64,000 bases of DNA from Rhodoferax sp. (GTDB lineage: Bacteria; Pseudomonadota; Gammaproteobacteria; Burkholderiales; Burkholderiaceae_C). The stretch covers positions 186,001 to 250,000 of the forward strand of contig NZ_JABBPD010000001.1 of NCBI RefSeq assembly GCF_012927445.1, given 5' to 3'. Positions within the stretch are counted from its first letter, which is position 1. Each line of letters begins with the position of its first letter. The translations under genes and the position numbers were made by a program. Shown one piece after another: positions 1 through 64,000 of this stretch. The notes below the pieces were generated by a model, which worked only from the letters and a program-made list of their open reading frames with translations, made no database searches and was not told the DNA's origin.

Positions 1-2040
1 TTTGCTTTGAATAACGGTATCAATAGCGGCTTCGTACACCCCTGCCACAGAACCTAGTGGTCCGGCAATTAAGTGGAGTTCATCCTGAATAATTAAATCA
101 GGTGGCCTGTTACCTGATCGACCAAAAAATACCGAGGTTCGTGGATCCCATGCCAGACGGGCGAATTTGTCGATGGTGCCAATAAGCAGTGTCGGCGGAT
201 TTTCAAACAAGGCTTCATCAACCACATTGCAAGGCAGTGCCTCGCAACCATTGTGAGTTGAAAACGAACAGTCGGCGTTGTGGCATTGAAAATGGAAACT
301 GGTCGCCGTTGCACGATAGTTGGTGGGTGCTTGAAACGCGGTTCCACACCAAGGGCATTGTGTGACCAATAGTTTTTTTGGTACCGTTTTTCTTGCAGTA
401 CTTTCAACTACGGTATCTACAGCGTTGTGAAAAGTATTGGGGCTGGTGTTGCCGCCTACCCAAATTCCGATATCGATCTGCGTTGAACCCAATCCCAAAG
501 CTGGTTCTGCTTTTCTGAGGTGCTCAAGCGCAAAGATAAGCCTGTTTGCGCGTTCAAATTGCTGTGCGGTAAGAAGACGGAGGGTGTATCGCATTAACAC
601 GGTGGTGCCGCCGCCAGTTGCCAGAAATTTTCTCCTACGCCAAGCGATGACAAAAGCACACAGAGCAAGATACGCTTCAGTCTTGCCACCACCAGTCGGG
701 AACCAGATCAGATCCACCAAATCTCGGTCACCTGAATCCTCGTCGATAGACGAGACAAGCGATGTAAGAACAAAGCCAAGTTGAAATGGTCGCCAACGAG
801 GTGCGCGCGGTGTTTGACCGTTCACTTGCTGGCTTTGCTTCATTTGAAGCAGCATGGCGCGGTTGGCAATTGAGAACGCCAATTGAGCCACCTTATCATC
901 TTGCAACCGTTTGATCCCGTTTCTCATTCGCGACAGCGTTTGGCTGACACGCGCCAAAATTCTATTAGCCGCCGGTTGGTGTGCAGTAAGTTGAGTGGCG
1001 GTTTGTTCACGCTCTGTAAGCCAGTCGGCATAACCATCAACGAAATCAGACAATGATTGAATTACCGCCGTTGGGTTGTTGGTGATTTCAGCCAAAAAAG
1101 CCAGATCAAGCGCATTTTCACTTTCGTTCCCTGTATCTGCAGTCACCTGCGGTACCTCAACCGTGGGTAAAAAATCGGCACGTATTTTTGCTATTGGTCC
1201 CTTCGCAGGATCGCCCCAATCTACCGCTGCCCCATGGCCAATGGCGTAAATGCGCCTGTGTTGGTATTGCAGCTCAAGGTCTTGGTCTTCGTCGTTTAGC
1301 AATGATGGATCAGTTCGTGGGTAGTCGCCCACCACGCCAGAAAGAATTCGGCATTCAAGTTCCACTTCGAATAGAGTAGATTCCTCCTTCTTTCTCTGCC
1401 AGGCTTTTGCATCGGGGAATTCATTTATTGACGCGCATACTTGGTTGTTGCACAGGGAAACGGTAACAATCCAACCAAGCCCATATCGGCGCCAAAGGGT
1501 CTGTATGACGCCCTTTGATTTACCATCGGGATGATCATGTGAAGTTTCGAAAATCTCAACCGAACGAAAATCTGGCTGCAAAGCGATATTTGAGGGCGAG
1601 AATGGAATGAGTGTTTCCTCCGCTCTTGACAACGGATATCTAGTCCACACACGATGTTCATCTTTAACGTTTGTGTCGTTGATTTTATATCGCACGCCCC
1701 ACGCGCGAACTTCCAGTTGAGCGTTTTCCCCCACGATGTAAAACGAAAATCCAACAGAAGAAGGGGGTACATAGCGAACATAGCTGACTTGACTTGGTTC
1801 GGCACCATCAGCGCTCATGCCACTTACATCTTCGCTCAAGTCGACCTCAACAACGGATTCAGTCGCTTTCGCCATGACAGGGAAAAGCACGCCACACTGA
1901 AATCGCTCTGAAGGCTTCATCCCCGTCAGATTCGTTGCGGTGTCGTCGTTGTCGTTATCTGATCCAAAACCAAATAGTTGTGTACGCATCCATCGGTAGA
2001 GACGCATTCGTTCTTCGCTGAAGTTCATTTTCAATTCCAT
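1..2040 (-). CDS. drmA: DISARM-type helicase DrmA, N-terminal ~680 residues (runs off the left edge)
   Basis: The frame is open from the ATG at 2040 to base 1, so the gene is cut by the window edge and not broken. A Walker A motif (FPTGGGKTE, residues 447-455) and a DEAD-like box II (DELH, 653-656) mark a superfamily 2 helicase. Between them is a four-cysteine cluster (C562, C565, C586, C591), probably zinc-binding. The context PPDLIIQDELHLIAGPLGS, the phrase LIGTIDKFARLAWDP and the beta-rich N-terminal domain match what I know of DrmA, the DISARM helicase that restricts phage together with DrmB and DrmC. An alternative ATG lies at 2028. Base composition is AT-richer than the genes to the right, consistent with transfer. 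The DrmA call is from recall of the family; an uncharacterised DrmA-like helicase is the main alternative. Confidence 0.8.
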   Translation of the reverse strand, partial: MELKMNFSEERMRLYRWMRTQLFGFGSDNDNDDTATNLTGMKPSERFQCGVLFPVMAKATESVVEVDLSEDVSGMSADGAEPSQVSYVRYVPPSSVGFSFYIVGENAQLEVRAWGVRYKINDTNVKDEHRVWTRYPLSRAEETLIPFSPSNIALQPDFRSVEIFETSHDHPDGKSKGVIQTLWRRYGLGWIVTVSLCNNQVCASINEFPDAKAWQRKKEESTLFEVELECRILSGVVGDYPRTDPSLLNDEDQDLELQYQHRRIYAIGHGAAVDWGDPAKGPIAKIRADFLPTVEVPQVTADTGNESENALDLAFLAEITNNPTAVIQSLSDFVDGYADWLTEREQTATQLTAHQPAANRILARVSQTLSRMRNGIKRLQDDKVAQLAFSIANRAMLLQMKQSQQVNGQTPRAPRWRPFQLGFVLTSLVSSIDEDSGDRDLVDLIWFPTGGGKTEAYLALCAFVIAWRRRKFLATGGGTTVLMRYTLRLLTAQQFERANRLIFALEHLRKAEPALGLGSTQIDIGIWVGGNTSPNTFHNAVDTVVESTARKTVPKKLLVTQCPWCGTAFQAPTNYRATATSFHFQCHNADCSFSTHNGCEALPCNVVDEALFENPPTLLIGTIDKFARLAWDPRTSVFFGRSGNRPPDLIIQDELHLIAGPLGSVAGVYEAAIDTVIQSK

Positions 2041-2123
2041 CAATGAATCGACGAATTGGTCTGGCTAAGTCTCCAAAACCCGATAGAACATCGCGATAAA
2101 TACCGGTCGAGAACTATCATCAT
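2040..2123 (-). CDS. 27-codon leader ORF coupled to drmA
   Basis: This short ORF begins with tandem ATG codons (2123 and 2120) preceded at a good distance by AAGGGAGAA, the best ribosome binding site in this end of the window. Its TGA stop overlaps the first ATG of the helicase gene as TGATG, the classical arrangement for translational coupling. The peptide begins MMIVLDRYLSRC and resembles nothing I recognise. It may be a real small protein, a leader peptide, or simply the ribosome loading point for drmA, whose own upstream sequence has no clear Shine-Dalgarno motif. Confidence 0.45.
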   Translation of the reverse strand: MMIVLDRYLSRCSIGFWRLSQTNSSIH

Positions 2124-2148
2124 CAATTCTCCCTTACGCACTATCTTT

Positions 2149-2160
2149 TAAAGCGCTTTA
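2149..2160. promoter_or_regulatory. 12-bp perfect palindrome, possible operator
   Basis: TAAAGCGCTTTA is a perfect palindrome with a central CG step, the form typical of LacI/GalR-family operators. It sits 26 bp upstream of the drmA leader ORF. No matching regulator gene is visible in the window, so the role is inferred from shape and place only. Confidence 0.35.
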
Positions 2161-2470
2161 TGTGAATATTGGCGTGGAGAATAACGCATTTTTCCAGATA
2201 GAAATAAGCCGAGCCGTGATCGAATGGCGCCTCCGGGTGCTAGTTTGGACAGCCTCTATGACTGTTTTGGGCACGTTGCCGAATGCCACGAACGGCTTCT
2301 GACTGGAGTTGCACTGGAGAACCCGAAAGCTGCAGGTGGTGAGCACCCGCTAAGGGTCTTCAGCAGACGATCACAAGCTTGTCAACAATCGCACAAACAA
2401 CAGGTATCAGTTTGCTAACAAAGGCGAATCTGGCGGCGTCTCTCTGTAGATACCAAATTTATAAGAAAAC
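2161..2470. other. Gene-free junction between drmA and purN
   Basis: No credible gene was found on either strand. The two short open frames of about 60 codons here lack ribosome binding sites and overlap each other antisense. A TTGACA hexamer at 2385-2380 on the minus strand could be a -35 box, but no good -10 follows at the right distance. The stretch separates the AT-rich defence end from the GC-rich core genes. Confidence 0.5.
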
Positions 2471-2520
2471 AGGCTGTAGCCCCCGTGCAATAAGCGCACG
2501 AAGCTATTATTTTTGTAGTA
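2471..2520 (+). repeat. Dispersed ~50-bp repeat, copy 1 (overlaps the purN stop)
   Basis: This carries the family's left core TAGCCCCCGT and right core AAGCTATTATTTTTGTAGTA. The purN stop codon and its last codons lie inside the copy, so the element supplies the natural end of that protein. Confidence 0.75.
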
Positions 2521-3097
2521 ATTGCGCAATCGCCTGCGCATAGATGAGATGCTCTTGCGTCAGCACCCGCGCCGCCAGCGTGTCGTGCGTATCGCCGGGC
2601 AGCACCGGCACCACCGCTTGCGCCAGGATCGGGCCATGGTCCAGCTCGGCGGTGACCTGGTGCACGGTCGCCCCGGCTGACCGGCAACCGGCGTCAATAG
2701 CGCGCTGATGCGTGTGCAGCCCGGGAAATGCCGGCAGCAGCGAGGGGTGGATGTTCAGCAGCCGGCCCGCGTAACGAGCCACGAACCCAGGGGTCAGAAT
2801 CCGCATGAAACCGGCCAGCACCACCAGCGCCGGTTGCCCCGGTTCATCAAAACGATCAATTGCCTGAGACAGCGCCTCGTCAAACGCCTCGCGCGAGGCA
2901 AAGGATTTATGGTCCAGCACCTTGGTCGCAAGGCCATGTTCTTGCGCAAAAATCAGACCCTGCGCGGTCGCCTTGTTGCTGATGACTGCGGCTACCCGAG
3001 CCCCCAATTTGTCGTGCCAGCCATCGCGTTTTGCGGTTTTAACGATGGCAGCCATGTTGGAGCCGCCGCCTGAGATCAAAATAACAATGTTTTTCAT
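2507..3097 (-). CDS. purN: Phosphoribosylglycinamide formyltransferase
   Basis: This enzyme transfers the formyl group of 10-formyltetrahydrofolate to GAR, the third step of de novo purine synthesis, in the cytoplasm. The 196-residue length is normal for the family. Visible signatures are the phosphate-binding GGGSN near residues 10-14, the catalytic pair in [12 protein letters not shown] (N115, H117) and the essential Asp in ELDHGPI (D153). The start [12 protein letters not shown] matches family members, and longer in-frame extensions upstream read into the antisense of yceH. The last codons come from a dispersed repeat. The start codon lies only 15 bp from that of the divergent yceH-type gene. 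Confidence 0.96.
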
Positions 3098-3112
3098 ACC
3101 TGGCTTAATTTT

Positions 3113-3811
3113 ATGACGTTGACTCCCTCCTCCCCCCCGCTCACCCCGATCCTGACGCCCATCGAGGCCCGCGTGCTCGGCACCCTGATGGAAAAGGCCC
3201 GCACCGTGCCAGACAGCTACCCGCTCAGCCTCAACGCGCTGCTGACGGGTTGCAACCAAAAAACGACGCGCGATCCGCTGATGGAGCTGACGGAAGCACA
3301 AGTGGCGACGGCGATTGACGAGCTTAAATCGGCCGGGCTGGTGCGTGAAACCAGCGGTGGCCGTACCACGCGCTATGAACATAACTTTCAGCGTGGCATC
3401 GGCGTTTATGAACAAGCGGCCGTGCTATTGGGGATGTTGATGCTGCGCGGGTCGCAAACGGCGGGCGAATTGCGCCTGAATACCGAGCGCTGGTACAAGT
3501 TTGCCGACATCTCCTCCGTCGAGGGTTTTTTGGAAGAACTGCAGGACCGCTCGCCGGAAAAAGGCGGCCCCTTGGTCGTCAAGCTGGCGCGCGGCCCCGG
3601 CACCCGGGAGCAGCGCTGGGCCCATCTGCTGTGCGGCCCGGTGGACGCGACGCAGACTGGCGCGGAGCACGCATCACGTTCCGGCGACGGATCGGTCACC
3701 GGCAACCTGGCGGCGCGCATCGACCAACTCGAAACGCAAATGGCGCAATTGCGTGAAACGGTACAAAAACTGTGCAGCGAACTGGGCGTGTCACCCCCCG
3801 GACAGAGTTAG
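3113..3811 (+). CDS. YceH family (DUF480/UPF0502) protein
   Basis: The 232-residue protein matches the YceH family. It has two tandem winged-helix units: residues ~10-85 contain [16 protein letters not shown] and [13 protein letters not shown], and residues ~95-180 contain [14 protein letters not shown]. The C-terminus (~205-228) is a short coiled coil, [15 protein letters not shown]. The function of YceH proteins is not established; a structural or regulatory role is often assumed. No Shine-Dalgarno motif precedes the ATG and only 15 bp separate it from the purN start, so the mRNA may be leaderless or the promoter may lie inside purN. Confidence 0.9.
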
Positions 3812-3855
3812 CCGAACGACCGTGCTAAAAATGCGGGATATTTGGAGACCCGTTT

Positions 3856-5034
3856 ATGGATTTGGCCTTTACCCCTGAAGAGCAGCAGTTTCGCGAAGAC
3901 ATTCGCGCCTGGGTGAGTGAGAACCTGCCGCCCGACATCTCGCACAAAGTGCACAACGCCCTGCGGCTGAGCCGGGACGACATGCAACGCTGGGCCAAAA
4001 TTCTGGGCAAGAAAGGCTGGCTCGGCCATGGCTGGCCCAAGGAATTTGGCGGCCCGGGCTGGAACTCGGTCCAGAAACATCTGTTTGAAGAAGAATGCGC
4101 GCTGGCGGGCGCCCCGCGCGTGGTGCCGTTTGGCCCGGTGATGGTGGCGCCGGTGATCATGGCGTTTGGCAATGCCGAGCAGCAACAGCGCTTTTTGCCC
4201 GGCATCGCCAGCGGCGACGTCTGGTGGAGCCAGGGTTACAGCGAGCCGGGCGCCGGCTCGGATCTGGCCTCGGTCAAAACCCGCGCCGAACGGCAGGGCA
4301 AGCACTACATCGTCAATGGGCAGAAAACCTGGACCACCTTGGGCCAGTACGGCGAATGGATTTTTTGCCTGGTGCGCACCAGCACCGAGGGCAAACCGCA
4401 GACCGGCATCAGCTTTCTGCTGATCGACATGGCCTCGCCCGGCGTCACCGTGCGCCCGATCGTGCTGCTGGACGGCGAGGCTGAGGTCAATGAGGTCTTT
4501 TTTGACAATGTCGAAGTGCCGGTGGAGAACCTGATTGGCGAAGAAAACAAGGGTTGGACCTACGCCAAGCACCTGCTGAGCCATGAGCGCACCAACATTG
4601 CCGACGTGAACCGCGCCAAACGCGAACTGGAGCGCCTCAAACGCATTGCCAAGGCAGAAGGTGTTTACACCGACACGCGCTTTCGCGACGAAATCGCCAA
4701 GCTGGAAGTGGACGTGGTGGCGCTGGAGATGATGGTGTTGCGCGTGCTGGCCGCCGAGAAATCCGGCAAGCAGTCGCTCGACATTGCCGGCCTCTTGAAG
4801 ATTCGTGGCAGCGAGATTCAACAACGCTACAGCGAACTGATGATGCTGGCGGCCGGACCTTACGCGCTGCCGCTCATTCACGAGGCGATGGAAGCCGGCT
4901 GGCAGGGCGAGGCGGTGGGCGCGGCTTACTGCGCGCCGCTGGCCTCCACCTACTTCAACATGCGCAAGACCACCATTTACGGTGGCAGCAATGAAGTGCA
5001 ACGCAACATCGTTTCCCAAGTCGTACTCGGATAA
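3856..5034 (+). CDS. Acyl-CoA dehydrogenase, large-subunit type (PimC-like)
   Basis: This 392-residue FAD-dependent acyl-CoA dehydrogenase has the usual three domains: helical N-terminus (MDLAFTPEEQQFREDIRAWV), a middle beta domain with the flavin-contacting YSEPGAGSDLAS (~130-141), and a C-terminal four-helix domain ending in TTIYGGSNEVQRNI. The C-terminal YEGT motif that carries the catalytic Glu of MCAD reads YGGS, as in other members of this subfamily. The next gene encodes a shorter dehydrogenase 13 bp downstream, the layout of heterodimeric pimeloyl-CoA-type dehydrogenases (pimC-pimD). The substrate cannot be read from sequence; a dicarboxyl- or branched acyl-CoA is a reasonable guess. 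Confidence 0.88.
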   Translation: MDLAFTPEEQQFREDIRAWVSENLPPDISHKVHNALRLSRDDMQRWAKILGKKGWLGHGWPKEFGGPGWNSVQKHLFEEECALAGAPRVVPFGPVMVAPVIMAFGNAEQQQRFLPGIASGDVWWSQGYSEPGAGSDLASVKTRAERQGKHYIVNGQKTWTTLGQYGEWIFCLVRTSTEGKPQTGISFLLIDMASPGVTVRPIVLLDGEAEVNEVFFDNVEVPVENLIGEENKGWTYAKHLLSHERTNIADVNRAKRELERLKRIAKAEGVYTDTRFRDEIAKLEVDVVALEMMVLRVLAAEKSGKQSLDIAGLLKIRGSEIQQRYSELMMLAAGPYALPLIHEAMEAGWQGEAVGAAYCAPLASTYFNMRKTTIYGGSNEVQRNIVSQVVLG

Positions 5035-5047
5035 AAGGACTCTCATC

Positions 5048-6163
5048 ATGGATTTTGATTTTTCTGACGACCAGGAACAACTGCGCGACGCGGTGCGCAA
5101 ATGGGTGGACAAGGGCTACAGCTTCGAGCGCCGGCGCGCGGCGGTCAAAGCCGGTGGCTTTTCCCGTGACGCGTTCCAGGAGATGGCCGATCTCGGCCTG
5201 TGCGGCCTGTACATTCCGGAGGCCCATGACGGGATGGGCATGGGCCCGGTCGAGGGCATGGTGGTGATGGAGGAGCTGGGGCGCGGCATCGTGCTGGAGC
5301 CCCTGGCCCAAAGCCTGATCGCCGGTGGCGTGCTGAGCGGCTACGCCCCTGACGCCGTCAAATTGGCCTGGCTGCCCCAAGTGGCCAGCGGCGCAGCGCT
5401 GGTGGTGCTGGCGCACCAAGAGCGCGCCGCCCGCTACCGGCTCGATGTTTGCGAGGCTAAAGCGACTCCGGCCCCCGTCGGCTATACGCTAACAGCTACA
5501 AAAAGCATAGTACCGACCGGCGATCTGGCGAATGCCTTCATCGTGCCAGCCATGGTCGACGGCCAACTGGCCTTGTTTCTGGTGGAACGCACCGCCAGCG
5601 GTGTCCACACCCGGGGCTACGGCACACAAGACGGCAGCCGCGCCGCCGAACTCACACTGCAAAATGCGCCCGCCACCCTGATCACGCTTCACGGCTTGAC
5701 CGCGCTGGAACATGCGGTGGATATCGGCATTGCCGCCACCTGCGCTGAAGCGGTCGGCGTGATGGACAAAACCCTGACTATTACCGCCGACTACCTCAAC
5801 ACGCGCAAGCAGTTTGGCGTCGTCATCAGCAGCTTCCAGGCCTTGCGGCACCGCGCTGCGGACATGAAAATGCAACTCGAACTGGCGCGCTCCATGAGCT
5901 ACTACGCCGCGCTCAAACTCAACGCGCCCGCGCAGGAGCGGCGAGCGGCGATGGCCCGGGCCAAATACCAACTGGGCAATTCCATGCGTTTTGTGGGACA
6001 GCAGGCGGTGCAACTGCATGGCGGCATCGGCGTCACCGACGAATACATCGTGAGCCATTACTTCAAAAAGCTGACCCAGCTGGAGATGACGTTTGGCGAC
6101 AGCCTGCATCACCTCGGTGAAGTAGCCCGCCGGATGCAGGACACCGCCGGCGTGTTTGCCTGA
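5048..6163 (+). CDS. Acyl-CoA dehydrogenase, small-subunit type (PimD-like)
   Basis: The 371-residue partner of the preceding dehydrogenase starts MDFDFSDDQEQLRDAVRKW, with AAAGGA nine bases before the ATG. A longer frame to 4982 would overlap the upstream gene and lacks a ribosome binding site. The C-terminal domain keeps YLNTRKQFGVVISSFQALRH and QLHGGIGVTDEY, typical of the family, while the middle flavin domain is more divergent. In known heterodimers the second subunit often lacks catalytic residues. Residues ~136-156 (EAKATPAPVGYTLTATKSI) are encoded by a dispersed repeat inserted in frame in the middle domain, and the frame remains open. Confidence 0.85.
   Translation: MDFDFSDDQEQLRDAVRKWVDKGYSFERRRAAVKAGGFSRDAFQEMADLGLCGLYIPEAHDGMGMGPVEGMVVMEELGRGIVLEPLAQSLIAGGVLSGYAPDAVKLAWLPQVASGAALVVLAHQERAARYRLDVCEAKATPAPVGYTLTATKSIVPTGDLANAFIVPAMVDGQLALFLVERTASGVHTRGYGTQDGSRAAELTLQNAPATLITLHGLTALEHAVDIGIAATCAEAVGVMDKTLTITADYLNTRKQFGVVISSFQALRHRAADMKMQLELARSMSYYAALKLNAPAQERRAAMARAKYQLGNSMRFVGQQAVQLHGGIGVTDEYIVSHYFKKLTQLEMTFGDSLHHLGEVARRMQDTAGVFA
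5454..5513 (+). repeat. Dispersed ~50-bp repeat, copy 2 (inside the acyl-CoA dehydrogenase gene)
   Basis: This carries GCCCCCGTCGGC and the right core CAGCTACAAAAAGCATAGTA. It is read in frame as part of the dehydrogenase. Confidence 0.8.
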
Positions 6164-6183
6164 GCTGAGGCCTTGGCCTGCGT

Positions 6184-7080
6184 TTACTCGGCTTCACGCA
6201 CCCGCAAAAAGCTGGCAAAACGCGGCAACCCCGTCGGAGTCCGCTCCCGGTACCGGTAGGTGACGAACGCCCCCAGCCGCGGTGGCGTGGCGCGCTGGGC
6301 GTCGGTCAAACCGGTGCCCAGGGCAAAGCGCTGGCCGTTCGGCATTTCCAGCACCAGCGCCCCCAAACGTCCTGCATGGCGGCCCTTGCCGGGCTGGTAG
6401 GCCACCACCCGCGCGTCTTCATCCGGGATCACTTTGAGCTTGCGCAGTGCATCGCTGCGCCCGGGTTTCCAGTCGGCATCGGCGCGATGCAGCACCAGCC
6501 CTTCGGCGCCCTCGCCCACGATTTGCAGCAGTTCCAGTTGCAGCGATTCGCGATCAGGCACGCGGGACTGCGGAACCGCTTTGAGCCACGGCACGTCCAC
6601 CGAATCGACCAGAGACACGACACGCGCCGCCCGCTCGCCAAACGAACCCCGTCCGCCCGGCAGGTCAAAAATCATGTAACTCAGTTCATGCCATTCGGCA
6701 TCCACCGGAACGCTGCGGCGAACGATGCCAGAGAGGCGATCAAAACTGCGGCGGCCAAGCCACAATTCGCCATCCAGTGGGGTGTCCGGCAGCGCCGCCG
6801 TGAACCAGTCGGGTGCTGCAATGCGCCGACCACTGCGAAAACGCAGCGTGTGGCCATCCCAAAACGCACGCACGCCATCGAGTTTCTCACTGACCAGAAA
6901 ACCAAGCGGATCAAGCCCGGCGCGCCAATGTTTGGCCAGCATGAGCGCCGGCGGCACAACAGAAGGGGTTTGAACGGCGGACTGGTCCACCCGGGCCGCC
7001 GGTGCGGCCGCCGTAAAAAAGGCACTGCCCAAAAGCAATGCCCAGTGGGTCGCCTGTCTGCCGACTGTTCGAGAAGCCAT
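6184..7080 (-). CDS. Periplasmic ATP-dependent DNA ligase, LigE type
   Basis: This minimal ATP-dependent ligase has 298 residues. The nucleotidyltransferase core carries motif I EKLDGVRAFW with the adenylated Lys at 66, motif III-like YMIFDLPG, motif IV EGLVLH and motif V LRKLKV. A compact OB fold follows (ALGTGLTDAQRATPPRLGAFVTYRYRE). The N-terminus (~1-30) has an arginine, a hydrophobic core WALLLGSAFFTAAAPAA and small residues suited to signal peptidase, so the protein is probably secreted to the periplasm. LigE enzymes are proposed to repair incoming DNA or act on extracellular DNA. It lies 65 bp downstream of an HNH nuclease gene on the same strand. Confidence 0.85.
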   Translation of the reverse strand: MASRTVGRQATHWALLLGSAFFTAAAPAARVDQSAVQTPSVVPPALMLAKHWRAGLDPLGFLVSEKLDGVRAFWDGHTLRFRSGRRIAAPDWFTAALPDTPLDGELWLGRRSFDRLSGIVRRSVPVDAEWHELSYMIFDLPGGRGSFGERAARVVSLVDSVDVPWLKAVPQSRVPDRESLQLELLQIVGEGAEGLVLHRADADWKPGRSDALRKLKVIPDEDARVVAYQPGKGRHAGRLGALVLEMPNGQRFALGTGLTDAQRATPPRLGAFVTYRYRERTPTGLPRFASFLRVREAE

Positions 7081-7145
7081 CGTTATTCTCCCTGGGACTC
7101 AGTTAGGGAAAGTGTAACGATGCGGATGGCGATGGATACCCACTT

Positions 7146-7703
7146 TCAGGAAACCAGACGCGACGACTTTGGCACATGTGCCATCAAAAACTCCATCTGG
7201 TCAGCCAGGATGCGGCGATTGCGCAAAATGAAGTCTTCCCATAGGCTGGGCACATACGGGGTGTACAGCAGCGGCATATGGGCCTGTTCGGGCGTGCGGT
7301 GGCTTTTGCGGTGGTTGCAGGGCCGGCATGAGGTGACCACATTCATCCAGGTGTCGATGCCGTTCTGGGCGAATGGAATGATGTGCTCCCGCGTCAGGAC
7401 TTCTTCATGAAAATGTTCGCCGCAATAGGCACAAATATTGCGGTCCCGCGCGAACAGCTTGCTGTTGGTCAACCCTGGCTTCAGGTTGAAGGGATTGATG
7501 CTTGATACGCCCCGGGTGCCAATGATGCTGTTGACGGTGATGATGGATTGCACGCCGGTGAGCGCGTTATGGCCCCCATGAAAGACGGCGACTTCTCGCC
7601 CCATCTCCCAGCGCACTTCTTCCGCGGCGTAATGAATCACCGCTTGCTCCAGCGAAATCCACGATTGGGGCAGCCCTTGGGCTGACAGCTTCAAGACCTT
7701 CAA
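7146..7703 (-). CDS. HNH endonuclease
   Basis: The 185-residue protein has a C-terminal HNH domain: CAYCG zinc knuckle, LTREHIIPFAQNG with the metal-binding His, the central Asn in WMNVVTSC, and CRPCNHRKS. The start chosen is TTG (MKVLKLSAQGLPQSW) because AGGAGG lies six bases upstream; an ATG further upstream would run into the ribF promoter region. HNH proteins of this type (related to Burkholderiales genes next to ribF) have no established substrate. It is followed by the LigE-type ligase. No methylase partner is near, so a restriction role is not supported. Confidence 0.85.
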   Translation of the reverse strand: MKVLKLSAQGLPQSWISLEQAVIHYAAEEVRWEMGREVAVFHGGHNALTGVQSIITVNSIIGTRGVSSINPFNLKPGLTNSKLFARDRNICAYCGEHFHEEVLTREHIIPFAQNGIDTWMNVVTSCRPCNHRKSHRTPEQAHMPLLYTPYVPSLWEDFILRNRRILADQMEFLMAHVPKSSRLVS

Positions 7704-7823
7704 AACACGCCTCCTGGAACAGTAAATGAACCACTGACACGAAATCCGATTGCCGCTTGCAGCAGGGCAAATTTCTTCGCTCCGCCGCCTAGGACACAAT
7801 ATACGCTGTTTTTATGACAATTT

Positions 7824-7870
7824 GGCGTCCAGCGCTTCAGTCAATGGCGCAGTCTGCTATCAAAAAGATA
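7824..7870 (+). repeat. Dispersed ~50-bp repeat, copy 3 (ribF leader)
   Basis: The copy carries GGCGTCCAGCGCTTCAG and the right core CTGCTATCAAAAAGATA. It ends eight bases before the ribF ATG and fills the place where a ribosome binding site would be expected. Confidence 0.65.
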
Positions 7871-7878
7871 CCGATCCA

Positions 7879-8862
7879 ATGAAGGTTTTTCGCGGCTTAC
7901 ATCACCCCGGCGTCGCGCAATCCTGCGCGCTGACCATTGGCAACTTTGACGGCGTGCACCGGGGCCACAAAGCCATGCTGGCGCTCCTGCGCGGCGAGGC
8001 CCAGCAGCGCGGCGTATCGAGTTGCGTCCTGACATTTGAGCCGCATCCACGCGATTATTTCGCCGCCGTCTCCCATCAGCGTGAGCGGGCCCCCGCCCGC
8101 ATTGGCACCCTGCGCGACAAACTGACTGATCTGGCCCAGTGCGGCGTGGACCAGACGGTGGTGTTGCCGTTTGACGCACGGCTGGCGGCCTTGTCGCCCC
8201 AGGCGTTCATCGACGAGGTGCTGGTCAAGGGGCTGGGCACCCAATATGTGCTGGTGGGCGATGATTTCCGCTTTGGTTTCCGCCGCGCCGGCGACTACAC
8301 CCTGCTGGATGCGGCTGGGGTCGCGCAAGGCTTTGACGTGGCGCGCATGAACAGCTATGAGGTGCACGGCTTGCGCGTTTCCAGCTCGGCCGTGCGTGAC
8401 GCGCTGGCGGAAGGCCGCATGGACGACGTGACGCGGCTGCTGGGGCGACCCTACCGCATCTCGGGCCATGTGGTGCACGGCCGCAAACTGGGGCGCGAAC
8501 TGGGTTTCCGGACCCTGAACCTGCGCTTTGCCCACTGGAAACCCGCCGCCAGCGGCATTTTTGTGGTGCTGGTGCATGGCTTGACCGAACTGCCGCTGGC
8601 GGGCGTTGCCAACATCGGCATTCGGCCGTCACTCGACCCGTCCGATATCAATGGCGGGCGGGTGCTGCTGGAAACCCATTGCCTGGATTGGCCCGCCAGC
8701 CTCGGCCCCGAGGGGGCCTACGGTAAAATTATCCGAGTTGAACTCCTTCACAAACTGCACGACGAGCTGAAGTACGACTCCCTTGACGCGCTGACGGCTG
8801 GCATCAACCGTGATTGCCAGCAAGCGCGTGCGTACTTTGCAACCCAGCGCCACCATGACTAA
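7879..8862 (+). CDS. ribF: Bifunctional riboflavin kinase / FAD synthetase
   Basis: RibF makes FMN from riboflavin and then FAD, in the cytoplasm. The 327-residue protein has an N-terminal FMN adenylyltransferase domain with [15 protein letters not shown] (HxGH nucleotide site) and a C-terminal riboflavin kinase domain beginning near [15 protein letters not shown] and including NIGIRPS. The start [11 protein letters not shown] is preferred over a longer frame from 7750 because the extension has no family resemblance and runs into the divergent HNH promoter region. The stop overlaps ileS by eight bases, the conserved ribF-ileS-lspA operon. No RFN riboswitch is apparent upstream. Confidence 0.95.
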
Positions 8863-11737
8863 TACACCCACGCCTGCTACTGAAACCGTCACCAAGACCG
8901 ACTACCGCGCTACCCTCAACCTGCCGGACACCCCGTTTCCGATGCGCGGTGATCTGCCCAAGCGTGAGCCGGGCTGGGTCAAAAACTGGGAAGACCAGGG
9001 CCTTTACAAGAAACTGCGCGCAGCCAGAGCGGGGGCACCCAAGTTCGTGCTGCACGACGGCCCGCCCTACGCCAACGGCCAGATTCACATGGGTCATGCT
9101 GTCAACAAAATCCTGAAAGACATGATCGTCAAGGCGCGCCAGCTGCAAGGCATGGACGCCGCTTACATCCCGGGCTGGGACTGCCACGGCCTGCCGATTG
9201 AGAACGCGATTGAAAAGAAGTTTGGCCGCAAGCTGCCGCGCGACGAGATGCAGGCCAAGAGCCGCGCCTACGCCACCGAGCAGATCGACCTGCAGCGCAC
9301 CGACTTCAAACGCCTGGGCGTGCTGGCCGAGTGGGACAACCCGTATCGCACCATGGATTTCAAGAACGAGGCCGAAGAACTGCGCGCCTTCAAACGCGTG
9401 GTGGAACGCGGCTTTGTCTACCGCGGCCTCAAACCCGTGTACTGGTGTTTTGACTGCGGCTCCAGCTTGGCCGAGTTTGAAATCGAATACGCCGACAAAA
9501 AATCACAAACGCTGGATGTTGCGTTCTTAAGCGCCGAACCGGCCAAACTGGCGGCCGCCTTTGGCTTGACGGCGCTCGACAAAGAAGCGTTTGCCGTGAT
9601 CTGGACCACCACCGCCTGGACCATTCCGGCCAATCAGGCGCTCAATCTGAACCCGGAACTGACCTACGCGCTGGTCGACACCGAGCGCGGCCTGCTGCTG
9701 CTGGCCGAGAGTCTGGTCGACAAATGCCTGGAACGCTTCCAGCTCACCGGTACCGTGGTCGCCACCACCCAGGGCAAAACCCTGGCGGGCCTCAACTTCA
9801 AACACCCGCTGGCCCATGTGGATGCCGGTTATGACCGCCTGAGCCCGATCTACCTGGCCGACTACGCCACTGCGGATGACGGCACCGGCATCGTTCACTC
9901 GGCACCTGCTTATGGGGTAGAGGATTTCAACTCCTGCGTCGCGCACGGCATGGCCTACGACGACATCCTGAACCCGGTACAAGGCAACGGCGCTTACGAG
10001 CCCGAACTGGCGCTGTTCGGCGGCCAACACATCTGGAAAGCCTGCCCGGTCATCATCGACACCTTGCGCGAAGCCGGCCGCCTGATGGCCACCTCTGACA
10101 TCGTGCACAGCTACCCGCATTGCTGGCGCCACAAAACGCCGGTCATCTACCGCGCCGCTGCCCAGTGGTTCATCCGCATGGACGAAGGCGAAGGCGTCTT
10201 CACCAAGGACAAAGCGCCCAAATCGTTGCGTCAACTGGCGTTGGACGCGATTGAAGAAACCGCGTTTTACCCTGAGAACGGCAAAACCCGCCTGCGCGAC
10301 ATGATTGCCGGCCGGCCCGACTGGTGCATCTCCAGACAGCGCAGTTGGGGCGTGCCGTTGCCCTTCTTTTTGCACAAAGACAGTGGCGAACTGCACCCGC
10401 GCACCATGGAGATTCTGGACATCGCCGCCGACATGATCGAGCAAGGCGGAGTGGAAGCCTGGAGCAAGGTCACGACCGAATCGATTCTCGGTGCGGTGGA
10501 TGCACAAGCCTACAGCAAGAGCAGCGACATTCTGGAAGTCTGGTTTGACTCCGGCACCACCCACACCACCGTGCTCAAGGGCTCGCACGCCGGCGCCGGC
10601 CACGCGACCGGCCCGGAAGCCGACCTGTACCTGGAAGGGCACGACCAGCACCGCGGCTGGTTCCACTCGTCCCTGCTGACGGCCTGTGCCATGTACGGCC
10701 GCGCGCCCTACAAAGGCATCCTGACCCACGGCTTCACCGTGGACAGCAAGGGCCACAAGATGAGCAAGAGCCAGGGCAACGGCGTCGATCCGCAAGAGAC
10801 CTCGAAGAAGCTCGGCGCCGAAATCATCCGTTTGTGGGTGGCGGCCAGCGACTACTCCGGCGACATTGCCGGCGACGAAAAAATCCTGGCCCGCGTGGTG
10901 GACACCTACCGCCGTGTGCGCAACACGCTCAAATTCCTGCTGGCCAACGTCAGCGACTTTGACCCGGCGGCGGACACCGTGCCGCTGGCCCAGATGCTGG
11001 AGATTGACCGTTACGCCCTGAGCCGTGCGGCACAGTTGCAGGCCGACATCCTGGCGCATTTTGAGGTCTATGAATTTCACCCGGTGGTGGCCAAGCTGCA
11101 AATTTACTGCTCGGAAGACCTTGGTTCGTTCTACCTTGACGTGCTGAAAGACCGGCTCTACACCACGGCACCGAAGTCGCTGGCCCGGCGCAGTGCGCAG
11201 ACCGCGCTGTGGCAAATCACGCAAGCCATGCTGCGCTGGATGGCGCCGTTCCTGAGCTTTACCGCGGAAGAGGCGTGGGCGGTGCTGGGTACGGCAGGCA
11301 AAACGCCAGCCAAAACCAAAGAGTCGATTTTCCTGGACACCTACGTTCAGCTGGCGGCGCCCGATACCGCCTTGCTGGCCAAGTGGGCCCGCATCCGCGA
11401 GCTGCGCGATGCGGTGAACAAGGACATCGAAACCCTGCGCGCCGAAGGCAAGGTCGGCTCCTCCCTGCAAGCCAATGTGGAACTCACGGTGAATGCCGAG
11501 GATTTCGCGCTGCTGACCAGCCTGGGCGATGACCTGAAATTCGTTTTTATCATTTCCGCTATTACTTTAGTAGCTGGTGACGCAATCGCCATAAGGGCTA
11601 GCGCCTCAAATGGCATCAAGTGCGAGCGCTGCTGGCATTATTGCGACGACATCGGTGTTGACGCCGCGCACCCCACCTTGTGTGGCCGCTGCACCAGCAA
11701 CCTGTTCGGCGCCGGTGAAACCCGAGCGTTTGCCTGA
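8855..11737 (+). CDS. ileS: Isoleucyl-tRNA synthetase
   Basis: This class Ia synthetase charges tRNA-Ile with isoleucine. The 960-residue chain shows HMGH (78-81), the CP1 editing domain with [21 protein letters not shown] (635-639), and the C-terminal zinc module with cysteines at about 923, 926, 943 and 946 (CERC, CGRC). The start [10 protein letters not shown] at the ATG overlapping ribF is chosen; the upstream frame is ribF in another phase. Residues ~902-918, directly before the zinc module, are encoded by a dispersed repeat ([16 protein letters not shown]). The stop overlaps the lspA ATG by one base. Confidence 0.97.
11558..11608 (-). repeat. Dispersed ~50-bp repeat, copy 4 (inside ileS)
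   Basis: Read on the minus strand it carries GGCGCTAGCCCTTATGG and the right core CAGCTACTAAAGTAATAGC. It is translated in frame in ileS in the opposite orientation to copy 2 in its host gene. Confidence 0.8.
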
Positions 11738-12270
11738 TGGCCCGCAAACCAGGCGGGGGGCCTGCCAAATCCAACTTCAGGTCCGGTGGTTCTTCGTCGG
11801 GTGGCCTGTTGCAGTGGCTGGGTCTGGCCGCCATCCTGCTGATGGCCGACCAGTTCACCAAGATCTTGATCGTCGGCTTTTACAAACTGGGTGACGCCAC
11901 CCACGTCACCAGCTTCTTTAACGTGGTGCGGGTGCACAACAGTGGCGCGGCATTCTCGTTTCTGGCCGGGGCGGGGGGCTGGCAACGCTGGTTCTTCACG
12001 GCCATCGGCCTCCTGGCGGCGGCCTTGATTGTGTGGATGCTCAAGTCGCACGCCGGACAAAAACTGTTTGCTTTTGCCCTGGCCTGCATTCTGGGCGGCG
12101 CCATTGGCAATGTGATTGACCGGGTGCTGTATGGCTACGTGGTCGACTTTCTGGACTTTCACTGGCGCGGCTGGCACTTTCCGGCCTTCAATCTGGCCGA
12201 CAGCGCCATCACCATCGGCGCCGCTTGTCTGATCCTGGATGAACTGCTGCGCGTGCGGCGCGGGCGCTAG
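11737..12270 (+). CDS. lspA: Lipoprotein signal peptidase II
   Basis: LspA cleaves the signal peptide of prolipoproteins after lipid modification, in the inner membrane. The 177-residue protein has four hydrophobic segments. The catalytic aspartates fall in [10 protein letters not shown] and FNLADSAIT, and the conserved [11 protein letters not shown] is present. The N-terminus has a ~24-residue Gly/Ser-rich hydrophilic extension before the first membrane segment. The ATG overlaps the ileS stop by one base, indicating translational coupling. Confidence 0.96.
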
Positions 12271-12294
12271 GCCAGACAAACAACGGGGACTGCC

Positions 12295-13971
12295 TTGACG
12301 CACCTGCTGAACCTCCTGGCCGCGATTGCCCTGCTGGTCTGGGGTACGCAACTGGTGCGCACCGGCATCCTGCGCGTGCTGGGCGCCAATTTGCGCAACG
12401 TGCTGGCGCAGAGCGTCAGCAACCGGTTCAAAGCCACGGTCTCGGGCATTGGCGTTACGGCACTGGTGCAGTCCAGCACGGCCACCGCACTCATCGTGTC
12501 GGCCTTTGTCGGCCAGGGACTGATGTCGCTGCCTGCGGCGCTGGCGGTGATGCTGGGCGCCGACATTGGCACCAGCCTGATGGCCGTGCTGTTCTCGCGT
12601 GATCTGTCCTGGCTGTCGCCGCTCTTCATCTTGATCGGGGTGGTGCTGTTCATTGCCCGCCCATCAACCACGGCCGGGCGGGTCGGGCGGATTCTGATTG
12701 GTCTGGGACTGATGCTGCTGGCCCTGAACCTGGTCCGGGAGTCGGCCAATGTCTTGACGCAGGCACCAGCCATCAAAGCCTTGCTGGCCTCGCTCAGCAG
12801 TGACTTGCTGCTGGAGATCACCTTGGGCGCCCTGCTGGCCGTGCTGAGCTACTCCAGCCTGGCCATTGTGCTGCTCACCGCGACCCTCGCCAGCACCGGG
12901 GTGGTGCCGGTGGACGTGGCGCTGGGCCTGGTGCTGGGCGCCAACCTCGGCAGCGGCCTGCTCTCGGTGCTGACCACCCTCAACGCCAACGTGGAAACGC
13001 GTCAGGTGCCGCTCGGCAATCTGGTGTTCAAGGTGTTGGGCGTGGCCATTGCGGCGCCTTTCGTCAGTCTCTGGTTTCAGCATGCCCGCCCACTGCTGGG
13101 CGATGTGGCCACCGTCGTCGTGCTGTTTCATCTGGGCTTTAACCTGATGGCGTGGCTGCTCTTCATCGGCCTGACCCAAATGATTGCCCGCTGGGCCGAA
13201 TCCTGGCTACCCAAACCCAGAAAAAGCAGCAGCACCGGGCGCGCCAGCCATCTGGACCCGTCCGCGCTGACCACCACCTCACTGGCCTTTTCGTGCGCCG
13301 TGCGCGAGGCCATGCACCAGGCCGATGTGGTGGAAACCATGCTGCTGGGCCTGCTGGAGGTGATCAAAAACAACGACCACAAGCTGGCGCAGCGTCTACA
13401 AAAGATGGCCGATACGGTGAACCTGCTGTACACGGACATCAAGCATTACCTGACCCAAATCTCGCGCGACGCCCTGAGCGAAAAAGAAGGACACCGCTGG
13501 AGCGACATCATCAGCTTCACCCTCAACATGGAGCAGATTGCCGACATCATCGGACGGGTGCTGCTGGATGTTGAAGACAAAAAGATCAAGTCAGGGCGGG
13601 AGTTCTCGCCGGCGGGCATGACCGAGATCACCGACTTGCACGGCCACCTGGTCAACAACCTGCGCCTGGGCATGAGCGTCTTCCTCAATGGCAATCAGCG
13701 CGACGCACAAAAACTGCTGGAAGAAAAAATCCGCTTTCACGATCTGGAGCACGCCTATGCTGCCTCCCACCTGGAGCGCCTGGCCGTCAATACCGTGCCC
13801 AGCATGGAAACCAGTTCGCTGCACCTGGACCTGATCAGCGACCTGAAACGCATCAACTCGCTGATCTGCGCCATGGCCTATCCGATTCTGGGCTCGGCCA
13901 GCGCGCCCGCACCGACCCGGCAGCGGCGATCGGTGCCGCCCGCCAAGCCCAGTCTCAAAGCGTCAGAATAG
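12295..13971 (+). CDS. Na/phosphate cotransporter family protein with PhoU-like domain
   Basis: The 558-residue protein has two Na/Pi-cotransporter repeats. The first holds ALVQSSTATALIVSAF, the QSS motif of the family; the second has the degenerate counterpart VLSYSSLAIVLLTATL. Helical PhoU-like repeats follow in the C-terminal ~200 residues. Members of the NptA/YjbB group transport or export phosphate across the inner membrane. The start is a TTG 24 bases after lspA, preceded by CGGGGAC. The 3' end overlaps the convergent quinone reductase gene by 17 bases. Specificity is inferred from family only. Confidence 0.85.
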   Translation: MTHLLNLLAAIALLVWGTQLVRTGILRVLGANLRNVLAQSVSNRFKATVSGIGVTALVQSSTATALIVSAFVGQGLMSLPAALAVMLGADIGTSLMAVLFSRDLSWLSPLFILIGVVLFIARPSTTAGRVGRILIGLGLMLLALNLVRESANVLTQAPAIKALLASLSSDLLLEITLGALLAVLSYSSLAIVLLTATLASTGVVPVDVALGLVLGANLGSGLLSVLTTLNANVETRQVPLGNLVFKVLGVAIAAPFVSLWFQHARPLLGDVATVVVLFHLGFNLMAWLLFIGLTQMIARWAESWLPKPRKSSSTGRASHLDPSALTTTSLAFSCAVREAMHQADVVETMLLGLLEVIKNNDHKLAQRLQKMADTVNLLYTDIKHYLTQISRDALSEKEGHRWSDIISFTLNMEQIADIIGRVLLDVEDKKIKSGREFSPAGMTEITDLHGHLVNNLRLGMSVFLNGNQRDAQKLLEEKIRFHDLEHAYAASHLERLAVNTVPSMETSSLHLDLISDLKRINSLICAMAYPILGSASAPAPTRQRRSVPPAKPSLKASE

Positions 13972-14950
13972 TGCAGCCGGTGGTCTTGCGCGCTTCCAGG
14001 TCGCGGTGCGCCTGTTGCACGTCTTCCAGCTTGTAGCGCTGGTCGATGCGAATCGTGACCTTGCCGCTGGTCACGGCTTCAAACAAATCATCGGCCATCG
14101 CCTGCGTGCTCTCGCGCGTGGCAATGTGGTTGAACAAGGTCTGGCGTGTCACATAAAGCGAGCCCTTGGCGCCCAGCAGGCCGGGAGCAAACGGCGCCAC
14201 CGGACCGGAAGCGTTGCCAAAGCTGGCCATCAGACCGAACGGTGCCAGGCAGTCGAGCGACTTGTCCCAGGTGTCTTTGCCGACCGAGTCGTACACCACC
14301 TTCACGCCCTTGCCGCCGGTGATTTCTTTGACGCGGACCAAAAAGTCTTCGGTGGAATAGTTGATGACAAACGCAGCGCCGTGCTCTTTGGCCAATGCAC
14401 ATTTGGCGTCCGAGCCGGCCGTGCCGATCAGTTGCAAGCCCATGGCGCGGGCCCACTGGCAGGCAATCAGACCGACGCCACCGGCGGCGGCATGGAACAG
14501 TACAAAGTCGCCAGCCTGCAAACCGCCCTGCGGCTGGGTGCGCTTCAGCAGGTATTGCGCCGTCAGGCCCTTGAGCATCATGGCGGCGCCAGTCTCGAAA
14601 GAAATAGCGTCCGGCAGTTTGCACACGCACTTGGCCGGCATAACGCGCAATTCGCAGTAGCTGCCCGGCGGCTGGCTGGCGTAGGCGGCGCGGTCACCGA
14701 CTTGCAAGTGCGTCACACCCTCGCCCACCGCCTCCACCACACCAGCGGCTTCCATGCCCAATTGCAAAGGCATTGGCAAAGCGTAAAGACCGCTGCGCTG
14801 GTAGACGTCAATAAAGTTCAGACCGACCGCATGGTGACGGATGCGGATTTCACCGGGACCGGGGTCCCCCACGGTGACCTGCACCAGTTTGAGCTGCTCG
14901 GGGCCGCCATTTTGATCAATGCGAATGGCGCGGGAAGGAATTGAAGTCAT
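13955..14950 (-). CDS. NADPH:quinone oxidoreductase, zinc-independent MDR type
   Basis: This 331-residue medium-chain reductase resembles QorA: N-terminal GroES-like fold (HHAVGLNFIDVYQRSGLY), the nucleotide-binding AAAGGVGLIACQWA, and the family sequence YDSVGKDTWDKSLDCL. Structural zinc cysteines are absent, as expected for quinone reductases. The start MTSIPSRAIRID is chosen; the 24 residues encoded further upstream do not resemble the family. It lies head to head with a DMT permease gene, with about 100 bp between the starts. Confidence 0.9.
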   Translation of the reverse strand: MTSIPSRAIRIDQNGGPEQLKLVQVTVGDPGPGEIRIRHHAVGLNFIDVYQRSGLYALPMPLQLGMEAAGVVEAVGEGVTHLQVGDRAAYASQPPGSYCELRVMPAKCVCKLPDAISFETGAAMMLKGLTAQYLLKRTQPQGGLQAGDFVLFHAAAGGVGLIACQWARAMGLQLIGTAGSDAKCALAKEHGAAFVINYSTEDFLVRVKEITGGKGVKVVYDSVGKDTWDKSLDCLAPFGLMASFGNASGPVAPFAPGLLGAKGSLYVTRQTLFNHIATRESTQAMADDLFEAVTSGKVTIRIDQRYKLEDVQQAHRDLEARKTTGCTILTL

Positions 14951-15049
14951 GTCTGAAATTATTAAAGTTGTATCGACCGATATCGTGCCATGAAATACGG
15001 CAAGACGTCTTGTCGAGGTCATTCACGCGCCACTTGCTACAGTCCTACC

Positions 15050-15952
15050 ATGCACCCGAAACTGACACCCACTGCCGCCCTGTTGCTCACCCTGCCGCCC
15101 CTGCTCTGGGCTGGCAACGCCGTGGTCGGCCGTCTGGTCAGTGATCTGGTGTCGCCCATGACCCTGAATTTTCTGCGCTGGCTGCTGGCGTTTGCCGTGC
15201 TGCTGCCGCTGGCGGGCAACGTGTTGCGGCCCAGCAGCCCGCTCTGGCCCAACTGGCGGCGTTTTGCGCTGCTCGGCCTGTTCAGCGTGGGCGGCTACAA
15301 CGCTTTGCTGTACCTGGCCCTGACCACCTCCACCCCGATCAATGTCACCTTGGTGGGCTCCAGCATCCCAGTCTGGATGCTGCTGATCGGACGCCTTTTT
15401 TTTGGCGTTGCCATTTCGCGGCGCCAGCTGCTGGGCGCCGCGCTGTCGATCAGCGGCGTCTTGCTGGTGCTGTGCCGCGGTCAGTTTGAAGTGCTGCTGC
15501 AGGTGCGGTTGGTGCCGGGCGACTTGTACATCCTGGTGGCCTCGGCGGGCTGGGCCTATTACAGCTGGATGCTGGCGCGCCCGACCACCGAACCCGCAGA
15601 CATCCGCGCCGACTGGTCGGCTTTTTTGCTGGCGCAAGTGGCGTTTGGTTTGGCTTGGTCCGGGCTGTTTGCGGGCGGCGAGTGGGCGCTAACTAAAGCG
15701 CACATCCAGTGGGGTTGGCCACTGGCTGCAGCCTTGGCATTTATTGCGGTCGGCCCCGCGCTGATCGCCTACCGCGCCTGGGGTGCCGGCGTGCGCCGGG
15801 CTGGTCCGGCAGCGGCCGGCTTTTTCTCGAACCTGACGCCGCTGTTCACTGCCCTGCTCTCCAGCGCCTTCTTGGGCGAGATACCGCAGCTGTACCACGT
15901 CATGGCTTTTGTCCTGATTTTGGGCGGCATCCTAGTGTCGTCACGCCGCTAG
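15050..15952 (+). CDS. EamA/DMT family permease
   Basis: The 300-residue protein is built of ten hydrophobic segments in two EamA repeats, for example LLLTLPPLLWAGNAVVGRLV at the start and AAAGFFSNLTPLFTALLSSA in the second half. Such proteins export or import small metabolites, but the substrate cannot be told. The ATG at MHPKLTPTAALL is preferred to an upstream frame that adds 20 hydrophilic residues. Confidence 0.88.
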   Translation: MHPKLTPTAALLLTLPPLLWAGNAVVGRLVSDLVSPMTLNFLRWLLAFAVLLPLAGNVLRPSSPLWPNWRRFALLGLFSVGGYNALLYLALTTSTPINVTLVGSSIPVWMLLIGRLFFGVAISRRQLLGAALSISGVLLVLCRGQFEVLLQVRLVPGDLYILVASAGWAYYSWMLARPTTEPADIRADWSAFLLAQVAFGLAWSGLFAGGEWALTKAHIQWGWPLAAALAFIAVGPALIAYRAWGAGVRRAGPAAAGFFSNLTPLFTALLSSAFLGEIPQLYHVMAFVLILGGILVSSRR

Positions 15953-16067
15953 GGCTGCCCCGCACGCGACCCGAGGCCGTCAACGCTTGATAGCGCTCAA
16001 TGCCGTGCGGCTAAACAAGCCCAAAATGTCATCGAACTTCTCCCCTTGACGATTGTGGAGGCGACTC

Positions 16068-16520
16068 ATGGGCGACGAAATCAAACAGAAAATCCTGGCA
16101 CTGTTGGACCAACATCGAATCATGACGGTTGCGACGCTGCGGCCGGATGGCTGGCCACAGGCAACGACCGTCGGCTACGTGAACGACGGCCTGACCCTGT
16201 ATTTTCTCTGCGGGCTGGACAGTCAGAAGGCAAAAAACCTGGCGCGAGATGATCGGCTCTCGCTGACGATCGATCACGACACGGCGGATTTGATGGCGAT
16301 CACCGGCCTGTCGATGGCAGCGCGCGCGCAGGCGGTGGAAGATCGGGCCGAAGCGGAGAAAGTCTTGCGCATGCTCCCACTGAAATACCCTGAGGCACGG
16401 CCGCTGCCGATGAAGATGCCGAGCCCGGACGAAGTCCGCCTGTTCCGCGTAACGCCCTCGGTCATTTCCGTCCTTGATTACGCCAAGGGCTTCGGGCATA
16501 CGGATCTCATCATTTGCTGA
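16068..16520 (+). CDS. Pyridoxamine 5'-phosphate oxidase-like flavin-binding protein
   Basis: The 150-residue split-barrel protein begins MGDEIKQKILALLDQHRIMT and shows the PNPOx-like core TVATLRPDGWPQATTVGYV and SQKAKNLARDDRLSLTID. Related small proteins bind FMN or F420-like cofactors or heme; the reaction is unknown. GTGGAGG lies before the ATG. It is the last gene before the gene-poor stretch that ends at the ABC exporter block. Confidence 0.8.
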   Translation: MGDEIKQKILALLDQHRIMTVATLRPDGWPQATTVGYVNDGLTLYFLCGLDSQKAKNLARDDRLSLTIDHDTADLMAITGLSMAARAQAVEDRAEAEKVLRMLPLKYPEARPLPMKMPSPDEVRLFRVTPSVISVLDYAKGFGHTDLIIC

Positions 16521-16806
16521 TGGCGTCATTCTCCCGGTCTTTATGTCATCCGCGACTCGGATATTTTCATAGGCCGAATGGCGGCATCAGACCCAGACCG
16601 GCCATTCGACTTGCTGGTGGCCACCAGCAAGTTCTGACCCACTGCAGTCATAGCGGTCGCCAAGGTCAGTTCCCTAAAGCCGACACTCGCGAACCAGCCC
16701 AAAATAGCAAACAATATCCGCTAACTGGATAACCTATCTTCAAACCGGTCGTCACGTAATGACCAATTACTGCCGGATCAGTTAATAATTTGACATGGTA
16801 CGGGAG
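16521..16806. other. Gene-free region with inverted repeats
   Basis: No gene is supported. The stretch holds an 8-bp inverted repeat (CGAATGGC near 16575 and GCCATTCG near 16601) next to a 24-bp perfect palindrome, followed by AT-richer sequence. It lies between the ends of the rightward PNPOx-like gene and the leftward exporter block, so some of it may act as a bidirectional transcription end. Confidence 0.5.
16609..16632. repeat. 24-bp perfect palindrome
   Basis: The two 12-base arms (ACTTGCTGGTGG and CCACCAGCAAGT) are exact reverse complements with no spacer. No T-run follows on either strand, so a standard terminator is not evident. Confidence 0.8.
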
Positions 16807-17550
16807 CTATCCCAGCGCCCTCCCTTCACCCCTTTCCTCAACCGTCTGCCCATCACGGATGTGATAAATGCGTTTGAACGTCGGCATGATCTTCTCGTCA
16901 TGCGTGACCACAATGATGGCAGTCTGAGCTTGCCGCGCCATCTGGTTCAGGATGCGCATGACACCCAATGCTCGCTCACTATCCAGTGGGGCAGTTGGTT
17001 CGTCGGCCAATATAACCGGCGGCTTATTTGCCAGTGCCCGCGCTATGGACACGCGTTGTTGCTCGCCGCCCGACAGTTGGGACGGTTCTGCCTTGGCTCG
17101 ATGGGCCACATCGAGCGCGGTCAACAGTTCCAGTGCACGCTCGCGGGCCTTGCCATTGGGCATCCCGGCAAGCATCGGCAACAGGGCAACGTTGTCCGTC
17201 ACATCCAGAAATGGAATCAGGTAAGGTGCCTGAAATACGAAACCAATGCTGTCACGTCGCAGTGTGCGCAAATCCGGAATTTTCCAGCCACCGTCATAAA
17301 TCACGTTGCCACCCAAAATCATGCGTCCCGCTGTCGGCTCGATGATGGCCCCAAGGCATTTGAGCAGCGTGCTCTTGCCGGAACCAGAAGGGCCGACCAA
17401 GCCGACCACTTCGCCAGGTCCGACCGTCATATTGACATTTTTGAGGGCTTCTACAGCGGTGTCTCCATGGCCGTAGACCTTGCGCAGCCCTTCAATGACG
17501 ATGCCACCTGCATGAGAAGGCGCTGATGTATCGGCGTTCTGTTTATTCAT
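16807..17550 (-). CDS. ABC exporter ATP-binding protein, DevA/MacB/LolD type
   Basis: The 247-residue ATPase has Walker [15 protein letters not shown], signature [15 protein letters not shown], Walker [14 protein letters not shown] and switch His in VVTHDEK. The usual NLD after the Walker B Glu reads PLD. It pairs with the FtsX-type permease seven bases upstream and the HlyD-type adaptor before it, giving a DevBCA-like tripartite exporter. The start [11 protein letters not shown] is chosen because longer frames run into the permease. It is the last gene of the long leftward block. Confidence 0.9.
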
Positions 17551-17557
17551 AGCCGCA

Positions 17558-18751
17558 TTACCCGCCAATGGCTTGTGCCGGGTCAACTTTGAGCGCCACC
17601 CGAATAGCCAAGGTGCTTGCCAATGCACAGATCACCATCGTGACCACAAAGCCCGTGATGGAATCACCTTGTTGCAGAAGTACAAACTTTGGAAAGACCG
17701 GTGCCCAAAAAGTTGCCGCCACTTTGCCGACAAAGAAGCCGATCAATCCCAAGCCCAATGCCTGCTGCAAGATCATCCCGGCAATCGTCAGGTTGCGAGT
17801 GCCAATGAGTTTGAGCACCGCGATCTCGCGAATCTTGCCTAGCGTCATGGTGTAGATGATGAAAGCGACGATGGCCGCGCTGACGATGGCAAGAATCACC
17901 AGAAACATACCAATCTGCTTTGCGGACGTGGCAATGAGCTTGGCAACCAGAATTTCTTCCATCCCAGCGCGTGTAAACACCTCCAGGTGCTTCCAGCGAC
18001 GAATCGGCTCTGCGACTTGCTCTGGCGATAGCCCATCGCGTATCTGAACCAGCACAGCATTCACGTTGTGGCTGCTGGTTTGCGTACCTTGCACGGCTTC
18101 AAGTAGACCCGGCACACCTGGCCGGTTGAACGCGGGGTTGGCAGCGGTGCGGATGCGATCATTCAAGATGGCATCGTTGTCCTTGAGGAACTGTGCTTCC
18201 TGTGCGTCTTTCAAAGAGATGAATACCATAGGGTCACCACCCGAGGACACCATGCGCTGGGTAAGACCTACAACGGTGTAGTCATGGCGGCGAATGCGGA
18301 TGCGGTCACCTACATCGAACCCTGTCTTGATATCCGCCACTGCTTCAAAATGGCTACGCGACAGGTGGCGGCCCGCAAGCAAATAGCTGGGTCCACCGGG
18401 CTGCTCTGGTTCGATGCCAACCACCATCGTGCGAACTTCGTCATTGCCTTGCTGTACCTGCATGGTGAAGTAGGTCACGTTGGCTGCGCGGGCTACACCA
18501 GGCATTCCCAAGATGCCATGTACCACATCGTCCTTGATACTGGATGACTCGGCATAAGGGCCTTGCGTATCCTTTTGCACGACCCAGAGATCAGCGCCGC
18601 TATTGTTGAGCAAGGCGTGAGCATCATCCACCATACCCCGGTACACACCGGCCATGGTCAGTGTCACCCCGATCAGCAAACCAAGTCCCATTCCGGTGAA
18701 TACGAACTTCTGCCATGAATGCAGAATATCGCGCCCCGCCAGGCTAATCAT
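17558..18751 (-). CDS. ABC exporter permease, FtsX/DevC type
   Basis: The 397-residue protein has one N-terminal membrane helix (~15-35, FVFTGMGLGLLIGVTLTMAG), a large periplasmic domain, and three C-terminal helices from ~280 on (VILAIVSAAIVAFIIYTMTL onwards). This is the four-helix topology of MacB/DevC permeases. The cytoplasmic coupling sequence IREIAVLKLIGTRN is clear. It overlaps the adaptor gene by four bases, suggesting translational coupling. The substrate is unknown; relatives export glycolipids, peptides or drugs. Confidence 0.9.
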   Translation of the reverse strand: MISLAGRDILHSWQKFVFTGMGLGLLIGVTLTMAGVYRGMVDDAHALLNNSGADLWVVQKDTQGPYAESSSIKDDVVHGILGMPGVARAANVTYFTMQVQQGNDEVRTMVVGIEPEQPGGPSYLLAGRHLSRSHFEAVADIKTGFDVGDRIRIRRHDYTVVGLTQRMVSSGGDPMVFISLKDAQEAQFLKDNDAILNDRIRTAANPAFNRPGVPGLLEAVQGTQTSSHNVNAVLVQIRDGLSPEQVAEPIRRWKHLEVFTRAGMEEILVAKLIATSAKQIGMFLVILAIVSAAIVAFIIYTMTLGKIREIAVLKLIGTRNLTIAGMILQQALGLGLIGFFVGKVAATFWAPVFPKFVLLQQGDSITGFVVTMVICALASTLAIRVALKVDPAQAIGG

Positions 18752-19956
18752 GGAGCGATTCCAGTTGGTGCCGAAGATTTGACCAACGACTCGACAACCT
18801 GCACACGACTACCGGCGGTCAATGCCTTTTGACTGTAGACCACGACGTCATCGCCAGCCTTGAGCCCTTCCACTACTTGGACTTGCCCTTCAAGACTGCT
18901 GGCACCAAGCCGCACCGGGACGAACACCGGCTTGCTCGATTCAATTCGCCATACTCCGGTAGCAGTGCCTTGACGCTGAATGCTTGCCGTGGGCACCAGT
19001 GGTGCACTGGACGTAGCAGGAAGTTCAAGCGTGACCTCGGCCATTTCACCGACTGATACCCCGGTTGGGGCCTGATCGAAAGCGATTTGGGCAATCCGCT
19101 CTTCCGTTACGTTGTCACTCAGAAGCTCTACACGAGCAACACGGCCTGTCATCGGAATCTGCGGCTGAGAGCGCAATGCGATTCGGGCCATTAATCCTGT
19201 CGCCAAGCCAGCAGAGCGCCCCTGATCGACGCGCAGCTTGATCCAAAGACTTGCGGGGTCGATGAGACGCAGCACAGCTTGGCCCGCCACGACGGTGGAG
19301 CCAGCCTCTGCGTCGCGGGAGGTCACCACGCCGTCTGCCGGTGCAAGTAACCGCACGTTGCCACGCTGCTGCTGCAAGGCGGCGCGGTCGGCCTTCAGAC
19401 GCGTTAAGTCCTGACCGGCCCCTTTCAGATTGGCTTGAGCAGCTTGAACCGCCGCATCGGCAGAGGCCTTTTCTTGAAGGCGACCCTCCAGCGCCCCCGG
19501 ACTGATGAAGTTCTTGTCGGCCAGGTCCTGGTTGCGACGGACATTGGCAACTGCCAGTTCGCGCTTTGCAATGGCATCGGCCTGCTGCGCCGAGGCGGCC
19601 ATTTGTGCACTGACTGCCCGCTCGAAGGAGGCATCCAGAGAAGCTAGCCGTTGGTCCAAATCCACGGGGTCCATTTCAGCCAGGAGTTGACCAGTTTTGA
19701 CCGTATCGCCCACGTCCACCTTCACGCTCAGAACTCGTCCAGCCACCGTAGGGCCGATCATCCAGTTGCGCCGTGCCTCTACCGTTCCAATGCCAAACAG
19801 TTGCGGGGCGAGGCTACCCTCCTTAACTTGGGTGACCGTAATACGCGTGGGGGCCAATGGCCCAGCGCGCAAGGCAATGAAGACCAATGCGCCCACCAAT
19901 ACAACGGTCAAACCGCCCAAGGCAAACCGCCGTTTCAATTGAGGGAAGAGTTTCAT
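18748..19956 (-). CDS. Periplasmic adaptor (HlyD/RND membrane-fusion protein)
   Basis: The 402-residue adaptor has an N-terminal membrane anchor (GGLTVVLVGALVFIALRAG), a split lipoyl domain (GRVLSVKVDVGDTVKTGQLL and VRLLAPADGVVTSRDAEAGS), a coiled-coil hairpin of ~90 residues between them, and beta-barrel domains after. It would bridge the FtsX-type permease to an outer membrane channel, which is not encoded here. The ATG at MKLFPQLKRRF has AGGACA nine bases before it and is preferred over a TTG at 19995 that overlaps the upstream gene. Confidence 0.9.
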   Translation of the reverse strand: MKLFPQLKRRFALGGLTVVLVGALVFIALRAGPLAPTRITVTQVKEGSLAPQLFGIGTVEARRNWMIGPTVAGRVLSVKVDVGDTVKTGQLLAEMDPVDLDQRLASLDASFERAVSAQMAASAQQADAIAKRELAVANVRRNQDLADKNFISPGALEGRLQEKASADAAVQAAQANLKGAGQDLTRLKADRAALQQQRGNVRLLAPADGVVTSRDAEAGSTVVAGQAVLRLIDPASLWIKLRVDQGRSAGLATGLMARIALRSQPQIPMTGRVARVELLSDNVTEERIAQIAFDQAPTGVSVGEMAEVTLELPATSSAPLVPTASIQRQGTATGVWRIESSKPVFVPVRLGASSLEGQVQVVEGLKAGDDVVVYSQKALTAGSRVQVVESLVKSSAPTGIAP

Positions 19957-19991
19957 GTTGTAGGTGTCCTGTTCGTAGATGCGCCATGGCT

Positions 19992-20762
19992 TCAATGGGC
20001 CTTGTCACGGGTCTTGTAGTGAAAAAAAGTGGCCAACAGAACGAACACGATAGTGAACCCGGCTAAGGCCATCACATCGGTTTGAACAGACCAGTACGCG
20101 GACTCACCAAATCCAACGCGAATCAAATCGGCGCAATAAGACAGTGGCGAAAACGGCGACAGAATTTGGCCCCAATGCGGCATTTCTGTATGAGGAACGA
20201 AAACACCGCTGACGAACATGAGCGGCAGACGCACCAGATTCGACAGCATCATGACCTGCGAAGGCCCCTCCGTGGCAGGTGCCGCCATCAGTACCCCCAG
20301 CGAAGAAAATGCCAGTGCACCGAGCACCACACCTGCTACAAGCGCGACTGGCCGGTCGATCTGAGCCGAGGTGAACAGGCATGAACCCAGCATGGGTACG
20401 AGTGACAACAACATACCAAACACGCCGCCAGCCAAAACATCGCCCCCGACAATGGCAGGCAGACTGGCAGGAGACGTGACAAGCCGTTCATACGTGCGGG
20501 CCTGTCTTTCCCACGGTGTCACCAATGGCCCGACAGCCGATGCCGTGAAAAACAGTGCCATAGCGACGATACCCGGCACCATGACGGCAACTGGGGCTTT
20601 GTGCCCTGCTGCAAACGCGAGATAAAAGAACAGCGGAAAGACAATGCCGAAGGTCACCACAGGTGGCTTGAGGTAATAAACCATCGCGTTTTTCTTGGCA
20701 ATAACCAGCACCTCGCGGAGTTGCCATGACAGATCGGAAAACCAGTTGCGGTTATGCGCCAT
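19992..20762 (-). CDS. ABC-2 type transport permease
   Basis: The 256-residue protein has six hydrophobic segments and the ABC-2 pattern: an N-terminal amphipathic stretch, KPPVVTFGIVFPLFFYLAFA, the ERQARTYERLVTSPAS loop, and PLMFVSGVFVPHTEMP before the last helices. It is the partner of the ATPase gene it overlaps by 11 bases. Together they form a DrrAB-like exporter distinct from the DevBCA-like one downstream. The substrate is not evident. Confidence 0.88.
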   Translation of the reverse strand: MAHNRNWFSDLSWQLREVLVIAKKNAMVYYLKPPVVTFGIVFPLFFYLAFAAGHKAPVAVMVPGIVAMALFFTASAVGPLVTPWERQARTYERLVTSPASLPAIVGGDVLAGGVFGMLLSLVPMLGSCLFTSAQIDRPVALVAGVVLGALAFSSLGVLMAAPATEGPSQVMMLSNLVRLPLMFVSGVFVPHTEMPHWGQILSPFSPLSYCADLIRVGFGESAYWSVQTDVMALAGFTIVFVLLATFFHYKTRDKAH

Positions 20763-21726
20763 GGCTGTCTCCCGACGTGATGGATAGAAACACCTCTTCC
20801 AGCGACGGAGCCTTGGTGTTCAGTGCCTCGATAGACAGATGTAACGCACTGGCACGGGTAGCGATCTCTTGCGCAACGCGGCCAGGTTCTGGGGCAAACA
20901 CTTGGAAGCCGTTCGCGGCCATGACGACATTGCCCAAGGGGCCGGTCAGTACATCCTCTGGTTTGACACCACTTTGCGTGAACCGGACCTCTACCGAACG
21001 AAGAGATGAAACACGGCCCCGCAATGCAACCGGGGTATCAATGGCCGCCAACTTGCCCTTGTCGATGATGGCGACCCGGTGGCAAAGCTGGTCTGCCTCT
21101 TCCATGTTGTGCGTGGTGATGAAAACCGTCATCCCCCGTTCACGATTCATACGCTGGATGACCTCGCGGATCATGTGTGTGCTGGCCACGTCCAGACCAG
21201 AGGTGGGTTCATCCAGAAACAGCACCTGCGGGTCGCTGACCAATGCCATGCAGAGCATCAGCCGCTGTCGGAGTCCTTTGGACAAGTCCCGACCTTTTTG
21301 TTGTTTGCGCTCTTGCATGTCAAACACCTGCAGCAACTCGGATGCACGCTCCAGTCGCTGCGGCTTGGAGATACCGTGCAACTCGGCCATCAACAAGACG
21401 TTTTGCAGGACGGTCAAGTCAGCGTACACGTTCGCTTCTTCGGGAACCACGCCTATGAGGCGGCGAGCAGCCGAAGCCTGCGTAGACACATCAAGACCCG
21501 AAATCAGTGCACGACCACTGGTGGGACGCATGAACCCGGTCAGCATGCGGGCGGTGGTGCTTTTGCCCGCGCCGTTGGGGCCTAAAAAGCCAAAAACTTC
21601 GCCGTGACCCACTTCAAAACTGACATGGTCCACGGCCACCCGTTCGCCGAAGCTGCGCGTGAGCCCATCCGCCATGAGCGCCGGAACGGTTGAGGTGGCG
21701 TTCGCCTGTTGCGGTGCTGTGGTCAT
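20752..21726 (-). CDS. ABC exporter ATP-binding protein, DrrA type
   Basis: The 324-residue ATPase has Walker A GPNGAGKSTTARML, signature LSKGLRQRLMLCMAL, Walker B QVLFLDEPTSGLD and HNMEEAD at the switch. The extra ~80 C-terminal residues (VALRGRVSSLRSVEVRF onward) are typical of DrrA-type exporters. It follows the MBL-fold gene by 28 bases and overlaps its permease, so the exporter seems co-expressed with the redox genes upstream. Confidence 0.9.
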   Translation of the reverse strand: MTTAPQQANATSTVPALMADGLTRSFGERVAVDHVSFEVGHGEVFGFLGPNGAGKSTTARMLTGFMRPTSGRALISGLDVSTQASAARRLIGVVPEEANVYADLTVLQNVLLMAELHGISKPQRLERASELLQVFDMQERKQQKGRDLSKGLRQRLMLCMALVSDPQVLFLDEPTSGLDVASTHMIREVIQRMNRERGMTVFITTHNMEEADQLCHRVAIIDKGKLAAIDTPVALRGRVSSLRSVEVRFTQSGVKPEDVLTGPLGNVVMAANGFQVFAPEPGRVAQEIATRASALHLSIEALNTKAPSLEEVFLSITSGDSHGA

Positions 21727-21754
21727 GGATTTCTTTTAGCTTTGAGGCCGACGA

Positions 21755-22711
21755 CTACTCACGCTCAAGCTCGAGGTAGGTGCGGCTTGCGTTGCCCGGC
21801 ATCAGGTCTGTTGCATTGAGCAAACGCATGAAAGGTTTGGCATCAAAGGTCTTGACGGATGTACTCATGTCCACACCGCCATCAACGGCCTTCTTCATGT
21901 GGTTTCGCAAAGCCATTAAATAGTCACGCGTATCAGCCTGCGCGGTGGCCAGGTCCGTTACGTGGCCATGCCCGGGAACGATACGCAGGGGTGCAAGACG
22001 CTCGATCTCAGCAAAGGTAGCTAGCCAGGGTTTGGTTTGGCTGAATGGCAGCACGCCCAGTATGCGGTCCACGTACACCACATCGCCCGTAAAAACCACC
22101 CGCTGCTTTGGCAACCAGACCAGCATGTCACCCGGGGTGTGGGCACCGCCACGATGTTTGAACTCGATCACCACGCCGCCCAGTTCCAGCCGCTCATCCG
22201 ATTGGCTGATCCAGCGGCTGGCAAACGTGGGGACCGTGTCATTGGCAAGCGCCCCGAGCGCATTGCGCAAGCCCTCCAACTGGTCGCCACCACGGCTGCG
22301 CATGTCCGCCTCAGCTTGTTTGTGGGCAATGATTTCCGCGCCCTTTGACTTGAAATAACCGTTACCCAGCCACCGGTGATCTTGTCCGCCAGTGTTGACG
22401 ACCCAGCGCACCGACTGCGTGGTCACCCGTCGCACGGCTTCTTGAATTTGGCGTGCACCGTTGTAAGTAGCGCCACTGTCGATCAGCACCGCACCAACAG
22501 GGGTGACAACAAGACCGATGTTGGCATTGAACCCTTCGTTTGTGATGGTGCGCTGACCTAATTCACCGACATAGGCATACACGCCTTCGGCGACAGGCTC
22601 AAACCTCACCTCGACGGCATTGGCAGTCGCAGCAATCAATCCCAGCACAGCGATGAACCACGGACGGATACGGGCACACAGACCGTTGAAGCGGAATTCT
22701 GAATAATCCAT
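21755..22711 (-). CDS. MBL-fold metallohydrolase-like protein with altered metal motif
   Basis: The 318-residue protein has an N-terminal signal or anchor (~18-32) and a metallo-beta-lactamase fold. The usual HxHxDH reads TGGQDH (107-112): both first-site histidines are replaced while the D111-H112 pair remains. Downstream ligands look intact (HRGGAHTPGD, VFTGDVVYVD, VPGHGHV). It therefore probably binds one metal or has changed chemistry. Similar periplasmic proteins (SoxH-like) accompany sulfur oxidation or quinoprotein genes, but no function is proven. It begins one base after the cytochrome stop. Confidence 0.8.
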   Translation of the reverse strand: MDYSEFRFNGLCARIRPWFIAVLGLIAATANAVEVRFEPVAEGVYAYVGELGQRTITNEGFNANIGLVVTPVGAVLIDSGATYNGARQIQEAVRRVTTQSVRWVVNTGGQDHRWLGNGYFKSKGAEIIAHKQAEADMRSRGGDQLEGLRNALGALANDTVPTFASRWISQSDERLELGGVVIEFKHRGGAHTPGDMLVWLPKQRVVFTGDVVYVDRILGVLPFSQTKPWLATFAEIERLAPLRIVPGHGHVTDLATAQADTRDYLMALRNHMKKAVDGGVDMSTSVKTFDAKPFMRLLNATDLMPGNASRTYLELERE

Positions 22712-22712
22712 A

Positions 22713-23171
22713 TCACATCACCTTGAATGCGGCATGGCAAGCCATGCACTGGTTCATCAACTTGCCGGTATAGGCGGCAATCATGTCCATGTCGTCGCTC
22801 TCTGCCCGGATCGCCAATTCCTCAAACATCAGATGGGTTGGCCCACCAATCTCCTGAAAAGCTGGAGGTGTCTTGGCTCGCACCGATGCTGGCGTAGCGC
22901 GTGCCATCCTGTTACCTGAATGGCGGGCGTATTCGGCTATCAATTCTCGATCCGAAGACCCTATGCCAATCATGATGTGCTGGATGCTGGCCAGCATGCT
23001 GCGCATTTCGGCCAGGAATTCAGCCTGTTCGCTGGGGGTGAGCTTCAGGTTATAGCGAGTGTCAACCGCCGCTGTCGTAGGAGCTTTGTCTGCTGCATGG
23101 GTTGACACTGATACCACCACAAGAGAAGCCAATAGGAATGAGCGCCATCCGAAATTATGGAAGTTGGACAT
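22713..23171 (-). CDS. Cytochrome c'-like (class II) protein
   Basis: The 152-residue protein has a signal peptide (RSFLLASLVVVSVSTHAA) and a single heme site at the far C-terminus, CMACH (142-146), followed by AAFKVM. A C-terminal CxxCH on a four-helix-sized protein is the hallmark of class II cytochromes c', which bind NO or act as electron carriers. It should be periplasmic. The 5' end overlaps the tiny lipoprotein ORF by 17 bases. Confidence 0.8.
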   Translation of the reverse strand: MSNFHNFGWRSFLLASLVVVSVSTHAADKAPTTAAVDTRYNLKLTPSEQAEFLAEMRSMLASIQHIMIGIGSSDRELIAEYARHSGNRMARATPASVRAKTPPAFQEIGGPTHLMFEELAIRAESDDMDMIAAYTGKLMNQCMACHAAFKVM

Positions 23172-23256
23172 ACAACCCGTCCTGAATGGATGGAAATGCC
23201 GTTATCGCGCAGGCGGCCAGAGTCGTAATGCCCAGCAACGCGTAAAGTTTGTTCAT
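23155..23256 (-). CDS. Small predicted lipoprotein (33 residues)
   Basis: The peptide begins MNKLYALLGITTLAACAITA, with a lipobox LAAC after a short hydrophobic stretch, and ends after 33 codons. GGAGA lies about eight bases before the ATG, a strong ribosome binding site. It fits the 127-bp gap between two operon genes and overlaps the cytochrome start, suggesting coupling. After cleavage only about 18 residues would remain on the lipidated Cys. It could also act as a translational leader for the cytochrome. Confidence 0.6.
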   Translation of the reverse strand: MNKLYALLGITTLAACAITAFPSIQDGLYVQLP

Positions 23257-23297
23257 GTTTTGTCTCCTATTATTTTTTAAGCTTTGGATTTGGTTGG

Positions 23298-23711
23298 TCA
23301 GGATTTATGCGCCTTCAGCAGCGCCTGAACGTCATCGGTAGACCATCCCCCTTTGACACCGGCAGGTGTACCTGGACCGTTGGGAAAGCTCACGAATTCA
23401 ACGGCGCTTCCGTCTTGACGGGTGTGTTTGTATTTGCCATCCACCAAAACGACGATAGGGATGTGGCCCTTGAGACCGACGGCGACCAACCGCTTCTCCG
23501 CTTCTGGCGACTCCATGTCGATCTCTGTCACGCGGATCTTCTTTCCCTGCGTTGCCAACCAGTCACGCAAGGGCTTGAGGGCAGATTGCACCGGTGGATG
23601 TGCAAACGCAATGATTTCCACGACCGGTTGTGCGGCCCATACCATTCCTGTGCTCAGGGATGTCACCGCAATGGCTGATGCAGTGAGAAGGCGTCGGCGG
23701 TTCAGATTCAT
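23298..23711 (-). CDS. Periplasmic thioredoxin-fold-like protein without cysteines
   Basis: The 137-residue protein begins MNLNRRRLLTASAIAVTSLS, a twin-arginine-like or Sec signal ending near VWAA. The mature part follows a thioredoxin-like order: VVEIIAFAHPP strand, helix, KIRVTEIDME strand, and KGHIPIVVLVDGKY with the cis-proline region. It has no cysteine, so it cannot act as a dithiol oxidoreductase. An ATG 14 codons upstream is possible but gives a poor signal peptide. The function is unknown; the neighbours suggest an envelope redox role. Confidence 0.65.
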   Translation of the reverse strand: MNLNRRRLLTASAIAVTSLSTGMVWAAQPVVEIIAFAHPPVQSALKPLRDWLATQGKKIRVTEIDMESPEAEKRLVAVGLKGHIPIVVLVDGKYKHTRQDGSAVEFVSFPNGPGTPAGVKGGWSTDDVQALLKAHKS

Positions 23712-23756
23712 GATTTTGGTTTCCGCGTTAGTGATTGAGATAAATACAGGCAAGGC

Positions 23757-24515
23757 TTATTTGCAGTTGTTGTGCAGCTTCCACTTTTCCTCATGACCAA
23801 TGGCCTTGGCGAAATCAGGAACCTTGCAACGTTCGGCTTCTGCTGGATCAACGGGCACCGCTGGCTGGGCTGCAACCGGTTGCTCAAACTCGGCTGCCCG
23901 CTTAGGAGCTGTGCTGTATACCCACTGAGCGATGCCCGCGACGGCGAATGCAAAAGCGGTAACTAAGATCACTTGGGAAAGCTTTGCCGACGGCATCTGG
24001 TTTGAGAGCATTTTGCAAACACCACCTGGACAGTGTTGGGCCTTTTCCTTGTTGAACATGTTGTAAATCTTGCAGCCGATGCAGATACCAAAGGCAGTTT
24101 CAAAAAAGAGCAAGGTCAGGCACATCGAGCAAATGATCAGGTTGATCGGGCCAATCACGTTATTGAGCACCACCAGATAGAGCATGGTGGCTGCAAGGAC
24201 AAAGCCAATGGCCCAGGCAAATCGTTTCTGAGGAGCACCAGCCCATTCGGGCTGCTGCTTGCGAACCGCCCATTCGCCAAGGATCATGATCGGGGCGAAA
24301 CGTGGATTAATAAAAATGCGGATAGTGAACTCAATCAAGAAGCTCACAACGAATACGCGTGTTGGCTGGAAGTTACCCGTTAACCACGCGTTCATGAAGC
24401 AGATCAGGGCCAGGAAAAACAAAATGCCTGCGCTGGCACGGACCGCTCGTTCGTTAAGAACTGGAACCTCATATTCGGGGAGTTTCTGGCCAAACTGGAA
24501 AATGGAATTAGTCAT
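23757..24515 (-). CDS. DUF4395 membrane protein with Cys-rich C-terminus
   Basis: The 252-residue protein starts with the DUF4395 pattern (VLNERAVRASAGILFFLALI, FINPRFAPIM). It has about five membrane helices. Between and after them are cysteines in GICIGCKIY, HCPGGVC and a C-terminal AERCKVPDF...NNCK, so it may bind a metal or handle sulfur or disulfides. DUF4395 proteins often occur beside rhodanese or thioredoxin-like genes. It is the first gene of the leftward block and faces the Crp/Fnr regulator, with 71 bp between the starts. Confidence 0.8.
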   Translation of the reverse strand: MTNSIFQFGQKLPEYEVPVLNERAVRASAGILFFLALICFMNAWLTGNFQPTRVFVVSFLIEFTIRIFINPRFAPIMILGEWAVRKQQPEWAGAPQKRFAWAIGFVLAATMLYLVVLNNVIGPINLIICSMCLTLLFFETAFGICIGCKIYNMFNKEKAQHCPGGVCKMLSNQMPSAKLSQVILVTAFAFAVAGIAQWVYSTAPKRAAEFEQPVAAQPAVPVDPAEAERCKVPDFAKAIGHEEKWKLHNNCK

Positions 24516-24534
24516 GATGCTTCGTTGTATTCGT

Positions 24535-24565
24535 CTTGGCTGAAGTATTGTTGATACAGGCCAAG
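24535..24565. promoter_or_regulatory. Imperfect dyad between the DUF4395 gene and the Crp/Fnr regulator
   Basis: CTTGGC and GCCAAG flank an inner GTAT-TGTTG-ATAC dyad. It lies 20-50 bp upstream of the DUF4395 start, where an operator for the leftward operon would be expected. The arms are separated by unequal spacers, so the assignment is tentative. Confidence 0.35.
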
Positions 24566-24571
24566 AAGCCG

Positions 24572-24587
24572 TATGATCAGTATCATA
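24572..24587. promoter_or_regulatory. FNR-type dyad overlapping the regulator start
   Basis: TATGAT-CAGT-ATCATA has the half-site order and 4-bp spacing of FNR/DNR sites (TTGAT-N4-ATCAA). The TATGAT half is also a good -10 box, and the dyad ends on the A of the regulator ATG, so binding would block transcription or a leaderless mRNA start. This suggests autoregulation. Confidence 0.55.
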
Positions 24588-25210
24588 TGCAACCGAACTT
24601 TACGCAACTTCATCCTGAGTTGACCGAGCTACTCCCCAAAGACCTGCATGCGTTCTGCGTGACCGCCGTGCATCAGAAGGGTGAGCGGCTGTTTGCCACG
24701 GGGAGCAAGCCCGTCAGCATGTTCTTCATAGGAAGTGGCGAAGTCATCTTGGAGCGTCTTGGTGCGCAGGGTGGTGCTGCCGTTGTTCAACGTACCCGCC
24801 ATGGCTTTGTCGGTGAGGCCAGCCTTCAGTCAGCACGCTACCACTGCGACGGCAAGGTAATCGCGGTTTCCGAGATCACTAAAATTCCCATCGAGCATGT
24901 CCGTACTGCCATGGATACAGACTCCGCGTTTGCGAGCCGCTGGATTGCGATGTTGAGCCGTGAGGTCAAGAGGCTCAGATTGCAATGCGAACGGATGTCA
25001 CTCAACAAGGTTCAAGACCGCTTGATTCACCTACTCGAAACGGAAGGTAAAAGCGGGAAGTATCCGTTAGGTTCGGGATTGAAATCGCTGGCGTCTGAGT
25101 TGGGTGTGACACACGAGGCTTTGTATCGTTGTGTGTCCAGTTTGGAAAAGGAAGCTCGACTTATGAGAGAGTCTGGATTTTTAAAAATCGCAAATATCCA
25201 CGCTGACTAA
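24587..25210 (+). CDS. Crp/Fnr family transcription regulator
   Basis: The 207-residue protein has an N-terminal cyclic-nucleotide-binding-like barrel (MFFIGSGEVILERLG, GFVGEASLQ), a dimer helix, and a C-terminal winged helix with LKSLASELGVTHEALYRCVS. The recognition helix has E and R spaced as in FNR (E-x3-R), matching the TGAT half-sites over its own start. The N-terminal cysteine cluster that holds the FNR iron-sulfur centre is missing, so it senses something else. The ATG at MQPNFTQLHP is chosen; a TTG at 24536 would place the dyad inside the gene. It probably controls the divergent exporter/redox block. Confidence 0.85.
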   Translation: MQPNFTQLHPELTELLPKDLHAFCVTAVHQKGERLFATGSKPVSMFFIGSGEVILERLGAQGGAAVVQRTRHGFVGEASLQSARYHCDGKVIAVSEITKIPIEHVRTAMDTDSAFASRWIAMLSREVKRLRLQCERMSLNKVQDRLIHLLETEGKSGKYPLGSGLKSLASELGVTHEALYRCVSSLEKEARLMRESGFLKIANIHAD

Positions 25211-25502
25211 CTGGTGTGGACACCAAACGGCTGGGCATCAACGTCAGTTAACCGCAACGGCGGATGGAAAGAACTTCACCTCCCCATTGCAGTCATTCGC
25301 AAGGGACTGCTCCTGGCACGGACCAGCCACCCAGGAACCGAACCCGAATGACTCCTCACGCTGCATTACAGCCGATCGCCGACCATGTTTTACCGTGTGC
25401 TTACGACTTTACAAATCCCGGGCCATCAATTCTCAGCCCCGCAAACCCGCATGGATGCCAGGGCCGTGTTGATGACTTCAATTGCGGAATACGAGCTAGA
25501 CC
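25211..25502. other. Gene-free region
   Basis: No gene, RNA or clear terminator is supported. The stretch separates the regulator from the 3' end of the leftward Bug/Tct cluster. Confidence 0.5.
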
Positions 25503-26489
25503 TTACTGGGCCTGAAAACCACTGGCCTTGATGATGCGGGCCCAGGTTTTGGCATAGGCCTGTTCGCGGCTGGTCAGTTGTTGCGGCGTCATGTAGCCCA
25601 CGGTCAAGCCCATGGCGGTCAGGCGGTCATGCACTTCCGGCAGTGCGATCACCTTGGCAACGGCGCTGGAGAAGCGGTCAATCACGGCCTTGGACGTGCC
25701 AGCCGGGGCAAAAATGCCGTAGTACGGCACATCCTCAAACCCAGCCAGCCCGAGTTCGGCAAAGGTCGGTACATCGGGCAGTGCCGCTTGGCGCTTGCTG
25801 CCCAGCACCGCCACGATGCGGACTTTGCCGGCCTTGTGGTTCTCGATGAAATCGGGCACCGAGGCCACCCCGGCGTTGATCTGGTTGCCCAGCATGTCGC
25901 CGATCATGGGCGCGCTGCCACGGTACGGCGCCGATTGCAGGTCGAGGTTGTATTTCTGGCCAATCAGCTTGACCAGAAACTCCGGCACCGAGGCGGGCGC
26001 TGGCACCCCCACCGTGCCTTGGCCCGCGCCTTGTTTGCGCACCCAGGCCACGTACTCATTCATCGACTTGGCGGGTGTGCCGCCGGACACCGCCAGCGCA
26101 TTGACGAAGGTGGCAAAACCGGCCACTGCCACAAAATCGCGGGCCGGATCGAAACCCGGGTTTTTCACAACCAGCGGCAAGATCGAGATGGTGTGGTCGT
26201 GCGACAGAAAAAAGGTGGTGCCATCGGCGGGCGCGGCCTTGAGGGCCTGTGCGGCAATCTGGCCACCGGCACCGGCGCGGTTTTCGACGATCACGGTGGT
26301 GCCCAACTGCTCTTTCAGTTTTTCCGCCAGGGTGCGGGCAATCGCATCGGTGCCGCCGCCGGCCGGAAAACCCACCATCAATTTGATCGTGCCACTTTGC
26401 GCCTGGGCCAGCCCACCCAACAGAAACGCGCTGAGTGCGACGGTGGTGCGAAGCGCACGAGAAACGCGCTGCAAGGGGGAACGGACCAT
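25503..26489 (-). CDS. Bug-family (TctC-like) periplasmic solute-binding protein
   Basis: The 328-residue protein has a signal peptide (TVALSAFLLGGLAQAQ) and the Bug pattern IKLMVGFPAGGGTDAIARTL, VIVENRAGAGGQIAA and PDVPTFAELGLAGFEDV. Bug proteins bind carboxylates or aromatic acids and deliver them to TctAB permeases; tctB and tctA lie upstream in the same direction with two other genes between. The ligand is not evident. A 109-bp gap precedes it, so it may have its own promoter. Confidence 0.92.
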   Translation of the reverse strand: MVRSPLQRVSRALRTTVALSAFLLGGLAQAQSGTIKLMVGFPAGGGTDAIARTLAEKLKEQLGTTVIVENRAGAGGQIAAQALKAAPADGTTFFLSHDHTISILPLVVKNPGFDPARDFVAVAGFATFVNALAVSGGTPAKSMNEYVAWVRKQGAGQGTVGVPAPASVPEFLVKLIGQKYNLDLQSAPYRGSAPMIGDMLGNQINAGVASVPDFIENHKAGKVRIVAVLGSKRQAALPDVPTFAELGLAGFEDVPYYGIFAPAGTSKAVIDRFSSAVAKVIALPEVHDRLTAMGLTVGYMTPQQLTSREQAYAKTWARIIKASGFQAQ

Positions 26490-26598
26490 GAGGGGACTCC
26501 AGTTAGATTAGCAAAATAATGACGCTGGAATTTACCACCTCAATCGGCCCGCCAAAGCCCGATCACCGTGTTTCGCTGAATGCTGCGGCAGGCGACGC

Positions 26599-27393
26599 TC
26601 AAAACGCGCCCGGGTAGGCGCCGCCATCGGCCAGTACATTCTGGCCGTTGATATAGCCGGCCTGCTGGCTGCACAAAAAAGCACAGAGGGCGCCAAACTC
26701 TTCCACCTGTCCAAAACGCTGCGCAGGAATGCCCTTGCGCCGCGCCGCCGTGATGGCCTCCAGCGGCTGGCCGGTCTTTTGCGCCGCGCCCTGCAGGGTG
26801 CTCTTGAGGCGGTCGGTGTCAAAAGCGCCGGGCAGCAGGTTGTTGATGGTGACGCCTTGCGCGGCGAGTGGGCTGCGCGCCACGCCCGCCACAAAGCCGG
26901 TGAGGCCGCTGCGCGCGCCGTTGGACAAACCCAGAATGTCGATCGGCGCCTTGACCGCGCTGGAGGTGATGTTGATGATGCGCCCGAAGCCGCGCGCCGC
27001 CATGCCATCGACCGTGGCTTTGATCAGATCAATCGGCGTGAGCATGTTGGCGTCCAGCGCCTTGATCCAGGCGTCGCGGTCCCAGTCGCGAAAATCGCCG
27101 GTCGGCGGGCCACCGGCATTGGTCACCACAATGTCAAAGTCGGACCTAACGGCAAACACCGCCTGCCGGCCCGCTGGCGTGGTGATATCTGCTGCCACAA
27201 ATTCGACTGCAGCCCCCGTCGGACCGGCGCTATCCGCTATTAATTTAGAAGCAGAGGCCTGCAACACCTCAGGCCCACGGGCGACGATCAGCACGTTCAC
27301 CCCTTCGCGCAGCAGCGCCTGCGCACAGCCAAAACCCAAACCCTTGCTGGCGCCGCACACCAACGCCCATTTACCGGCAATGCCCAAATCCAT
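26599..27393 (-). CDS. Short-chain dehydrogenase/reductase lacking the Tyr-x3-Lys motif
   Basis: The 264-residue protein has the cofactor motif CGASKGLGFG (13-22), TNAGGPP and the strand NITSSAV with the catalytic Ser. Where YxxxK should follow it reads LGLSNGARSGLTG, so the usual catalytic Tyr and Lys are missing. This variant occurs in a recognised SDR subgroup near Bug/Tct genes, so it is probably functional in another way. The ATG at MDLGIAGKWALV has GGGAG eight bases before it; GTG and ATG codons just upstream are too close to that site. Residues ~47-62 come from a dispersed repeat. Confidence 0.85.
   Translation of the reverse strand: MDLGIAGKWALVCGASKGLGFGCAQALLREGVNVLIVARGPEVLQASASKLIADSAGPTGAAVEFVAADITTPAGRQAVFAVRSDFDIVVTNAGGPPTGDFRDWDRDAWIKALDANMLTPIDLIKATVDGMAARGFGRIINITSSAVKAPIDILGLSNGARSGLTGFVAGVARSPLAAQGVTINNLLPGAFDTDRLKSTLQGAAQKTGQPLEAITAARRKGIPAQRFGQVEEFGALCAFLCSQQAGYINGQNVLADGGAYPGAF
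27208..27254 (+). repeat. Dispersed ~50-bp repeat, copy 5 (inside the SDR gene)
   Basis: The copy carries AGCCCCCGTCGG and the right core CCGCTATTAATTTAGAAGC. It is translated in frame within the SDR, antisense to its own orientation. Confidence 0.75.
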
Positions 27394-27442
27394 ATTCATC
27401 ACTCCCTGCGTTAAAAATTCACCATTGATGAGTCAGGGCAAT

Positions 27443-28384
27443 TCAACCCGACCGTGCCGTGCGGGTAAAGACAAAGATACCCGCAATCACCAGCACCGTA
27501 CCCGCCGCAACCCAGGCGGTAAAGGGTTCGCCCAGAATCAGCACGCCCATCAGGATGGTCGACATCGGCCCGACCATGCCGACCTGAGACGCCATGCTGG
27601 CGCCAATGCGCTCAATCGCCATCATCACCATCAGCACCGGCACCGCCGTGCACAGCGTCGCGTTCAGCACCGACAGCCAGATCACCTCGGGCGCGACGAC
27701 GGCGGCACTCCAGGGGCGCAGCAGCACAAACTGGGCGATACACAGCAGGCAGGCCACCGTGGTGGCCAGGCCAACCAGCCGCAAGGAACCCAGCCGCTGC
27801 ACCAGCTCACCACTGAAGGTCAGGTACACCGCGTAGCTGATAGCACTGAGAAACACCAGCAGCGCCCCCAAGGCGGCGTCAGCCCCCTGGAGATTGATCT
27901 CGTGGCCGAACACCAGCACCACCCCGGCATAGCTGATCAGCATGCCCAAGGCTTGCCGCCGTTGGATGTGCCGCTGGTACAGCACCAGACCCAGCAGCAA
28001 CACCAGCGTCGGGTTGAGGTACAAGATGAGCCGCTCCAGCGAAGCGCTGATGTAGGCCAAGCCGGCAAAGTCCAGAAAACTGGCCAGGTAATAGCCGGTG
28101 ACCCCCAGGCCCAGCACGCCAAACCAGTCATGCCGCGTCAGCGCTGCTTTGCCCCGGCTGGCCCACCAGGCCATCAGCGCAAAAATGGGCAGTGCAAACA
28201 GCATGCGGTACATGATGAGCGTGACCGCATCGACGCCGTGCCGGTACGCCAGCTTGACGATGATCGCCTTGCCACTGAAGGCGATGGCGCCCAGCGTCGC
28301 CAACAACAAACCATTCGCTATGCTTTTAGGAGCTACTTTCGCAATAGATACGGGGGCTAGAGGCTTATTTCTTATATTATTCAC
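27443..28384 (-). CDS. EamA/DMT family permease
   Basis: The 313-residue protein has about ten membrane helices in two EamA repeats (AIAFSGKAIIVKLAYRHGVD, then SMASQVGMVGPMSTILMGVL). The first ~25 residues (IRNKPLAPVSIAKVAPKSIA) are hydrophilic, and most of them are encoded by a dispersed repeat; the conserved part begins at NGLLLATLGAIAF. A true start inside or after the repeat cannot be excluded. It lies 13 bases downstream of tctA, within the Tct cluster. Confidence 0.82.
   Translation of the reverse strand: MNNIRNKPLAPVSIAKVAPKSIANGLLLATLGAIAFSGKAIIVKLAYRHGVDAVTLIMYRMLFALPIFALMAWWASRGKAALTRHDWFGVLGLGVTGYYLASFLDFAGLAYISASLERLILYLNPTLVLLLGLVLYQRHIQRRQALGMLISYAGVVLVFGHEINLQGADAALGALLVFLSAISYAVYLTFSGELVQRLGSLRLVGLATTVACLLCIAQFVLLRPWSAAVVAPEVIWLSVLNATLCTAVPVLMVMMAIERIGASMASQVGMVGPMSTILMGVLILGEPFTAWVAAGTVLVIAGIFVFTRTARSG
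28317..28366 (-). repeat. Dispersed ~50-bp repeat, copy 6 (N-terminus of the DMT permease gene)
   Basis: On the minus strand it carries CTCTAGCCCCCGTATC and the right core TAGCTCCTAAAAGCATAGC, the best-preserved left core in the window. Confidence 0.85.
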
Positions 28385-28397
28385 AATGACATGACCA

Positions 28398-29909
28398 TCA
28401 ATCCTCGACGAACGCTTCTTCGCGCTTGCGCTTGATGACGGGCAGCAACACGATCACCAGCAGCAAGGCGGCGACGGCCAACAGGCTGGCCGACAGCCCG
28501 CGCGTCACAAACACACTCCAGTCACCGCGCGACAGCAGCAAGGCGCGGCGCAGGTTTTCTTCCATCATCGGACCCAGGATAAAACCCAGCAACAGCGGCG
28601 CCGGCTCGGCGCCGAGCTTGATAAACAGATAACCAATGAAGCCAAACAGGCCCACCATCCAGATGTCAAAGGTGTTGTTGTTGGTGGAATAGACGCCGAT
28701 GGCGCAAAACAGCACGATGGCCGGAAACAGCCAGCGGTACGGCACGCTCAGCAGCTTGATCCACATGCCGATCAGCGGCAGATTCAGAATGACCAGCATC
28801 GCATTGCCAATCCACATCGAGGCGATCAAGCCCCAGAACAGCTCGGGGTTGCTGGTCATCACCTGCGGGCCGGGCTGGATGTTGTGGATGGTCATGGCGC
28901 CCACCATCAAGGCCATCACGGCATTGGGTGGAATGCCCAGCGTCAGCAGCGGAATGAACGAGGTTTGCGCCGCCGCGTTGTTGGCCGCCTCCGGCGAGGC
29001 TACGCCGCGGATATTGCCCTTGCCAAATGGCACTTCACCCGGTCGCAATCTGGTTTTTTTCTCCAGCGTGTAAGCCGCAAAAGACGCCATCACGGCACCG
29101 CCGCCCGGCAGGATGCCCAGCACGGAACCCAGCGCCGTGCCGCGCAACACCGCCGGCACCATGTTTTTGAAGTCCTCCATGGTGGGCAGCAGCCCTTTGA
29201 CATCGGCCGTGAACACCTCGCGCTCGTCTTCGTGCTTGCCCAGGTTGCTGATGATCTCGCCATAACCGAACACGCCCATGGCGATGACGATAAAGCCAAT
29301 GCCATCGGTCAGTTCCGGAATATCAAAGCTGAAGCGGGCCACGCCCGTGTTGACATCAGTGCCCACCAAGCCGAGCAGCAAGCCCAGCAAGATCATGCCG
29401 ATCGCCTTCAGCAGCGAGCCGGACGCCAGCACCACCGCGCCAATCAAGCCCAGAATCATCAAGGAAAAATACTCGGCAGGGCCGAACTTGAACGCGACCT
29501 CGGTCAGCGGCACGGCAAAGGCGGCCAACACCAGGGTGCCAACACAGCCGGCGAAAAACGACCCCAGACCGGCAGCAGCCAGGGCCGGGCCGGCGCGACC
29601 CTGCCGCGCCATCTGGTAGCCATCGATCACCGTCACCACCGAGGATGATTCACCGGGCAGGTTGACCAAAATGGCGGTGGTCGAACCACCATACTGCGCG
29701 CCGTAATAAATGCCGGCCAGCATGATCAGGGCCGAAACCGGTGGCAGCGAATAAGTGGCGGGCAGCAGCATGGCAATCGTGGCCAGGGGGCCGATGCCGG
29801 GCAGCACGCCAATCAAGGTGCCCAGCAAGCAGCCGACAAAGGCGTACATCAGGTTGATCGGCGTGAAGGCCACGCCAAAACCAAGCGACAGGTTGGTAAT
29901 CAAATCCAT
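28398..29909 (-). CDS. tctA: Tripartite tricarboxylate transporter, large membrane subunit TctA
   Basis: The 503-residue protein has about twelve hydrophobic segments and the TctA signatures GTLIGVLPGIGPLATIAMLL, YYGAQYGGSTTAILVNLPGE and SPEAANNAAAQTSFIPLLTL. It forms the transport channel with TctB and is fed by a Bug protein. It begins 11 bases after tctB. Confidence 0.95.
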   Translation of the reverse strand: MDLITNLSLGFGVAFTPINLMYAFVGCLLGTLIGVLPGIGPLATIAMLLPATYSLPPVSALIMLAGIYYGAQYGGSTTAILVNLPGESSSVVTVIDGYQMARQGRAGPALAAAGLGSFFAGCVGTLVLAAFAVPLTEVAFKFGPAEYFSLMILGLIGAVVLASGSLLKAIGMILLGLLLGLVGTDVNTGVARFSFDIPELTDGIGFIVIAMGVFGYGEIISNLGKHEDEREVFTADVKGLLPTMEDFKNMVPAVLRGTALGSVLGILPGGGAVMASFAAYTLEKKTRLRPGEVPFGKGNIRGVASPEAANNAAAQTSFIPLLTLGIPPNAVMALMVGAMTIHNIQPGPQVMTSNPELFWGLIASMWIGNAMLVILNLPLIGMWIKLLSVPYRWLFPAIVLFCAIGVYSTNNNTFDIWMVGLFGFIGYLFIKLGAEPAPLLLGFILGPMMEENLRRALLLSRGDWSVFVTRGLSASLLAVAALLLVIVLLPVIKRKREEAFVED

Positions 29910-29920
29910 GGTTCAGCTCC

Positions 29921-30409
29921 TTAGCCGGTGATCAACGTCGGCCACACCGCAAACTGCAGTTTGAGCAGCAGGATGAAAGCCACATAACTCAGACACGCCA
30001 GCACCGTGGCCAAAATCACGACCTCCTTCAACTTGAACTCCTCGCCCGCCAGGCTGGCGATGAAGGTCAAGGCATAAATGGCGGCGATCAGCCCCATGGC
30101 GGGAATGTGGAGGCTGGGCAGCCCGCCGAGCAATAGGCCAAACACCAGATTGGCCGCGATGATGAAGAACAGGGGCTTCCAGGCCCAGGGGCCCATTTTT
30201 TCGCCATCTTCCGTCTCCACCACCAGGGCTTTGAAGGTAATCACGGCCCCCAATACCGCCAGCAAGATGCCCAGCACCAGCGGAAAGTAACCCGGTCCCA
30301 TGCGCGCCGCCGTGCCCACGCTGTAATTGGTGGCGCCCCAGGCGAAGGCGACCCCGACCGCCATGAACAACAGGCCGGAGAAAAAGTCTTTTTGACTCTT
30401 CATACTCAT
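29921..30409 (-). CDS. tctB: Tripartite tricarboxylate transporter, small membrane subunit TctB
   Basis: The 162-residue protein has four hydrophobic helices and the TctB pattern DFFSGLLFMAVGVAFAWGA followed by RMGPGYFPLVLGILL. The start MSMKSQKD is chosen because AAGGATC lies eight bases upstream; the frame continues further upstream without a good site. It is the first gene of the leftward tctB-tctA-DMT-SDR-Bug group. Confidence 0.92.
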   Translation of the reverse strand: MSMKSQKDFFSGLLFMAVGVAFAWGATNYSVGTAARMGPGYFPLVLGILLAVLGAVITFKALVVETEDGEKMGPWAWKPLFFIIAANLVFGLLLGGLPSLHIPAMGLIAAIYALTFIASLAGEEFKLKEVVILATVLACLSYVAFILLLKLQFAVWPTLITG

Positions 30410-30434
30410 GAAAAAGATCCTTGAAGAATTCGAA

Positions 30435-30451
30435 CCGTTCATTTTGAACGG
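30435..30451. promoter_or_regulatory. Small dyad upstream of tctB
   Basis: CCGTTC and GAACGG are separated by five bases just upstream of the tctB ribosome binding site. It could be an operator or part of the transcript end of the upstream ATPase gene; neither is proven. Confidence 0.3.
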
Positions 30452-30507
30452 GAAACACCCGCCACCGTCATGTCGCTTTCACCTAGGCCGCGCTCGCGCC
30501 TTGGGGG

Positions 30508-32307
30508 TCAGGTCATGGGCGGCGTGGCCGACAGCACTTCTTCCAGCACTGTCAGCCCCTCGGCCACGCGCTTGGCGCCGGCCAGCCTGAGGGGTCGCAT
30601 ACCGTCGCTCACGGCCTGCCGCTTGAGCGCATCGGTATTGGGCTCGCGGTTGATCTTGTCCTTGAAGGCCTCAGACACCACCAGCAACTCGTACAGGCCC
30701 ATGCGCCCCATGAAACCGGTCATGCGGCAATCGACGCAGCCCACCGGTTTGAAGGGTTGGTAACTGCCGCTGATCTGCCACGGTTTCACCACTTCGGCCA
30801 GCGTTTCGCGTGTGGCGCCGGGGTCGGGCACTTTGCAATGCTTGCACAGGGTGCGCACCAGCCGCTGCGCCAGCACGCCGAGCAAGGTGGCGTTGATCAG
30901 GTAGGACGGCACGCCCAGTTCCATCAACCGGGTCACGGCCGAGGGCGCGTCGTTGGTGTGCAGGGTGGTGAACACCAGGTGCCCGGTGAGCGCGGCCTGC
31001 ACCGCCATTTCGGCGGTTTGCTGGTCGCGAATTTCGCCCACCATGATGATGTCGGGGTCTTGCCGCATCAAGGCACGCAAGCCTTCCGTGAAACCAAAAT
31101 CGAGCTGCGGCTGCACCTGGGTCTGGTTGAACGAGGGCTCGATCATTTCAATCGGGTCTTCCACCGTGCTGACGTTGACCTCTTCGGTCGCCACCCGTTT
31201 CAGGGTGGAATAGAGCGTGGTGGTTTTGCCGGAACCGGTCGGACCGGTGACCAGAATAATGCCGTTCGGACGCTTGACCAGCGCCTCCCAGCGCTGCGCA
31301 TCGTGCGCGGAAAAACCCAGCGCATCCAGGTCTTTCACCGTGGTGTCGGGGTCAAAAATCCGCATCACCATCTTCTCGCCAAAGGCGGTGGGCAGAGTGG
31401 AAATCCGCATTTCGATCTCGTCGCCGCCCGGGTTGCGCGTCTTGATGCGGCCGTCCTGCGGCCGGCGTTTTTCCACCACGTCCATGCGGCCGAGGAGCTT
31501 GATGCGCGCGGTCATGGCGTTGAGCACGCCCATCGGCATCTGGTACACCGGGTGCAGCACGCCGTCGATGCGGAACCGGATCACGCCCTGCTCGCGCCGG
31601 GGCTCCAGGTGGATGTCGCTGGCGCGCTGGTCAAACGCGTACTGCCAGAGCCAGTCCACCACCTGCACGACGCCCTGGTCATTGGCATCGAGCTGCTTGT
31701 TGGTCTTGCCCAGCTCGACCAGCTGCTCAAAACTGGCGCCGCCACTGTTGCCACCGGCCTTGTTGGCGGCTTTCACCGACTTGGCGAGGGCGAAAAACTC
31801 CACCGTGTAGCGGTGAATCTCCTGCGGGCTGGCCACCATCCGGCGCACGCTGCGGCGCGCCTGCCGCTCGACCTCGGCGACCCAGTCGGTGATGAACGGC
31901 TCGGAGGTGGCGACGACGATTTCGCTGGGCGTCACCTGCACTGGCAGAATCTTGTGGCGCTCGGCATAGGCCGCGCTCATGGTGTCGGCGACCTTGCCGA
32001 CGTCCACCTTGAGCGGATCAATGCGCAAATAGCCCAAGCCGACCCGGCCCGCCAGCCACTGCGTCAGCAGCTCGATGTCCAGCGGCTTGCCATCGCTGGC
32101 GCGCCGCACCGACACGCTGGCCAGCCGCACCAGCGGGTGCTGCACGCTCTCGGCCTGGGCGCAGCGTGCCGTGACGCGCTGCACTTCTTCCGCGCTGATG
32201 ACGCCATCGCTGCCCAACCACTCCACCAGCCGACGCCAATCCAGCGGCCCCTCATGGGCGGCTCGGGCCGGCGGCTTGGCGTGGCCAGGGGCAGCGGCGC
32301 TGCTCAT
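30508..32307 (-). CDS. GspE/PilB-type secretion ATPase
   Basis: The 599-residue hexameric ATPase has an N-terminal GspE domain (~40-160), Walker A GPTGSGKTTTLYST, the Asp box ARIKLLGRMDV, Walker B IIMVGEIRDQQTAEMA, and a C-terminal tetracysteine zinc motif (CKHC, CVDC). Such ATPases drive type II secretion or type IV pilus assembly, but no other pilus or secretion gene is nearby. The ATG overlaps the stop of the spermidine-synthase-like gene by four bases. Its partner apparatus must lie elsewhere in the genome. Confidence 0.92.
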   Translation of the reverse strand: MSSAAAPGHAKPPARAAHEGPLDWRRLVEWLGSDGVISAEEVQRVTARCAQAESVQHPLVRLASVSVRRASDGKPLDIELLTQWLAGRVGLGYLRIDPLKVDVGKVADTMSAAYAERHKILPVQVTPSEIVVATSEPFITDWVAEVERQARRSVRRMVASPQEIHRYTVEFFALAKSVKAANKAGGNSGGASFEQLVELGKTNKQLDANDQGVVQVVDWLWQYAFDQRASDIHLEPRREQGVIRFRIDGVLHPVYQMPMGVLNAMTARIKLLGRMDVVEKRRPQDGRIKTRNPGGDEIEMRISTLPTAFGEKMVMRIFDPDTTVKDLDALGFSAHDAQRWEALVKRPNGIILVTGPTGSGKTTTLYSTLKRVATEEVNVSTVEDPIEMIEPSFNQTQVQPQLDFGFTEGLRALMRQDPDIIMVGEIRDQQTAEMAVQAALTGHLVFTTLHTNDAPSAVTRLMELGVPSYLINATLLGVLAQRLVRTLCKHCKVPDPGATRETLAEVVKPWQISGSYQPFKPVGCVDCRMTGFMGRMGLYELLVVSEAFKDKINREPNTDALKRQAVSDGMRPLRLAGAKRVAEGLTVLEEVLSATPPMT

Positions 32308-33059
32308 TTCAGCATCGGTTTAAAAACGCGCACCCATTTGGCGGCGGGCAGACCCCATTGGGCCTGGATGATTTCAGCGCGCGCCTCCAGCACCTCGCGC
32401 TTGGGCCGACTGGGCGTGCACTGGGCCAGCACCACGGTGTTGCCTTCGCGCGTGGGTTTGAAGGCCCACACCGCGTCAGCGCCAAAAGCGGCCGAGATTT
32501 TCTCGACGCTGCGCGCAAAACTGGAGGCCCGGCCAAACAGGTTGACCGTCATGCAGCCCTCGGGGGTGAGCAGGCGCTTGCAGTGGTTGTAGAACGGCAG
32601 GCTGTCGAGCACCGGCGCGGCGGCCTCGTGGTCGTACAAATCAACCTGCAGCGCATCCACCGTGCCCCACCACTTGGGGTTTTGGATTTCAAGGGCGGCA
32701 TCGGCCAGCACCACCTGCATGCGGGTGTTGTCAGCCGGCAGCTTGAACCAGCCACGACAAGCGATCAACACCTGCGGGTTGAGCTCGATGGCGACGGTTT
32801 TCATGCGCAGCTCTTTGTGGCAGAACTTGGTGAGCGAGCCGGCGCCCAGCCCGAGCTGCATGGCCTGGCGCTTGGGCACCGTGTCCGGCTCCACAAACAG
32901 CAGCCAGGCCATCATGCGCTGGATGTATTCGTGGAACAGCACGATGGGGTCGTCCATCAGCATGGAGCCCTGAATCCATTCGGTGCCCAGATGCAGGTGG
33001 CGAAGCTTGCCTTCGTCGGAGAAATTAACTTCGGGGAGAGTGTGAGTGCGTTTTTTCAA
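32304..33059 (-). CDS. Spermidine-synthase-like (PABMT-fold) protein
   Basis: The 251-residue protein has a Rossmann methyltransferase-like core: AMQLGLGAGSLTKFCHKEL (motif I), KTVAIELNP (acidic ribose contact), VVLADAALEI and ALQVDLYDHEAAAPVLDS. It resembles polyamine aminopropyltransferases without a complete N-terminal beta domain; many such proteins have lost that activity. It is translationally coupled to the GspE-type ATPase gene. The substrate is unknown. Confidence 0.8.
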   Translation of the reverse strand: MKKRTHTLPEVNFSDEGKLRHLHLGTEWIQGSMLMDDPIVLFHEYIQRMMAWLLFVEPDTVPKRQAMQLGLGAGSLTKFCHKELRMKTVAIELNPQVLIACRGWFKLPADNTRMQVVLADAALEIQNPKWWGTVDALQVDLYDHEAAAPVLDSLPFYNHCKRLLTPEGCMTVNLFGRASSFARSVEKISAAFGADAVWAFKPTREGNTVVLAQCTPSRPKREVLEARAEIIQAQWGLPAAKWVRVFKPMLK

Positions 33060-33096
33060 GATGCGGCCATTATCCTCAAACGCCCAAGCGAACCGT

Positions 33097-33648
33097 TTAC
33101 AGCAGCCCGGCGGCCGCCATCACCTCGCGCCAGGCCGCCAACTTGCGCTCAAAACTCCAGCTGGCGTTGGCCGGGCTGGTGGAGGGCAATTTATACACCG
33201 GCAAGCCCAGCAGGGCGGTGAATTTGGCATGCCGGAAGCTCTCGCCGCCGTTGTGGGCGATGCCCCGAAGTTGCGGGCAACGGCGCACGAGGCTGGCGAA
33301 ATCATTGACTTCTCGGTTACGAATGGCGGCATCCAGACTGCCCTCGCGCTCGCAGGCAGCGTAGACGTCCCACACGCCCAGCCCCCGCTCCAGCACCCAC
33401 TCGCTACGTTTTTCATAGCTATCAGCGCTTGTCAGACGCGGGCTAGCAGGCCAAATGGCTTGAAGAATCTTCCAGAACTGGTTTTGCGGGTGGGCGTAAT
33501 ACTGCTGGCGCGCCAGCGACGCCACACTGGGAAAGCTGCCCAGCACCAGCAGCCGGGTGTTGCTGGAGACGATCGGCGGCAAGCCGACCAGCCGCGCGGG
33601 CGGACGTGGCGCCTCGGCGGGGCTTGGGTCGTGCGGCAACGGGCTCAC
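33097..33648 (-). CDS. DNA-deoxyinosine (hypoxanthine) glycosylase
   Basis: The 183-residue protein matches the hypoxanthine-DNA glycosylase group of the uracil-DNA glycosylase superfamily: LLVLGSFPSVASLARQQYYA, HPQNQFWKILQAI, LGVWDVYAACEREGSLD and KLPSTSPANASW. It would remove deaminated adenine from DNA. The start chosen is a GTG that overlaps the TGA of the upstream gene (GTGA); the frame upstream is that gene in another phase. Residues ~66-82 come from a dispersed repeat, just after the conserved HPQNQFW. Confidence 0.85.
   Translation of the reverse strand: MSPLPHDPSPAEAPRPPARLVGLPPIVSSNTRLLVLGSFPSVASLARQQYYAHPQNQFWKILQAIWPASPRLTSADSYEKRSEWVLERGLGVWDVYAACEREGSLDAAIRNREVNDFASLVRRCPQLRGIAHNGGESFRHAKFTALLGLPVYKLPSTSPANASWSFERKLAAWREVMAAAGLL
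33403..33452 (-). repeat. Dispersed ~50-bp repeat, copy 7 (inside the glycosylase gene)
   Basis: On the minus strand it carries GGCCTGCTAGCCCGCGTC and the right core TAGCTATGAAAAACGTAGC, read in frame. Confidence 0.82.
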
Positions 33649-35153
33649 TGGCGGTCCTGGATTTCGTCCGCCGCCAGCGGCTCGATCACTTGCATCTGCT
33701 GTGCCAGCACCGCCAGCGTGGCATCCGACGCATCGCGCCCCAGGGCACTGCGCGCCAGGATCCGTTCGCGCAACTGCGCGGGGCTGGCCTGTGGCGCCAG
33801 GATGCTGAACGCGACACCGGTGTCGCGGGCCAGCGTCCGAAAGGCCTCGCGGTCGGCACGCTTCAGGAAGGTGGCATCCACAATGACCGACCAGCCCGCG
33901 CGCAGCAGCATGTGCGCCAGTTCGCGCAGCTGGTGGTAGGTGCGCGCATGCGCATCGCCGGCGTAAATGCTGGCCTGCGGGGTCGTGCCGCTGCGCGCCG
34001 TGCTGGCCAGTCCGAACAGGCGCTTGCGCTCCACATCCGAACGCAGGCGCAAGGTGGCGGCCTGCGGGTCGCTTTGCAGCAGCTGATTGGAGACGACAGT
34101 CTTGCCGCAGCCGGACAGTCCGTGCGTGATGACGAGCCGCGCCGGGGGCGGCGCGACGAGGCGTTCGGCCAAGGCGATATACGCCAGCACCTCGCTGTCG
34201 TGGTCCGGAGTCTGCGTCTGCGTCATGCGGATCGCGGCCACCTTGGCACGGACCAAGGCCCGGTACACCGCATAAAACCGCAGCAGCTGGGCCGCCGCGT
34301 AGTCGCCGCTGCGGCTCAGCACCTCGTCCACCCACCAGTCGGCCAGTCCCGGCTGGCTGTGGGCCAGCAGGTCAATATAGGTAAAGGCGATTTCGCTCGC
34401 CACGTCGATCCAGCGCAGGTCTTCGTTGAACTCGATGCAGTCAAACATCCGCACCTGCTGTCCGATCAGCACCAGATTGGCCAGATGCAGATCGCCATGG
34501 CATTCACGCACTTGCCCATTCAGCTTGCGCGCCGTCATCAGCGGGGCCAGCTGCTTGAACTGCGCCTCGGTCCAGGCTTGCAAGGCCGCCAGTCGGGCCT
34601 GCACCTCGGCTTGCGGCAAGCGTTGCAGCAGGTCCTGAAAGTTATCCCGGGCGGGCGCGATGACTTCGTCGGCCGACCCGAAGCGCGAGGTCGGTGGCGC
34701 AATGGCCGCCGCCGCGTGAAAGGCGACCAGCGTGTCGGCCAGGTCCGACAGATGGGCCGCTTGCAGTTCACCCCGGGCACAGACCCGGTCCAGTCGACCG
34801 GCTTCATCGAAACGCCGCATCTTGACGGCGTATTCGATGGGCGTGCCCGGGCCGTCAAATTGCGGATCTTGCGGCGTATTGAAAATCCCGACCACGCCCA
34901 GGTAGAGGTCCGGCGCAAAGCGGCGGTTCAGGCGCAGCTCGTCGGCGCAACACAACTGGCGCTGCGCCAGCGTGCTGAAGTCCAGAAAAGGCAGACGCAC
35001 CGGCTTCTTGATCTTGTAGGCAAAGTCCCCCGCCAGCAGCACCCAGGAGATATGGGTTTGCACCAGTTCCACCTGCGACGGCGCCTGCGGATAACGCTGC
35101 GGCTCGAGCAGGGCCTGAATGAGGGGTGGCAAGTTGGGGTCCATCAACCGCAT
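33645..35153 (-). CDS. Fused APH-like kinase and AAA/P-loop kinase
   Basis: The 502-residue protein joins an aminoglycoside-phosphotransferase-like kinase domain (~1-310) to a P-loop kinase domain (~330-500). The first has the catalytic loop VRECHGDLHLANLVLI and the metal loop DCIEFNEDLRW. The second has THGLSGCGKTVVSNQL and RSDVERKRLFG. Fusions of this type are widespread, but the substrate is unknown. The start MRLMDPNLPP lies next to the tatD stop; the frame upstream is tatD in another phase. Its stop overlaps the glycosylase start by four bases. Confidence 0.85.
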   Translation of the reverse strand: MRLMDPNLPPLIQALLEPQRYPQAPSQVELVQTHISWVLLAGDFAYKIKKPVRLPFLDFSTLAQRQLCCADELRLNRRFAPDLYLGVVGIFNTPQDPQFDGPGTPIEYAVKMRRFDEAGRLDRVCARGELQAAHLSDLADTLVAFHAAAAIAPPTSRFGSADEVIAPARDNFQDLLQRLPQAEVQARLAALQAWTEAQFKQLAPLMTARKLNGQVRECHGDLHLANLVLIGQQVRMFDCIEFNEDLRWIDVASEIAFTYIDLLAHSQPGLADWWVDEVLSRSGDYAAAQLLRFYAVYRALVRAKVAAIRMTQTQTPDHDSEVLAYIALAERLVAPPPARLVITHGLSGCGKTVVSNQLLQSDPQAATLRLRSDVERKRLFGLASTARSGTTPQASIYAGDAHARTYHQLRELAHMLLRAGWSVIVDATFLKRADREAFRTLARDTGVAFSILAPQASPAQLRERILARSALGRDASDATLAVLAQQMQVIEPLAADEIQDRQ

Positions 35154-35157
35154 TATT

Positions 35158-36018
35158 TCAGCTTGGCAACAAGGCGCGCAGGCGCGGCAGGGCCACGAGC
35201 GCGTTGCGCGTGGTGGCAGCGGCCAAATCGGCGGGGCTGATGCCCCGCAGCGCCGCCAGTTCAGCGCCAATGCGCGGCAGCTCGCCCGGTTCGTTGCGGC
35301 CTTGCGGCTCGCCGCTGGCGCGTTGTTCGGCGGTTTTGTACAGCCAGTGCGGCGGCATGTCGGGCGCATCGGTCTCCAGCACCAGCGCCTCCAGCGGCAG
35401 GCTGGCCGCCAGACGGCGCAGCTGCAGGGCGCGTTCATAGGTCAGCGCGCCACCAAAGCCGAGCTTGAAGCCCAGCGCGATGAAAGCCTGCGCCTGCTGC
35501 TCGCTGCCATTGAAGGCATGGGCAATGCCGCGCCACGCCGGCCCCCCCACGTTTTCAGCGGCGACCGTGCGCAGCCCCTTGAGCAGCTGATCGGCCGAGC
35601 GCCGCCCATGCAGGATCACCGGCAAACCATGCTGGCGCGCTAGCTTGAGCTGCTGCTGGTAAAAATAGGTCTGGCGCTCGCGCAGCGGGCTCACCTGCAG
35701 TTCCGGCACAAAGTAGTCCAGCCCGATTTCGCCCACCGCCACCAGCCGCGGGTCATCCCGATAGCGCAGCAAGCAGGCGTCGAGCTGGGCCAGATCCGTG
35801 TCCTGCGCTTTTCCCACATAAAGCGGGTGGATACCCAGCGCGTAGCTGTCACCACCCTCGTGCGCCAGCTGCCGCACGGCCTCAAAATTGGCGACCTCGA
35901 CCGCCGCCAGCACGCAATGCGCTACATTATTAATAGCTGCCCGCGCACGTACTGCCTGGGCGTCAGGCCTAAACTCTGCTGCATCCAGGTGGCAATGGGT
36001 GTCGATCCAGAATGTCAT
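35158..36018 (-). CDS. TatD-family metal-dependent hydrolase/DNase
   Basis: The 286-residue TIM-barrel protein has WIDTHCHLD (metal-binding HxH), VGEIGLDYF (Glu), GLPVILHGRR (His), HAFNGSEQQA (His) and VLETDAPDM (Asp), the full TatD ligand set. It most resembles the YjjV group. TatD enzymes act as DNases or esterases in the cytoplasm. It is the first gene of a leftward group of five closely packed genes. Residues 17-33, between the HxH strand and the next helix, are encoded by a dispersed repeat. Confidence 0.9.
   Translation of the reverse strand: MTFWIDTHCHLDAAEFRPDAQAVRARAAINNVAHCVLAAVEVANFEAVRQLAHEGGDSYALGIHPLYVGKAQDTDLAQLDACLLRYRDDPRLVAVGEIGLDYFVPELQVSPLRERQTYFYQQQLKLARQHGLPVILHGRRSADQLLKGLRTVAAENVGGPAWRGIAHAFNGSEQQAQAFIALGFKLGFGGALTYERALQLRRLAASLPLEALVLETDAPDMPPHWLYKTAEQRASGEPQGRNEPGELPRIGAELAALRGISPADLAAATTRNALVALPRLRALLPS
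35921..35970 (-). repeat. Dispersed ~50-bp repeat, copy 8 (inside the tatD-family gene)
   Basis: On the minus strand it carries AGGCCTGACGCCCAGGCAG and the right core CAGCTATTAATAATGTAGC; the left core is more diverged than in other copies. Confidence 0.75.
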
Positions 36019-36157
36019 ACCGGGAAAATACCATATCTCCGGCAGGACGCCGACATCACCATGTCATGGACCTGCGGTAGGCTTTCCCGTCTTTTGGTCC
36101 TTAATAGGTCCTGGGCGTCCCGATTTAACGCTGTTTCATACCTCGAAGGAATCCCGC

Positions 36158-37225
36158 ATGAAAGCTCCCCTCACCCTGATGGCCAGCGCCGTTCTCGCGC
36201 TCGGCGTGGCCGGCTCGGCCCTGGCGCAGGAAAAAACCTTGCGCCTGCTGACCTGGGCTGACTATGCGCCCGCCGAAGTCGTGGCCCAGTTCGAAAAAGA
36301 AAGCGGCTACAAGGTGGCGCTCACCTTGTCCAACAACGAAGAAATGATCTCCAAACTGCGCGCCACCGGCGGAGCCGGCTTTGATCTGGCCCAACCGTCG
36401 CAAGATCGCATCATCGGCCCGCAGCAAGAATTCGGCATTTACAAACCGATGGATTTGAGCAAAGTCAAAGCCGAATTATTCACCCCCGGCATGCTGGAAG
36501 CGACCAAGAAAAACACCACGCTGGCGGGCAAGGTCTACGGCATGCCGCACCTCTGGGGCACCGATGGACTGGTGGTCAACACCAAGCTGACCAAGATGGT
36601 GGACTACCCGGACCTGTGCCGTGCCGACGTCAAGGGCAAAACCGCCATGCGCCTGAAACGCCCGACCCTGCTGGCGTTTGCCTTCGCCTCCGGCAAAGAC
36701 CCGTTTGCGCTGTACAACAACCCCAAAGCCTATGGCGCGCTGATGAACGACGTGGGCAAGACCCTGATCGCCTGCAAGAGCAACATCAAGTTCTATTGGG
36801 ACAACAAGGACCAGTTGCTCAACGGCATGCGCAGCGGCGAAATCGCCGGCGCCATGATGTGGGACACCGGTGGCTGGAAACTCAACAGCGAAAAATCCGA
36901 CATTCAGTTCATGGCGCCCAAATCCGGCGCGCTCGGTTGGATTGACACCTTTGCCATTCCCGCCAAAGGCAAGAACGACGCCGCCGCCTACGCCTGGATC
37001 AACTTCAACATGCGACCCGAAATTGCCGCCAAAGTGGCATCTTCTGCAGGCAACTTCACGGCCTCCAAAGGCGCCGACCAGTTGATGGACGCCCGGCTCA
37101 AAGCCCAGTTTGCCACCAGCTTCCCGGAAGCGGCGCTGAAAAACATCAAGTGGTACCCGGCAGTGCCGGCAGGCATTGAAGACATCGAAGGCCGCGTGCT
37201 CGACCGCATCAAAGCCGCCAACTGA
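36158..37225 (+). CDS. Polyamine-type ABC transporter substrate-binding protein
   Basis: The 355-residue protein has a signal peptide (TLMASAVLALGVAGSALAQ) and the PotD/PotF pattern LRLLTWADYAPAEVVAQFEK, SNNEEMISKLRATG and YGMPHLWGTDGLVVN. It would bind polyamines or a related cation in the periplasm. It leads a four-gene importer: binding protein, ATPase, two permeases. GAAGGA lies about nine bases before the ATG. A longer frame to 35888 is antisense to the tatD gene and was rejected. Confidence 0.92.
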   Translation: MKAPLTLMASAVLALGVAGSALAQEKTLRLLTWADYAPAEVVAQFEKESGYKVALTLSNNEEMISKLRATGGAGFDLAQPSQDRIIGPQQEFGIYKPMDLSKVKAELFTPGMLEATKKNTTLAGKVYGMPHLWGTDGLVVNTKLTKMVDYPDLCRADVKGKTAMRLKRPTLLAFAFASGKDPFALYNNPKAYGALMNDVGKTLIACKSNIKFYWDNKDQLLNGMRSGEIAGAMMWDTGGWKLNSEKSDIQFMAPKSGALGWIDTFAIPAKGKNDAAAYAWINFNMRPEIAAKVASSAGNFTASKGADQLMDARLKAQFATSFPEAALKNIKWYPAVPAGIEDIEGRVLDRIKAAN

Positions 37226-37232
37226 AACGCCC

Positions 37233-38372
37233 TTGAAACACACTGCATTGAGTTCAACCTTTGATTTAGAAGCCATCCGCGTCGGCAAGCGCTACGGCGA
37301 TTTCGCGGCGGTGGACGATCTGTCGTTCAGCGTGGCGCGGGGCAGCTTCTTCTCCATCCTCGGCCCGTCGGGCTGCGGCAAGACCACGCTGTTGCGCATG
37401 ATTGCGGGCTTTTTGAGCCCGGATGCGGGCGACATCCGCATTGGCGGCCAAACCATGAATGGCGTGCCGCCCAACAAGCGGCCGGTCAACATGGTGTTTC
37501 AGCATCTGGCGCTGTTCCCGATGATGTCGGTCGGCGAGAACATCGGCTACGGCCTGGCGCGCCGCGGCATCGCCCGCGCCGAGATCAAACGACGGGTCGG
37601 CGAGATGCTGGAGCGCGTCAACCTGCACGGGGCGCAGGAGAAACGCGTCGACCAGCTGTCCGGCGGGCAAAAGCAGCGCGTCGCCATCGCCCGCAGTCTG
37701 GTGCTGGAGCCGACGCTGCTGCTGCTGGACGAGCCGCTCGGCGCCCTCGACCTGAAGCTGCGCGAGCACATGAAAATCGAGCTCAAACAGCTGCAAGCCG
37801 CCTTTGGCACCACCTTTGTCTACATCACGCACGACCAGTCGGAAGCGCTGGTGCTGTCCGACCAGGTAGCGGTGATGAACCACGGCCGCTTTGAGCAAGT
37901 GGGCACGCCGCAGCAACTGTATTACCAGCCGCAGACCCCGTTTGTCGCCGGCTTTGTCGGCGCCAATAATTGCGTGAAGGGTCGGGCCACACAGGTCAGC
38001 AGCGCAGGGGTGACCCTGACCAGCGACAGTGGTTTTGTCATGTTGGCCCGCGCCATCGGCACCGTTCATCGGGGCGATGTGATCGAGGCCTTTGTCCGGC
38101 CCGAGGTCGCCAGTCTGTCGCGCACGGCGCTGGTGTTTTCCGATGCCGGCGTGCCGCATTACCGGGCCCGAATTGAGAGCCTGCTGTTTGACGGCGCCAA
38201 CTCGGCGGTGTTGCTGCGTGAAGAAAAGTCACAAACCGAGTTCCGCATTGCGCTGCCGCAGACCGGCCATCTGTCGGACCTGACGGTGGGCGAGACGGTC
38301 AGTTTTGGCTTTGATCCGCAACGGGCAGTGTGTTTTTCGGCGCCTCAGGCGGCAGCGGACCATGCCCGCTAA
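37233..38372 (+). CDS. Polyamine-type ABC transporter ATP-binding protein
   Basis: The ~379-residue protein has Walker A GPSGCGKTTLLRMI, signature LSGGQKQRVAIARSL, Walker B LLLLDEPLGALD and a C-terminal TOBE domain (~260-370), as in PotA. The start is uncertain: no ATG precedes the conserved part, and TTG codons at 37233 and 37248 are the candidates, both with weak ribosome binding sites. It begins within ten bases of the binding-protein stop, so coupling may allow the weak start. It overlaps the first permease by 11 bases. Confidence 0.9.
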   Translation: MKHTALSSTFDLEAIRVGKRYGDFAAVDDLSFSVARGSFFSILGPSGCGKTTLLRMIAGFLSPDAGDIRIGGQTMNGVPPNKRPVNMVFQHLALFPMMSVGENIGYGLARRGIARAEIKRRVGEMLERVNLHGAQEKRVDQLSGGQKQRVAIARSLVLEPTLLLLDEPLGALDLKLREHMKIELKQLQAAFGTTFVYITHDQSEALVLSDQVAVMNHGRFEQVGTPQQLYYQPQTPFVAGFVGANNCVKGRATQVSSAGVTLTSDSGFVMLARAIGTVHRGDVIEAFVRPEVASLSRTALVFSDAGVPHYRARIESLLFDGANSAVLLREEKSQTEFRIALPQTGHLSDLTVGETVSFGFDPQRAVCFSAPQAAADHAR

Positions 38373-39249
38373 ACCAACGAGCAGCAACCCGCTGCCGGCG
38401 CGGCTGCTGCTCATGCTGCTGCTGGCGCCGGCCCTGTTGTGGCTGGTCGGGCTGATTGTGTTGCCGCATGTCGAACTCGGTATTCTGTCGCTGCGCGCCC
38501 GCGTGGCGCCCCGCGTTTACGAGGTCAGCCTGGACCAGTACCGCACCTTCCTGGACGAGCCGCTGTACTGGCACACCTTTGTGCGCACGGCGCTGATGTC
38601 GATGCTGGCCACCGCCATCACCTTGGTGATGGCGTTCCCGATCGCTTGGATGATCGCCAAAGTGGCGCGCGGTCGCAACAAATCCATGCTGTTTATCCTG
38701 TGCCTGATCCCGTTCTGGGTCAGCGAAACCGTGCGCACGCTGGGCTGGATGATTCTGCTGCGCGAGTCGGGCGTGCTGCCGGGGTTGCTGATGTGGCTGG
38801 GCCTGACGCCCGCACCGGTCGACCTGCTGTACCACGACGCCACCATTCTGGTCGGCCTGGTCTACACCTCGATGCTGTTCATGGTGGTGCCGCTGATCGG
38901 CGCGCTGGAGAGTCTGGACGACTCGCTGATCGAGGCCGCTTACGACCTCGGCGGCAACGGCTGGTCAATCCTGCGCCAGATCATCATTCCGCACGCCGCG
39001 CCCGGCATTGTGGCTGGCTGCATCGTGGTGTTCATGCTGACCCTGGGCAACTACCTGACGCCCACCCTCCTGGGCGGCAAAAACTCGCAGTGGTTCACCG
39101 AGCAGATTTACACCCAGTTCATCACCCGCTTCAACTGGGAACAAGGCGCTGCCTTTGGCTTCTTGCTGTTGGGCCTGAGCACCGCCATTGTCTGGCTCGG
39201 CTTGAAACTCTCCGGCCAGAAGTTTGGCGAAGTGATGCGCAAAGCATGA
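38362..39249 (+). CDS. Polyamine-type ABC transporter permease, PotB-like
   Basis: The 295-residue protein has six membrane helices and the ABC permease EAA loop EAAYDLGGNGWSILRQIIIP. FWVSETVRTLGWMILLRESG before it is typical of PotB. The ATG at MPAKPTSSNP overlaps the ATPase stop. It partners the permease encoded next, which overlaps by four bases. Confidence 0.92.
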   Translation: MPAKPTSSNPLPARLLLMLLLAPALLWLVGLIVLPHVELGILSLRARVAPRVYEVSLDQYRTFLDEPLYWHTFVRTALMSMLATAITLVMAFPIAWMIAKVARGRNKSMLFILCLIPFWVSETVRTLGWMILLRESGVLPGLLMWLGLTPAPVDLLYHDATILVGLVYTSMLFMVVPLIGALESLDDSLIEAAYDLGGNGWSILRQIIIPHAAPGIVAGCIVVFMLTLGNYLTPTLLGGKNSQWFTEQIYTQFITRFNWEQGAAFGFLLLGLSTAIVWLGLKLSGQKFGEVMRKA

Positions 39250-40121
39250 TCCCATCCCTGCCCCGCCCCGCCTGGTTGCGCGCCAGCACGCTGGCCTACG
39301 CGCTGCTCTTTTTCGCCTTTCTGTTTTTGCCGCTGTTGATTGTGGCGGTGTTTGCCTTCAACGATGCACCCTACCCGGCGCCGCCCTGGCGCGGCTTCAC
39401 GCTCGACTGGTTTCTGGGCGGCTCGCTGGCCGGCCACACCAGCCGGCAAGGCCTGTTGGCCGACAGCGAGCTGCTCGGCAGCCTGTGGACCAGCGTCGTG
39501 GTGGCGGCTTGGGTCACCGTGTTGTCGGTGGTGGTGGGCACGGCCAATGCTTTTTTGATTGAGCGCACGCAGTTTCGCGGCAAGCAGGCGCTCTCGCTGC
39601 TGATGCTGGCGCCGCTGGTCATTCCCGGCGTGATTCTGGGCATCTCGATCCTGGCCTTTGCCAGCCGCATTGCCAATCTGGCCGATGACCTGTATGGGCT
39701 GGAACTGGAGTTTTTGCGCCCCGGCCTGCCGCTGGTGGTGCTGGGGCAGTTCTCCTACATCGTGTCGATTGCCACGCTGACCATCACGGCGCGGCTGAAG
39801 CGCTTTGACACCACGCTGGAAGACGCGGCCTACAACCTGGGGGCTTCTCGCTTGGCGGTGTTCGGCACCATCACGCTGCCCTACCTGCAGCCGGCGTTGA
39901 TGGGGGCGGCGGCGATCTCGTTTTTGATGTCGTTTGAGAACTTCAACACGACGTTGATGCTGGTGGGGTCGGATGCGCCGCTCACCGTCATGATGTATGG
40001 ACGGATGCGGGAGGGGGCGACGCCGGTGCTCAACGCGGTGAGTTTGTTTTTGATGGTGGCGTCGGCTTTGTTGGCTTTGTCTTTGTTGCGGGGGGCCAAG
40101 AAGACGGACGCTCGGGGGTGA
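39246..40121 (+). CDS. Polyamine-type ABC transporter permease, PotC-like
   Basis: The 291-residue protein has six membrane helices and the EAA-type loop EDAAYNLGASRLAVFGTITL. VIPGVILGISILAFASRI and FENFNTTLMLVGSDAPLTV are as in PotC. The ATGA overlap with the previous gene implies coupled translation. Codon use becomes G-rich and T-rich in the last ~40 codons. Confidence 0.92.
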   Translation: MIPSLPRPAWLRASTLAYALLFFAFLFLPLLIVAVFAFNDAPYPAPPWRGFTLDWFLGGSLAGHTSRQGLLADSELLGSLWTSVVVAAWVTVLSVVVGTANAFLIERTQFRGKQALSLLMLAPLVIPGVILGISILAFASRIANLADDLYGLELEFLRPGLPLVVLGQFSYIVSIATLTITARLKRFDTTLEDAAYNLGASRLAVFGTITLPYLQPALMGAAAISFLMSFENFNTTLMLVGSDAPLTVMMYGRMREGATPVLNAVSLFLMVASALLALSLLRGAKKTDARG

Positions 40122-40175
40122 GTTTTTTTGTGGCGGTGTTGTTTTTTTCTGCTGAATCCCCCCCCTATCCCCCAA

Positions 40176-40207
40176 CCCCTTTCCACCCCCGCCGGGGCGG
40201 AAAGGGG
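40176..40207. repeat. GC-rich hairpin, copy A
   Basis: CCCCTTTCC pairs perfectly with GGAAAGGGG around an inner CCCCGCCGGGG. It lies 55 bases after the permease stop and may act as a transcription end or REP-like unit. Confidence 0.6.
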
Positions 40208-40447
40208 AGCTAACTCCCATATTTGGCCTTGTTTTTTTAAGGGGGTCAGTACACGCGCCTTGGTGCGTTGAGTGCAAAGGGGTGGCTACTGGTCTGGTTT
40301 GACTTTGCTTCACTGACGCTAACGTCAACAGTCAACGAGCATCCGTCAGACCAGAGGATTGGCGTGCGACAAATAGCGTCACAAGCCCCAGCAATCAAAT
40401 CCTTCAAGCTGAACGTGCCACCTTCAAACACGCGGCCAAATGAGACT

Positions 40448-40479
40448 CCCCTCTTTCGCCCGGCGGGGCGAGAGAGGGG
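40448..40479. repeat. GC-rich hairpin, copy B
   Basis: CCCCTCTTTCGCC pairs with GGCGAGAGAGGGG with one mismatch. Its layout and loop resemble copy A, and it ends 23 bases past the lolD stop on the lolD transcript side. Confidence 0.6.
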
Positions 40480-40501
40480 CTGGGGGAGTGAGTGGGGAAA
40501 A

Positions 40502-41299
40502 TCACCCTTCCGACAAGCGCCCCTGCACCAACCGCAATTGCCGCCCACAACGCGCCGCCAGCGTTTCGTCATGCGTGACCACAATAAAAGCGGTGCCCTG
40601 CGTGCGCGCCAGTTCCAGCATCAACTCAAACACCCCATTGGCGGTGCTGCGGTCCAGGTTGCCGGTCGGCTCGTCGGCCAGCACACAAGCCGGTTGCGTG
40701 ACCAGGGCGCGGGCAATCGCCACCCGCTGGCGCTCGCCGCCGGAGAGCTCGGCGGGACGATGGTGCAGGCGATCTTGCAGGCCGACACTTGCTAGCATTT
40801 TAGTAGCCACCTGCGCAGACTCCACGGGGGCTTGACGTCGAATCCACAAAGGCATGGCGACGTTGTCCAGCGCGCTGAATTCCGGCAGCAGGTGGTGAAA
40901 CTGATAGACAAAGCCGAGGTACTGGTTGCGCAAACGGCCCTGCTGGGCGGCGCTCTGGTGCGCCAGATCCTGGCCCTTCAGCCAGACACTGCCACTGGTG
41001 GGTGCTTCCAGTCCGCCCATCAAATGCAGCAGGGTGCTCTTGCCGGAACCCGACGCACCCACAATCGCCAGCGTTTCGCCGGCGCGCACGGTCAAGTCAA
41101 CCCCTTGCAGCACCGTCACGTCGAGACGGCCCTCGGAAAAGCGTTTGGTCAAGCCACGGGCGTTTAAAACGATATCAGCCCCTGAAGCCGCCAGCGGAGG
41201 GGTGATTGCCGCCGCGCCGGGCCGCGCCAAGCTAGGCACGGCCCCCTCGGGGGGCAGCGCAGCACGCGAAGCGGCAAGCGTGGGGGTATTCTCATTCAT
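40502..41299 (-). CDS. lolD: Lipoprotein-releasing ABC transporter ATPase
   Basis: LolD powers release of outer-membrane lipoproteins from the inner membrane. The conserved ATPase starts near residue 40 ([14 protein letters not shown]) and shows Walker [34 protein letters not shown], signature [15 protein letters not shown] and Walker [13 protein letters not shown]. The first ~40 residues (265 in total, usual ~225-230) are an Ala/Pro-rich extension largely encoded by a GC-rich repeat, with a second repeat inside at residues ~155-170. The ATG overlaps the lolC stop by eight bases. Confidence 0.93.
40791..40836 (-). repeat. Dispersed ~50-bp repeat, copy 9 (inside lolD)
   Basis: On the minus strand it carries CAAGCCCCCGTGGAG and the right core TGGCTACTAAAATGCTAGC, read in frame. 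Confidence 0.8.
41236..41287. repeat. GC-rich repeat-like element in the lolD N-terminus
   Basis: GCCCCCTCGGGGGGC can form a tight hairpin and is followed by GCGAAGCGGCAAGCGTGGGG. I recall similar strings in intergenic DNA of Comamonadaceae. Here it encodes much of the first 22 residues of LolD. Confidence 0.55.
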
Positions 41300-42548
41300 A
41301 GCGCAAGGCCTCCGCCGGGTTGACCCGGCTGGCGCGCCAGCTGGGGTAAAGGGTGGCGACAAAAGCCAGCACCAGCGAAATGATGGCGATCGGCACGATG
41401 TCGGCTTGCTGCGGGTCACTCGGCATGCGGCTGATCAGGTAAATGTCTTTGGGCAAGAAGCTGGCATGGAACAACTGCTCCAGCGCCGGCACGATCACAT
41501 CGATGTTGAACGCCACCCCGAGCCCCAGCGCCAGGCCGGCGAAGGTGCCGATCACCCCCACCATGGCGCCCTGCACCACAAAAATGCCCATGATGCTTTG
41601 CGGACTGGCGCCCAGCGTGCGCAGGATGGCAATGTCGGCGCGTTTGTCGGTCACCGTCATCACCAGCGTCGACACCAGGTTGAACGCGGCCACCGCCACG
41701 ATCAGGGTCAGGATGATGAACATCATGCGTTTTTCGACCTGCACGGCGGCAAACCAGGTGCGGTTCTGGCGCGTCCAGTCGCGGATCAACAGGTCACCCG
41801 TCAGGCTGCCGGCCATCTGGGCCGCCACCTCGCGGGCCTGGTGCAGGTCTTTGAGCCGGACCCGCACGCCGGTCGGGCCTTCCAGCCGGAAAATCCGGGC
41901 CGCATCATCCATGTGCATCAGCACCAGCGCCGAGTCGTACTCGTAGTGGCCCGAGTCAAAGGTGCCCACCACCGTCATCTGCTTGAGGCGCGGCACCACC
42001 CCGGCCGGTGTTACCTGACCGCTGGGCGCCACCAGCGTGACCTTGTCGCCTTGTCGCACGCCCAAAGAGCGGGCCAGCTCGCCGCCCAGCACCACGCCAA
42101 ATTCACCCGGAATCAGGCGGTTCAGGCCGGTGTTTTTCAGCTCAATGGCCAGGTCGGTCACTTCCGGCTCGCGGGCCGGGTCAATGCCCCGCACCATCGT
42201 GCCTTTCATGTCCTCACCCCGCGCCAGCAATGCCTGCGTCGCTATAAAAGGTGCAGCACCGATGACCTGCGGATTGGTCCGTACTTCGGCCAGGGTGCGC
42301 GCCACGTCGGGCAAGGCGGCGCCATTGGGGGCAAAGATTTCGATGTGCGACACCACGCCCAACATGCGGTCGCGCACCTCTTTCTGAAAGCCGTTCATCA
42401 CGCTCAACACGATGATGAGCGCCGCCACGCCGAGCGCAATGCCCAGCATGGAAACGCCGGAAATGAAGGAGATAAAGCCGTTGCGCCGGGTGGCACGACC
42501 CGCCCGCGTATAGCGCCAGCCAAGAATGAGTTCGTAAGGAATTTGCAT
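41292..42548 (-). CDS. lolC: Lipoprotein-releasing system permease LolC/LolE
   Basis: The 418-residue protein has four membrane helices in the FtsX/MacB topology: one near residues 25-50 ([20 protein letters not shown]) and three after ~270 ([20 protein letters not shown] onwards). It has the LolC/E opening [12 protein letters not shown] and the conserved [16 protein letters not shown] coupling helix. One permease gene with lolD suggests a LolF-like or LolC/E homodimer. The ATG at [12 protein letters not shown] is chosen; the frame upstream is not conserved. Confidence 0.93.
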
Positions 42549-42646
42549 CGACCGACCGGGTTTTAAACAAGCGTCATTGTGGCATTCCCTGTTCTTTAGC
42601 CGCCACCGCCAGAACATGGCCAGACCATTTCCCGGACAATCGCTGC

Positions 42647-43585
42647 ATGCACCTCCTGATTCCGTTCGCGTTTTGTAGCGCGGAGGGCTGCGCCTCGGCC
42701 CTGCCCTCACTGAAACTGCCCCACCTTGAAAAACTGCTCACCCGCCTGACACCGGAACCGCTGGACACTGGCGACGAGTTCAGCCTGTCCCCGCCGCACG
42801 AACGTGCGTTGGCCCGCACGCTCGGCCTGCCGGTGAAAGACGGGCTGATTCCCTGGGCGGCGCTGCAGGCGCGGCCAACGCACCCGACGGATGGCGCCTG
42901 GGGTTTCATCACCCCCTGCTTCTGGCAGGTGGGCACCAACCACATCGCCATGAGCGGGCAAACGCTGCCGGATTTCCCGGCGCAGGAGTCGCAAACCCTG
43001 CTGGCGGCCATGCGCACCTACTTTGAAGAAGACGGCATCGCGCTGCATTTTGAGCAGCCCAGTCTCTGGCTGGCGCAAGGTGAGATGTTCCGGGACCTGG
43101 CCACCGCGTCGCTGGACCGCGTGGTGGGGCGCAACCTGGAGCACTGGATGCCGCGCTCGGCCAGCGCGGCCAATTTACGGCGTTTGCAAAACGAAATGCA
43201 GATGTTGCTCTACACCCACCCAGTGAACGAGGCGCGCGCCGCACGCGGCGTGTTGCCGGTCAACTCGTTCTGGCTGAGCGGCACCGGCGCCCTGCCGACA
43301 GCGCCGTTCACATCGGCGATGGCGCCCGCGCCAGTGCCGGTCAGCACCCTGCGCGACGCCGCCCTCCATGAAGACTGGGCGGCCTGGGTGCAAGCCTGGC
43401 ACGCGCTGGACGCCACCTCGTGCGCCGCCTTGCTGGCCGCGCTGGATCAAGGTGAAAGTTGTCAACTCACGCTTTGCGGTGAACGCAACGCGCAGACCTT
43501 TAAAAGCCAGCCCCAACCTTATTTGAAGCGTTTTATGAATCTATTTAGCACCCAGCCCGCGTCCAACCTGTTGGAGAAGCTATGA
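42647..43585 (+). CDS. RpfE-type regulatory/phosphoglycerate-mutase-like protein
   Basis: The 312-residue protein belongs, as far as I recall, to a family annotated as RpfE-type regulatory protein (COG4255), commonly found directly before recJ in Burkholderiales and Xanthomonas. Visible features are the opening MHLLIPFAFC, WGFITPCFWQVGTNHIAM and RLQNEMQMLLYTHPVNEAR. No known catalytic motif stands out and the biochemical role is unknown. It overlaps recJ by four bases. Confidence 0.75.
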   Translation: MHLLIPFAFCSAEGCASALPSLKLPHLEKLLTRLTPEPLDTGDEFSLSPPHERALARTLGLPVKDGLIPWAALQARPTHPTDGAWGFITPCFWQVGTNHIAMSGQTLPDFPAQESQTLLAAMRTYFEEDGIALHFEQPSLWLAQGEMFRDLATASLDRVVGRNLEHWMPRSASAANLRRLQNEMQMLLYTHPVNEARAARGVLPVNSFWLSGTGALPTAPFTSAMAPAPVPVSTLRDAALHEDWAAWVQAWHALDATSCAALLAALDQGESCQLTLCGERNAQTFKSQPQPYLKRFMNLFSTQPASNLLEKL

Positions 43586-45306
43586 AAATAGTAGCGCGCG
43601 ACATTCCGCCCCGCACCGCCTGGACGCTGGAACAGGCCGGCATCCACCCCCTGCTGGCCCAGCTGTACGCGGCCCGTGGTGTGCAGAGCACGCAAGAACT
43701 CGACGATGGCCTGGCGCGCCTGATTCCGCCGGGCGAGATGCGCGGCACGCGGGAGGCGGCCCAACTGCTGGCCGACGCGATTGCCGCCGACCAAAAACTC
43801 TGCATCGTGGCCGACTACGACTGTGACGGCGCCACCGCCTGTGCCGTGGCGATGCGCGGCCTGCGCCTGCTGGGCGCCAAGTTTGTGAGCTACATCGTGC
43901 CGGACCGGGTGGTGGACGGCTACGGCCTGACGCCGCCGATCTCGCAACGCGTCAAAGACAGCGGCGCCGACGTGCTGATCACGGTCGACAACGGCATCGC
44001 CAGCCTGGAAGGGGTCGCCACCGCCAAAGCGCTGGGCCTGCAGGTGCTGGTGACCGATCACCACTTGCCGGCTTCCGTCAACGGCCAGATTGTGTTGCCA
44101 GCGGCCGACGTCATCGTCAACCCGAACCAGCCGGGCTGCACCTTTGAGAGCAAATCCATCGCCGGCGTCGGCGTCATGTTTTATGTGCTGCTGGCGCTGC
44201 GCGCCGAGCTGCGCCAGCGCGGCTACTTTGACGCCGCCTCGCAGCCCAAACTCGACACGCTGCTGCCGCTGGTGGCGCTGGGCACCGTGGCCGACGTGGT
44301 CAAACTCGACGCCAACAACCGCCGCCTTGTGGCGCAAGGGCTCAAACGGGTGCGCGCCCTGGCCATGCCTGCGGGACTAGCTTCTCTTTTTGCAGCAGCC
44401 GGACGCAGCGCGCCGGTCGCCACCACCTTCGACTTCGGCTTTGCCCTGGGGCCGCGCATCAATGCTGCCGGCCGCCTGTCGGACATGACGCTGGGCATTG
44501 AATGCCTGCTGACCGACGACGCCGCACGCGGTGACGAACTGGCCAAAATGCTGGACGGCATCAACCGCGAGCGGCGCGAGATTGAGGGCAGCATGCGCGA
44601 GCAGGCCTTTGCCATTGCCGAATCACTGTTTGATGAAGACGAAGAACCGCCGCCGGCGATCTGCGTCTTTGACCCCGATTTTCATGAAGGCGTGGTCGGC
44701 ATCGTGGCCTCGCGCATCAAGGACAAGCTGCACCGGCCGACCTTTGTCTTTGCCGCCAGCGCCGCGCCGGGCCGCGAGCACGAACTGAAAGGCTCGGGCC
44801 GCTCCATCCCCGGTTTTCACCTGCGCGATGCGCTCGATCTGGTCGCCAAACGCTACCCCGGCGTGCTGCTGCGCTTTGGCGGCCACGCCATGGCGGCCGG
44901 CTGCACCATCGCGGAAGAAAACTTTGACGCCTTTGAACAAGGGCTGAACGAGGTGGCGCAAGAATGGCTGGACGCCGCCACGCTGACGCGACGCCTGGAC
45001 ACCGATGGCCCGTTAAAGCCGGAGTACCGTCGGGTCGAACTGGTGGACGTGCTGCACAAAGAGGTGTGGGGCCAGGGCTTTGCGCCGCCGACCTTCAGCG
45101 AAGAGGTCGAGGTGGTGTCGCAACGGCTGGTGGGTGAAAAACATCTGGCCCTCAAGCTCAAACACCAGGGCCAGCCGGTCGACGGCATCTGGTTCGGCCA
45201 CACCGAGCATCTCCCGGCCCGCGTCAAGCTGGCGTTCCGGCTCGACGCCGACGCCTGGAATGGCATCCGGCGCGTGCGCTTTCTGGTGGAAGCGGCGGAA
45301 CTTTAA
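43582..45306 (+). CDS. recJ: Single-stranded-DNA exonuclease RecJ
   Basis: RecJ is a 5'-3' single-strand exonuclease for recombination and mismatch repair. The 574-residue protein has the DHH motifs VADYDCDGATACAVAM, VTVDNGIASLEG, VTDHHLPAS and the DHHA1 motif GGHAMAAGCTI, in the normal order and spacing. The C-terminal OB domain (~470-574) is present. The ATG overlaps the upstream stop as ATGA. Confidence 0.95.
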   Translation: MKIVARDIPPRTAWTLEQAGIHPLLAQLYAARGVQSTQELDDGLARLIPPGEMRGTREAAQLLADAIAADQKLCIVADYDCDGATACAVAMRGLRLLGAKFVSYIVPDRVVDGYGLTPPISQRVKDSGADVLITVDNGIASLEGVATAKALGLQVLVTDHHLPASVNGQIVLPAADVIVNPNQPGCTFESKSIAGVGVMFYVLLALRAELRQRGYFDAASQPKLDTLLPLVALGTVADVVKLDANNRRLVAQGLKRVRALAMPAGLASLFAAAGRSAPVATTFDFGFALGPRINAAGRLSDMTLGIECLLTDDAARGDELAKMLDGINRERREIEGSMREQAFAIAESLFDEDEEPPPAICVFDPDFHEGVVGIVASRIKDKLHRPTFVFAASAAPGREHELKGSGRSIPGFHLRDALDLVAKRYPGVLLRFGGHAMAAGCTIAEENFDAFEQGLNEVAQEWLDAATLTRRLDTDGPLKPEYRRVELVDVLHKEVWGQGFAPPTFSEEVEVVSQRLVGEKHLALKLKHQGQPVDGIWFGHTEHLPARVKLAFRLDADAWNGIRRVRFLVEAAEL

Positions 45307-45314
45307 GCCATTTC

Positions 45315-45364
45315 GGGCCCTAGCCATGATGGCGTATGCGCAGCCAGCTACTTGTTTAATAGCA
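45315..45364 (+). repeat. Dispersed ~50-bp repeat, copy 10 (between recJ and the chemoreceptor gene)
   Basis: The copy carries GGGCCCTAGCC and the right core CAGCTACTTGTTTAATAGC. It lies between two convergent stops and is one of the few copies outside a gene. Confidence 0.75.
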
Positions 45365-45387
45365 AGTCGCTGGCCAATGGAGACTGG

Positions 45388-47166
45388 TTAAAAGGATTCC
45401 CAGTCGTCGTCACTCTTGGCTTTGGCCACCACCGGTGCCGCGGCAGCGGCCCGTGCTGGCGCCGCAATCGCGCGGGGAACCGGCGCTGCCAGCTTGGGTT
45501 TGACGGTCGTTCTGAGCGCCAGCTTGGGCGGTACAGGCCGGGTGGCCAGACGGGGCGCCACGCGCGCAGGCGGAGGCGGTGCAGACCTGCGGGCCAACGC
45601 CAAGGGCTGCGTGACCTCTTGACCGCCCACGTTGAACACCGACACCACTTGCGCCAGCCGCTGGGCCTGGTCATGCAAGGCCGAGGCCGCGGCGGCTGAT
45701 TCTTCCACCAGCGCCGCATTCTGCTGCGTCATTTGATCCAGGTTGGCAACCGCCTGGTTGACCTGGCCAATGCCGTCACGCTGTTCGTTGGACGAAGCCG
45801 TTATTTCGCCGATCAGGTCGGTCACGCGTTGCACGCTGCTGACAATCTCGCCCATGGTCTGGCCGGCCTGTTCCACCTGTTTGGAGCCTGACTCCACCGT
45901 CTCGACCGACAAGTTGATCAGCGTTTTGATCTCTTTGGCCGCCTCGGCCGAGCGCTGAGCCAGGCTGCGCACTTCAGACGCCACCACGGCAAAACCACGG
46001 CCCTGCTCGCCGGCACGCGCCGCCTCGACGGCGGCGTTCAGCGCCAGAATGTTGGTCTGAAAGGCGATGCCATCAATGGTGCCGATGATGTCGGAAATCT
46101 TGCGCGATGAATCGGTGATGTGGCGCATGCTGTTGACCACTTGGCCCACCACCTCGCCGCCGCGGGTGGCGACCTGCGCCGCCGTCGCCGCCAGCTGGTT
46201 GGCCTGGCGGGCCGTGTCGGCGGACTGATTGACGGTGCTGGTCAACTGCTCCATGCTGGCCGCCGTCTGCTGCAGGTTGGAGGCCGTTTGCTCGGTGCGG
46301 CTGGAGAGATCAAGGTTGCCGTTGGCGATTTCGCTGGACGCGGTGGACACCGATTCCACGCCCGAACGCACTTCCGTGACCAAGCCACGCAGCCGGGCCA
46401 CCATTTGCGACAGCGAACCGAGCAACTCGCCAAATTCATCCTTGCGGGTGTCGTGCACGTCCTGCGTCAGGTCGCCAGCGGCAATGGCGTGCGTCAGCTT
46501 GACCGCCCGTTCCAGCGGCCCGGTGATGGAACGCACCAGTGCGGCGGCCAAAATCACGCCCATGGCAAACACCAGGCCGACCAGGCCAAAGCCGATCCAG
46601 GCCGATTGCTGGCTCGCTGCCTGCAACTGCAGCAAGGCCGCGTCTCGCTGTTTTTCCTGCAGCTTGACCATTTTGTCGAGCGCCCCGATGTAACGCGCCA
46701 CGCCGGGGATCAACTCCTGGTCGACCACCGCCTGCGTCACTGCCGCGTCACCCGCCAGCTTGACTTCCTTGAGCTTGCCAATCAGCCCGCGTGCCACGGT
46801 GCGGAGGGCCGCAATCTCTTCGAGCGTTTTTTTATCTTCATCGGTGGCGGCGCTTTTGCTGACCTTGGCCTGGATCTCGCTGATCTGGGCCACCAGCGTC
46901 TGGATTTGCGTGTCGTAGGCCTTGGCCAGCACCGGGTCGGTGGTGATGGCACTGCCCATGATCAAGTTCGTCGTGTTTTCGGTGGCGCCGCGCCAGCGCA
47001 CGGTGGTGATTATTTTTTCGTCATAGGCGGCAATGGAGGACATCGCCTCTTCCGTGATGCGGCTGGTCCGGCTTTGCGTCCAGACCGCGACCACCAGCAT
47101 GGCCATCAGCAACCCCAGAATGGAAGCCCACAGCCGATGCGACACGCGCAAATCATTAAATTTCAT
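45388..47166 (-). CDS. Methyl-accepting chemotaxis protein
   Basis: The 592-residue receptor has a first membrane helix (~12-30, [18 protein letters not shown]), a periplasmic four-helix ligand domain (~31-188), a second helix (~190-212), a HAMP domain ([17 protein letters not shown]) and the signalling hairpin with the family core [19 protein letters not shown]. The tail is Pro/Ala-rich and ends DDDWESF, a likely form of the NWETF-type tether for CheR/CheB. No chemotaxis kinase genes are near, so it feeds an array encoded elsewhere. The ligand is unknown. Confidence 0.94.
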
Positions 47167-47326
47167 TGTTGTCCTAATTGAAACACCACATTGACCCTAG
47201 ACGGGACAGATGACCGACCACCAGAAAGTGGCAGCGCGTCGAATTTTAATCGTCCATCAGATCGCGCTGAGGTGGGCGGTAACAAGGCACGCAACGGGGT
47301 CAATCCACAGCGCCTAAAATGTTTCG

Positions 47327-48226
47327 GTGACTTCCATCCTTAATGCCGACCTCCACTGCCATTCCGTCGTCTCCGACGGCACCCTCACGCCTGAAGCCCT
47401 GGCCGCACGCGCCAAAGCCAATGGGGTCGTGTTGTGGGCCCTGACCGATCATGACGAGATTGGCGGCCAGCAGCGTGCCGCCACTGCGGCCAAGGCGCTG
47501 GGGCTGCACTACCTCACCGGTGTCGAAATTTCGGTCACTTTCATTGGCCAGACGGTCCACATCGTCGGCCTCGGGTTTGATCCGGAAAATCCGGCCCTCC
47601 AACTCGGCCTCAGCCAGACCCGGGGCGGCCGTGGGCAGCGGGCGAGGGACATGTCCGCCGGTCTGGCCAAGGCCGGCATTCACGGTGCCTATGAAGGGGC
47701 GTTGAAATTTGCCGGCAACCACGACCTGATTTCACGTACCCACTTTGCCCGTTTTCTGGTGGAAAGTTGCGTCTGCAAGGATACCAATGAGGTGTTTCGC
47801 AAATACCTGACCGAGGGCAAGCCCGGCTTTGTCGAGCACCGCTGGGCCAGCCTGAAAGATGCCGTGACCTGGATCACCCAAGCCGGTGGTGTTGCCGTCA
47901 TCGCGCACCCGGCACGCTACAAATTCACCGCCAACCAGGAATTTGCGCTGTTTACCGAGTTCAAAGGTCATGGCGGCCAAGGTGTCGAAGTGGTCACCGG
48001 CAGCCACACGCCGGCGGAATACCTGACCTACGCCGACACCGCCCGCGAATTCGGCCTGGTCGCCTCCCGCGGCAGCGACTTCCACAGTCCCGATGAGAGC
48101 CACACCGAACTGGGCACCCTGCCCCATCTGCCCGGCAACGTGACGCCGGTATGGGAACTGCTGGCCCAACGCATCCAATACGCAGCCGTCACCAGCCTCG
48201 GGGCAGATGCCGCCGCGGGCCACTGA
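47327..48226 (+). CDS. PHP-domain nucleoside bisphosphate phosphatase (YciV/TrpH type)
   Basis: The 299-residue protein has the PHP motifs ADLHCHSVVSDGT, LTDHDEIGG, VAVIAHPARYK and RGSDFHSPDESH. Family members hydrolyse 3',5'-nucleoside bisphosphates or act as 5'-3' RNA/DNA exonucleases. The start is a GTG (MTSILNADLHCH), since the conserved core begins only seven residues in and no ATG precedes it in frame. The promoter shares the 160-bp gap with the divergent chemoreceptor gene. Confidence 0.88.
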   Translation: MTSILNADLHCHSVVSDGTLTPEALAARAKANGVVLWALTDHDEIGGQQRAATAAKALGLHYLTGVEISVTFIGQTVHIVGLGFDPENPALQLGLSQTRGGRGQRARDMSAGLAKAGIHGAYEGALKFAGNHDLISRTHFARFLVESCVCKDTNEVFRKYLTEGKPGFVEHRWASLKDAVTWITQAGGVAVIAHPARYKFTANQEFALFTEFKGHGGQGVEVVTGSHTPAEYLTYADTAREFGLVASRGSDFHSPDESHTELGTLPHLPGNVTPVWELLAQRIQYAAVTSLGADAAAGH

Positions 48227-48233
48227 TTTCCCC

Positions 48234-49130
48234 ATGTCGTTCTGGCGCACCCCACAAGGGGTTGGCGTTCTGCTCATTGTGCTGGCGGCCCTCTGCTTTG
48301 CCGCCCTGGACACCACGACCAAGTACGCCGCCCGGCTGGCCCCCGTGATGATGCTGCTGTGGTTTCGCTATCTGTTTCAGGCGGTGGTGACCTTTGCCTT
48401 GCGGTTTCCGGTACAAAAACTGAGCTTGCTGCGCACCTCCAACCCGCGCTTTCAAGCCTTGCGCGGCGTGTTGCTGCTGATCACCAGTGCCTGCTCATTT
48501 TTTGGCTTGCAGTACCTGCCGGTCGGCGAATTCACGGCCATGGTGATGTTGTCGCCGCTGTTGGCCACCGCGATGGCCGCCTGGCTGCTGAAGGACTATG
48601 TCTCGCCCCGACGCTGGCTGCTGATGGCCGCGGGTCTGGGCGGCGTGTTGTTGGTGGTTCGCCCAGGCGGTCAGGTCTTCACTTGGGCCTTGCTGTTTCC
48701 GGTACTGCTGGTGACCACCTATGCCTGGTTTCAGGTGCTGACCAGCCGCTTGAGCGGCCAGGAAAACCCGTACACCACGCACTTTTACACCGGGCTCGCC
48801 GGTACGCTGGTGATGAGCCCTATCGTGCTGTTCAGCTGGGACACCGCCGCCCTGCTGGCGCATTGGCCGTGGTTTGTGCTGGTCGGTTTCTGGGGAACCT
48901 TTGGCCACCTGATGCTGATTCGGGCCTATATGCGGGCTTCCGCCCCGGTGCTGACGCCCTATCTGTATTCACAAATTGCCTTTGCCACGTTGGGCGGATG
49001 GCTGGTTTTTAACCATGTGCCCGACGCCCTGGCCTGGTTTGGCATTGCCGTGATTGCCGCCAGTGGCGTGGGCAATGCCTTGCTTTCTGCCTACGAGGTG
49101 GCCAAACAGCGCCATGTCATTGTCAAATAA
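48234..49130 (+). CDS. EamA/DMT family permease
   Basis: The 298-residue protein has ten hydrophobic helices with EamA repeats (ALCFAALDTTTKYAARLAPV, RPGGQVFTWALLFPVLLVTT). The ATG at MSFWRTPQG is chosen; one nine codons upstream overlaps the PHP gene. Substrate unknown. It follows the PHP gene by seven bases. Confidence 0.88.
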   Translation: MSFWRTPQGVGVLLIVLAALCFAALDTTTKYAARLAPVMMLLWFRYLFQAVVTFALRFPVQKLSLLRTSNPRFQALRGVLLLITSACSFFGLQYLPVGEFTAMVMLSPLLATAMAAWLLKDYVSPRRWLLMAAGLGGVLLVVRPGGQVFTWALLFPVLLVTTYAWFQVLTSRLSGQENPYTTHFYTGLAGTLVMSPIVLFSWDTAALLAHWPWFVLVGFWGTFGHLMLIRAYMRASAPVLTPYLYSQIAFATLGGWLVFNHVPDALAWFGIAVIAASGVGNALLSAYEVAKQRHVIVK

Positions 49131-49188
49131 GCCTTTGTCCGCCTCGTCAAGGCACAACTGACGCAACAACTTCACCGACAATATCTTT

Positions 49189-49812
49189 ATGCCTCAATTT
49201 TTTGAAGTCCACCCCGACAACCCCCAACCCCGGCTGCTCAAACAGGCCGTCGCCCTGCTGGAAAAAGGCGAAATTCTGGCGGTCCCGACCGACTCCAGCT
49301 ATGCCCTGGTCTGCCACCTGGATGACAAATCCGCGGTCGACAAGCTGCGACGCATCCGTGGCGTGGACGACAAGCACCACCTGACCCTGCTGTGCCGCGA
49401 CCTGAGTGAGTTGGCCAACTACGCCAAAGTAGACAACCAGCAGTTTCGGTTGATCAAATCGGCCACGCCCGGGCCTTACACCTTTATCCTGGAAGCCAGC
49501 AAGGAAGTGCCGCGCCGCCTGAGCCACCCGTCGCGCAAGACCATTGGCCTGCGGGTGCCTGAACACAAAGTGTTGCAGGAACTGCTGGCCCTGCACGGTG
49601 CGCCGCTGCTGGCGACCACCTTGATCGCACCGGGTGAGACCGAGCCGTTCAACGATGCCCAGGAAATCCGTGAACGTTATAAGAAACAGATTGCCGCCGT
49701 GATCGATGCAGGTGCCTGTGCCCGGCAACCCACCACGGTCGTCGACCTGACGGGTGAAGAGCCGGTGGTGATCCGCGAAGGACGCGGTTCGCTGGCGGCC
49801 CTCGGTCTTTAA
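49189..49812 (+). CDS. Sua5/YciO/YrdC family protein, YciO type
   Basis: The 207-residue protein shows the YrdC fold: GEILAVPTDSSYALVCHLDD, the KHHLTLLCRDLSELANYA region, GPYTFILEASKEVPR and KTIGLRVPEH. Its length and DSSYAL motif fit YciO more than TsaC/Sua5, which make the threonylcarbamoyl group of t6A in tRNA. YciO proteins have weak or no TsaC activity, so the role is uncertain. It is followed by an M50 protease gene. Confidence 0.85.
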   Translation: MPQFFEVHPDNPQPRLLKQAVALLEKGEILAVPTDSSYALVCHLDDKSAVDKLRRIRGVDDKHHLTLLCRDLSELANYAKVDNQQFRLIKSATPGPYTFILEASKEVPRRLSHPSRKTIGLRVPEHKVLQELLALHGAPLLATTLIAPGETEPFNDAQEIRERYKKQIAAVIDAGACARQPTTVVDLTGEEPVVIREGRGSLAALGL

Positions 49813-49846
49813 AAAAATCACTCCCACCCTTTGAGACAATGATCTG

Positions 49847-50515
49847 ATGGATATTGCACACCTGATTCAAACCGTTGCCTTGTACGCGCTGCCGGTTCTG
49901 TTCGCCATCACGATTCATGAGGCCGCGCACGGCTACGTGGCACGGTATTTTGGCGACAACACGGCGTACATGCTGGGCCGTGTCACGCTCAACCCGCTCA
50001 AACACATTGACCCGGTGGGCACCATCTTGATGCCGCTGCTGCTGTACTTTGCCACGTCGGGTGCGTTTCTGTTTGGCTATGCCAAACCCGTGCCCGTGCG
50101 CTTTGGCAACCTGCGCAACCCCAAACGCCACATGGTGTGGGTGGCGCTGGCCGGGCCGGGCGTCAATTTCATCCAGGCATTTCTCTGGGGCGCCCTGTTT
50201 TTTATTCTGCACGGCAGCGGCGTGACCGAGCCCTTTTTTCTCAAGATGGCGCAAGGCGGCATTCTGGTCAACCTGGTGATGTTTGCCTTCAACCTGTTCC
50301 CGCTGCCACCGCTGGATGGCGGGCGCATTCTGGTCGGTCTGCTGCCTTACCGCCAGGCTGAACTGGTGTCACGCGTCGAGCCGTGGGGCTTCTTCATTGT
50401 GATGGCGCTGGTGATTTCAGGGGTGGTGAGCACGCTATGGCTGCAACCCCTGATGGCCCTCAGCTACGGCCTGCTGGATATTTTGCTGACCCCGATTGCC
50501 ATGATTTTTGGCTAG
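49847..50515 (+). CDS. Site-2-protease-like M50 family metalloprotease
   Basis: The 222-residue membrane protein has FAITIHEAAHGYVARYFGD with the zinc-binding HExxH near residues 24-28, and FNLFPLPPLDGGRILVGLL with the Asp ligand. It has about six hydrophobic segments and no PDZ domain, typical of the small YwhC-like group. These enzymes cut membrane-bound substrates; the substrate is unknown. Confidence 0.9.
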   Translation: MDIAHLIQTVALYALPVLFAITIHEAAHGYVARYFGDNTAYMLGRVTLNPLKHIDPVGTILMPLLLYFATSGAFLFGYAKPVPVRFGNLRNPKRHMVWVALAGPGVNFIQAFLWGALFFILHGSGVTEPFFLKMAQGGILVNLVMFAFNLFPLPPLDGGRILVGLLPYRQAELVSRVEPWGFFIVMALVISGVVSTLWLQPLMALSYGLLDILLTPIAMIFG

Positions 50516-50545
50516 TTTTTCACTTTTCCGCACAAGAAATCCCCC

Positions 50546-51841
50546 ATGAGCTCCAAGCGTTTTCTGACCGGCATCACCACCTCCGGCACCCCCCACCTGG
50601 GTAATTACGTCGGCTCCATCCGGCCGTCGGTGCGCGCCAGCCTGAAGGCTGACGTCGAGAGTTTTTACTTTTTGGCGGACTACCACGCCCTGATCAAGAT
50701 CGATGAACCGTCCCGCATCCAGCGCTCCACACTGGAGATTGCCGCCAGCTGGCTGGCCGCCGGTCTGGACCCTGAACGCGTCATTTTTTATCGCCAGTCG
50801 GATGTGCCCGAGATTCCGGAACTCACCTGGTTTCTCACCTGCGTCACCGGCAAGGGCATCCTGAACCGGGCCCACGCCTACAAGGCGTCGGTGGACAAAA
50901 ACACCAGCGCCGGCGATGACCCGGACTCGGATGTGAGCGCCGGCCTGTTCATGTACCCGGTATTGATGGGAGCGGACATTCTGATGTTCAACGCCCACAA
51001 AGTGCCGGTAGGCCGTGACCAGATTCAGCACATCGAGATGGCGCGCGACATGGCACACAGTTTCAACCACCGCTACGGCGAGCACTTTGTGCCGCCCGAA
51101 GCCGAGATTGAAGATGACGTCGCCACCCTGCCCGGTCTGGATGGCCGCAAGATGAGCAAGAGCTACGACAACACCATTCCGCTCTTTGCGCCGCGTGAGC
51201 AGTTGAAAAAACTCATCGCCAGCATCGTGACCGACTCCAGCGCACCGGGTGAACCCAAAACCGTGGAAGGCTCGGCCCTGTTCCAGATCTACCAGGCCTT
51301 TGCCACGCCGGAAGAAACCACGTCCTTGCGCGCGGCCTACGCCAATGGCATTGCCTGGGGTGATGCGAAACAGCTGGTCTTTGAACGGATCGACCGTGAG
51401 ATTGCTCCCATGCGCGAAGCCTATCTGGCGCTGCTGAACGATCCGGCCAAGATTGAAGCGATTCTGATCGCCGGGGCCGCCAAGGCGCGCCAGATCGCCA
51501 CGCCCTTCATGGCTCGTCTGCGCCACGCGGTCGGCCTGCGCGACCTGCGTGTGCAAACCAGCAACAAAGCGGCAAAAACAGCCAAAGTGGCAAAACCCGT
51601 GTTCAAGCAGTACCGGGAACTGGATGGCAAGTTCTATTTCAAGCTGCTGGATGCCAATAGTCGCCTGCTGTTGCAAAGTACGGGGTTCGACTCGCCTAAA
51701 GAAGCGGGCCAAACCATCGGTTTACTGCAGACACAGGGCGCCTCGGCCCTGCCCGGTCTTGCAGACAAACTACAAAACATCCCGGCTGTTGAGACAACGG
51801 AAGTTGGCGCGGCCTTGCAGTTGATGACCGATGCCGAGTAA
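50546..51841 (+). CDS. trpS: Tryptophanyl-tRNA synthetase with C-terminal extension
   Basis: TrpS charges tRNA-Trp. The catalytic core (~1-330) shows TTSGTPHLGNYVGSI (HIGH equivalent) and RKMSKSYDNTIPLF (KMSKS). At 431 residues it is about 95 longer than usual TrpS. The extra part starts after ~340 with a Lys/Ala linker (NKAAKTAKVAK) and a small domain KQYRELDGKFYFKLLDANSR that looks like a DUF1508/YegP-type module. I recall similar extensions in other Burkholderiales. The function of the extension is unknown. Confidence 0.95.
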   Translation: MSSKRFLTGITTSGTPHLGNYVGSIRPSVRASLKADVESFYFLADYHALIKIDEPSRIQRSTLEIAASWLAAGLDPERVIFYRQSDVPEIPELTWFLTCVTGKGILNRAHAYKASVDKNTSAGDDPDSDVSAGLFMYPVLMGADILMFNAHKVPVGRDQIQHIEMARDMAHSFNHRYGEHFVPPEAEIEDDVATLPGLDGRKMSKSYDNTIPLFAPREQLKKLIASIVTDSSAPGEPKTVEGSALFQIYQAFATPEETTSLRAAYANGIAWGDAKQLVFERIDREIAPMREAYLALLNDPAKIEAILIAGAAKARQIATPFMARLRHAVGLRDLRVQTSNKAAKTAKVAKPVFKQYRELDGKFYFKLLDANSRLLLQSTGFDSPKEAGQTIGLLQTQGASALPGLADKLQNIPAVETTEVGAALQLMTDAE

Positions 51842-51911
51842 CTGCGGCATCACCGCTACTGTCCGCCACAGCCTCGGGTTGCCCTGCTTTAGATGGTTTA
51901 GTTAGCTTTTG

Positions 51912-54743
51912 ATGCGCTCGAAATTCGCTCCTCAACTTGCATTTTTTTTCCGGAAATTTAGCCTTCGAACTCAAATTGGGTTAACGGTCGGCTTGGTTCT
52001 GAGCGTCATGCTTTTGGCCCAGGCATTACTGCTGTTTTCTGCTGCCCGCGACGAGTTGAGACAAAGCCTGTCGCGACAACTGGAGGTTCTGGTCAGCCGG
52101 GTCGCGACGGAACTGGACGACAAAGTGCTGATGCGCGTCGCCATTCTGGAAGCGATGGCGAGCAAATTCCCATTGGGCACGCTGAAAAACAGCAAAGAAG
52201 TTGAGCGCTACTTCCGCGACTCACCCAATCTTTCGACCATGATCGACGACTTTTATCTGTTTTCTGCGGAAGGCGTTCTACTGGTCGATTGGCCGATCAT
52301 GACCGGACGCCGTGGTTTGGACATGACGGAACGCGACTACATTCAGGGCGTGATCCAGAAGGGACAGACCACCATATCCAAACCGATTCTGGGGAAAGCA
52401 ACCAAGCAACCGATCGTCGTGATTGCGGTTCCTATTCTTAATGGTGAGGGCAAGTTGATGGGCATCCTGGGAGGCGTCGTGAACCTCCATAAATCACGTC
52501 TGCTGGAACCTCTGTCGACGACTCGGGTAGGACAGGCTGGCTACTTCTATCTGGTCGGCCCGGAACGGCTGACGATCATGCACCCTGACGCAACCAGGGT
52601 ACTCAAGCCAATTACCGTACCCAACGCTAATCCGGTTCTCGATCGCGCGCTGGACGGAAGCTTTGAAGGGACCGAGGAGGGCATCAACAGCAGCGGACTT
52701 CAAGGATTATTCAGCTTTAAACGGCTTGCACAGACCGGCTGGGTGCTGGCTGCCGTCTTGCCCTCCAGTGAAGCCTTTGTCGCTGTCGAAAAATTAGCTT
52801 TACGGGTCACCCTGCTAACGGCCATCTCATTGATTCTGGCCATCTCCGTGATTCTTTTCATCGTGCGGCGCTATACACGCCCGTTGGAAACGCTAACAAA
52901 TTTTCTTAAATCGACCCAAACGCTGGCGCCGCCGCCGGTATTGATTCACAGCTGCAAGGAAACCGACCGCTTATCGGATGCTTTTTCTCAATTTTTAGAA
53001 CAGCAAAAAATCACCCAGGAAAAACTGCTCGTTGCCTCGCAGCGCGCCGAGGCGGCCAATGCAGATCTTCGCATTGCGGCCATCGCTTTTGAGTCGCAGG
53101 AAGGCATGTTTATCACCAATGCCGAGAACGTGATCCTGCGGGTTAATCAAGCTTTCATTGAAATCACCGGCTATTCAAGTGAAGAAGCCGTTGGCCAGAC
53201 TGCCGACTTGCTCCGCTCGGGGCGCCATGACGCTCAGTTTTATGCAGCGATGCATGAGAGTCTTCAGCGCGCCAGATCATGGCAAGGTGAAATCTGGAAC
53301 CGTCGAAAAAATGGCGATATCCACCCTGAATGGCTGACGATTACAGCAGTTATTGACGGCGAAGGGGCACTCACCCATTACGTGTCAACGCTAACCGACA
53401 TCAGCCAGCGCAAGGCCGCCGAAGAAGAGATCCAGCACCTCGCGTTCTACGACCCGCTCACCCTATTGCCCAACCGCCGTCTGCTGCTTGACCGTCTGCA
53501 ACAAGCCCTCGCCTCCAGCGCCAGAAGCGAGCGCACGGGGGCCTTGCTGTTCATTGACCTGGACAACTTCAAGATGCTCAATGACACCCTCGGTCATGAC
53601 AAAGGGGATCTGTTGCTCCAGCAAGTGGCGCACCGTCTGGCGAGTTGCGTCCGCGAGGGCGACAGCATTGCCCGACTGGGGGGTGACGAGTTTGTGCTCG
53701 TGCTTGAAGACCTGAGCGAGAGCGCCAATGAAGCCGCCACCCAAGCCAAAACGGTTGGCGAAAAAATCCTCACGGCCCTCAACGTCCCCTACTCTCTGGC
53801 AGGACACCCTTATCACAATACACCCAGCATTGGCATCACCTTGTTTGCCGATCACCTGAACAGCGTCGATGAACTGATGAAACACGCCGACCTGGCGATG
53901 TACGAAGCCAAAAAAGCAGGTCGCAACACGCTGCGTTTCTTTGACCCCAAAATGCAGGCGACGATCACCAGCCGCGCAACACTGGAAAAGGACCTGCGCG
54001 ATGGCTTGCAACAGCGTCAATTCATGCTGTATTACCAACCGCAAGTCGACAGGACTGGTGGCATCACGGGGACGGAGGCACTGGTGCGCTGGCAGCATCC
54101 ACAACTGGGCGTGGTATCCCCTGGCGTTTTCATCCCGCTGGCCGAGGAAACGGGGCTGATCCTGCCTTTGGGCTTCTGGGTGCTGGAAACCGCCTGTGAT
54201 CAGTTGGTCACTTGGGCGTTGAGGCCCGATACGGCCCACCTTTGCGTCGCGGTAAACGTCAGTGCCGTCCAGTTTCGGCAAGCAGATTTTGTTGCGCAGG
54301 TGATGGCGATACTCAAGCGCAGTGGTGCAAATCCGCAAAAACTCAAACTGGAGTTGACCGAGAGCCTGCTGCTGGACAATGTGGAAGACATCATTGACAA
54401 GATGACCGCACTGAAAACTTGGGGCATTGGTTTCTCGCTGGACGACTTTGGCACCGGCTATTCATCGCTCGCTTACCTGAAACGCCTGCCACTTGATCAG
54501 TTGAAGATCGATCAGACATTTGTGCGTGACTTGCTGAGCGACCCCAACGACGCGGCCATCGCCCGCACCATTGTTGCTTTGGCGCAGAGTCTCGGCTTAT
54601 CTGTTATCGCGGAAGGGGTGGAAACCGAGGCGCAGCGCGATTGCCTCGCGGCCGAAGGCTGTCACGCTTATCAGGGCTACCTGTTCGGCCGGCCTTTGCC
54701 TGTGGCAGATTTTGAACGACTACTGCATCCAGTACAATCATGA
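51912..54743 (+). CDS. Cache-PAS-GGDEF-EAL cyclic-di-GMP protein
   Basis: The 943-residue inner-membrane protein has a first helix (~17-40), a periplasmic Cache sensor (~41-295, with [16 protein letters not shown]), a second helix (~300-325), a PAS domain (~390-505), a GGDEF domain with intact RLGGDEF and an RxxD inhibitory site (REGD five residues before), and an EAL domain with EALVRW and [10 protein letters not shown]. Both c-di-GMP synthesis and breakdown look possible. The ATG is chosen over a TTG one codon upstream. The end of the gene holds the promoter of the tRNA-Ser gene. Confidence 0.94.
54710..54738 (+). promoter_or_regulatory. Predicted promoter of the tRNA-Ser gene
   Basis: A TTGAAC/TTTTGA -35 region and TACAAT -10 (54733-54738) lie 15-17 bases apart and 17 bases before the tRNA. 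The whole promoter is inside the last codons of the GGDEF-EAL gene. Confidence 0.55.
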
Positions 54744-54755
54744 TCGAACAATATC

Positions 54756-54843
54756 GGAGAAGTGGCAGAGTGGCCGAATGTACCTGACTCGAAATCAGGC
54801 GTACCGAAAGGTACCGTGGGTTCGAATCCCACCTTCTCCTCCA
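54756..54843 (+). tRNA. tRNA-Ser (anticodon CGA)
   Basis: The 88-nt sequence folds as a class II tRNA: acceptor GGAGAAG/CTTCTCC, anticodon stem CCTGA/TCAGG with loop CTCGAAA (anticodon CGA, reading UCG), a long variable arm (GTACCGAAAGGTAC) and T-loop GGTTCGAATCC. The 3' CCA is encoded. The discriminator base is T, where bacterial tRNA-Ser usually has G. Confidence 0.96.
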
Positions 54844-54848
54844 GAAAC

Positions 54849-54887
54849 AGACCGGAACCCGCAGCAATGCAGGCTCCGGTCTTTTTT
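54849..54887 (+). terminator. Rho-independent terminator after tRNA-Ser
   Basis: AGACCGGA pairs with TCCGGTCT around a partly paired loop, followed by a run of six T. It starts five bases after the tRNA CCA end. Confidence 0.85.
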
Positions 54888-54919
54888 ATTTCCGGGTTAG
54901 GTGCTCATTACCCCCGCCG

Positions 54920-55414
54920 TCAAGTTGCGCCTTTATCACGCCTGTCGCATTCGGGTGGTTCGCCATAGCCAGCCGAGCGCACCCGCTGTTGCTGCGACAG
55001 TTCAATTTGAAACCAGTTGCAAGAAAAGTTGTCGTAGCGGTAGCTCCAGACCTCGCCACGCGCACGCCCGAGCACCTGTACCTCACTGGGCCGGCCCAGC
55101 AACTTAAGCACATCGTCTTGTGCCATGCCAACGTTAATACGGTTGAAGTTCTGTTCGGTCAAAACCTGCTCGGCGCGGATGGCTCGGCCAGCGGCATCGA
55201 AATAGACAAACCAAGTCTGTTTGCCAAACGGCCCGCGCGTGAATTCAAGTCGACTGCCTGCGTCCAGCTGACGCTCCATATGGGGTGGCCCCATCCGCGC
55301 CACCAACTCATCGCGGCTCATGCCGACCAGTCCGTCGGGCGGCGCGTAGCTGCTGCAGGCCGGCAGCAGCGGCAACAACAAGAGCCAACTCCAAGCTAAA
55401 AAACGATGACGCAT
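54920..55414 (-). CDS. Predicted outer-membrane lipoprotein (SmpA/OmlA-like)
   Basis: The 164-residue protein has a lipoprotein signal (SWLLLLPLLPACSS, lipobox LPAC) and two weak repeats of the SmpA/BamE-like pattern, GMSRDELVARMGPPHMER and GMAQDDVLKLLGRPSEVQ. It probably sits in the outer membrane. The ATG has AGGAG eight bases upstream; a GTG one codon earlier is also possible. It faces the putA control region. Confidence 0.8.
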   Translation of the reverse strand: MRHRFLAWSWLLLLPLLPACSSYAPPDGLVGMSRDELVARMGPPHMERQLDAGSRLEFTRGPFGKQTWFVYFDAAGRAIRAEQVLTEQNFNRINVGMAQDDVLKLLGRPSEVQVLGRARGEVWSYRYDNFSCNWFQIELSQQQRVRSAGYGEPPECDRRDKGAT

Positions 55415-55575
55415 CACGGATTCTCCTGATCTTGCTCGCCTGCAAAGAAGCGCATTGGCATTGTAATTTGCGCCACATTAGCAGCCTCCGGTGGCAAAGA
55501 ATCTACGCGCCCCCTGATGACTCATGAATACAAAACTCCAATCCTCGTCATAAGGCTCCTTAACTAAGAATATAT

Positions 55576-55589
55576 AAGGGTTAACCCTT
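55576..55589. promoter_or_regulatory. 14-bp perfect palindrome in the putA control region
   Basis: AAGGGTTAACCCTT is a perfect palindrome in the AT-rich stretch upstream of the three GTTGCA sites. It may be an operator for a second regulator or part of the promoter. Confidence 0.4.
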
Positions 55590-55600
55590 TTATATTCAAG

Positions 55601-55650
55601 GTTGCACCTTGCATAAAATTAGTTGCACTTACTTTGATAAAAGGTGCAAC
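55601..55650. promoter_or_regulatory. PutA operator: three GTTGCA sites
   Basis: GTTGCA occurs at 55601-55606 and 55622-55627, and as TGCAAC at 55645-55650, one base before the putA ATG. The spacings of 21 and 23 bases put them on about the same face of the helix. GTTGCA is the known binding site of the ribbon-helix-helix domain of E. coli PutA, and this PutA has that domain, so autorepression is likely. Confidence 0.75.
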
Positions 55651-55651
55651 C

Positions 55652-58600
55652 ATGTCCACAGTCACTCTCGGCATCAAGGTAGATGAAGCCCTTCGAAGCC
55701 GTATCAGGGAGACCGCTGCTCAGCAGGGTCGCACCCCCCACTGGCTGATCAAGCAAGCCGTCTTGCAGTATGTTGAGAGTTTCGAGCGAGGCCACCCCCC
55801 AGGCACAGCTTCAGGCACAACCCGCCTGTCTTTCATGAGTGACGCGAACGAAGCCGACAAACAAGCACGACCGATCACGACGCTGCCATCTGGACAACCG
55901 TTCCTGGACTGGGCGCAGAACGTGCTGCCGCAAACCGATCTGCGTGCCGCCATTACCGCCGCCTGGCACCGGCCAGAGACAGAGTGCCTGCCAATGCTGG
56001 TGCAGTTGGCGCACACGGCGGATTCGACGCAGCGCGCTGCGATCGAAGAAGTCGCCATCCGACTCGTGGAAGGACTGCGAAGCAAGAAAGTAGCTGGCGG
56101 CGTAGAGGCGTTGGTACAAGAGTTTTCGCTTTCCAGTCAGGAAGGCGTGGCATTGATGTGTCTGGCCGAGGCGCTCTTGCGCATTCCCGACAACGCGACG
56201 CGCGACGCGCTCATTCGCGACAAGATCAGCCGTGGCGACTGGCATTCGCATCTGGGGAATTCACCATCCATGTTTGTTAACGCGGCGGTCTGGGGGCTGA
56301 TGCTGACCGGCAAACTCACCAGCACCAACAGCGAAAAAAGCCTGGCCTCCTCGCTCACTCGCCTGATTGGCAAGGGCGGCGAACCGTTGATCCGACAAGG
56401 CGTGCACCGTACCATGAAGCTCATGGGCGAGCAGTTCGTCACCGGGCAAACTATCTCCGAAGCACTGGCCAACAGCCGTGCCCTGGAGAAGGTGGGATTC
56501 CGCTATTCCTATGACATGCTGGGCGAAGCCGCCGCGACCGAGCTTGATGCCGAGCGCTACCTGGCATCCTACGAACAAGCCATCCACGCCATTGGCAAGG
56601 CTTCGCACGGGCGCGGCATCCACGAAGGGCCGGGCATTTCCGTCAAGCTGTCGGCGCTGCACCCGCGCTACAGCCGAGCCCAGCGCGAGCGCGTGATGGG
56701 CGAGCTGCTGCCGCGGCTCTTGAAACTCACACGCCTGGCGCGCCAGTACGACATCGGTCTCAATATCGACGCCGAGGAAGCCGACCGGCTGGAGCTCTCA
56801 CTTGACCTGCTGGAAAGCCTGTGTTTCGACCCGGCACTCAGGGGCTGGAACGGTATCGGCTTTGTCGTCCAGGCCTACCAAAAGCGTTGTCCTTACGTGA
56901 TCGACCATGTGATCGACCTGGCGCGGCGCAGCGGCCACCGGCTGATGCTGCGGCTGGTCAAGGGGGCTTACTGGGACAGCGAAATCAAGCGCGCCCAAGT
57001 CGACGGCCTTGATGGCTACCCGGTCTACACGCGCAAGGTCCACACCGACGTCTCCTACCTCGCCTGCGCACGCAAACTGCTGGCCGCACCCGATGCGATC
57101 TACCCGCAGTTTGCCACCCACAACGCACAGACCGTATCAAGCATTTACCACATGGCCGGCAACAACTACTACAGTGGTCAATACGAATTTCAGTGTCTGC
57201 ACGGCATGGGCGAGCCACTGTATGAGCAAATCACCGGCACCGTGGCCGACGGCAAGTTGAACCGACCTTGCCGCATCTACGCCCCGGTGGGCATGCACGA
57301 AACGCTGCTGGCCTACCTGGTACGTCGCCTGCTTGAGAACGGCGCCAACACCTCGTTCGTAAACCGCATTGGCGATCCGAACGTGCCGGTGGCCGAACTG
57401 ATCATGGATCCGGTGATGGAGGCGCAGCACATCAAAGCCGAGAGCGGCCAGCTGGGCGCCCCGCATCCAAAAATTCCGTTGCCACGCCAGATGTTTGTCG
57501 ATCTGGGCGCGCAATCGCGTCAGAACTCTTCGGGACTGAACCTCGCCAACGAACAACAGCTGGCGTCGCTCGCGGCCGGCTTGTTGCGCAGCACGCAAGG
57601 CGTTTACGCAGCGGCAGCCAGCGCTGCGGGCATGTCGTTCGTGAACCCGGACAGCGCGGCTGTTGACGGCTGGCAGCCGGTATTGAACCCGGCTGATACG
57701 CGTGACCAGGTGGGCTGGGTGCGGCCCGCCACATCGCAAGAAGTCGAACAGGCAGCTCGTCGAGCCGCTTGCGCTGCACAAATCTGGCAAGGTACGCCGC
57801 CGCAAGAGCGTGCCGCCTGCCTCATACGCGCCGCCGACCTGCTGGAACAACGCACCCAGAACCTGCTGGGCCTGATCGTTCGGGAGGCGGGCAAGTCCCT
57901 GCCCAACGCCATTGCCGAAGTGCGCGAGGCCGTGGACTTCCTGCGCTACTACGCGGCGCAGGTCCAGGCCACCTTCGACAACGACTCGCACCGTCCGCTT
58001 GGCGTGGTGCTGTGCATCAGCCCCTGGAATTTTCCGCTTGCCATCTTCATCGGCCAGGTGGCTGCGGCACTGGCCAGCGGCAACTGTGCGCTGGCAAAAC
58101 CAGCCGAGCAGACGCCGCTGGTGGCCGACGTGATGGTGAAAATTTTGCACGAAGCCGGCGTGCCGGTGGACGCCGTGCAGCTGCTGCCCGGCACCGGCGA
58201 CACCGTGGGCGCGGCATTGGTGGCGCACCCACTGGTGGCCGGTGTCATGTTCACCGGCTCGACCGAAGTGGCACACCTCATTGCACAGACGCTAGCCTGC
58301 CGCCTGAGCCCACAAGGCCGCTGCATCCCGCTGATCGCTGAGACCGGCGGGCAAAACGCCCTGGTGGCCGACTCGTCAGCACTGGCCGAACAGCTCGTCG
58401 GCGATGTACTGTCGTCGGCCTTCGATTCGGCCGGCCAGCGCTGCTCGGCGCTACGCTTGTTGTGCATCCAGGAGGATGGGGCCGACCGCGTGGTGGACAT
58501 GATCAAGCAGGCCATGCGCGAATGGGTCATGGGCAACCCCGACCGTATGCACACCGATGTGGGCCCCGTGATTGACGAGGACGCGCGCAGCCAGATCGAG

Positions 58601-59725
58601 CAGCACATTGCCCGCCTGCAAGCCGAGGGCCAGCCCGTCACCCGCATGGCACGCGACGAAAGCGCAGGCCAGGGCCACTTCGTGATGCCCGCACTGATAG
58701 AGATCGACCGCATCGAGCGCCTGCAGCGCGAAGTTTTCGGCCCGGTGCTGCACGTGCTGCGCTACCGCCGCGACCAGCTGGACGAGGTGCTGGACGCGAT
58801 CAACGCCACCGGCTACGGCCTGACCTTCGGCGTGCACAGCCGCATCGACGAAACCATCGCCCAGGTCACGCAAAAGGTGCAGGCCGGCAATGTCTACGTC
58901 AACCGCAATGTCATCGGCGCCGTGGTCGGCGTACAGCCCTTCGGCGGCATGGGCCTGTCCGGCACCGGCCCGAAGGCGGGCGGCCCGCTCTACCTGTACC
59001 GCCTGCTGCAAGCGGGGCAGGCACAGGGCAACCTGGCCTTGGCCGCACTGCCAGCTATGCCGGTCAGCCGCACCGCCCCGCTGACGACTGGATGCAACCC
59101 GGCCGACCTGCCCACCTTGCGGGCGCTGCAAAGCCTGATCACGGCTTTGCAAGGTCCAGAGTTTTCCAAGCTCGACGGCTGGCAAGGCCGCGACGCCGAC
59201 CGTGCCGTGGTGGCGTGCGAAGCCTACCGTACCTACAGTGTATTCGGCCAACTCTTTACCCTGCCCAGCCCCACTGGCGAATCGAACCGTTACCAGCTGC
59301 TGCCGCGCGGCGCCGTCTGGTCTGCAGCACACACCGCGCTCGGCTTGGTGCACCATCTGGCGGCAGCCCTGGCCAGCGGCAACCCGTGCTGGCTGGAAAT
59401 GCCCGCGGCCGACAGCGCCGTGGCGCGTGTACTGGCGGCCCTGCCGCCCGAGGTGCAGAGCTTCGTCCAGCAACGCAGCGCCGAGCAACTGCACAGTGAG
59501 CAGCAACTGAGCGTCATGCTGTATGAGGGTGATAGCGATGCATTACAGGCCTTACTGCCGCGCATGGCACAACGGCCGGGCGCCATCGTGCGCATCGAGA
59601 ACCTGACCCCGGCGCAATTGGCCGGCGGCGTCCTTTACGACCTGAGCGCGCTAATGCATGAGCAGAGCATCAGCACCAACACGGCCGCCGCAGGCGGCAA
59701 TGCGCAGCTCATGACCATGGGCTGA
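55652..59725 (+). CDS. putA: Trifunctional PutA: repressor, proline dehydrogenase, P5C dehydrogenase
   Basis: PutA oxidises proline to glutamate at the inner membrane and represses its own gene. The 1357-residue protein has an N-terminal ribbon-helix-helix domain (1-50, TVTLGIKVDEALRSRIRETA), a FAD-binding proline dehydrogenase barrel (~270-590, RLMLRLVKGAYWDSEIKRAQ), an aldehyde dehydrogenase domain with nucleophile C931 in AGQRCSALR, and a C-terminal domain. The length is normal for trifunctional PutA. The start MSTVTLG is chosen because the GTTGCA operator ends right before it; a TTG-type frame upstream adds six residues. Confidence 0.97.
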   Translation: MSTVTLGIKVDEALRSRIRETAAQQGRTPHWLIKQAVLQYVESFERGHPPGTASGTTRLSFMSDANEADKQARPITTLPSGQPFLDWAQNVLPQTDLRAAITAAWHRPETECLPMLVQLAHTADSTQRAAIEEVAIRLVEGLRSKKVAGGVEALVQEFSLSSQEGVALMCLAEALLRIPDNATRDALIRDKISRGDWHSHLGNSPSMFVNAAVWGLMLTGKLTSTNSEKSLASSLTRLIGKGGEPLIRQGVHRTMKLMGEQFVTGQTISEALANSRALEKVGFRYSYDMLGEAAATELDAERYLASYEQAIHAIGKASHGRGIHEGPGISVKLSALHPRYSRAQRERVMGELLPRLLKLTRLARQYDIGLNIDAEEADRLELSLDLLESLCFDPALRGWNGIGFVVQAYQKRCPYVIDHVIDLARRSGHRLMLRLVKGAYWDSEIKRAQVDGLDGYPVYTRKVHTDVSYLACARKLLAAPDAIYPQFATHNAQTVSSIYHMAGNNYYSGQYEFQCLHGMGEPLYEQITGTVADGKLNRPCRIYAPVGMHETLLAYLVRRLLENGANTSFVNRIGDPNVPVAELIMDPVMEAQHIKAESGQLGAPHPKIPLPRQMFVDLGAQSRQNSSGLNLANEQQLASLAAGLLRSTQGVYAAAASAAGMSFVNPDSAAVDGWQPVLNPADTRDQVGWVRPATSQEVEQAARRAACAAQIWQGTPPQERAACLIRAADLLEQRTQNLLGLIVREAGKSLPNAIAEVREAVDFLRYYAAQVQATFDNDSHRPLGVVLCISPWNFPLAIFIGQVAAALASGNCALAKPAEQTPLVADVMVKILHEAGVPVDAVQLLPGTGDTVGAALVAHPLVAGVMFTGSTEVAHLIAQTLACRLSPQGRCIPLIAETGGQNALVADSSALAEQLVGDVLSSAFDSAGQRCSALRLLCIQEDGADRVVDMIKQAMREWVMGNPDRMHTDVGPVIDEDARSQIEQHIARLQAEGQPVTRMARDESAGQGHFVMPALIEIDRIERLQREVFGPVLHVLRYRRDQLDEVLDAINATGYGLTFGVHSRIDETIAQVTQKVQAGNVYVNRNVIGAVVGVQPFGGMGLSGTGPKAGGPLYLYRLLQAGQAQGNLALAALPAMPVSRTAPLTTGCNPADLPTLRALQSLITALQGPEFSKLDGWQGRDADRAVVACEAYRTYSVFGQLFTLPSPTGESNRYQLLPRGAVWSAAHTALGLVHHLAAALASGNPCWLEMPAADSAVARVLAALPPEVQSFVQQRSAEQLHSEQQLSVMLYEGDSDALQALLPRMAQRPGAIVRIENLTPAQLAGGVLYDLSALMHEQSISTNTAAAGGNAQLMTMG

Positions 59726-59775
59726 TGCACGCGGCCAACCGCGAACCTGTCCAGCCACCCTTTTACCCACGGCGG

Positions 59776-59797
59776 CCGCCCTGATACCCCAGGGCGG
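59776..59797. other. Hairpin between putA and putP
   Basis: CCGCCCTG pairs with CAGGGCGG over a six-base loop, 50 bases after the putA stop. No T-run follows, so it may be an mRNA-processing or partial-termination element and not a full terminator. Confidence 0.5.
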
Positions 59798-59871
59798 TCT
59801 GGCGCACCCGACTTACCGTCATGGCCTGCGCCAATTTTTGAACCACCCCGTCCCACATCGAGGAGACTTTC

Positions 59872-61362
59872 ATGAACTTTACCGATCCCACCGTGATCAT
59901 GTTTGGCATTTACCTGTTTGCCATGTTATTCATCGGTTTCCTGGGCTACCGCGGCACCGACAATCTGGACGACTACATCCTGGGCGGGCGCAGTCTGGGC
60001 AGCTTTGTCACCGCGCTGTCGGCTGGCGCTTCTGACATGAGCGGCTGGCTGCTCATGGGCCTGCCGGGAGCCATCTATCTTTCGGGTCTGAGCGAAGCCT
60101 GGATCGGCGTCGGCCTTGTCATCGGCGCCTATCTCAACTGGCGTTTTGTCGCCGCGAGGCTGCGCTTGTACACCGAGCGGGCGGGCAACGCGTTGACCTT
60201 GCCCGACTACTTCGCCAACCGCTTTGAAGACACTCAGAACCTGCTGCGCATCCTCACCACCGTGGTGATCCTGGTGTTCTTCACCATCTACTGTGCCTCT
60301 GGCGTGGTGGCTGGGGCGCGGCTGTTCGAAAACATGTTCGGACTGCCCTACCAGACCGCTTTGTGGGTGGGCGCCGCCTGCACCATCGCCTACGTGTTCA
60401 TCGGCGGCTTCCTGGCCGTGAGCTGGACCGACACCATACAGGCGTCGTTGATGATCACGGCGTTAATCGTGGCGCCAGTGGTGGGCTATTTCGCAGTCAC
60501 CGATGGCCTGCAGCCTGCGCAGTCCATCACGGATCTGATGGAGCCGGCCAAGCTGGACATGATGAAGGGTGCCTCCTTCGTCAGTGTCGTCTCTCTGATG
60601 GCCTGGGGGCTGGGCTATTTCGGCCAGCCGCACATCCTGGTGCGCTTCATGGCCGCTGAATCGGTCACGACCATTCCGGCTGCACGCCGCATCAGCATGA
60701 CCTGGATGATCTTGTGCCTGGCCGGTGCGGTCGCGGTCGGGTTTGTCGGCATTCCGTATTTTCTGGCACACCCGGGCGGTGCCTTGGCCGTGAATGCCAA
60801 CTCCGAAACCGTGTTCATCGAAATGGCCAAACAACTGTTCAACCCCTGGGTCGCCGGCCTGCTGCTCGCTGCCATTCTGGCCGCTGTCATGAGCACACTG
60901 TCTTGCCAATTACTCGTCTGCTCCAGCGCACTGACTGAGGATATCTACCGCACCTTCCTGCGCAAGAACGCCGGCCAGACCGAACTGGTGTGGGTTGGCC
61001 GGGCCATGGTGATGGCCATTGCACTGGTCGCGATTGGCATCGCCGGCAACCCCGAAGCCAAGGTGCTCGGCATGGTCAGCTACGCCTGGGCCGGCTTCGG
61101 CGCCGCGTTCGGTCCCGTTATCATCCTGTCGTTATTCTGGTCCCGCATGACCCGCAACGGTGCGCTGGCGGGCATCCTCGTGGGTGCTGTGACGGTAGTG
61201 ATCTGGAAACAGAACAACTGGCTGGGTCTGTACGAGATCATTCCCGGGTTCATCTTCGGCTGGCTCGCCACGGTCATCGTGAGCCGCTTCAGCCAGCCGT
61301 CCGTCAGCATGTTGCAAAACCACCAGGCGGTGGAAACTGAACTACGCAAGGCGCTGGCATGA
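59872..61362 (+). CDS. putP: Sodium/proline symporter
   Basis: The 496-residue symporter has about thirteen membrane helices and the SSS-family motifs YRGTDNLDDYILGGRSLGSF, SAGASDMSGWLLMGLPGAIY and a sodium site in STLSCQLLVCSSALTEDIY. It brings proline in for PutA. GAGGAGA lies before the ATG. It is 146 bp from putA with a hairpin between, so it may be co-transcribed with it. No GTTGCA site was seen in the gap. Confidence 0.95.
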   Translation: MNFTDPTVIMFGIYLFAMLFIGFLGYRGTDNLDDYILGGRSLGSFVTALSAGASDMSGWLLMGLPGAIYLSGLSEAWIGVGLVIGAYLNWRFVAARLRLYTERAGNALTLPDYFANRFEDTQNLLRILTTVVILVFFTIYCASGVVAGARLFENMFGLPYQTALWVGAACTIAYVFIGGFLAVSWTDTIQASLMITALIVAPVVGYFAVTDGLQPAQSITDLMEPAKLDMMKGASFVSVVSLMAWGLGYFGQPHILVRFMAAESVTTIPAARRISMTWMILCLAGAVAVGFVGIPYFLAHPGGALAVNANSETVFIEMAKQLFNPWVAGLLLAAILAAVMSTLSCQLLVCSSALTEDIYRTFLRKNAGQTELVWVGRAMVMAIALVAIGIAGNPEAKVLGMVSYAWAGFGAAFGPVIILSLFWSRMTRNGALAGILVGAVTVVIWKQNNWLGLYEIIPGFIFGWLATVIVSRFSQPSVSMLQNHQAVETELRKALA

Positions 61363-61405
61363 ATCCAGACAGGAACTCGCGCAGCCAAAGGGTTTTCTAC
61401 GTTCA

Positions 61406-61424
61406 TCATTGCTTCAGGCAATGA
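61406..61424. terminator. Stem-loop after putP
   Basis: TCATTGC pairs with GCAATGA over a five-base loop, followed by a second small hairpin (GGCAG/CTGCC) and an A-rich run. There is no T-run on the plus strand, so it is a weak terminator candidate. Confidence 0.4.
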
Positions 61425-61525
61425 CGGCAGCTTCCTGCCAAATGACGGATACAAAAAATTTCTTACCCATTCACTGAACCAGTAGTGCAGACCCTAACTG
61501 CGTAACAGTTCGGGTCTGCACCTTG

Positions 61526-62308
61526 TTACGCGTCCAGCGGCAGCGGAGAATTCACCAGCTTTAAGCTGCCATTCGGTCCCGCAACAATTCGATCCATCGC
61601 TACTAATTTCTTGATGGCCGCCGTCATGGAACCCAGGGGGATGCCCGTCTCCTGTCCGGCAGTCGTTTGGTTAATTTCCGTGAATTCATTGGCATTCAAT
61701 ACACGCTCAAAATGCTGTAGCAGCTTGGCGGGGTTACCACTGAGCGCCAGCGTTTTTTCTGAAACAGCAGCGCGCTTGGATGGCGAGGTCTTGACTTTGG
61801 GTGCCGCTGATTTTTTCTTTGACTTGACCGCCACCGCGCCAGGCGCCAAATCATTTTTTGCTGCAACAGGTTGCGCGTCGGCACTTGTCGTTACGGCCGC
61901 AGCACGGGACACCGTCTTGGATTTTTGCTTTGGTTTCTTGGTTTTGGCACGTGTCGCGGTTGGCGTCACATCCTTTTGACTGACCGCCGGTTTTTTGACT
62001 GCACGTGATGGCGCTGCAATCGCAAGGGTTTGCCCCACGGTGGTTTGGTTATCCGCGCTGAGTTCCGAGGCTACTTGAAACACTTTTCTGATCTCTTCTT
62101 CGATCCCGACCATGGCCTGCGACAGGCGCGCCACTGTCTTCCAGTTCGCAAACAACGCATCATTGCCCAAGTTGTAGGGGTTGGTCGCAATTGCGGCATT
62201 GACACGTTCGGCATACTGAGTGACTTCATTTTTTAGTTTCAGATCTGCCGCAAAAGCTGCGGCGCCGACTTTTTGAATGGCTGAAAGGGTCGAGCTGGAG
62301 AGGGACAT
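61526..62308 (-). CDS. Hypothetical protein with Lys/Ala-rich linker and winged-helix-like C-terminus
   Basis: I do not recognise this 260-residue protein. Residues 1-100 look helical (AIQKVGAAAFAADLKLKNEV). Residues ~105-180 are low-complexity and rich in Lys, Ala and Pro (KTKKPKQKSKTVSRAAA), like histone-H1-type or nucleoid-protein tails. Residues ~190-255 resemble a winged helix (NPAKLLQHFERVLNANEF, TAAIKKLVAMDRIVAG). A DNA-binding role is plausible but unproven. The start MSLSSSTLSAIQ has no near alternative. Confidence 0.6.
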   Translation of the reverse strand: MSLSSSTLSAIQKVGAAAFAADLKLKNEVTQYAERVNAAIATNPYNLGNDALFANWKTVARLSQAMVGIEEEIRKVFQVASELSADNQTTVGQTLAIAAPSRAVKKPAVSQKDVTPTATRAKTKKPKQKSKTVSRAAAVTTSADAQPVAAKNDLAPGAVAVKSKKKSAAPKVKTSPSKRAAVSEKTLALSGNPAKLLQHFERVLNANEFTEINQTTAGQETGIPLGSMTAAIKKLVAMDRIVAGPNGSLKLVNSPLPLDA

Positions 62309-62490
62309 GAGTTTGATTCTTTATAGACAATGGAAAAAACGGGAGTCGTGCAGCTTGCCTCAGTGAGGTAAGCGCCCACCATTTAGGGCGAAAACGAAAA
62401 GGCAAAGAATCCCGCAAAGGGTATAAATTTTACCCGGGCTGTTTTAACCAGCCGTTAGCGGCACCCAATGCGTCCGCCCGGACCACGGGG

Positions 62491-63126
62491 TTAAGCGGGA
62501 CGACGCATCTTGAACAATTGTTCCGGGCCGATGGAGAAGTAATCGGCAGCGCCGCCGCCACGCAAAATGTGTCCCGCCGCAGCCGTGTCGTAAATACCCT
62601 CTTTCAGCAAGGTCTGGGCGATATGCACGGCCACCACCTCGCCCAGCACCAGCCAGGTCGGCACCTTGTCACCATTGACGCCCTGGAGCTGCACGATCTG
62701 CGTGCAGCGACATTCAAAAGAAACCGGGCTCTCCCGCACACGAGGCACCACAATGACGCGGGAATCGATTGGCGTCAATCCCGCCAGCTCGAATTCACTG
62801 ACTTCGGGCGGCACGGCGGCACAGGTCTGGTTCATGGCCTCGGCCAGCGGACGGGTGACCAGGTTCCAGGTGAACTCACGCGTCTCCTCGATATTGCGCA
62901 CCGAGTCCTTGTAGCCAATGCTGGCAAAGCCGACGATGGGCGGCGTGTAGTTGAAGGCATTGAAAAAGCTGTACGGCGCCAGATTGAGGGCACCTGCGGC
63001 ACTGCGAGTTGATATCCAGCCAATCGGACGTGGACCAATGATGGCATTGAACGGGTCGTGCGGCAGGCCGTGGCCGTTGCGCGGTTCGTAGAAGTAAACG
63101 GTGTCTTGCACAACAGGCAGCTTCAA
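62491..63126 (-). CDS. Flavin reductase-like (FMN-binding split barrel) protein
   Basis: The 211-residue protein has the flavin-reductase-like domain: NAIIGPRPIGWISTRSAAGA, NLAPYSFFNAFNYTPPIVGF and KDSVRNIEETREFTWNLV. Members reduce or bind FMN for oxygenases or act as oxidoreductases. No partner monooxygenase is encoded nearby, so the physiological role is unknown. Confidence 0.88.
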   Translation of the reverse strand: MKLPVVQDTVYFYEPRNGHGLPHDPFNAIIGPRPIGWISTRSAAGALNLAPYSFFNAFNYTPPIVGFASIGYKDSVRNIEETREFTWNLVTRPLAEAMNQTCAAVPPEVSEFELAGLTPIDSRVIVVPRVRESPVSFECRCTQIVQLQGVNGDKVPTWLVLGEVVAVHIAQTLLKEGIYDTAAAGHILRGGGAADYFSIGPEQLFKMRRPA

Positions 63127-63457
63127 AGTGAATCAGGAGTCTGAGGATACCTGTTGCCGCCGTCGCAAACTTAACCAGCGGTGCCGACACATCCTCTTTG
63201 CCAGACAAATCTCAGAACCTGTATGGATACAGGGTACGGTCATTATCGGGTTACATCCCTACCGCCCGTACACTAATCCATGTGTCTGGAGGTTCATCCA
63301 TTGGGACGAGTGCCGCTCAAATCCAGAAAATTCACCGCGGAGCAAGTCAGTGGTTATTTTTCTGCTGTTGCCCCATTCACGCCATCGGCAATGCTGTACC
63401 GCAGCATTTTCGGAGGCGAGTCCTTCCGCAACGATCAAAATTTTGAAAGATTCACTT
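63127..63457. other. Gene-free region
   Basis: No gene is supported. A frame that continues upstream from the next gene (to 63101) is open, but its residues are Cys/Arg-rich with no ordered pattern and it overlaps the flavin reductase start antisense, so it is taken as chance. Promoters for both divergent genes should lie here. Confidence 0.45.
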
Positions 63458-63868
63458 ATGGCAATTGGCTGGCTTGCGGCCCTGAAAATTATTCCGTGGT
63501 CCGACGTCATCAGCAACGCGCCGCTAGTCGCGGATGGGGCGAAGAAGCTGTGGAAGGCTGTCGCCAAAAAACCAGCTCCCTCAGCGCTTGAAGCGGCGGG
63601 GTCTCAAGCAGTCTTGTCGTCGGAGGGGTTGGCTATCGCCGCTATCGCAGAGCGCATCGTCAAAATGGAGGTGGCCGTGTCGGACTTGCACGCTCAAATG
63701 GTCGCCTCTTCAGAACTCATCAAGGCGCTCGCTGAACAAAACGCTCAACTCATCAATCGCGTGGAAACCAATCGAGTGCGCATGCTCTGGCTGGCTGCCA
63801 TCACGGTGGTGACGGCAATCACCGCGGTAGGCTGCTTGGTGTTAGCGGTAACGCGCTACAGCGCCTAA
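63458..63868 (+). CDS. Hypothetical small membrane protein with coiled coil
   Basis: The 136-residue protein begins MAIGWLAALKIIPWSDVISN. It has a central coiled-coil stretch (~62-105, RIVKMEVAVSDLHAQMVASS) and one C-terminal membrane helix (~112-133, LWLAAITVVTAITAVGCLVL). This tail-anchored layout gives no function. The ribosome binding site is weak (GAAAG). An open frame extends upstream but looks non-coding. Confidence 0.6.
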   Translation: MAIGWLAALKIIPWSDVISNAPLVADGAKKLWKAVAKKPAPSALEAAGSQAVLSSEGLAIAAIAERIVKMEVAVSDLHAQMVASSELIKALAEQNAQLINRVETNRVRMLWLAAITVVTAITAVGCLVLAVTRYSA

Positions 63869-63910
63869 AGTTCCGGCCGGAGAGATAGGCCAAGCATTCC
63901 AGATTTTGGC

Positions 63911-64000
63911 TTATTCGATCAAGTTCCGCAGGGCCTTGGCATCATTTTTGAAATCTGCAAAAGTGCCCTCGGTTCCAGCAGGGGCGCTTTGAATAACGTT
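63911..64000 (-). CDS. C-terminal 29 residues of a leftward gene cut by the right edge
   Basis: A frame enters from the right edge and ends at TAA, giving NVIQSAPAGTEGTFADF and then a short Lys/Leu helix. The fragment is too short to assign. It is convergent with the small membrane protein gene. Confidence 0.4.
   Translation of the reverse strand, partial: NVIQSAPAGTEGTFADFKNDAKALRNLIE

Follow-up and report, generated by a model that had tools for sequence, protein, structure and literature searches.

A DrmA-DrmB operon of Rhodoferax, probably a DISARM-like anti-virus system without methylase and PLD nuclease genes

Introduction

In the sections available of the study of DISARM (PMC9142583), DrmAB binds single-stranded DNA and DNA with 5´ overhangs, a loop in DrmA restrains it, methylated DNA lowers its ATPase activity but does not stop it, DrmC is dispensable, and methylation explains the choice between self and non-self only partly. 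Two questions are left open in these sections, the basis of self/non-self discrimination and the nuclease that follows DrmAB (PMC9142583). The DrmA protein of class 1 carries an EVE-like domain at its N-terminus, a proposed reader of modified bases, and the same source mentions "many uncharacterized DISARM-like" classes, which are not described in the portion of its text at hand (Bell et al. 2025, PMC12458937). The accessible parts of the reports on Shield (PMC10270631) and CoCoNuT (PMC11090510) and of a survey of NAD+-ADPr (PMC9503650) deal with other DISARM-like loci or with DarT and not with the five-gene operon presented here. As far as its texts were accessible, the open-licence literature yielded no description of this operon; the supplements of Bell et al. 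2025 may list its clade.

We analysed a stretch of 64,000 nucleotides from Rhodoferax (the window), bases 186001-250000 of contig C5 in a genome of 3.94 Mb; window coordinates are those of C5 minus 186000. The operon that reaches into its left edge is, judged by sequence, a probable anti-virus system that resembles DISARM and has neither a methylase gene nor a PLD nuclease gene.

Results

Gene content of the operon

An earlier note, made from the letters of the window, had described a frame of 680 codons running off the window's edge, with a Walker A motif, a four-cysteine cluster and a DELH box, and had recognised DrmA in it. Re-reading the sequence confirmed all of this: the frame is open at base 1, starts at 2043 (TTG) or at 2040 (ATG, the second codon, which gives exactly 680 codons), and contains the Walker A motif WFPTGGGKTEAYL, the cysteines C563-x2-C566 / C587-x4-C592 and IQDELHLIAGPLGS. 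The run against DrmA profiles that had been proposed was carried out, and the DrmA models of PADLOC match with E down to 6e-106 on the part in the window and 7e-195 on the whole gene, which excludes a chance match. The strongest matches of this helicase are DrmA, and the only PDB sequences matched at E 1e-5 are those of DrmA (7s9v/7s9w). The NCBIfam DrmAS equivalog (NF038325) gives 814 bits, below its own cut-off of 950.

Reading the contig leftward of the window revealed five genes in a row on the same strand, drmA, drmB, ORF3, ORF4 and ORF5 (Table 1). drmB shares 4 bases with ORF3, and gaps of 7 and 4 bases separate ORF3 from ORF4 and ORF4 from ORF5. The earlier note had expected the deciding genes left of base 1 and a locus that begins with drmA or else shows a new gene order; drmB and ORF3 to ORF5 were read there, and drmA is the first gene, followed by drmB. 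Of the three genes that it had suggested looking for on this side, drmB adjoins drmA, while drmC and a methylase have no match among the five genes. Its term DISARM-type holds for the core proteins DrmA and DrmB and fails for the system, which differs in gene content and not in order alone.

Table 1. Position of the operon, its genes and a neighbouring gene
Feature	Position	Strand	Length	Basis
drmA, SF2 (YprA-type) helicase	window 1..2040; whole gene C5:184792-188043	minus	1082-1083 aa	profile matches
drmB	C5:182960-184852	minus	630 aa as longest frame	NF038324, Pfam MZB, 7s9v_B
ORF3, SF1 (UvrD-type) helicase with zinc ribbon	C5:181095-182963	minus	622 aa	Pfam UvrD_C_2, GajB models
ORF4, no family	C5:179528-181087	minus	519 aa	homologues, models of homologues, fold matches
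ORF5, NERD nuclease + SF1 helicase fusion	C5:177931-179523	minus	530 aa	Pfam NERD, RTasNERD-Hel, motifs
Inserted segment with operon	C5:177114-188456; part in window 1..2456		~11,343 bp	empty site in L159, GC
purN (name from the earlier note), on the other side of drmA	window about 2507-3415	minus		

The drmB product (DUF1998) scores 291 bits with NF038324, above the cut-off of 240, and matches Pfam MZB (1.8e-07) and the PDB sequence 7s9v_B. Its second ATG would give a protein of 611 aa and an overlap of 4 bases with drmA (read by eye); the longest frame overlaps more. ORF3 matches Pfam UvrD_C_2 (8e-08) and GajB models of PADLOC (down to 1.9e-10), its PDB profile matches include HelD, PcrA/UvrD and GajB, and its N-terminal zinc ribbon matches Pfam DZR at 0.0024, under the cut-off of that family. 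Compared with 378-430 aa in the clade described below, our ORF3 is long; the zinc ribbon and ~190 further residues before the helicase part are found only in our protein and that of L016 among the 14 clade members. ORF5 matches Pfam NERD (9e-10) and the PADLOC model RTasNERD-Hel (1.2e-43).

No profile of PADLOC, Pfam or NCBIfam for a methylase (drmMI or drmMII), drmC, drmD or drmE matched any of the five operon proteins. This includes the PLD nuclease DrmC, which was not found adjoining drmAB, and DrmD of class 1 and DrmE of class 2, for which the five proteins were compared with PADLOC and NCBIfam; both libraries presumably contain drmE models. Likewise, GajA and a reverse transcriptase had no match among the five proteins, and a scan for a promoter upstream of drmA found none. 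Elsewhere in the genome, C5-methylase frames are present on contigs C3 and C4, as are two PLD-type frames of 419-472 aa; a second DrmB was not found in this genome.

Insertion of the operon as a unit

The operon is inserted as a unit between two genes that we take to be macB (named by eye) and purN (named in the earlier note). The five genes have a GC content of 46-51%, compared with 61-66% on both flanks. A congeneric genome (G502, locus L159; listed contamination 7%) contains the same two flanks one base apart and lacks the segment, which places the insertion at the coordinates of Table 1, and in G038 (L169) the same flanks are ~88 bases apart. These two were the only ones with the left flank among 11 purN loci compared, the other nine being unaligned within short loci. 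A Rhodoferax MAG (L016) harbours a copy of the system with 93-95% DNA identity (84% over the outermost 236 bases upstream); beyond the system the similarity stops and the flanks are different.

Direct repeats in the flanks were considered as attachment sites and rejected, since by eye they do not look so. Two 28-nt repeats with TTATCCACA, which we take to be the DnaA-box consensus, lie in the inserted segment beyond ORF5, left of the window (L004 7206-7531, C5 177206-177531).

YprA/MrfA-type helicases act in repair as well, according to the part of the source at hand (PMC12458937). SF1 helicases are also repair enzymes. An operon for DNA repair, or one directed against plasmids or conjugation rather than phage, would agree with this. 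The low GC content, the insertion between other genes, the patchy spread, the kinship to the DrmA of DISARM and the copies of DrmA loci of the same and related kinds on plasmids and viral contigs argue against such a function, which we hold to be unlikely.

ORF4 and its possible DarT-like fold

Our ORF4 has no match at E 0.1 in Pfam, PADLOC and PHROGs; the NCBIfam model blaGIL gave 15 bits against a cut-off of 640 and was taken as chance. With tblastn, ORF4 was found in no plasmid, phage or viral contig searched, and among 100 genomes (99 of them relatives) only in our own. Profiles detected homologues in the plasmid loci L006, L008 and L009, showing that single-sequence searches miss them. 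The ORF4 profile found only our genome among 397 Pseudomonadota genomes and missed G280 (L151), so that absence elsewhere stays unproven by this search. After iteration it collected 23 homologues from the frames of the fetched DrmA loci, every one with ORF3 directly before it (23/23). The ORF4 of L151, found through the DrmB of G280 and lying outside the profile, matches at 2e-29 and also directly follows ORF3.

AlphaFold2 models were made of two homologues, the copy in L016 (500/519 residues identical to ours) and the protein of L020 (about 20% identical), with pLDDT 81 and 86 and pTM 0.84 and 0.88; since they share most alignment rows the two models are not fully independent. In the PDB, Foldseek placed DarT chains of four different proteins at ranks 1-7 and 9 for both models, and at rank 8 Tpt1, a tRNA 2'-phosphotransferase that presumably belongs to the same fold family. 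These fold similarities are weak, with best E values of 3.0e-3 and 1.0e-3, probability 0.99-1.00, rmsd 5-10 Å and TM to target 0.27-0.58; for neither model was a Foldseek match counted at E <=0.001, and in a viral structure library nothing reached E 0.001 (best 0.012). An ADP-ribosylglycohydrolase-like middle region of ORF4 was set aside, with ARH3 appearing only at lower ranks (E about 0.5-3).

The ADP-ribosyltransferase domain 2CompART of Pfam matched 4/19 ORF4 homologues at E up to 10. When nine homologues were scanned singly, three matched (1.8e-5, 2.4e-4 and 0.029), with 15-25 bits against a cut-off of 27; our ORF4 had no match to it in the Pfam scan. Using hhalign against six DarT proteins, only the stretch TN..NL....GL was aligned (17-18 columns, probability about 3). 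The catalytic His and Glu are invariant in the six DarT rows and have no counterpart in the ORF4 rows when these are lined up by eye around TN..NL....GL, the Glu being placed by a shared proline and strand; in this line-up, 0/13 ORF4 rows of our clade have a Glu at that place (L023 is not placeable). The N-terminal domain of ORF4 is thus predicted, weakly and from models of homologues, to resemble DarT, an ADP-ribosyltransferase of single-stranded DNA, and it is apparently devoid of DarT's catalytic His and Glu.

Alternatively, ORF4 might be an active DarT-like ADP-ribosyltransferase of DNA or RNA, in an operon that modifies phage DNA or causes abortive infection and uses its helicases as sensors. 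For two models the PDB matches are led by DarT (the proteins are ~20% identical, with largely shared alignment rows), some homologues match 2CompART near its threshold, and in Azospirillum (L013) the gene behind a NERD helicase encodes a DarT whose His and Glu are intact. The missing counterparts of both catalytic residues, judged by eye, and the Pfam scan of the five proteins, which brought up no macro domain, speak against activity, and we consider this role unlikely.

Relatives with the same gene order

Scanning a species collection with a DrmA alignment gave at least 590 confirmed places, of which the best 80 were taken as genome loci; a further 20 DrmA loci came from viral contigs, and the closest plasmid relatives of DrmA pointed to neighbour genes. 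A rapidly built tree of 121 DrmA proteins unites ours with 13 others in a single clade (SH-aLRT 100). L110 and L115, with DrmA frames <700 aa, were left out of the tree. A careful tree of 37 rows, picked after the 14-row clade had been seen in the large tree, contains the same 14-member clade with support 100/100, apart from methylase-bearing DISARM; L056, which had a very long branch in the large tree and is probably a wrong frame, was left out here. One 100/100 branch of the careful tree has all 23 ORF3-bearing rows and two NERD-only rows on one side and the 12 remaining rows, including six of methylase-bearing DISARM, on the other. Mapped on the 121-protein tree, where 42 rows are labelled "ORF3 after drmB", this label requires 6 changes, compared with 35 by shuffling.

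The order drmA-drmB-ORF3-ORF4-NERD was found by profiles in our locus and in L016-L025, that is, in 11/14 clade members (all among the best 80 of at least 590 places); in L017 drmB lies in two frames. According to record titles and taxonomy lookup, L016-L025 are from Pseudomonadota (one endosymbiont has no looked-up phylum), with one from Myxococcota and one from Planctomycetota; seven are MAGs, thus contig assignment may err. The locus of L026 ends 138 bases after ORF4. In L057 (9953-23132) drmB-ORF3-ORF4 lies on the strand opposite to drmA and is separated from it by several genes, either through an inversion or an assembly error. In L027, a Rhodothermales MAG, the 5.7 kb downstream contain no NERD gene, which counts against a five-gene system independent of methylase. 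The same locus (10010-14974) encodes drmA and drmB as one fused frame of 1654 aa, with the DrmA profile at 4-1040 and the DrmB profile at 1043-1645, which argues for a complex of the two proteins.

ORF3 and ORF4 accompany DrmA in 14/14 members of the clade (drawn from the best 80 of at least 590 places) and ORF5 is present in 11/12 where it can be judged, L026 ending early and L057 being rearranged. The motifs of DrmA and ORF3 are kept in 14/14 members. Among the 11 members with ORF5, the NERD residues D..ExK are present in 11/11 and Walker A and DE[AG]QD in 10/11; the ORF5 of L025 has neither Walker A nor the DExQ motif, an observation against the explanation proposed below. On re-examination, NERD was recognised in three further members and the cysteines of DrmB in two, all of them missed by the first pattern. 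In Vibrio ezurae (L023), a 2144-aa frame with weak similarity to the DrmA profile precedes the system (3173-9607), and behind the system lies a second frame with a match to the NERD-helicase profile (19485-21632).

Seed profiles detected neither a methylase nor drmC in 14/14 clade loci, with flanks ranging from ~0 (L026) to ~10 kb. A motif scan of these loci brought up one unassigned frame with NPPF, in L020, and one drmC seed profile matches five frames in the searched loci, none of them in the 14-member clade.

Other DrmAB neighbourhoods

Among the best 80 of at least 590 genome loci, a frame matching the ORF3 profile is present in 38, in 36 of them close after drmA/drmB, and ORF4 in 18. L056 and L057 are irregular, and L068 and L074 have the ORF3-profile frame elsewhere. 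A second group starts with a NERD gene (for example L028, L029, L031, L040, L041, L048, L058, L072 and, from Deinococcus, L006) and often has no recognised ORF4. In a third group (L010-L013, L149 and many of L073-L095) another UvrD helicase precedes drmA; NERD frequently comes after drmB, and some of these loci have a methylase frame nearby (e.g. L010, L080, L090, L099). In Azospirillum ramasamyi (L013), UvrD-drmA-drmB-NERD is followed by a DarT gene (15069-15671) in which His and Glu are intact; it is the only match to a DarT profile (E 1e-3) among the frames searched. Seven loci (L034, L059, L060, L062, L069, L150, L152) combine a frame of ~900-1600 aa with a following NERD-helicase, drmA and drmB; this recurring arrangement seems to be one more DrmAB class not yet described.

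An even sample of 397 Pseudomonadota genomes gave DrmB matches in 15, in 11 of them over the cut-off, our own included. Of the other 10 contexts, L144-L146 contain both methylase and drmC, L147 and L148 contain a methylase but no drmC, and the remaining five are one UvrD-drmAB-NERD (L149), two with the large gene, NERD and drmAB (L150, L152; L150 has a short cytosine-methylase-like frame before the large gene), one drmA-drmB-ORF3-ORF4 (L151) and one cut off by a contig end (L133).

Outside our clade, cytosine-methylase frames often lie within a few kb (L006, L028, L040, L041, L058, L072, L107), and in L151 such a frame directly follows ORF4; these relatives count against a reading independent of methylase. 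They would suit an ordinary DISARM that had lost or displaced its methylase and drmC, with genome-encoded enzymes as substitutes and ORF3 to ORF5 as passengers, and so would the C5-methylase frames on C3 and C4, the two PLD-type frames and the dispensability of DrmC in published DISARM, as given in the available sections (PMC9142583). In the clade with 100/100 support, however, ORF3 and ORF4 are always present and ORF5 in all judgeable members except one, and the order of ORF3 to ORF5 is kept over the clade distance, which would not be expected of passengers; seed profiles found no methylase and no drmC there, apart from the single NPPF frame of the motif scan. We regard an ordinary DISARM as improbable.

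Discussion

The conserved five-gene relative of DISARM, with no methylase in its operon, is probably an undescribed class. A DISARM relative that works independently of methylase, in which DrmAB loads onto single-stranded DNA or 5´ overhangs of phage and the NERD nuclease-helicase degrades the DNA, is the explanation that we consider reasonably probable. The content and order of the genes, their conservation, their motifs and the insertion of the operon as one unit are observations; what we infer for antiviral activity, the formation of a complex, the order of action and the roles of ORF3 to ORF5 is the following. As in DISARM, the helicase core that loads onto DNA would consist of DrmA and DrmB, and its substrate would be single-stranded or 5´-overhang DNA of incoming or replicating phage. 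The choice between self and non-self would be made by DNA structure and not by a methylation mark of the operon's own making. ORF4, DarT-like and lacking the catalytic residues, would be a probable adaptor binding DNA or nucleotides, ORF3 may serve as a second motor or sensor of the GajB type, and ORF5 would replace DrmC and degrade the DNA.

The DrmA profile of our group starts at residue 137 of the solved DrmA, thus the N-terminal EVE-like domain seems to be missing. The local alignment of our DrmA starts at residue 218 of the solved protein (77 of ours), leaving most of the trigger loop (176-232) unaligned; at this place our protein has an acidic linker before PPSSVGFSF. The absence of a methylase from the operon together with that of an EVE-like domain fits recognition by DNA structure. 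The cytosine-methylase frames elsewhere in the genome make methylation in trans possible, which speaks against this explanation.

It might also be possible, in a more tentative extension that we think rather doubtful, that the operon represents a third DISARM-type class, free of methylation, in which DrmAB and a dead DarT domain as reader of single-stranded DNA pass intermediates of phage replication on to the NERD nuclease-helicase. If this were true, a toxin that modifies single-stranded DNA would have become a recognition subunit. With a natural DrmAB that has no methylase in its operon and a fixed nuclease-helicase partner, both questions left open for DISARM would become directly testable. 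In addition, the gene content and the phylogenetic limits of one uncharacterised DISARM-like class are now described, together with a mechanism that can be tested.

Like DISARM of class 1 and class 2, the operon has DrmA and DrmB as separate adjacent genes with strong profile and PDB-sequence matches. Unlike DISARM, it shows no match to DrmMI, DrmMII, DrmC, DrmD or DrmE and contains ORF3 to ORF5 instead, and its DrmA belongs to another clade than that of methylase-bearing DISARM. In the part of the source at hand (PMC12458937), ARMADA, Druantia, BRIGADE and TALON share the YprA-type helicase core, and ARMADA II adds a GajB-like helicase and TALON a NERD nuclease, which is a likeness to our operon; in these systems, however, helicase and DUF1998 part are typically one fused protein, and the BrxHII-like helicase and PglX-like methylase of ARMADA both have no equivalent in the operon. 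ORF3 resembles the GajB-type SF1 helicases of Gabija but is part of a DrmAB operon with no GajA match, and ORF5 resembles the NERD-helicase fusions of Nhi, AbiO and the DRT-associated proteins but likewise stands in a DrmAB operon, with no match to a reverse transcriptase. With DarT of DarTG, the likeness lies in the predicted N-terminal fold of ORF4 homologues; unlike DarT, ORF4 has apparently lost the catalytic His and Glu and is joined to a large helical region.
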